A stretch of DNA of 23,275 nucleotides, taken from IMG/VR virus record IMGVR_UViG_3300032265_000040, positions 1 through 23,275 of that record; one strand, written 5' to 3'. This stretch comes from a virus. This document shows, piece by piece, positions 1 through 23,275 of this stretch. A program made the translations under genes and the position numbers. The notes beneath the pieces are model-generated. The model ran no database searches, was not told the DNA's origin, and saw only the letters and a program-made list of their open reading frames with translations. The stretch's first letter is position 1. The number at the start of each line of letters is the position of its first letter.

Positions 1-1274
1 AACAAATTCCATTCTTCATTAGTACATATGCCTTTAAGTACGCATTGCACACGAAGAGCCTGGTCAAAAACATCCGAAAATTTGTTACGAAGTCTATCAA
101 CAAACTTGGAGAATTTCAATTCATCTCTAGTAATTTCGGAAGTGCGACCAAGAGAGAAACTTTGATTTGGTTCTAATCTTGATACTGGTACAGACAATGC
201 ACCATACAATTTCTTTTGAAAGTACTTAACATCTTCTAACTCACCTAGGTTTTGGCCACCAGGCAATGTAGTAATCTCTGTACCTTTGCCGCCTTCTCTA
301 CGTGGTAACCAAAAGTCTTCCATCATCGACATAAACTTACGGTCATCACGGACTTCACCTGTGTTTGCATCATAGACAAGTTTGTTTTTATACTTGACCA
401 TAATATCACGGAGATATTGTTCCGCTTTTAACTTAGGAAGATTGCCAACGTCAATATAAAAGATACGGCGTTCAGGAGCCCGTGAAATACGATAGATAAC
501 TGTTGCATCTTCAATCATCCTTAATTGATTCAATGGCTTGATTGCTTTGTGTAAGTATGATAACACAACTGCCCTACGTGAATCCATAAGGCCAGAAACC
601 ACCGAGATGATCGAATCTGTTGTGATGCGTGTACCGACTGGTCCAAAGTTTGAGGCTGATCCTGAGACTACCTTGTCGTTATAGATGTAGTACTCATTTA
701 CAGGGTTCATAATCTCCACACCTGTGCGTTCATCTTTTTGTTTCTTAATCTCACGGACTTTACGTAATCTACGTGGATCAATATATCTCAACTCTTTAAT
801 ACCCTCTTGTGGATTGCCACGGTCAATAATGATGTGATAATACATTCTACCATCAACATAATAACGGCGAAAAATATCTTGTGCCATGTTTTGATAATTA
901 AACAAACGCAAAATGGTATTGAATTCTTCTTTGATGGCCTTCTTAATTTTATCTGGTTGTTTTAAATCATCTAAAACAATTTGAGTAATTTTGCCATCAT
1001 CATCTTGTACAATAGCTTCATTAACTATATCATCTATCGCAGATTCAATTTCTGGTTGCATGGCCATCTCACGATAACGAGAGATGAGTTCTACCTCATT
1101 CTTTGCGGTACCGTCTAGATCAACATATGTGCCGTAATAAGCGGCAGATGTAATAGTTAATGCGCCATCATCCGTAGTTGGAGGCGCAAAGGATTGTTGA
1201 ACGGCTTTATCTTCCTCATCCTGTTGACGAGAAATTGTAAATCCGAAAAGTGAAAACTTATTTGTGTTTGCCAT
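1..1274 (-). CDS. 20: Portal protein, T4 gp20-like (partial, C-terminus off window)
   Basis: Portal vertex protein. It forms the dodecameric ring at one head corner through which the terminase pumps DNA and to which the neck attaches. My translation from the ATG at 1272-1274 gives about 424 residues and runs open off the left edge. T4 gp20 is 524 residues, so roughly the last 100 or more are missing. Strongly T4-like stretches include IEDATVIYRISRAPERR and FYIDVGNLPK (residues about 252-285) and FWLPRREGGKGTEI with TLPGGQNLGE (about 318-348). The beginning is MANTNKFSLFGFTISRQQ. It follows the tube gene after a terminator and a 60-base gap, as gene 20 follows 19 in T4. No Shine-Dalgarno sequence is evident before the start (CACACAAAATATG), unlike the sheath and tube genes, which fits a low-copy product. 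Identity is very secure; only the 3' end is unseen. Confidence 0.97.
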   Translation of the reverse strand, partial: MANTNKFSLFGFTISRQQDEEDKAVQQSFAPPTTDDGALTITSAAYYGTYVDLDGTAKNEVELISRYREMAMQPEIESAIDDIVNEAIVQDDDGKITQIVLDDLKQPDKIKKAIKEEFNTILRLFNYQNMAQDIFRRYYVDGRMYYHIIIDRGNPQEGIKELRYIDPRRLRKVREIKKQKDERTGVEIMNPVNEYYIYNDKVVSGSASNFGPVGTRITTDSIISVVSGLMDSRRAVVLSYLHKAIKPLNQLRMIEDATVIYRISRAPERRIFYIDVGNLPKLKAEQYLRDIMVKYKNKLVYDANTGEVRDDRKFMSMMEDFWLPRREGGKGTEITTLPGGQNLGELEDVKYFQKKLYGALSVPVSRLEPNQSFSLGRTSEITRDELKFSKFVDRLRNKFSDVFDQALRVQCVLKGICTNEEWNL

Positions 1275-1297
1275 ATTTTGTGTGTAATTATAAAATC

Positions 1298-1326
1298 AAA
1301 AAAACATGGAGGGCACAAGGCCCTCC
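1298..1326 (-). terminator. Intrinsic terminator between tube and portal genes
   Basis: On the minus strand a perfect 7-bp stem, GGAGGGC / GCCCTCC (1320-1326 and 1308-1314), has a 5-base loop CTTGT. Three bases after it come seven consecutive Ts (1304-1298) and then a further T-rich stretch. This is a textbook rho-independent terminator. It lies 8 bases after the tube stop codon and ahead of the portal gene, so it should end or attenuate the sheath/tube transcript. Pairing and T-tract are read directly; the efficiency is unknown. Confidence 0.85.
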
Positions 1327-1333
1327 TCATATA

Positions 1334-1876
1334 TCAAGTTGTTGTATTTGTTTCCCAATATTGGTAAGCAAATGTGCAACTATATTCTTCAATTGCATCA
1401 TTTGAACCCCAATCTAAATCAATTGGTGCCAAGTCGAGCGGGAACATACCAACAAAATTATATTTCTTCAGTTCATTACCATTTTTACCGTATTGTGTTA
1501 CGCTTGCATCTACAGAATAACCTGTAGAAGACATTGCGGCACCGGAACGAACATTGGTTGCATGACTGTTCAATGCATTCATCCATGATTCTAAAGAATT
1601 TCGTATTGCAAAATCTTCATCATTAATAATTGTCAGTGTCCAATCAGCAAATGACCTGTTACCAGGAAATTTCATTTCACGACCAAAGTAATAAACTGGT
1701 ACAGTACCAATTGTTGAACCTGGCAGTTGAGCTGTTTTGGCCATAAAAGTTATTTTCTGGCCAGCACCTGTGGCGTTTGCTACAATTGTTGGGAATATTA
1801 AAGAGACTGAAAATAGATTAGGACGAGCTCCGTCACCAATCATATTTGCTCTAAATTCTGCTACATTAAATGCCAT
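1334..1876 (-). CDS. 19: Tail tube protein, T4 gp19-like
   Basis: Inner tail tube subunit. Hexameric rings stack to form the channel that DNA passes through and around which the sheath contracts. At 180 residues it is slightly longer than T4 gp19 (163). Recognisable family features are the start MAFNVAEFRANMIGDGARPN, the FMAKTAQLPGSTIGTVPVYY segment (about residues 44-63), FGREMKFPGNRSF (about 64-76) and the WTLTIINDEDF strand that follows. The start is supported by a strong Shine-Dalgarno sequence, AGGAGA, about 7 bases upstream of ATG. It lies 27 bases downstream of the sheath gene, with which it is presumably co-transcribed, and is followed by a terminator. Family and gene order agree, so the call is secure. 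Confidence 0.96.
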   Translation of the reverse strand: MAFNVAEFRANMIGDGARPNLFSVSLIFPTIVANATGAGQKITFMAKTAQLPGSTIGTVPVYYFGREMKFPGNRSFADWTLTIINDEDFAIRNSLESWMNALNSHATNVRSGAAMSSTGYSVDASVTQYGKNGNELKKYNFVGMFPLDLAPIDLDWGSNDAIEEYSCTFAYQYWETNTTT

Positions 1877-1897
1877 TATTTTCTCCTGTTATCGTTT

Positions 1898-1905
1898 TAT
1901 TTATT
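1898..1905 (-). promoter_or_regulatory. Weak late-promoter-like octamer before tube gene
   Basis: AATAAATA, 7 of 8 bases of the T4 late -10 motif TATAAATA, overlaps the sheath stop codon 22 bases before the tube ATG. The resulting leader would still contain the AGGAGA ribosome-binding site. AT-rich chance occurrence is quite possible. Confidence 0.35.
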
Positions 1906-3589
1906 AGGCCGCACCAACAATTGTGGTGAAGTCAACACCAGATCCGACAGCAACAAAGTTTAACTGAACATAATTGATGGAACGAGCAGGCTTAATGTAA
2001 AGGTCACCAACAAATTGGTTGCTGTCAATAACTTGTTGTGTGTTATTTGTTGAATCACAAACAACTTTAAAGTCTGTAATACCACGGCGACCTTGAATAT
2101 CACGCAAGAATGGAACTACTAGAGCAACAAATTGGCCACGGGTAAATTCATCGTTCAATTCGAACATTGAATATTTTGCAGCTTGTGCAATAGACTTTTC
2201 AAGTGTAATGAACAATCTACGAACATTGATTCTGTCAAATGCGGATGGTTTGTTCAATAAAGTTTTGTCTCCAAACAACACTGTTCCTTGACCTGGCAAA
2301 GATACAACTGGATTTACACCTTGTTTGTATAATGCATCACGGTATGTTTTGGTTGGATTCCATGCCAACTTGATGCAATTTTTGATGGCGCCACGATTTA
2401 AACCAGCAGGTGAAAACCATGTATCTCTTGTGTTGTCGGTATTTACACACAAACCTGCAATGTCAGCATTCAATGGAATCCAACGGTAAATATTGTTGTA
2501 TTTGTCTAATTGATATTTCCATCCAGAATCTGCAACAACATATGAGGATGATCTTGACAATGCTGTTAACCAATTTGTAATATTTGTGGATTCACTTCCA
2601 GCCATATTAACAACATCAGCATATCTTGGAGAAACAAATGCAACACAATCTGCTCTAGAGATTGCAACATTGTCAATTATATATTGTTGAATTGTAACAC
2701 TGTGACCACCAGTTAGTACCAATGAAATGTCAACAGAATCTTTGTTAACAAATAAGTCGTATGCGGTTTGCAAATTTCCGTCTGCTGGTAATGAATTAAT
2801 ACCAGTTGACAGTGTTACGATTGTTATTGTTGCAGGATCAGCAAAAGTTTTGCCAAATGCTGTTGTGCCCCATGTTGCATTTGTTGTTGCAAAATCAACA
2901 GGATCCATTACATAAACATAATTTGAATTATTAAAAATAACTTGTTTATAGTAATTTGATGATCCATTAATTGTTGCATCGGATGCCGCAGAAACAAAAC
3001 CATATGTTTCTAAAACTGTTCCTGCTGCACCTGTAAAGTAACCTAATTTATCAATAACAACAACGTGCATTTCATCTGATGAACCACCTACAGATGCTGC
3101 ATATTCTGATGTGCCTGGAGAAGATGTGAAATATGATTTGTATGCCCAAGATGAAAATAATCCAGAAGTAGCACAAACTTGAACTTCCAATGAGTTACCC
3201 ATTGTGCCTGGATATCTTGCTAAAAATGATCCATAAGTGTTGGAATTACCAGCTGGTAAGTAATTAGCTTCATATATATCTTCATTTGCAATTTGTAAAG
3301 ATGTACCTGTCCCAGCATTTCTTGCGGCTATACCTACAGCTCTAACAATACTTAAATTATTACCATAAGCCAAAAAATTGGAACAAGTGAAAAAAGATGT
3401 TGCTGTATCTGAATTTGGTTTACCGAATGTTTTTGTAAGTGATATCTCATCACCAATCAATTTGATTTTATTTACTGGACCCCATTGAAATATTCCAGCA
3501 AACGCACCGGCCGTAGTTTGTACTGATGGAACAACTGTTGTTGAATCAATTTCAGTTACATTTACGCCTGGAGAGATTTGAAATGCCAT
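1904..3589 (-). CDS. 18: Contractile tail sheath protein, T4 gp18-like
   Basis: Sheath subunit. It polymerises around the tail tube in an extended state and contracts to drive the tube through the cell envelope. At 561 residues it is shorter than T4 gp18 (659), consistent with loss of peripheral loops. The N-terminus (ISPGVNVTEIDSTTVVP, then GAFAGIFQWGPVNKIKLI and LTKTFGKPN) matches the gp18 start pattern SPGIELKE...FQWGP...FGQPT. The C-terminal region carries the conserved core features of the family: VRRLFITLEKSI, FELNDEFTRGQF and, near the end, INYVQLNFVAVGSGVDF. A strong AAGGAGAA lies 5 bases before the ATG, and a late-promoter motif lies about 50 bases upstream. It sits between gp17 and gp19 exactly as in T4. 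Confidence 0.97.
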   Translation of the reverse strand: MAFQISPGVNVTEIDSTTVVPSVQTTAGAFAGIFQWGPVNKIKLIGDEISLTKTFGKPNSDTATSFFTCSNFLAYGNNLSIVRAVGIAARNAGTGTSLQIANEDIYEANYLPAGNSNTYGSFLARYPGTMGNSLEVQVCATSGLFSSWAYKSYFTSSPGTSEYAASVGGSSDEMHVVVIDKLGYFTGAAGTVLETYGFVSAASDATINGSSNYYKQVIFNNSNYVYVMDPVDFATTNATWGTTAFGKTFADPATITIVTLSTGINSLPADGNLQTAYDLFVNKDSVDISLVLTGGHSVTIQQYIIDNVAISRADCVAFVSPRYADVVNMAGSESTNITNWLTALSRSSSYVVADSGWKYQLDKYNNIYRWIPLNADIAGLCVNTDNTRDTWFSPAGLNRGAIKNCIKLAWNPTKTYRDALYKQGVNPVVSLPGQGTVLFGDKTLLNKPSAFDRINVRRLFITLEKSIAQAAKYSMFELNDEFTRGQFVALVVPFLRDIQGRRGITDFKVVCDSTNNTQQVIDSNQFVGDLYIKPARSINYVQLNFVAVGSGVDFTTIVGAA

Positions 3590-3637
3590 TTTATTCTCCT
3601 TGAATTATTATGTTCTTTTGGCAAAATACCATATGAG

Positions 3638-3645
3638 TATTTATG
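3638..3645 (-). promoter_or_regulatory. Candidate late promoter for sheath/tube genes (CATAAATA)
   Basis: CATAAATA in the 67-base gap between gp17 and gp18 matches 7 of 8 bases of the T4 late promoter. The same CATAAATA variant recurs before gp13 and before the 1004-residue fibre gene, which argues that it is this phage's accepted form. Initiation would give a leader of about 40 bases ending in the AAGGAGAA site of gp18. T4 late promoters need no -35 box, and none is seen. Confidence 0.65.
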
Positions 3646-3656
3646 AAAGGCTGATT

Positions 3657-5354
3657 TTACAACCTGCTCATCATTTTTTTTGTAAAGCTTGCATAGATTT
3701 CTTCGCCGTCTGCGATTTCCCATAAATCACCACCCATGACCTCAAAATCATGTTCTAGACCATTTTCAATGATGGGAGCTGGCAAAACGTCATCGTCCAT
3801 TTGATTCATATTTTCTAACTGAATCTGTTTACGAATGTCGTGGTTGACAATTTCTTTAAAATATTGTTGAGTTGTTACCCATGAAAATATAACCAAAGAC
3901 ATGACCATATCATCATTTGCACCTTCTTCTGCACTAAAAGAATTTTTTTGTTGAATGAAGGTGGTCAATTCTGAATAGGTATCAAAATCTTGAATTTGCA
4001 ATTTGTCACCTTCTACTAAGGTTTTGAGATTTGAACAACCTATTGCCTTAACTTGAGGAGACATTTTTAGTCCCATTTGAACACCACGGGCAAAACCTGC
4101 TGATAATTGTTGTGGTTTTTTGTTGCCTGTGAATATTTTCCAAAGGTTCTCATATTCAAAATCTGTATGTAATGAATCGGCCACTTGTGGATTATTGTTA
4201 ATTTCTACCAAAACATATGCATCATTATAGTGTCTGGCTGTATTATAGATGACAGTAGGAAACAATATAGGTGTAATTGATGAACTCTTATATGTTGCCA
4301 CTTGTTTGTATGGTGTCTGAGAGATATCAATCACAGAGAAAGCTGAACTATCTAAGTTCTTACCCTCAGATACATCTACTGTTATGCAATACAAATGGTC
4401 GGATTTAGATTCATTGACACCTTCTTTGACCGGATGCTCATATATCTTTAACAGGTCGTGATTTGCAATTGGGTCGGTATATACCAGTTGTTGCAACTTG
4501 TAACCAGAAACTAAAGTGTTTGAAGAACCTAAAAACTCAGTTTCAAACTCTTGTGAGAATTGTCGTTGAGAAGTGTTACGAATTGTTTCTTCTTTCCATT
4601 TCTCATCACGACCAGGTACATGTGACCAATGTATCTCGAAATTTACATAGTTATTTTTCTTATTGATTGAATCCATCCATAATTTGTAAAATAGATTCAT
4701 ACCATTTGGAGTGGAAACAATAATAATCTTTGTCTTTTTACCTGATGAAATTACAGGGTAAACAGAGTTAAAAAATTCTTCCGCAATATTATTTGGAACG
4801 AAAGCAAATTCATCCAAAAATACGATGTTAAAAGATCCTCCACGAATTGCAGATGATGATGTAGATGCAGCAACAATCTTAGAACCATTCTCAAGTTCCA
4901 CATTACCTTTGTTCCATGTGACAATACCTTGTTGCAACCACATTGGTAAATTCTCATAAGCCAATTGATATTTGGCCAAAATATCACGAGCCAAGGCACC
5001 TTTGTTTGCTAGAACTGCACAGTTTTGTTGATCGGTAAAGATGGTTGCCCATAACATATATGCAACGGTGGTTGTAGTTTTACCAACTTGTCGAGGACAT
5101 TTGGTAATAACAAAACGATTGTCCTTGAAAAGTCTTAACATCTTTTCTTGAAATGGCCACATTTTAAAGTTGATTAGGCCTTCATCAACGTTAACAATTT
5201 TGATATAATTTTTTGCAAAATATACAGGATCTTTGGCACATTTTATATATTCATCAACTTGTTCTTGTGTGTATTCTACCTTGACACCGGCCTTTTTAAG
5301 TAAAGGATTATCACGATAAGATTCACCGAATTTCAAATCTACAGTTTCAATCAT
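3657..5354 (-). CDS. 17: Terminase large subunit (packaging ATPase and nuclease), T4 gp17-like
   Basis: Motor of DNA packaging. It hydrolyses ATP to pump DNA through the portal and cuts concatemers at headful. It has 565 residues (T4 gp17 610). ATPase domain: Walker A CPRQVGKTT at residues 86-94 with K92, Walker B VFLDE at 178-182 with D181 and catalytic E182, and the coupling motif VSTPNG at 213-218. Nuclease domain: the likely metal-binding acidic triad is D327 (in ITVDVSEG), E384 (in VLVEINN) and D481/D482 (in DDMVMSL). The 57-residue spacing of the first two equals that of T4 D401-E458. The start codon overlaps the gp16 stop as ATGA, implying translational coupling. All catalytic residues are present, so it should be active. 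Confidence 0.98.
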   Translation of the reverse strand: MIETVDLKFGESYRDNPLLKKAGVKVEYTQEQVDEYIKCAKDPVYFAKNYIKIVNVDEGLINFKMWPFQEKMLRLFKDNRFVITKCPRQVGKTTTTVAYMLWATIFTDQQNCAVLANKGALARDILAKYQLAYENLPMWLQQGIVTWNKGNVELENGSKIVAASTSSSAIRGGSFNIVFLDEFAFVPNNIAEEFFNSVYPVISSGKKTKIIIVSTPNGMNLFYKLWMDSINKKNNYVNFEIHWSHVPGRDEKWKEETIRNTSQRQFSQEFETEFLGSSNTLVSGYKLQQLVYTDPIANHDLLKIYEHPVKEGVNESKSDHLYCITVDVSEGKNLDSSAFSVIDISQTPYKQVATYKSSSITPILFPTVIYNTARHYNDAYVLVEINNNPQVADSLHTDFEYENLWKIFTGNKKPQQLSAGFARGVQMGLKMSPQVKAIGCSNLKTLVEGDKLQIQDFDTYSELTTFIQQKNSFSAEEGANDDMVMSLVIFSWVTTQQYFKEIVNHDIRKQIQLENMNQMDDDVLPAPIIENGLEHDFEVMGGDLWEIADGEEIYASFTKKMMSRL

Positions 5355-5764
5355 TCTTTATTATTTAAAAGTTTATTTAACTCGGCGGTAGAACCAACAA
5401 AAATTGCTTTATCGATTTTTGTATCACCTTCTTTTTGTTTACCATCCATTGTACGCATTTGTTTTTGTACTGCAAGAAGTTCTTTATTTGCATCTACCAC
5501 ATTTTTTAATAATGTGGCATATACTTCAAAAGCTCTAGGATGTTGACCTGCACTGGCAATCTGACGCAATTCTTCCATTGCTTCTTTGCCATTATCAATT
5601 AAGTCTTGTAAATTATCTTTTGTTTGTTGATATGCATCTTCCAAGTCAACTTTCAAATCGGGACCATTTTCTGGTTTTGAAACCACCGGCAATAAAGGTT
5701 TTTCCTTTTGTTCTACCGGTGTTACATCAAATAATTTTTCCATGTTTTTGTCAAATGTATTCAT
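5351..5764 (-). CDS. 16: Terminase small subunit, T4 gp16-like
   Basis: Small terminase subunit. It forms an oligomeric ring that recognises or holds viral DNA and stimulates the gp17 ATPase. It has 137 residues (T4 gp16 164). Three stretches parallel T4 gp16: DLEDAYQQTKDNLQ (about 40-53, T4 DLEDDY), the central helical region HPRAFEVYATLLKNVVDANK (about 74-93, T4 PRHMEVFATLM...NKEIL), and AIFVGSTAELNKLL near the end (T4 ATVFMGSPTEL). The central region is predicted to be the coiled-coil oligomerisation core. The start is uncertain: neither this ATG nor the one at codon 8 (MEKLFDV, which resembles the T4 beginning) has a clear ribosome-binding site. It lies 14 bases after the propeller-like gene and overlaps gp17 by 4 bases. 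Confidence 0.93.
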   Translation of the reverse strand: MNTFDKNMEKLFDVTPVEQKEKPLLPVVSKPENGPDLKVDLEDAYQQTKDNLQDLIDNGKEAMEELRQIASAGQHPRAFEVYATLLKNVVDANKELLAVQKQMRTMDGKQKEGDTKIDKAIFVGSTAELNKLLNNKE

Positions 5765-5778
5765 AGTTTTTAATTTAA

Positions 5779-7518
5779 TTATAGTGCTGCAATCCTAGAT
5801 TTAAAATCTGCAAAGTCTGATGATGCTGCAACAATTACTTTTAAGTTTGCCAGTGGTAACGCAGCGGCTTTCTGTGTTGTTCCATTTGTGAATGAAATGT
5901 TTCCAGTATTTACAATATTTTTACCACTCAAATCTAATGCTGTTGGATCACCAGAAGAAGGTATTATAATTTTACCATTAGAATCAAATTGCCATTTTTG
6001 TTTAAATGGAACAATAGTTTTAGAATAAGATGCTCCAGGACCTGAATATGTTAACACATTCATTGTGTAAGCGTAATTTGAATTATCAGCAATTGTTACT
6101 GTTGTATTGCCGGTGCCTAAACTGGTAGTTGTTGATGTGTTTGCTTCTGGAACACTAACATAAGTAAAGTCACCCCATGAACTGCCGTTTGCACCAATAT
6201 ATGTTCCGGATAAAGAACCATCTACAGGCAATTGATAAAAAGTTGCATGTTTTGTGTTACTGGTTCCTGGTTGAGAATAACCAACACCAACAAAATAATT
6301 ATTTGAAACATCAAGTTGTTTGTGGCCAAGTCTGATACTTGAATTGGCGCCTTTAACTTCAAGTGATTTTGCCCAAACCAATGCACCATTCGCATCAACT
6401 TTATATGTTATAAATGCTGATTGATTATTGGCATCTGTAGTTGCACCATTAATATACAAATAATTATTTTTATATTTAATTCGATTAATTTTTGGTGAAT
6501 TTATACCAGTTATTGTTTTTTCCCACACCAACTGATTGTTTGCCCTAAATTTATAAATGTTAGTATTTGATGCTGCATACCAATTATTTGAAGTGTCGTA
6601 GGTCAAACTTATAATGTTGTTTCCATTTTTATCAACATTATTTGTCCACAAATAAACACCCTCAGTATTAAATTTATGTACTTTGCCGTTTGCGGAACCA
6701 ACTAAGACACCACCAAAATTAACCGATTCTCTAGGCAACGCTAAACAAGAATATGAATTTGTTGATGGTAAATCTGAAGTAAATTTACTGAAATATAATT
6801 GGCCTGTTATATCAAGACCAGTTAATAGATTATGTTCACCCACAAAAAATGGAAATCCATCAGCATCAACAGTAATATCTACAGAATTTATTGAATCCGA
6901 AATTAAAGAACTCCAAACATTTTGGCCAACGTAATTAAATTTTGTAACTAAAGTTGAATGTTCATCTGGAATGTTTGTTAACAAATATACATTATTGTTT
7001 GCATCAATGTCTAATGATTCGGAATAACTACTGTGTGAATTAATTTCTGGTACTACATATACCCAAAAAGTTTCACCTGTACTATCAGTTTTTAAAATTG
7101 TTGATTGTGAATTGCCAGTTATTTCATTTTTTGTTGTTAGTGCAACATAGATACTGCCTGTACTATCATAAGCAATACTATGCCCATATGTATTAGCTAA
7201 TTCATAATTTAATTGGCCATATAACGCACCCCAAACTTTTTTATTGTTGTGGTCATTACCAATTTCCACTTTTGTATTACTATACATTATAGTATCGGTA
7301 AAACTAATATTACCTAAGAAAACAGAATTGGCTTTATTGAAAGCGCCTTGAGCCAATGTAGCATTGTTTGATGATTGTGAGTTTGCGGTATTAGCATTAT
7401 TAGAAACGTTGGTATACAATTCAGTAAAATTGTCATTTGATTTAACAAATGCGGCTCTTAGTGTATCACCTTTACCATCATTTGCTCTAATACCAATATT
7501 GATTGTTTGTTTAGACAT
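5779..7518 (-). CDS. Virion protein with beta-propeller-like WxK repeats, inserted between gp15 and gp16
   Basis: Not a T4 gene. It has 579 residues. The N-terminus (QTINIGIRANDGKGDTLRAA, residues 4-23, then FTELY) is a motif seen at the start of many structural proteins of marine T4-like phages, probably an attachment segment. Residues about 95-440 carry repeats built as 'D-x-x-G-x-x-x-W-x-x-x', with tryptophans at 96, 152, 202, 291, 332 and 382 and strands such as HSIAYDSTGSIYVALTT between them. This is the signature of a beta-propeller (SBBP/PQQ-like). The C-terminal part (WQFDSNGKIIIPSSG, then NTGNISFTNGTTQKAA) resembles phage fibre ends. GAGAGAAA precedes the ATG as a plausible ribosome-binding site. 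It starts 20 bases after gp15. Likely role: an exposed neck, tail or fibre component, possibly carbohydrate-binding (inference). Confidence 0.72.
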   Translation of the reverse strand: MSKQTINIGIRANDGKGDTLRAAFVKSNDNFTELYTNVSNNANTANSQSSNNATLAQGAFNKANSVFLGNISFTDTIMYSNTKVEIGNDHNNKKVWGALYGQLNYELANTYGHSIAYDSTGSIYVALTTKNEITGNSQSTILKTDSTGETFWVYVVPEINSHSSYSESLDIDANNNVYLLTNIPDEHSTLVTKFNYVGQNVWSSLISDSINSVDITVDADGFPFFVGEHNLLTGLDITGQLYFSKFTSDLPSTNSYSCLALPRESVNFGGVLVGSANGKVHKFNTEGVYLWTNNVDKNGNNIISLTYDTSNNWYAASNTNIYKFRANNQLVWEKTITGINSPKINRIKYKNNYLYINGATTDANNQSAFITYKVDANGALVWAKSLEVKGANSSIRLGHKQLDVSNNYFVGVGYSQPGTSNTKHATFYQLPVDGSLSGTYIGANGSSWGDFTYVSVPEANTSTTTSLGTGNTTVTIADNSNYAYTMNVLTYSGPGASYSKTIVPFKQKWQFDSNGKIIIPSSGDPTALDLSGKNIVNTGNISFTNGTTQKAAALPLANLKVIVAASSDFADFKSRIAAL

Positions 7519-7538
7519 TTATTTCTCTCATTTAATGT

Positions 7539-8558
7539 TTATTGGTTTGCGGCCTTGTTAATTGTCAAGACTTCATTCAATGTATTGTCAGTCTTAGCAT
7601 CGACTTTATCAACAGTCATGAAGTCGATATCTGTAGAAACTCTACCAACAGCATCCACTTCAACAAATTTCAATGGGTTCAAATTGTATGAAGTAAAATT
7701 ATAGTTTGCCAAAGTATTAATACCGTATATAGGTTTATCGGATACAAAGTTTCCTGTTAATGCTTTTAGTCTAAGTATATTATCGGTAAATTGAACAACA
7801 ATACCAGTTGCTGTTGCATCATCCGATGTATATCCTTGATATACTTTTTCACCAACTTTATATGTGCCAAAACCAGAATTTAAATTCAAATTGAATTCAA
7901 CAACATCTTCATCGGTAATTAAATTGTATACAGAAACAAACGCACGATTGATAACACCGGTTTCGGAAGTCTTACCAAATACAAAACCTTTGACTGTAAA
8001 GTTTAATGTCCAGATTATCATTCTAGTCTCATTCTCTCTACCACCTTCGTAAATAATATCATGTGAAGTAGAATTCAAAATTATTGGTACTTCTTTAACA
8101 ATACCCATTTCAGGAATTAAATTTAATTTGATAGTGTAATCTGGTGTAAAATATGGCAGTATGTGCTCAATTATTTGTGTACCATCTTCAATGTTTCTTA
8201 CATAGATGTATAGGTTAAAATCAAAATTATATGGTACCGGATTGTATTGTGCAATAACTCCAGTTGCAACATTTGTTCCTGCAAAATTCTTAATGTTGGT
8301 GTTTTGTTTTCTACTTGAATCATATGTAAGGCCGGCCATCTCAAACGACATTCTTGGCAAAGTTGTTTGCACTTTTTTATCTAGTGTTAAATCTTCTTCT
8401 AAACGCATCACATAACGTTCTTTGCTTGCATATGCAATAGGAACAATGAACCTCTCAGATTCGGTGTTGTCTGTTTTGAATCTGTATAAGGTTATGTTGT
8501 CAAAAAGATTACCAAATCCAACAACTAATTTTCTAATGACACGATTATATGTTGACAT
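7539..8558 (-). CDS. 15: Tail sheath terminator / proximal tail protein, T4 gp15-like
   Basis: Tail completion protein. In T4 a gp15 hexamer caps the finished tube and sheath and binds the head-neck proteins. It has 339 residues (T4 gp15 272). The N-terminal half is diagnostic: VVGFGNLFDNITLYRF (about residues 13-28), then RFIVPIAYASKERYVMRLEE (about 36-55), KVQTTLPRMSFEMAGLTYDS (about 62-81) and NPVPYNFDFNLYIYVRNIED (about 105-124). T4 gp15 has the matching LMGDLFSNIQ, RVPITYASKEHFMMKL and ETILPRINL. The C-terminal 80 or so residues exceed T4 and contain a region (YKVGEKVYQGYTSDDATATG) also common in structural proteins of marine myoviruses. The start overlaps the gp14 stop by one base (TAATG). 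Confidence 0.93.
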   Translation of the reverse strand: MSTYNRVIRKLVVGFGNLFDNITLYRFKTDNTESERFIVPIAYASKERYVMRLEEDLTLDKKVQTTLPRMSFEMAGLTYDSSRKQNTNIKNFAGTNVATGVIAQYNPVPYNFDFNLYIYVRNIEDGTQIIEHILPYFTPDYTIKLNLIPEMGIVKEVPIILNSTSHDIIYEGGRENETRMIIWTLNFTVKGFVFGKTSETGVINRAFVSVYNLITDEDVVEFNLNLNSGFGTYKVGEKVYQGYTSDDATATGIVVQFTDNILRLKALTGNFVSDKPIYGINTLANYNFTSYNLNPLKFVEVDAVGRVSTDIDFMTVDKVDAKTDNTLNEVLTINKAANQ

Positions 8559-9439
8559 TATATTTTTCCAAATGGATTAGTTTCTGTAAAATCTATAATA
8601 TTGCCAGCATTTTCAGCCAAATAATTGTTGTCGTAGGCTTCATTTCTTGTACTGTCTTTTAATGGATTGAACGATGACAAATAGTATTCTGCATTGCTTG
8701 TTGCACCAATGATTGCAACATTGTCAGTGAATTCACCAGCAACATTTGTCACTTTTAATATGTCATCAACAGTGTTCCATTCCTGAACTATTGCAACCAC
8801 AGATGCGTTTGCTTGTGTACCATCAGTTGATTGAAATACAATTTCTCTAGGTTGATATGTTCCAGTTCCAATACCAGTATTCAGGTCAATAGTATAACTT
8901 GATTGAATCATCACATCATCAATATCGTCCACACCAGTGTCGATAACTTCTTGTGAGTACTTGAATTTCTCTAGTTCCAATTCATAGAAATATGGAATCT
9001 TGCGGCCTAACATGAAAAAGTCTTTGGTTTGATTGGTGAATTTAATCTCAAACAATTCACCAGTGCCATTTAAGAATGGTACATAGACCAAGTCACCTTC
9101 ACGTGGTCTATTGAATCTGTCTTGTGGCACTCTTTGTGAGAAGGAACGTTTCGACAATATAATATTGATATTGTTTTTAATCTCAAGTCCAAATTTTGAG
9201 AAAAATTCTCTTTCGCCACCATATTCCATCGAACTGGATAAGTAGAATTCAATTGGAAATGCAGAACTAAATTTTTTAATTGGATCTTCACCATAAAGAA
9301 TGTCTCGGTCAGTTTCATTTTCAATAGGCAAGTAATATGCGTCAAAACCCATAATCTTGATTGACTCAACAATCAAATCTTCTATTACTCTCTGTTCAGC
9401 AAGAGAGTTATAGTTATTGAAGTAAACACTGGTTGCCAT
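8558..9439 (-). CDS. 14: Neck protein, T4 gp14-like
   Basis: Neck (head completion) protein. In T4 it forms a ring under gp13, closes the packaged head and connects to the tail. It has 293 residues (T4 gp14 256). Family features are the beginning YFNNYNSLAEQRVIEDLIVE with SIKIMGFDAYYLP (residues about 6-38), the GEDPIKKFSSAFPIEFYL block (about 50-67), EFFSKFGLEIKNNI (about 77-90), and REGDLVYVPFLNGTGELFEI (about 112-131), matching T4 SKFGLQV and PKAGDLIYFP...LFEI. It begins one base after the gp13 stop and overlaps gp15 by one base, so the three neck genes are tightly coupled. Confidence 0.93.
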   Translation of the reverse strand: MATSVYFNNYNSLAEQRVIEDLIVESIKIMGFDAYYLPIENETDRDILYGEDPIKKFSSAFPIEFYLSSSMEYGGEREFFSKFGLEIKNNINIILSKRSFSQRVPQDRFNRPREGDLVYVPFLNGTGELFEIKFTNQTKDFFMLGRKIPYFYELELEKFKYSQEVIDTGVDDIDDVMIQSSYTIDLNTGIGTGTYQPREIVFQSTDGTQANASVVAIVQEWNTVDDILKVTNVAGEFTDNVAIIGATSNAEYYLSSFNPLKDSTRNEAYDNNYLAENAGNIIDFTETNPFGKI

Positions 9440-9440
9440 A

Positions 9441-10217
9441 TTAGTTCATGAACATTTCTAGTGGCGCACCGTACTTGTCACCGATTTCTGCGTGTAACGC
9501 ATCAATCTCTGTTTTGGCTTCTTCATAAATCTTATCACCATTCAACATGACACCACCTGGTAATTGAATGCCACTAAACTTTTTAAGATTGTTACCCCAT
9601 GAACGCTTGATGAGTGCTGTTGCATACTCTTTTAACCAACGATCATTCCATGCTTGTGTGTAAACATCAGGATCAATCACAGCATAACATTCTGCAATCA
9701 CGGTTGTACCAACTGGTGCTTCACTATGTCCCCAACCCCAATCAATATACAATCTTTGCATGTGTCTTTGGAATCTAATAGGAACTTCACCAGAAAATAG
9801 TTGTTCTAACATACGTAAGTGTTGCAACGTCATCGTATAGTTGATGTATGATGCGGAGGTGAAGTCATACAATTCATTTAAACGAAGTTGATATCTCAAA
9901 TCAAACATATTAACTTGAGATTGTGAATCGGAAACGGGAAATATTCTGGTTATACCAGCAATCTGTAGTACATTATTTGATGAATCTTTGGCCTGAGATA
10001 TATCTAAGTATCTATTATTAACATCTGTTTGGTCTATTTTTTTGATATAATAGACTTTTTGTAGGCCATCAAAATGGTAGTCCTGCCAGTATTGAAGTGC
10101 ATCATCAATACGATCTTCCACCTGATCGTCATCAACGTTGATTTCGATTACTGGAAATCCTAATCTACGTAGGCAGTAATCTTTAAAAGCCGTTCTTGTT
10201 ATGATTGTTTTCGCCAT
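9441..10217 (-). CDS. 13: Head completion / neck protein, T4 gp13-like
   Basis: Neck protein that binds directly beneath the portal after packaging and recruits gp14. It has 258 residues (T4 gp13 309). The start is strikingly conserved: FKDYCLRRLGFPVIEINVDD, continuing DDQVEDRIDDALQYWQDYHFDG (residues about 11-53), nearly identical to T4 gp13. Later NELYDFTSASYINYTMTLQH and QRHMQRLYIDWGWG also fit the family. A late-promoter motif lies 20 bases upstream of the ATG. A strong Shine-Dalgarno sequence, AGGGGGA, lies about 5 bases before the ATG, inside a potential hairpin described separately. It is the first gene of the conserved core after the fibre island, as gene 13 follows wac in T4. Confidence 0.96.
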   Translation of the reverse strand: MAKTIITRTAFKDYCLRRLGFPVIEINVDDDQVEDRIDDALQYWQDYHFDGLQKVYYIKKIDQTDVNNRYLDISQAKDSSNNVLQIAGITRIFPVSDSQSQVNMFDLRYQLRLNELYDFTSASYINYTMTLQHLRMLEQLFSGEVPIRFQRHMQRLYIDWGWGHSEAPVGTTVIAECYAVIDPDVYTQAWNDRWLKEYATALIKRSWGNNLKKFSGIQLPGGVMLNGDKIYEEAKTEIDALHAEIGDKYGAPLEMFMN

Positions 10218-10218
10218 T

Positions 10219-10239
10219 ATATCCCCCTAATGAGGATAT
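10219..10239 (-). promoter_or_regulatory. RBS-sequestering hairpin of gp13, overlapping its late promoter
   Basis: In minus-strand RNA, ATATCCTC (10239-10232) can pair with GGGGATAT (10226-10219): 8 pairs including one G-U, with loop ATTAG. The 3' arm holds most of the gp13 Shine-Dalgarno sequence and ends one base before the ATG. The 5' arm overlaps the late promoter octamer by 3 bases. RNA started at that promoter should therefore lack the 5' arm, while read-through RNA contains the whole hairpin. Confidence 0.55.
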
Positions 10240-10244
10240 TTATG
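10237..10244 (-). promoter_or_regulatory. Candidate late promoter for gp13-14-15 (CATAAATA)
   Basis: CATAAATA, identical to the octamers before gp18 and the 1004-residue fibre gene. It lies in the 50-base gap between fibre gene A and gp13. By analogy with T4 late promoters, initiation would be about 6 bases downstream, near 10231, giving a very short leader of about 14 bases that contains the intact AGGGGGA ribosome-binding site. Confidence 0.68.
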
Positions 10245-10267
10245 CTTCTGGTTTTGTAACAACCCAA

Positions 10268-11959
10268 TTAGAATGTCATACTTCCAGAACTAGTGAATTG
10301 ATACACTGTATAACCACCTGCGGTAGTTACAACCGGAGAGCCAGTACATGTTGCTGTAAATCCAGCAGTATGTCGAACAATTACTACACCAGAACCACCT
10401 GCACCTGAAAGTGCAGCCGTGCCCAAGCCACCTCCACCGCCACCAGTATTATTAAATCCATCTATTTTGGAACTAGCGATATTATTAGTTTGTCCTGGGT
10501 TTGCGCCGCCACCACCTGCTCCACCATAACCAGCGGCACTACCTGATCCTCCTCCAGAATAGTATCTACCTGTGCTAGTGATTGCTACGCCTGTGGTTGT
10601 GCCCGTAGAGTTTGTATTCATGTGATATGTACCTACACCACCTAAACCTGAACCTAATGCAACTATATAAGCGCCTGCTGGAATATTTGTTCCAGTAACT
10701 TGTGTACCAACATTAATTACTCCAGTATTAACTGCGGTTATAGTTAACATTCCGTTTCCACTGGTCAATGATCCTGTTCCTCCAAAAGCAATTGTTACAT
10801 TACTTTTTACGCCAATACCACCGAAACCGACAATAGATGCTTGGCCGCCTTGGCCACCTGCACCGCCGCCACCCGAACCATTACCGTTACTATCATTTGT
10901 ACCACAATCATATCCTTGGCCGGCAGTACCTAAACCTTGCACGACTGGACTACCCATAATTTGTGCAGCACCACCGCCACAACCACCGTTACCAGCACCT
11001 TCTGTGTCATATCGGCGAGGAGTTACACCGGAACTATTTGGTCCGCCAGCGCCACCACCAAGTGACATAATCGTGGTTATACCACTACCAGAAATGGATG
11101 TATTTGATCCTTTAAATCCAGTAACTTCTTCACCAGTAACACCTGCACCACCTGCACCAATTGTAATTGTGTATGATGAACCTGAAGCGTTGTTTGCTAT
11201 AGCAGTTTCAGCGCTTGTACCTCGGCCAGAAGCTTCACCTGTAATTGAAGAACGATATCCGCCGGCGCCGCCGCCACCAGAACCAGAATAACCACCGCCT
11301 GAACCGCCACCACCAACTACTATGAACTGTAATGTTGAAGGTGTTAATACCACATCGATACTAAATGCTCGAGCAACAGTTTGATTTTGTCCGTCTGATA
11401 CTGTAATTGTGAAATTATATGTGGTTGCACTACCAATAGTTGGTGCAGTACCAGTGATTGCACCTGTACTAGTATTCAAACTTAATCCAGATGGCAAAGA
11501 ACCGCTTGTTAAAGCGTATGATAAAGGTGCATCACCCGTTGCAGCTACTGATAAACTGATACCGGTTGCTGCGCTACCTATCGATCCTATATTACCCGCA
11601 GAAGTTGTCCAGGCAGGAGGAGCACTATATGTTATGCCATTTGGTACCAGACCAACACTACCATCAGTATTATAAACAAATAAATTATATGATCCAACAC
11701 TTTTTGCTGGTACTGTGACTAACAAACTGGTTGAATTTACAAATGTGGTATTACTACAAATTGTTGTATCTACAAACACATTTGCACCACTAGCAAATCC
11801 TGAACCTGTCAAAGTTATAACATTACCGCCGGTTGTGTCAACAGCTGTTGCAGTACCCGAAAGAACTACTGCTGAAACTTTTATTCCACCACCGCCAGCT
11901 GAACCTATTGAAGCCAGTGTTGCTGAATTTATATTATTTGTTTTAATTCTTGTTGTCAT
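10268..11959 (-). CDS. Glycine-rich tail fibre/adhesin A with IPT-like and Ig-like domains
   Basis: 563 residues. Domain order: N-terminal anchor segment TTRIKTNNINSATLASIG (2-19), an IPT/TIG-like beta-sandwich (about 27-111; ITLTGSGFASGANVFVDTT), a putative Ig/cadherin-like domain (about 113-204; LPSGLSLNTSTGAITGTAP is typical of He_PIG-type domains), then a glycine-rich domain from FIVVGGGGSGG (212) to GGSGVVIVRH (521-530). A cassette at about 388-466 is shared with genes B, C and F. The last ~25 residues (TGSPVVTTAGGYTVYQFTSS) are common to all six paralogues. Such glycine-rich tips recall phage receptor-binding adhesins, for example the polyglycine-helix gp38 of T-even phages, so a role in host recognition is inferred. 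It starts 3 bases after the 117-residue gene. Confidence 0.8.
   Translation of the reverse strand: MTTRIKTNNINSATLASIGSAGGGGIKVSAVVLSGTATAVDTTGGNVITLTGSGFASGANVFVDTTICSNTTFVNSTSLLVTVPAKSVGSYNLFVYNTDGSVGLVPNGITYSAPPAWTTSAGNIGSIGSAATGISLSVAATGDAPLSYALTSGSLPSGLSLNTSTGAITGTAPTIGSATTYNFTITVSDGQNQTVARAFSIDVVLTPSTLQFIVVGGGGSGGGYSGSGGGGAGGYRSSITGEASGRGTSAETAIANNASGSSYTITIGAGGAGVTGEEVTGFKGSNTSISGSGITTIMSLGGGAGGPNSSGVTPRRYDTEGAGNGGCGGGAAQIMGSPVVQGLGTAGQGYDCGTNDSNGNGSGGGGAGGQGGQASIVGFGGIGVKSNVTIAFGGTGSLTSGNGMLTITAVNTGVINVGTQVTGTNIPAGAYIVALGSGLGGVGTYHMNTNSTGTTTGVAITSTGRYYSGGGSGSAAGYGGAGGGGANPGQTNNIASSKIDGFNNTGGGGGGLGTAALSGAGGSGVVIVRHTAGFTATCTGSPVVTTAGGYTVYQFTSSGSMTF
10562..10798 (-). repeat. Shared cassette inside adhesin A
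   Basis: Residues about 388-466 of gene A (core VINVGTQVTGTNIPAGAYIV, then GTYHMN and TSTGRYYSGG). It is the most divergent of four copies; the others are in B, C and F. It occupies the slot where D and E have only a short linker. Confidence 0.75.
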
Positions 11960-11962
11960 TTA

Positions 11963-12316
11963 TTATGCTGTAAATTCAGCCCATGAAAGAGTTTCTTCAT
12001 TCCATGTATATTGTTTATCACCAGTTGGCATTGCAACTGGTGCATTCCACTGACATGTACTTTCATCCAATACCCAACTATTGAAGGGTTTAGGTGGAAT
12101 AAAAGCATCACGCATAGCATCATAAGTATAACCGATACCAGCATAATTTTTTCTTAATGGTGTACCACCCAATCTGTGTACACCGCCATATGTGTTGTAA
12201 CTTGTTTGTATAAAGGATCTTGGTTCTCCAAACAAACCAGTATTAACAACATCTTGTTCTATCACTAGAACTTGTGTTACAATACTGTTACTATCTATTT
12301 GTGCAAAATGTGCCAT
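11963..12316 (-). CDS. Conserved small phage protein (YTWNEETLSW family), function unknown
   Basis: 117 residues. I recognise the pattern as a small protein common in the structural regions of marine T4-like phages but know no established function. Visible features: the start MAHFAQIDSNSIVTQVLVIE, the central SFIQTSYNTYGGVHRLGGTP followed by LRKNYAGIGYTYDAMRDAFI, then PPKPFNSWVLDESTCQWNAP and the end YTWNEETLSWAEF. It is rich in aromatic residues and has no signal peptide or membrane segment. GGAGAAAT lies a few bases before the ATG as a good ribosome-binding site. An exact TATAAATA lies 48 bases upstream, inside the end of gene B. Lying between two large fibre genes, it may be a small virion component or a fibre-assembly factor (inference). 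Confidence 0.8.
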   Translation of the reverse strand: MAHFAQIDSNSIVTQVLVIEQDVVNTGLFGEPRSFIQTSYNTYGGVHRLGGTPLRKNYAGIGYTYDAMRDAFIPPKPFNSWVLDESTCQWNAPVAMPTGDKQYTWNEETLSWAEFTA

Positions 12317-12335
12317 ATTATTTCTCCATTAAATA

Positions 12336-14021
12336 TTAAAATGTTATACTGCCTGATGAGGTGTATTTATATACTCTTAGTCCACCCGAAACTAATACGC
12401 TTGGACTGCCAGTAGTTGTATTTGCTGCTGGATATGCACTTGAATAACTGAGTAATACTACTCCAGAACCACCTGAGGTTGAGCCACCTGATGATGAGTA
12501 CCCCCGACCACCGCCACCGCCACCTGTATTAGTTGCTCCGGCTACTGGTAGTGCTGCTATGATTCTTCCGTCAGCTCCGCCATTTCCGCCGCCGCCACGA
12601 CCACCATATCCAAAATAAGCTAAGTTGGAGTTGTAAGTAGTGCCACCACCGCCACCTGCAAAGTATCTTCCTGAACTTGTAATTGATACACCAGTAGTAG
12701 TTGCGGTTGCAACTGCATTCATTGTATATGTGCCTAAACCACCTGTGCCTGTGCCTAATGCGATGATATAAGCGCCTGCTGGAATTCCTGTACCAGTAAC
12801 TTGTGTGCCTACTTGAATTTCTCCAGTTGTTGCTGCAGAAATAGTCAATACGTTTGACGAAGCAATATTTGCTGTACCTGCAAATGCAGCAGTAATAGTC
12901 AATAATTTACCTGGACCACCTAATCCGCCGGCATTACTATTTGCAACAGTATCAACACCTGTTCCATCAGCACCGCCACCACCACCGCCAGTTGCATAAG
13001 TACCAGATCCTGAATCAGCAATACCACCTCTATTACCAAATCCACCGCTGGCACTACTAGGTTGCAATGCATTTCCATAAGTGGTCATATTTGCACCATT
13101 CCATGCTGCACCACCGCCACTACCGCCATTTGCGCCACTAACATATCCACCATTATAATATCCACCAGTCCCGCCACCAATAGCAGTTAGTGTAGTCATA
13201 CCTGAACCCGACATGACTGTATTTGATCCGTTAGTATTATCTGCAGCTCCACCGGCTCCTACCGTGATTGTATAAGTTGTTCCTGTTGTTATGCTTAATG
13301 CATTAGTTATAAGACCGCCTGCACCACCGCCTGCTCCAGCAATATTAGGTGAAGAAGAACCTGCTGCGCCACCACCAATGATTGCATAATCAAGTGAACT
13401 TAATGAGACAACTACAGTAATACTAAATGCTCTGTCCGTACCTTGGCCGTTGGCATTAGTTGCAGTTAATGTAAAATTATATACAGTTAAACTACCTACA
13501 CTAGGAACACTACCTGTTATTGCGCCAGTACTACTATTCAAACTTAATCCAGTTGGCAAACTGCTACCGGATTTAACTGAGTAAGTAACATCAGTACTGC
13601 TTGTTGCAGCTACTGAAAAACTAAGACCGGTTGCTCCAGTGCCGGCAGATCCTATACTACCCGATGCGGTTGTCCAAGTTGGTGCAACACTAAACATTAT
13701 ACCATTAGGTATCATACCAAATCCGCCGTCAGTGTTGTAAACAAATAAGTTATATGAACCAGCGCTTACTGATGCGGTTGTAAATGTTAGGCTTGTTGAA
13801 TTTACAAATGTCGTATTACAACGAGTTGTATTTACGAACACGTTTGCACCACTAGCAAATCCTGAACCAGTTACCGTAACAGTTTCTCCACCTGCTGGCG
13901 AACCGGCCAATACACCGCCAGGATAAGTTATAGATGTAACTTTTATTCCACCGCCACCACCTGAACCTATTGAAGCCAGTGTTGTTGAATCTATATTATT
14001 TGTTTTGATTCTTGTTGTCAT
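12336..14021 (-). CDS. Glycine-rich tail fibre/adhesin B with IPT-like and Ig-like domains
   Basis: 561 residues, same architecture as gene A. Anchor TTRIKTNNIDSTTLASIG (2-19), IPT/TIG-like domain (about 27-111; VTVTGSGFASGANVFVNTT), Ig/cadherin-like domain (about 113-204; LPTGLSLNSSTGAITGSVP), glycine-rich domain from YAIIGGGAAG (212) to GGSGVVLLSY, with the shared cassette at about 373-453. The C-terminal tail ends RVYKYTSSGSITF. The first 56 bases of the gene differ from those of gene A at only 3 positions, indicating recent duplication or conversion, whereas the glycine-rich parts differ much more. No strong ribosome-binding site is seen. An exact late-promoter octamer lies about 41 bases upstream. 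Likely an alternative or additional receptor-binding fibre. Confidence 0.8.
   Translation of the reverse strand: MTTRIKTNNIDSTTLASIGSGGGGGIKVTSITYPGGVLAGSPAGGETVTVTGSGFASGANVFVNTTRCNTTFVNSTSLTFTTASVSAGSYNLFVYNTDGGFGMIPNGIMFSVAPTWTTASGSIGSAGTGATGLSFSVAATSSTDVTYSVKSGSSLPTGLSLNSSTGAITGSVPSVGSLTVYNFTLTATNANGQGTDRAFSITVVVSLSSLDYAIIGGGAAGSSSPNIAGAGGGAGGLITNALSITTGTTYTITVGAGGAADNTNGSNTVMSGSGMTTLTAIGGGTGGYYNGGYVSGANGGSGGGAAWNGANMTTYGNALQPSSASGGFGNRGGIADSGSGTYATGGGGGGADGTGVDTVANSNAGGLGGPGKLLTITAAFAGTANIASSNVLTISAATTGEIQVGTQVTGTGIPAGAYIIALGTGTGGLGTYTMNAVATATTTGVSITSSGRYFAGGGGGTTYNSNLAYFGYGGRGGGGNGGADGRIIAALPVAGATNTGGGGGGRGYSSSGGSTSGGSGVVLLSYSSAYPAANTTTGSPSVLVSGGLRVYKYTSSGSITF
12364..12371 (-). promoter_or_regulatory. 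Late-promoter octamer TATAAATA inside the 3' end of gene B
   Basis: An exact TATAAATA is made by the codons for V-Y-K-Y near the end of gene B, 48 bases before the ATG of the 117-residue gene. Position and exact match suit a late promoter for that gene. Because it is also coding sequence, it could be coincidental. Confidence 0.5.
12663..12905 (-). repeat. Shared cassette inside adhesin B
   Basis: Residues about 373-453 (EIQVGTQVTGTGIPAGAYII at 401-420; SSGRYFAGGGGG follows). A 38-base stretch, 12784-12821, is identical to 22408-22445 in gene F. Confidence 0.85.
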
Positions 14022-14061
14022 ATTTTTATCTGGTTTTGCGTTATGCCGGTGTGATAAACGT

Positions 14062-14069
14062 TATTTATA
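14062..14069 (-). promoter_or_regulatory. Candidate late promoter for gene B (TATAAATA)
   Basis: An exact TATAAATA begins 1 base after the TAG stop of gene C and 41 bases before the ATG of gene B, in a 49-base gap. Exact match and intergenic location make this one of the best late promoters in the window. Confidence 0.75.
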
Positions 14070-14070
14070 T

Positions 14071-15171
14071 CTAGAATGTTATGCTGCCAGACGAAGTAAA
14101 TTTATAAATTCTGTATCCACCAGCTACTGTAACTGTTGGTGATCCTGTTGTACTTGCTGCGGCCGAATAGGTATCAGCATATCTAAAGATTACTACTCCG
14201 GAACCGCCATTTCCGCCGGCATAACCACCGCCGTTATAGTTTCCAGAACCGGCTCCACCGCCAGTATTAGTAGCTCCTGGAAATCCAGTATTAGTGGAAG
14301 TATTTGCACCTGCTCCACCGCCGCCTGCGCCGCCTAAACCTGGTGTGGTGTATCCAGGAGCTGTATATCCACCTCCACCACCACCGCCTGCAAAGTATCT
14401 ACCTGAACTGGTTATTGCTACACCTGTATTAGTGGCAGTAGCTGCAGCACTCATTATATATGTACCTGTTCCACCAGTACCTGTACCTAATGATACAATG
14501 AATGTACCAGTAGGAATTCCTGTACCAGTAACTTGTGTACCTACTTGAATTTCACCTGCTGAAACTGCTGTAATATTTAATGTAGTAGTTGAATTGAGTG
14601 TCGCCGTACCCACAAAAGAAGTTGTGATTGTTTGTAATGATCCAATACCACCTGTACCTGCTGTAGATGTACTGACAGCATCTTGTCCTACAGCACCGGC
14701 TCCGCCACCGCCGCCACCGCAGGCATATGCTGTGCCGCCACCACGATTACCTTGGCCAGCAGTTCCTGTACCGTATCCGGTTGCGCCGCCACTTCGGCCA
14801 GCTCCGCCACCAGAGCCGCCAACGCCACCTTGTCCGCCTGGAGATCCGCCGTTACCGCCTGCAATTGCAGTAAGTGAGCTTCCTGTTCCAGTAACTGATG
14901 AGTTTATACCAACAGTTCCTACACCATTCTCACTAGTTGCACCGGTACCACCGCCACCAATCGTAACTGTAAATGATGTTCCAAGAAGAAAAGATTTGGT
15001 ACCAGATAACAATCCGCCAGCACCAGCACCGCCACCACCGCCGTCAGAACCACCGCCACCACCAGCAACTACTAGATAACTAGCTGAAACAGTTATTGAA
15101 GGATTATCAATACTAGTACTATTAAAATTCTTAGCACTAAGTTTTTGCGAACTATGGATTCTTAAAGACAT
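14071..15171 (-). CDS. Glycine-rich tail fibre/adhesin C (no IPT or Ig domain)
   Basis: 366 residues. A short N-terminal segment (LRIHSSQKLSAKNFNSTSID, 3-22) leads almost directly into the glycine-rich domain at SYLVVAGGGGG (31-41), so the IPT- and Ig-like domains of A and B are absent. The shared cassette occupies about 178-259 (EIQVGTQVTGTGIPTGTFIV). The glycine-rich region ends GGSGVVIFRYAD and is followed by the common tail TTGSPTVTVAGGYRIYKFTS. Long Gly runs (GGGGGGAG and similar) alternate with short variable loops. The ATG overlaps the stop of the 109-residue gene by one base (TAATG), implying coupled translation. Inferred role: receptor-binding fibre tip. Confidence 0.78.
   Translation of the reverse strand: MSLRIHSSQKLSAKNFNSTSIDNPSITVSASYLVVAGGGGGSDGGGGGAGAGGLLSGTKSFLLGTSFTVTIGGGGTGATSENGVGTVGINSSVTGTGSSLTAIAGGNGGSPGGQGGVGGSGGGAGRSGGATGYGTGTAGQGNRGGGTAYACGGGGGGAGAVGQDAVSTSTAGTGGIGSLQTITTSFVGTATLNSTTTLNITAVSAGEIQVGTQVTGTGIPTGTFIVSLGTGTGGTGTYIMSAAATATNTGVAITSSGRYFAGGGGGGGYTAPGYTTPGLGGAGGGGAGANTSTNTGFPGATNTGGGAGSGNYNGGGYAGGNGGSGVVIFRYADTYSAAASTTGSPTVTVAGGYRIYKFTSSGSITF
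14395..14640 (-). repeat. Shared cassette inside adhesin C
   Basis: Residues about 178-259, closest to the copy in gene F at both DNA and protein level (TGTGIPTGTFI, MSAAAT, TNTGVAITSSGRYFAGG in both). Confidence 0.85.
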
Positions 15172-15500
15172 TAACTAATCTCCGAACCAAACAAATTAAA
15201 ACTCAAAGTACTTGTACCTGCATACACTGTAATTACATCAGTAGTTGCTAATGTAATACCAATTGTTAAACTTATAGAATCAAGCGCAGGAATTGCAGTA
15301 TTATAAGCAATATAGTGCTTTGGATCTAATGTTGCGCCTGCTGGTCTAATTGCAACCCTAAATGAGTCCGCAGAAGCACTTTGATTACAAATATTAATAG
15401 TTGAAACTACTGTACTTGTACTTGCAGGTACTGTATATAATGTGGTCGCTGTTGTTGCAGCTGGGTTAGATTGCCCTAAAACTTTGTATGTTGTTGCCAT
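15171..15500 (-). CDS. Small conserved marine-phage structural protein, function unknown
   Basis: 109 residues. I recognise the pattern as frequent in marine myovirus structural regions without a defined role: MATTYKVLGQSNPAATTATT at the start, LYTVPASTSTVVSTINICNQ, RVAIRPAGATLDPKHYIAYN in the middle, then SISLTIGITLATTDVITVYA and STLSFNLFGSEIS at the end. The composition (Thr, Ser, Val, Ile) and alternating pattern suggest a single all-beta domain. A very strong AAGGAGAA lies before the ATG, implying high expression. It follows the 1004-residue fibre gene by 9 bases and overlaps gene C, so it may be a virion decoration or a partner of the neighbouring fibres (inference). Confidence 0.82.
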   Translation of the reverse strand: MATTYKVLGQSNPAATTATTLYTVPASTSTVVSTINICNQSASADSFRVAIRPAGATLDPKHYIAYNTAIPALDSISLTIGITLATTDVITVYAGTSTLSFNLFGSEIS

Positions 15501-15509
15501 GTATTCTCC

Positions 15510-18500
15510 TTATGCGCCCATTAACAAGAATGGACTTATTGATGTGCTGCCAGTTGATGCAGAATTTGCAGCAGCAAAAGCAGCGTTTGCCTGTGTTCTG
15601 GCGAAAGTATCTGTGCTAGCACCACCTCCTCCGCCACTACTACTAAAGGTTATTACTTCAACATTCGCACCACTTTCAAATGTACTGTCGAATGTAACAA
15701 CATTACCTGTAACTGTATATGTAGTTTTTAATTGTGTAATACCATCAACAACTGGAATTATATAATCTCCACTTGTTGGTGTTGAACTTAAAGTGAATGT
15801 TGTTGTTCCACCATTAGCAGTAAATACGTCAGAAGAAACTGTTATTCCGGATGAATTTGCCTTAGCAAAGGCCGCATTTGCTTGAGCTCTTGCCCAAGAA
15901 TCTACACTATTCGTATTGGCAGCATTGAAAGCAGCATTCGCTGCAGCAAAAGCAGCGTTTGCTTGTGGCCATACATAATTATTGGATTGGTCAAATACTG
16001 CATTAGCTCTTAAAAATGCACCATTAGCAAAACTAGCTGCTGAGTTAGCTGTTACAAATGCACCGTTAGCAAATGCTGCTGTAGTGTTTTGAGAACTATA
16101 AGATGCATTGGCTGTTACAAAAGCTGCATTAGCGAATGATGCTGTTGTATTTTGAGAATTATAAGATGCATTGGCTGTTACGAAAGCGGCATTGGCAAAT
16201 GAAGCACCACTATTAGCAGTTACGAATGCACCGTTAGCAAAACTAGCACCAGAATTTGCACTATTAAATGCAGAGTTTACATAAGGTAATAAATCAATAC
16301 CTTTAATTGTTATGGTTGTTGATTTTAGGTTTGCATTTAGTGTTGCAGCCTTAAATGATGCATCGTTAATGTCAATATTATTGTTTGCACCAACCTCAGG
16401 TGTATAACCATCAAACACGTACCATTCTTTAGTACCTGAATCTCGAATAAGACCCGTGTGTGCGTTTGTTCCGTTATTGTAGTGACCAGCAAAACCAATG
16501 TCTAATATATCAGATGCATAGTTTCCGATACCCAAAATAAACATGGTATCATTAGCAACAATTTGAGATGCACTAACAGAGAATGTATTTCCTAATATTG
16601 ACAGGTTACCTGTAATAGAAACATCACCAGAAATTGTACCACCAGATGTATTGAATTTTAAATTGGCAGTAGTAAAAGCACCGTTAGCAAATGATGCTGC
16701 TGAATTGGCAGTTACAAATGATGCATTAGCAAATGATGCGCCAGAGTTTGCTTTGTCATAAGAATTATTTGCTTGAGCTCTTGCCCATGGATCAGTATTA
16801 GCTGTGTACTGCATAGTACCATCAGCAAATGTAATTGCATTTGCACCGGCACCAGAACCTGTAACTGTTAACGCACCGCTTGTTAGCGTACCGCTTATTG
16901 TTGCATTAGCATTTATTGTTAAATCACCAGTTAGTGTACCACCAGCTAATGGTAATGCATTATTTGCTTTGGTGAAAGCACTGTTAGCAAATGAACCTGC
17001 TGAGTTGGCTTTATCAAATGCTGCTGCAGCAAATGCACCACCAGAAGAAGCATTAGCTGCAGCATAAGCAGCATTTGCAGCTGCGTAGGCAGCATTTGCT
17101 TGTGGCCAAACATAGGTATTAGATTGGCCAAATACAGCATTAGCTCTATCAAAAGCACCATTAGCAAATGATCCACTAGAATTTGCCTTGTCATAAGCAG
17201 TATTTGCTTGTGTTCTTACCCAAGTATCGGTAGAATTGTTTGCTTGTAAAAAAGCGGCATTAGCTGTTGCATATGCGGAGTTTGCTCTATCAAAAGCAGA
17301 GTTTGAATTGTCAGTAACTACAGGAACTTTACTTATTAATTCACGAATTTGTATTACTGAATTACTGTTTGGTGCTTCAACAAATGTTAGAGTAGTTCCT
17401 GATACACTATAATCAACTCCTGGATTTTGTGTAATACCATTGTCAAATACAAGAATACTATTGGCTGTTGTGTTGGCCGATATTGTAAATGTGGTTGTAT
17501 TTCCATCACCTGTAAAATTTCTGCTTGTATAATAAATTGACGCACTATTACTGGCGGTAATAATTGTACTGTAAGCTAAATTGGCTGTTGTAAATGCAGC
17601 ATTAGCTGTATTTCTTGCATATGAATCTGTACTAGAAGCACCAGTATTCGCAGCTGCATAAGCAGCATTAGCTCTATCAAAAGCACCGTTAGCAAATGAT
17701 GCTGCGTTATTGGCTTGTACAAAAGCACCATTAGCAAACGATGCACCAGTATTTGCTTGGTCGTAACCAGAATTGGCCCTTAAAAATGATCCATTAGCAA
17801 AAGATGCTGCCGAATTTGCCGCAGCAAAAGCACCATTAGCAAAAGATGCACCTGAGTTTGCTTGGTCGTAACCAGAATTGGCTCTTAAAAATGCTCCGTT
17901 AGCAAAAATAGCTGCAGCATTGGCTGTTACAAAAGCACCATTAGAAAAACTAGATGCCAAATTAGCTTGTACGAAAGCACCATTAGCAAATGATGCTGCT
18001 GAATTAGATGTTACAAAAGCACCGTTAGCAAAACTAGCCGCCGAATTGGCTTGTACAAATGCACCATTGGCGAAACTTGAACCAGTATTTGCTACACCAT
18101 AACTAGCATTAGCTCTATCAAAAGCACCATTAGCAAATGATGATGCGTTATTAGCCTGTACAAAGGCACCATTGGCAAAAGATGAACCAGTATTTGCTAC
18201 ACCATAACTAGCATTAGCTCTATCAAAAGCACCATTAGCAAAAGATGCTGATGAATTGGCTTGTGGCCAAACATAGGTATTAGATTGGCTGAATACAGCA
18301 TTAGCTCTATCAAAAGCACCATTGGCAAATGATCCACTAGAGTTGGCTGTATTATATGCGTTATTTGCTTGTGTTCTTACCCATGTATCGGTAGAGTTGT
18401 TTGCTTGTGCATATGCAGCATTTGCACGGTCAAATGCACCATTGGCTGTTCCATATGCAGAAGGAACTAAAGAAGAAAAGTCTTTAGTCGAATCTAATCT

Positions 18501-18524
18501 TTGTGGGGTTACTTTTGTTGACAT
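15510..18524 (-). CDS. Long repeat tail fibre (Ala/Asn 14-residue repeats with beta inserts), 1004 aa
   Basis: Anchor TKVTPQRLDSTKDFSSLVPS (3-22, shared with gene D). Residues about 23-322 are repeats of the type SFANGAFVTANSAA (14 residues, two alternating heptads), interrupted by YVWPQAN motifs. A beta domain (about 328-402, NFTGDGNTTTFTISANTTAN) follows, then more repeats (405-525), LPLAGGTLTGDLTI (524-537, a tail-fibre motif), repeats (about 580-625), a larger beta region (about 626-745, SIRDSG-like loops and EWYVFDGYTP), repeats (750-895), a second beta domain resembling the first (about 898-960) and a last short repeat. The repeats probably form a long shaft with globular knobs. Modest ribosome-binding site (AAGG). 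Two late-promoter-like octamers lie in the 135-base leader. Likely a long tail fibre or whisker component; attachment point unknown. Confidence 0.8.
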   Translation of the reverse strand: MSTKVTPQRLDSTKDFSSLVPSAYGTANGAFDRANAAYAQANNSTDTWVRTQANNAYNTANSSGSFANGAFDRANAVFSQSNTYVWPQANSSASFANGAFDRANASYGVANTGSSFANGAFVQANNASSFANGAFDRANASYGVANTGSSFANGAFVQANSAASFANGAFVTSNSAASFANGAFVQANLASSFSNGAFVTANAAAIFANGAFLRANSGYDQANSGASFANGAFAAANSAASFANGSFLRANSGYDQANTGASFANGAFVQANNAASFANGAFDRANAAYAAANTGASSTDSYARNTANAAFTTANLAYSTIITASNSASIYYTSRNFTGDGNTTTFTISANTTANSILVFDNGITQNPGVDYSVSGTTLTFVEAPNSNSVIQIRELISKVPVVTDNSNSAFDRANSAYATANAAFLQANNSTDTWVRTQANTAYDKANSSGSFANGAFDRANAVFGQSNTYVWPQANAAYAAANAAYAAANASSGGAFAAAAFDKANSAGSFANSAFTKANNALPLAGGTLTGDLTINANATISGTLTSGALTVTGSGAGANAITFADGTMQYTANTDPWARAQANNSYDKANSGASFANASFVTANSAASFANGAFTTANLKFNTSGGTISGDVSITGNLSILGNTFSVSASQIVANDTMFILGIGNYASDILDIGFAGHYNNGTNAHTGLIRDSGTKEWYVFDGYTPEVGANNNIDINDASFKAATLNANLKSTTITIKGIDLLPYVNSAFNSANSGASFANGAFVTANSGASFANAAFVTANASYNSQNTTASFANAAFVTANASYSSQNTTAAFANGAFVTANSAASFANGAFLRANAVFDQSNNYVWPQANAAFAAANAAFNAANTNSVDSWARAQANAAFAKANSSGITVSSDVFTANGGTTTFTLSSTPTSGDYIIPVVDGITQLKTTYTVTGNVVTFDSTFESGANVEVITFSSSGGGGGASTDTFARTQANAAFAAANSASTGSTSISPFLLMGA
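15840..16277 (-). repeat. Ala/Asn 14-residue repeats, C-terminal block of the long fibre
   Basis: Residues about 750-895 of the long fibre. 14-residue units such as SFANGAFVTANSGA, with degenerate 42-base DNA units, plus one YVWPQAN motif. Confidence 0.85.
16950..17312 (-). repeat. Ala/Asn repeats, middle block of the long fibre
   Basis: Residues about 405-525, including 7-residue units AAYAAAN in tandem, WVRTQANTAYDKAN and a YVWPQAN motif. Confidence 0.8.
17565..18461 (-). repeat. Ala/Asn 14-residue repeats, N-terminal block of the long fibre
   Basis: Residues about 22-320: some twenty consecutive units of the SFANGAF / V-x-A-N-x-x-A type, encoded by imperfect 42-base repeats. Homologous to 19992-20741 in gene D. 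Confidence 0.88.
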
Positions 18525-18544
18525 TTATTATAGCCTTTTTATAC

Positions 18545-18552
18545 TATTTATT
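18545..18552 (-). promoter_or_regulatory. Proximal late-promoter-like octamer before the long fibre
   Basis: AATAAATA, 7 of 8 bases of the T4 late motif, ends 20 bases before the ATG of the 1004-residue gene, so it would give a leader of only about 15 bases. Weaker than the distal CATAAATA. Confidence 0.35.
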
Positions 18553-18569
18553 TGGTTGAGTTTGCCTGC

Positions 18570-18589
18570 AAAGTTATAATCATAACTTT
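18570..18589 (-). promoter_or_regulatory. Perfect 8-bp inverted repeat in the leader of the long fibre gene
   Basis: AAAGTTAT and ATAACTTT flank a 4-base loop (GATT on the minus strand). There is no T-tract after it on the minus strand, so it is not a standard terminator. It lies between the distal and proximal promoter-like octamers. Possible mRNA-stabilising hairpin or protein-binding site. Confidence 0.5.
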
Positions 18590-18630
18590 TTATGATATTC
18601 ATTTGATTAAAGCTGTACTGCTTACACAAT

Positions 18631-18638
18631 TATTTATG
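18631..18638 (-). promoter_or_regulatory. Candidate late promoter for the long fibre gene (CATAAATA)
   Basis: CATAAATA in the 135-base gap after gene D, identical to the octamers before gp18 and gp13. It would give a leader of about 100 bases containing the inverted repeat at 18570-18589. Confidence 0.62.
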
Positions 18639-18659
18639 TTTAGTTGAATATCAAAAATC

Positions 18660-20804
18660 TTAGAATAATATACTACCTGAACTAGTCCATTTATATACTC
18701 TATACCCACCGGCAGTTGTAACTGTTGGTGAACCAGTAGTTGATGTTGCTAACGCAAATGCATCAGAGTAACGAATAATCACTACACCGGAACCACCTGC
18801 GCCGCCGGTATTTCCAGTACTATTACCTGCGCCACCGCCACCGCCACCAGTGTTTACAGTGCCACCAGTACCATTAGCATTTCCACCACCGCCTGCGCCG
18901 CCACCATAAGTAGCACTACCTGCGGTTGCACCTTGAGCAGTACCGCCGCCGCCTCCGCCGCCTGCATAATCAACAGACGAACCTGAAATATTACTTGCTC
19001 TACCTATACCACCAGATCCTGAAGTACTAGCAATAGTACCACCGGTTTGTCCTATGCCACCGGCTCCGCCACCGCCGCCGCCTGGATAAGGAGAGCTTGT
19101 GTTGTTTCCGCCGCCTGCATATCCTTCTACTGGAGTATATCCGCCTAAATTACCTGCGCCGCCAGCGTAACCACTTGATGAAGCCGGTGCACCTGCACCA
19201 GAACCACCAGAACCACCAGTTGCTCCTAATGTACCTCTACCTCCGCCCGAACTTGTTGTTGTGCCGAATACACTATCAGAACCTGCCGAAGCATTAGAAG
19301 CTGTAGCTCCAGCGCCGCCTCCACCAACTGTAACTGGAATTGATATTCCTGAGCTTACGGCAAGTCCGGTTGCAGTTCTATAACCACCTGCGCCACCGCC
19401 TGAACCGCCGTTACCTCCACCAGTACCACCACCGCCACCGGCGACTATCAAGTATTCTACTGTTGTTGGTGCACCAGGTACATAATACATGCCAGCTGGT
19501 TTTACAGCAAAACTACCATCTGTATTATAAACATATAGATGATATGATCCTGATGTTTTTGCGGGACTAGTAAATGTTAAACTTGTTGCGCTTACATATG
19601 TAGTGGCACAATTAATAGTATCAACAAAAACGGTTGCACCACTATTAAATCCGCTTCCAGTAACTGTAATTGTTTCACTACCTGCGGGTGTACCACCATT
19701 ACCACTATTATTAGGATAAGTTAAAGATGTAATTTTTGGACTTGCAGTAACCACAGGAACACTAGTTATTAATTCACGTACCTGAATATTTACACCATTT
19801 GCAGGTGAGGTAATAAATGTTAAATTATTACCTGATACACTATAATCTGTGTCAGGTCTTTGTAAGATACCATTTTCAGCCACAAGAATTGAATTTGCTG
19901 TTGTATTCGTAGAGATTGTGAATGTGTTTGTATTACCATTGCCAGTGAATATTCTTGATAAGTAATAAATTGATGCGCTATTGCCGCTACTGCCGGTATT
20001 GGCTGCATTATAAGCAGCATTAGCTCTATCAAAAGCACCGTTAGCAAAGTTAGCTGCTGAATTTGCTTGTGGCCAAACATAGTTATTAGATTGACTGAAT
20101 ACAGCATTGGCTGTTACAAAAGCACCATTGGCAAATGATGCTGCTGAATTTGCTTGTGGCCAAACATAGTTATTAGATTGGCTGAATACAGCATTAGCTC
20201 TATCAAAAGCACCATTGGCAAATGATGATGCGTTATTGGCTTGTACAAAAGCACCATTAGCAAAACTTGCAGCAGAATTTGCTACACCATAACCAGAATT
20301 GGCTCTTAAAAATGATCCATTAGCAAAAGATGCTGTAGCGTTAGCTGTTACAAAAGCACCATTAGCAAAACTAGATGCTAAGTTGGCTGCAACAAATGCA
20401 CCATTAGAAAAAGATGCTGATGAATTAGCTTGTACAAATGCACCATTGGCGAAACTTGAACCAGTATTTGCTACACCATAACTAGCATTAGCTCTATCAA
20501 AAGCACCATTAGCAAATGATGCTGTAGCGTTAGCAGTTACAAAAGCACCGTTAGCAAAAGATGCTGATGAATTAGCTTGTACAAATGCACCATTAGCAAA
20601 CGATGCACCAGAATTTGCCTTATCATAAGAATTATTTGCCTGAGTTCTTACCCAAGTATCTGTACTAGAACCACCTGTATTTGCCTGCAAGAACGCAGCA
20701 TTAGCTTGTGCAAGTGCAGCATTAGCTGTTCCGTATGCAGAAGGAACTAAAGAAGAAAAGTCTTTAGTTGGATCTAATCTTGATGGACCTAATTTTGTTG
20801 GCAT
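18660..20804 (-). CDS. Chimeric fibre D: repeat shaft fused to IPT-like and glycine-rich adhesin
   Basis: 714 residues combining parts of two neighbouring gene types. Anchor TKLGPSRLDPTKDFSSLVPS (3-22) and the Ala/Asn 14-residue repeats (about 23-271, with two YVWPQAN motifs) match the long fibre. A beta domain (about 277-350; IFTGNGNTNTFTISTNTTAN) matches that fibre's 328-402. An IPT/TIG-like domain (about 357-441; ITVTGSGFNSGATVFVDT) and the glycine-rich domain (449 onward; EYLIVAGGGGG) match gene E. The common tail GSPTVTTAGGYRVYKWTSSG closes it. The ~80-residue cassette of A, B, C and F is absent; the slot has only SNISGSSVDYAGG. The ribosome-binding site is weak (AGTGA). Likely a self-contained fibre with shaft and receptor-binding tip. 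Confidence 0.8.
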   Translation of the reverse strand: MPTKLGPSRLDPTKDFSSLVPSAYGTANAALAQANAAFLQANTGGSSTDTWVRTQANNSYDKANSGASFANGAFVQANSSASFANGAFVTANATASFANGAFDRANASYGVANTGSSFANGAFVQANSSASFSNGAFVAANLASSFANGAFVTANATASFANGSFLRANSGYGVANSAASFANGAFVQANNASSFANGAFDRANAVFSQSNNYVWPQANSAASFANGAFVTANAVFSQSNNYVWPQANSAANFANGAFDRANAAYNAANTGSSGNSASIYYLSRIFTGNGNTNTFTISTNTTANSILVAENGILQRPDTDYSVSGNNLTFITSPANGVNIQVRELITSVPVVTASPKITSLTYPNNSGNGGTPAGSETITVTGSGFNSGATVFVDTINCATTYVSATSLTFTSPAKTSGSYHLYVYNTDGSFAVKPAGMYYVPGAPTTVEYLIVAGGGGGTGGGNGGSGGGAGGYRTATGLAVSSGISIPVTVGGGGAGATASNASAGSDSVFGTTTSSGGGRGTLGATGGSGGSGAGAPASSSGYAGGAGNLGGYTPVEGYAGGGNNTSSPYPGGGGGGAGGIGQTGGTIASTSGSGGIGRASNISGSSVDYAGGGGGGGTAQGATAGSATYGGGAGGGGNANGTGGTVNTGGGGGGAGNSTGNTGGAGGSGVVIIRYSDAFALATSTTGSPTVTTAGGYRVYKWTSSGSILF
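19992..20741 (-). repeat. Ala/Asn 14-residue repeats in chimeric fibre D
   Basis: Residues about 22-271 of D, units such as SFANGAFVQANSSA and SFANGAFDRANASY, encoded by imperfect 42-base repeats. A tandem pair of longer units carries FSQSNNYVWPQAN at 207-219 and 237-249. Confidence 0.87.
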
Positions 20805-20816
20805 TAATTATTTCAC

Positions 20817-21959
20817 TTAGAATGTTATTGAACCTGAACTAGTCCATTTGTATACTCTGTACCCACCGGCAGTTGTGATAGTTGGTGAGCCAGTAGTTGA
20901 GGTTGCCAGTGCATATGAATCTGCATAACGAATAATTACAATACCGGAACCACCATTACCGCCGGCTTTGGATGAGGCGCCGCCGCCACCACCGCCGCCA
21001 CCTGTATTAACAGTACCCGCGGTGCCTAATCCTCCCGCACTACCTGCACCACCACCTTCAGTTGCAGTTCCTGGAGTTCCACCACCATATGTTCCGCCGC
21101 CACCACCGCCCGCATATCCTACACTACTTCCAGAAATTGAAGATGTTGTGCCGGTTCCACCAGGACCAGCAGCTGTACTGGTGCCATTACCACCTGCGGC
21201 AGTAGATCCACCACCACCGCCTGCACCGTAATACGGAGCCGCATATGTGGCAGTTCCACCATCATAACCTTGTCTTGCTTGATCCAAATAAGTTGATCCT
21301 GGATAAACGCCCTTGCCGCCGGCGCTAGCTGCGGAACCAGCTCCGCCGCCACCTGAACCACCTGTCTGAGTAGATCCTGCACCAGTGTCGGCACTTACAC
21401 CACCACCACCACCTTTTGAAGTAATAGTGGAGAATACAGAATCACTACCTCTTGGTGGTGCGCCGTATGTTCCTAAAGCTGTAGCTCCTGCTCCAATAGT
21501 AACTGTATATGTACCGGTAGTAACTGTAAAACCATTTGCAGTCAATAAACCACCTGCGCCACCACCACCACCACGTTCATAACCACCGGCGCCTCCGCCT
21601 GCAACAACTAAGTATTCTACTGTTGGTGGAATATATCCCATATATGTAATACCACTGGGTTTTACAGCAAAACTACCATCAGTATTATAAACATATAGAT
21701 GATATGATGAAATACTTTTTGCAGGAGCTGTAAATGTTAAGCTTGTAGAATCTACATATGTAGTTGTACAATTCGTTGTGTCAACATATACAGTTGCATT
21801 TGCATTAAAACCAGAACCAGTGATAGTTAACGTTTCTCCACCTCTTGAATCTGCCGCAACAGTAACTCCAGCATATGATAACGAGGTTATTTTAGCGCCG
21901 CCACCTAAACTGGCTAATGTTGTTGATGATATGTTATCTGATGTTATTTTTAATGTCAT
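20817..21959 (-). CDS. Glycine-rich tail fibre/adhesin E with IPT-like domain
   Basis: 380 residues. Anchor TLKITSDNISSTTLASLGGG (2-21), one IPT/TIG-like domain (about 24-108; LTITGSGFNANATVYVDTT and YHLYVYNTDGSFAVKPSGIT), then a glycine-rich domain from VEYLVVAGGGAGG (114) to GGSGIVIIRYAD, and the common tail ending YRVYKWTSSGSITF. It lacks the Ig-like domain of A and B and the ~80-residue cassette; the slot is filled by SSISGSSVGYAGG. The loop GVYPGSTYLDQARQGYDGG (about 217-235) closely matches one in gene F. Only a weak ribosome-binding site precedes the ATG. It lies 9 bases after gene F and 12 before gene D, so the three are probably co-transcribed. Inferred receptor-binding role. Confidence 0.79.
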   Translation of the reverse strand: MTLKITSDNISSTTLASLGGGAKITSLSYAGVTVAADSRGGETLTITGSGFNANATVYVDTTNCTTTYVDSTSLTFTAPAKSISSYHLYVYNTDGSFAVKPSGITYMGYIPPTVEYLVVAGGGAGGYERGGGGGAGGLLTANGFTVTTGTYTVTIGAGATALGTYGAPPRGSDSVFSTITSKGGGGGVSADTGAGSTQTGGSGGGGAGSAASAGGKGVYPGSTYLDQARQGYDGGTATYAAPYYGAGGGGGSTAAGGNGTSTAAGPGGTGTTSSISGSSVGYAGGGGGGTYGGGTPGTATEGGGAGSAGGLGTAGTVNTGGGGGGGGASSKAGGNGGSGIVIIRYADSYALATSTTGSPTITTAGGYRVYKWTSSGSITF

Positions 21960-21968
21960 ATCGTTCTT

Positions 21969-23117
21969 TTAGAATGTTATGCTGCCAGATGAAGTAAATT
22001 TGTAAACTCTATATCCATCGGCTACTGTAACTGTTGGTGATCCTGTTGTTGCTGATGCGGCTGCATATGAATCTGTATATCGCAGCAAAACTACACCACT
22101 GCCGCCTGTGCCAGTATTTGGTGTATTATTACTTGATCCTCCACCGCCACCGCCTGTATTTGGTGAACCTGCTACTGGACTACCGTTTGGTTCACCACCA
22201 GTTCCGCCGCCACCAGCACCACCCGCACCTGTATATCCTGTTGCAAATCCTGGAGGATACGGAGCACCTCCGCCGCCGCCTGCAAAATATCTTCCTGAAC
22301 TAGTTATTGCTACGCCTGTGTTTGTAACAGTTGCTGCAGCACTCATTACATATGTTCCAGTACTACCTGTTCCAGTACCTAATGCGGTGATAAATGTACC
22401 AGTGGGTATTCCTGTACCAGTAACTTGTGTGCCTACTTGAATTTCACCTGCCGAAACTGCTGATATAGTTAAGGTGTTATTTGAACTAAGTGTTGCTGTA
22501 CCTGCAAAAGCAGTTGTTAATGTAATTAATGCACCTATACCACCTGCGCCGGCATATAGATTACCTTGAGCACCTGCTCCTCCGGCACCACCGCCGCCAC
22601 CACCGCCATGATACCCATCACCACCTCTTGGAGTTGCTCCACCACCATCATAGCCTTGTCTTGGCGCACTTATATATGTTGAACCTGGATAAACACCTGC
22701 TGAACCAAAGGTATTAATTCCACCATCACCGCTAGATGAAGCTGCGCCACCAGAACCGCCTGTGGTACCTATGTAAGTTGCTGCACCTGCAGCAGTTCCG
22801 CCACCACCACCGCCTATCGATGTTACTGTAGTGAATCCAGAACCACTAATACTACTGTTAGCACCTCTTACGCCAATACCCGTAGACCAAGTAGTTGCAC
22901 CAGCACCAACAGTAATTGTATATGTTACTCCGGCAGAAATTGAAACACCGGTTGCTTGTAATAATCCGCCTGCACCACCGCCACCACCAAAGCCGGCTTG
23001 ACCACCTGAACCACCGCCAGCAACTACTAAGTAATCAATTGAACTTGGTGCCACTGGCGCCGGCGCTTTGCCAATTGCGATTCCTCCACCAATTCGAATT
23101 CCTGATCCTATTAACAT
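21969..23117 (-). CDS. Glycine-rich tail fibre/adhesin F (minimal N-terminus)
   Basis: 382 residues. A very short N-terminus (LIGSGIRIGGGIAIGKAPAP, 2-21) leads into the glycine-rich domain at IDYLVVAGGGSGG (27-39), with no IPT or Ig domain. The shared cassette is at about 198-277 (EIQVGTQVTGTGIPTGTFIT at 225-244). The loop GVYPGSTYISAPRQGYDGGG (141-160) parallels gene E. GGSGVVLLRYTD and the common tail GSPTVTVADGYRVYKFTSSG end the protein. It is the first complete gene of the E/D/F group, with AGGA before the ATG and an exact TATAAATA about 33 bases upstream. Like C, it may be only a tip that needs another protein to reach the virion (inference). Confidence 0.79.
   Translation of the reverse strand: MLIGSGIRIGGGIAIGKAPAPVAPSSIDYLVVAGGGSGGQAGFGGGGGAGGLLQATGVSISAGVTYTITVGAGATTWSTGIGVRGANSSISGSGFTTVTSIGGGGGGTAAGAATYIGTTGGSGGAASSSGDGGINTFGSAGVYPGSTYISAPRQGYDGGGATPRGGDGYHGGGGGGGAGGAGAQGNLYAGAGGIGALITLTTAFAGTATLSSNNTLTISAVSAGEIQVGTQVTGTGIPTGTFITALGTGTGSTGTYVMSAAATVTNTGVAITSSGRYFAGGGGGAPYPPGFATGYTGAGGAGGGGTGGEPNGSPVAGSPNTGGGGGGSSNNTPNTGTGGSGVVLLRYTDSYAAASATTGSPTVTVADGYRVYKFTSSGSITF
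22287..22526 (-). repeat. Shared cassette inside adhesin F
   Basis: Residues about 198-277, between GGIGA and YFAGGGGG. Very similar to the copies in B and C, including 38 identical bases with B. Confidence 0.85.
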
Positions 23118-23132
23118 TATTTTTTCCTATTA

Positions 23133-23144
23133 TTAGAATGTTAT
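23133..23144 (-). other. Orphan copy of the adhesin 3'-end sequence
   Basis: ATAACATTCTAA, identical to the last codons plus stop of genes E and F (I-T-F-stop), occurs here between F and the next gene without belonging to any gene. The TATAAATAC just upstream also matches the end of gene B. Probably the scar of a deleted paralogue. Confidence 0.5.
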
Positions 23145-23149
23145 ACAAG

Positions 23150-23157
23150 TATTTATA
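23150..23157 (-). promoter_or_regulatory. Candidate late promoter for genes F-E-D (TATAAATA)
   Basis: An exact TATAAATA, 33 bases before the ATG of gene F. It has a 20-base near-palindrome ending one base upstream of it. Initiation about 6 bases downstream would give a leader of about 27 bases with AGGA near its end. Confidence 0.75.
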
Positions 23158-23158
23158 C

Positions 23159-23178
23159 TCAATTCGTATACAAATTGA
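23159..23178. promoter_or_regulatory. Near-perfect 20-base palindrome abutting a late promoter
   Basis: On the minus strand TCAATT-T-GTATAC-G-AATTGA, symmetric about GTATAC with a single mismatched pair. It is one base from the TATAAATA octamer and 14 bases after the stop of the upstream partial gene. It may be an operator-like site or the terminator of the upstream gene; no T-tract follows, which speaks against the latter. Confidence 0.5.
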
Positions 23179-23192
23179 ATTATCATAAGTTC

Positions 23193-23275
23193 TTAACCGA
23201 GTGTGACATAACCCCATTGGACTGTTTGACTAGACCCACTAGAGTTGTTAATTCCAAAGTCAAATCTATTGGTAG
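23193..23275 (-). CDS. 3' end of an unidentified structural gene (partial)
   Basis: The minus strand from the right edge reads 27 codons in one open frame: TNRFDFGINNSSGSSQ then TVQWGYVTLG, ending at TAA (23193-23195). The other two minus-strand frames offer less: one stops at its second codon, the other gives a low-complexity Leu/Val run. The composition (Ser, Gly, Asn, aromatic beta-type residues) resembles the C-terminus of phage fibre or baseplate proteins, and the position upstream of the fibre genes fits. Which protein it is cannot be told from 27 residues. Confidence 0.6.
   Translation of the reverse strand, partial: TNRFDFGINNSSGSSQTVQWGYVTLG

Follow-up and report, generated by a model that had tools for sequence, protein, structure and literature searches.

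A probable hypervariable host-recognition cluster with an array of glycine-rich fibre or adhesin genes in an aquatic T4-like phage

The window (the whole stretch of 23,275 nucleotides analysed here) carries six glycine-rich genes, A to F, beside the neck genes of an aquatic T4-like phage. We conclude that this locus is very probably the phage's hypervariable host-recognition cluster, occupied here by a series of fibre and adhesin genes whose heads would bind the host receptor. Each glycine-rich gene most likely encodes the distal receptor-binding head of a tail fibre or of a baseplate-attached adhesin carried on the virion. The variable loop tips of these heads would contact the host surface, while N-terminal modules (a docking segment, Ig-like spacers or, in D and R, a shaft of ANGAF repeats) would position them.

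Gene content and modules of the array

The array and its flanking neck gene consist of the following features.

9441..10217, minus strand: gp13-like neck protein, a conserved anchor downstream of the array, adjoining a gp14 recognised by Pfam
10268..11959, minus strand: gene A, 563 aa (PF05345 3e-14, PF21722 1.5e-5)
11963..12316, minus strand: s117 (phrog_7759), between A and B, candidate chaperone for the head of B, which is encoded just upstream
12336..14021, minus strand: gene B, 561 aa, with Pfam domains
14071..15171, minus strand: gene C, 366 aa (PF21722 4.6e-9)
15171..15500, minus strand: s109, small tail-fibre-associated protein (phrog_1276 3e-10; phrog_693, tail fibre, 3e-8)
15510..18524, minus strand: R, 1004 aa, Ala/Asn-rich with ANGAFxxAN repeats (phrog_13173, tail fibre, 7e-12)
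18660..20804, minus strand: gene D, 714 aa (PF21722 1.9e-15, PF01833 6e-9)
20817..21959, minus strand: gene E, 380 aa (PF21722 1.3e-19), modelled with AlphaFold
21969..23117, minus strand: gene F, 382 aa (PF21722 6.7e-15)

The preliminary description had proposed six glycine-rich genes with a common domain and different N-terminal parts, lying directly upstream of gp13. We found all of these reading frames, on the minus strand, at that position, each with one such domain and with N-terminal modules swapped among them. The downstream order gp13-14-15-16-17-18-19 was likewise correct, except that gp15 and gp16 are separated by an additional gene (5779-7518) whose N-terminus is gp9/10-like. Its further claim, that the array stands in place of T4 genes 9-12/wac, is unproven because the contig stops at 23275, a short way upstream of F, and because a gp9/10-type N-terminus is present elsewhere; in addition, a close relative has a weak gp8-like match about 30 kb off on the opposite strand. 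The position of the locus is that of the 'host recognition cluster' published for pelagimyophages and cyanomyophages, a hypervariable island by the neck genes that contains fibres and lectin-like domains and has VrlC as its other boundary (PMC7029224). Like that cluster, the array is a hypervariable island adjoining neck genes in the structural region, but the window has no glycosyltransferases and holds mostly one family of glycine-rich heads.

All six proteins match the Pfam profile PF21722 (Gly_rich_2) at 25.5-71.6 bits against a gathering cut-off of 24.3, so their family resemblance is far beyond chance. The proposed starting motif [V/I]VxGGGxGG was present as described in five of them, while B starts with AIIGGGAAG, and the closing motif GGSG[VI]V was found in all six. 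'Almost invariant' overstates the conservation of the C-terminal tail, as the last 43-45 residues share 56-87% pairwise identity and the one nearly fixed stretch is the terminal [FWY]TSSGS[IM].F. The N-terminal parts had been described as different, and this holds for C and F, which have short unique N-termini ahead of a glycine-rich head with insert and tail, but not for A, B and E, which have in common a short segment MTxxIxxxNI..[ST].TLAS, nor for D, which has its N-terminus and ANGAF-repeat shaft in common with R.

Besides the glycine-rich head, which has both insert and tail in A and B, Pfam recognises TIG-like and He_PIG Ig-like domains in A and B (the TIG-type domain of B being IPT/TIG) and IPT/TIG domains in D and E; the sole addition from NCBIfam was a choice-of-anchor repeat match across IPT domains. 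In D, the N-terminus and shaft are of R type and are joined to IPT/TIG domains and a glycine-rich head. R, whose DNA contains repeat families D1-D9, is probably a fibre shaft, and R-s109-C is probably the split shaft-adaptor-tip counterpart of the single-chain D; the same shaft-s109-tip order occurs in contig L071. The three genes without a glycine-rich domain that are interleaved in the array (s117, s109 and R) had been missed at first reading, as had an insert of 80 residues within the glycine-rich domain that is common to A, B, C and F. A tRNA search found none.

Predicted fold of the heads and a candidate chaperone

Among the six glycine-rich proteins we modelled E alone, as a monomer, and placed the other five heads by sequence similarity. 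Most ten-residue blocks of the head have a pLDDT above 90, with low confidence at the N-terminus and in the IPT domain, and the model predicts a receptor-binding fibre head of TNF-like and glycine-rich type. Such a head would be a TNF-like β-sandwich whose strands extend into stacked glycine-rich loops, as in gp24 of phage Pam3, which together with gp25 forms a solved fibre-chaperone complex with a glycine-rich receptor head (PDB 7YPX, PMC9608196). The Pam3 fibre was the best Foldseek match in the PDB (7ypx_A, E 0.01, prob 0.99), and structural alignment with gp24 gave Z 12.5 over 162 residues at 2.7 Å; both the modest Foldseek E value and the low global TM score (0.28) probably reflect poor placement of the N-terminal part and the different order of the strands. 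A tail-tip protein of Bxb1 also aligned (PDB 9D93, chain Qa; Z 13.0, 169 residues). It is grouped here with the polyglycine 'brush' domains described at the tips of siphovirus tails (PMC13243795), a setting that differs from the T4-like late operon in which the present array lies. The next fold matches were the glycine-rich domains of ALK/LTK (Z about 5). An enzymatic fold was considered and rejected, as enzyme matches were low in Z and confined to accessory β-sandwich parts. Pam3 was not reached by searching PDB sequences with E, with s117, with alignments of either or with an N-type head.

The structural alignment places residues 112-351 of the model onto residues 98-280 of gp24, its C-terminus, and leaves residues 352-380 unmatched. 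In gp24 the closing strands precede the glycine-rich part, whereas here they apparently follow it: the strand motif is C-terminal to the glycine-rich part in all six proteins and in 98 related ORFs, and precedes it in about 10 related ORFs, all of which lack the tail. As a new reading, we take the C-terminal tail to supply, most likely, the strand that precedes the glycine-rich part in Pam3-type heads, moved to the other end of the chain by circular permutation. Further differences are that Pam3 has one fibre gene and the array six, and that the N-terminal modules are unlike. In gp24 an N-terminal helical trimer bundle docks to the baseplate; in the model of E, residues 1-20 have a pLDDT below 50.

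The preliminary description had likened the proteins to T-even gp38-type adhesins, which would be seated on a gp37 fibre. Glycine-rich lattices occur in both, that of S16 gp38 being receptor-binding, and Pam3 gp24 and S16 gp38 are related by DALI (PMC9608196). However, gp38 caps gp37 and has a β-helix middle domain, most of the genes here have N-terminal and spacer modules of their own, Pfam recognised no gp37-like partner in the array, and the S16 gp38 chain was absent among the listed fold matches. The closest relatives found were Pam3 gp24, with its different strand order, and Bxb1, and we regard seating on a gp37 fibre as highly improbable.

A second similarity to Pam3 is the chaperone-like gene adjoining a fibre gene. 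The best PDB match of the s117 model was the Pam3 chaperone gp25, a weak one (Z 5.4, 53 residues, 2.4 Å), and the tail-fibre chaperone complex of Mu came next (Z 2.7); these two were the only chains with Z of at least 2 among the 146 compared. Of 70 members of the s117 family, 60 stand directly after a glycine-rich gene, whereas the figure for other genes is 29 of 409. The Methylophilales phage Melnitz, whose host is H5P1, has three s117-type places and three or more glycine-rich genes. By analogy with gp25, s117 most likely helps the neighbouring head to fold and would represent a newly proposed chaperone family, though the model consists of strands with no helix after residue 26 and lacks the C-terminal helical trimerisation domain that, beside an N-terminal β-sandwich domain, characterises gp25 and Mu Tfa. 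In the array s117 directly follows B only; the other five heads lack a chaperone gene immediately downstream. Our results lead us to consider, tentatively and at somewhat less than even odds, that a widespread Pam3-type head exists in circularly permuted form, with a helix-poor phrog_7759 chaperone and in multi-copy arrays with exchangeable heads.

Expression, exchange and turnover

Late-promoter-like sites stand ahead of three sets of genes and ahead of s117.

23150..23157, minus strand: TATAAATA, ahead of F (unit F-E-D)
18545..18551, minus strand: ATAAATA, ahead of R (unit R-s109-C)
14062..14069, minus strand: TATAAATA, ahead of B (unit B-s117-A)
12364-12371: a further copy of TATAAATA, ahead of s117

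Such sites also occur ahead of gp13, and all eight ATAAATA sites lie on the gene strand, seven of them within 60 nt upstream of genes; sigma-70 promoters and terminators were at chance level. This arrangement suggests, as a new proposal, three expressed units, F-E-D, R-s109-C and B-s117-A. As to whether the proteins are displayed together or kept as a reservoir, these promoter-like sites lean toward expression, and several array proteins may be made simultaneously.

A largely unexpressed or rarely used reservoir, in which virions carry only one or two of the six proteins at a time and the rest act as donors for recombination, would fit the uneven distribution of modules among the copies and the nearly identical N-terminal segments of A and B (78 of their first 84 nt in common), which may mean that A and B compete for one attachment site. 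We nevertheless consider it unlikely, given that all frames are open, that the promoter-like sites head three units and that A and B are maintained in relatives, both at 85% aa identity in L011 and B at 84% in L089. Neither a reverse transcriptase (RVT_1) nor a serine recombinase turned up in the 11 related records searched, part of which are fragments. On these records diversification by a retroelement seems unlikely, as does phase inversion, the inverted repeats being short and imperfect only.

Under the preferred host-recognition reading, the array would diversify as genes duplicate, as copies trade heads, tails and inserts with one another, and as the cassette is replaced in its entirety. 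Besides the near-identity of A and B at their 5′ ends, D/E are 83% and C/F 79% identical over the last 135 nt, against 52-70% for other pairs, which points to mosaic exchange between copies, likewise a new proposal; statistical support for mosaicism among the paralogues is modest (p 0.01-0.1). Turnover of the cassette is evident among relatives. The gp13-like protein is 93-97% identical across five related contigs, and comparison of L010, L011 and L013 with the window reveals a hypervariable region beside conserved flanking neck genes: L010 has gp13, gp14, gp15 and gp17 at 92-95% identity yet a different cassette, while L011 keeps A, s117 and B and differs upstream of B. The whole cassette differs in a relative whose gp13 is 95% identical, and this fast change, together with the Pam3 gp24 and Bxb1 fold matches, supports the adhesin reading put forward earlier.

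Two points would suit a role of the glycine-rich proteins as structural decoration or spacers of the virion that bind no host receptor: Ig-like spacer domains are frequent in phage decoration proteins, and very many viral contigs carry this fold family, attached to N-termini of many kinds. We judge this role distinctly unlikely, since Pam3 gp24 is proposed to bind its receptor through the loop-bearing head (PMC9608196), which is also similar to adhesive 'brush' domains (PMC13243795), divergence between orthologues is highest in the glycine-rich body, and the locus sits in the host-recognition cluster. A point against a role in host recognition comes from Melnitz phages, in which nine genes in the tail-assembly region changed in length while host range stayed the same on the strains tried (PMC9004378).

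Multiplicity of receptor-binding genes and frequency of arrays

Several receptor-binding proteins per phage are also found in the multi-tailspike complexes of Ackermannviridae, which have conserved N-termini and recombine between copies (PMC11414711), but those tailspikes form branched complexes and are not homologous to glycine-rich heads. With glycine-rich arrays it could be asked directly whether such phages display more than one receptor-binding head at the same time. Moreover, long runs of 'hypothetical' glycine-rich ORFs occur in many aquatic phage genomes, and linking these to a solved receptor-binding fold, and phrog_7759 to chaperones, would give names to many host-recognition genes.

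BLAST-based searches with glycine-rich queries returned no match in the phage collection, probably through the low-complexity filter of the protein search; this says nothing of rarity. Contrary to the earlier view that so many copies in one locus is unusual, arrays of glycine-rich genes are common in viral metagenomes: L173, L213, L180, L133/L134 and L019 hold 5-7 glycine-rich ORFs within 8-16 kb, and the 24.7-kb record of L213 contains 11 domain matches.

Gene content of the array

The window, which is a whole IMG/VR virus fragment of 23,275 bases, has on its minus strand a run of T4-type late genes (gp13-like, gp14, gp15, an extra gene, gp16, gp17, gp18, and gp19) and, upstream of gp13, nine further genes: the glycine-rich genes A to F, R (a 1,004-residue repeat protein, probably a fibre shaft), and two small ones, s109 (between R and C) and s117 (between A and B). 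Each of A to F exceeds the PF21722 cut-off with one glycine-rich domain, which confirms the six paralogues of the preliminary description. A and B carry Ig-like extras (TIG-like and He_PIG), D and E also have an IPT/TIG domain, and the N-terminal segment and ANGAF repeats of D are those of R. An 80-residue insert within the glycine-rich domain (approximately IxVGTQVTGTxIPxGxxIxxLGxGxGxxGTYxM) is common to four of the genes and, judged from sequence, appears to be a mobile small domain with no assigned role:

10548-10747, minus strand, insert in gene A
12643-12929, minus strand, insert in gene B
14375-14661, minus strand, insert in gene C
22267-22553, minus strand, insert in gene F

Matches to phrog_21413 overlap the insert in C, F, and the glycine-rich protein of the related contig L010.

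It had been proposed that the array stands in place of T4 genes 9 to 12 and wac. This is unsupported, as the contig ends upstream of F and a gp9/10-type segment lies between gp15 and gp16, at the N terminus of the extra gene (5779-7518; PF07880 just below cut-off; phrog_677 connector). In L012, a record with a 94% identical gp13, the opposite strand carries a weak gp8-like match at a distance of about 30 kb, which suggests that the baseplate genes are not adjacent to the array. A partial gene (23190-23275), truncated by the contig end, finishes just upstream of F, and the cluster extends past the window.

The core of T4-type late promoters is TATAAATA. All eight ATAAATA sites in the window are on the gene strand, and seven precede a gene start by 60 nt or less (F, R, B, s117, gp13, gp18, and gp19), the highest start-proximal count among 21 words of the same composition. 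Their total is not above chance, so the signal is positional only; sites ahead of genes suggest three putative expression units, F-E-D, R-s109-C, and B-s117-A.

A recurrent order is seen in the contigs L071 (2967-3296), L013, and L027, namely, a shaft with ANGAF-type repeats, a small protein of 109 to 120 residues, and a tip gene, glycine-rich or of another type, often with an s117-type gene next; we read this order as a putative exchangeable tip on a common shaft. Genes resembling 2OG-Fe(II) oxygenases adjoin glycine-rich or s117-type genes in L019 (7664-8251), L022 (8913-9509), and L249 (4846-5403), and one such gene is annotated as a 2OG-Fe(II) oxygenase in S-SSM5.

Predicted fold of the glycine-rich head and a candidate chaperone

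An AlphaFold model of E, built with 67 aligned sequences, has a pLDDT above 90 in most ten-residue blocks of the glycine-rich head and poor confidence over residues 1 to 110. Its top Foldseek PDB match is the tail fibre of cyanophage Pam3 (E 0.01, prob 0.99), and structural re-alignment gave Z 13.0 with the Bxb1 tail-tip protein and Z 12.5, over 162 residues at 2.7 A, with the Pam3 fibre, the ALK/LTK glycine-rich domains coming next, well below, at Z about 5. These matches leave the earlier gp38-type label without support. In Pam3 gp24, the receptor-binding fibre, the counterpart part combines a TNF-like sandwich with glycine-rich loops whose tip is hypervariable; it has been proposed as the host-binding part, and the chaperone gp25 assists folding (PMC9608196). 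An adhesin function of the glycine-rich proteins is likely, and the Pam3-type assignment of their heads, predicted for E and extended by sequence to A, B, C, D, and F, is a new contribution of this work.

The alignment spans residues 112 to 351 of the E model and 98 to 280 of gp24, where gp24 ends, so that residues 352 to 380 of E, its C-terminal tail, are extra, while gp24 residues before 98 are unmatched in E. Motif position was scored in 149 complete glycine-rich ORFs: GGYxVYxFTSSGSITF follows the glycine-rich part in 98 ORFs scored as single-domain, while in about ten, including divergent motifs judged by eye, the same motif (YTVHTFTSSGTFT) immediately precedes it and the ORF ends a few residues past GGSGIVIIRY. 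In two-domain ORFs, the motif sits between the domains. From this either-or placement, which would be expected from circular permutation of one fold, we infer such a permutation, likewise new here.

The s117 protein belongs to phrog_7759, a family without assigned function, and the predicted viral structures nearest to it are all uncharacterised. Its model (pLDDT 84) has Pam3 gp25 as a weak top PDB match (E 0.36). Of 146 chains in the re-alignment, two reached Z of at least 2: gp25 scored 5.4, and one chain from the Mu fibre-chaperone complex scored 2.7. Unlike gp25, s117 has no helical C-terminal domain. In the contigs that s117 by itself retrieved, a glycine-rich gene immediately precedes 60 of 70 members of its family and 29 of 409 other genes, a contrast whose p-value is inflated by relatedness. 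Model and gene order thus make s117 a candidate chaperone, which is also a new contribution. In L010, a 137-residue hybrid (9566-9979) matches phrog_7759 in its C-terminal half and not in its N-terminal half; its partner may be a head of another type.

At least three glycine-rich genes, two with an s117-type gene directly after, occur in Methylophilales phage Melnitz-3 (L248, 1917-11058), in a stretch overlapping a region reported variable in Melnitz-4. The host range of Melnitz phages was unchanged on the authors' strains (PMC9004378).

Copy number and turnover among relatives

The array region matches a published feature of pelagi- and cyanomyophage genomes, the host recognition cluster, which adjoins the neck genes within the structural region and forms a hypervariable island (PMC7029224). 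Five to seven glycine-rich ORFs within 8 to 16 kb are found in L173, L213, L180, L133/L134, and L019, and four in nine further viral contigs; the L213 record has 11 glycine-rich domain matches. The copy number, previously considered unusual, is thus ordinary for such clusters. Upstream sequence of about 7.4 kb or more was available for 28 gp13-anchored loci; of these, 17 lack a glycine-rich gene upstream of gp13 and 11 have one to five.

Although gp13, gp14, gp15, and gp17 of L010 are 92 to 95% identical to those of the window, its cassette differs, comprising a giant repeat protein (with repeats common to other phage structural proteins and LamG-like by eye), a shaft, another glycine-rich protein, and the hybrid chaperone candidate. 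In L011, A, s117, and B are retained at 85 to 88%, and a different glycine-rich gene and an s117 copy lie upstream. When orthologues are compared, conservation at four-fold synonymous sites is lower in the glycine-rich body than elsewhere (B versus L011, 62 of 116 versus 132 of 168, p 1e-5; p 0.005 without glycine codons), a contrast weaker in A (p 0.001; p 0.06 without glycine codons). Between the paralogues of the window, the glycine-rich bodies are near saturation, the first 84 bases of A and B are identical at 78 positions, and the last 135 bases agree at 83% in D/E and 79% in C/F, against 52 to 70% in other pairs, mosaic tests that are modest taken alone. Putative exchange of heads, tails, and N termini explains these patterns best.

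The extra gene between gp15 and gp16 (5779-7518) gives weak beta-propeller matches. Since it is only 55% identical to its L010 counterpart, against 92 to 95% for neighbouring genes, it is probably a second variable surface gene.
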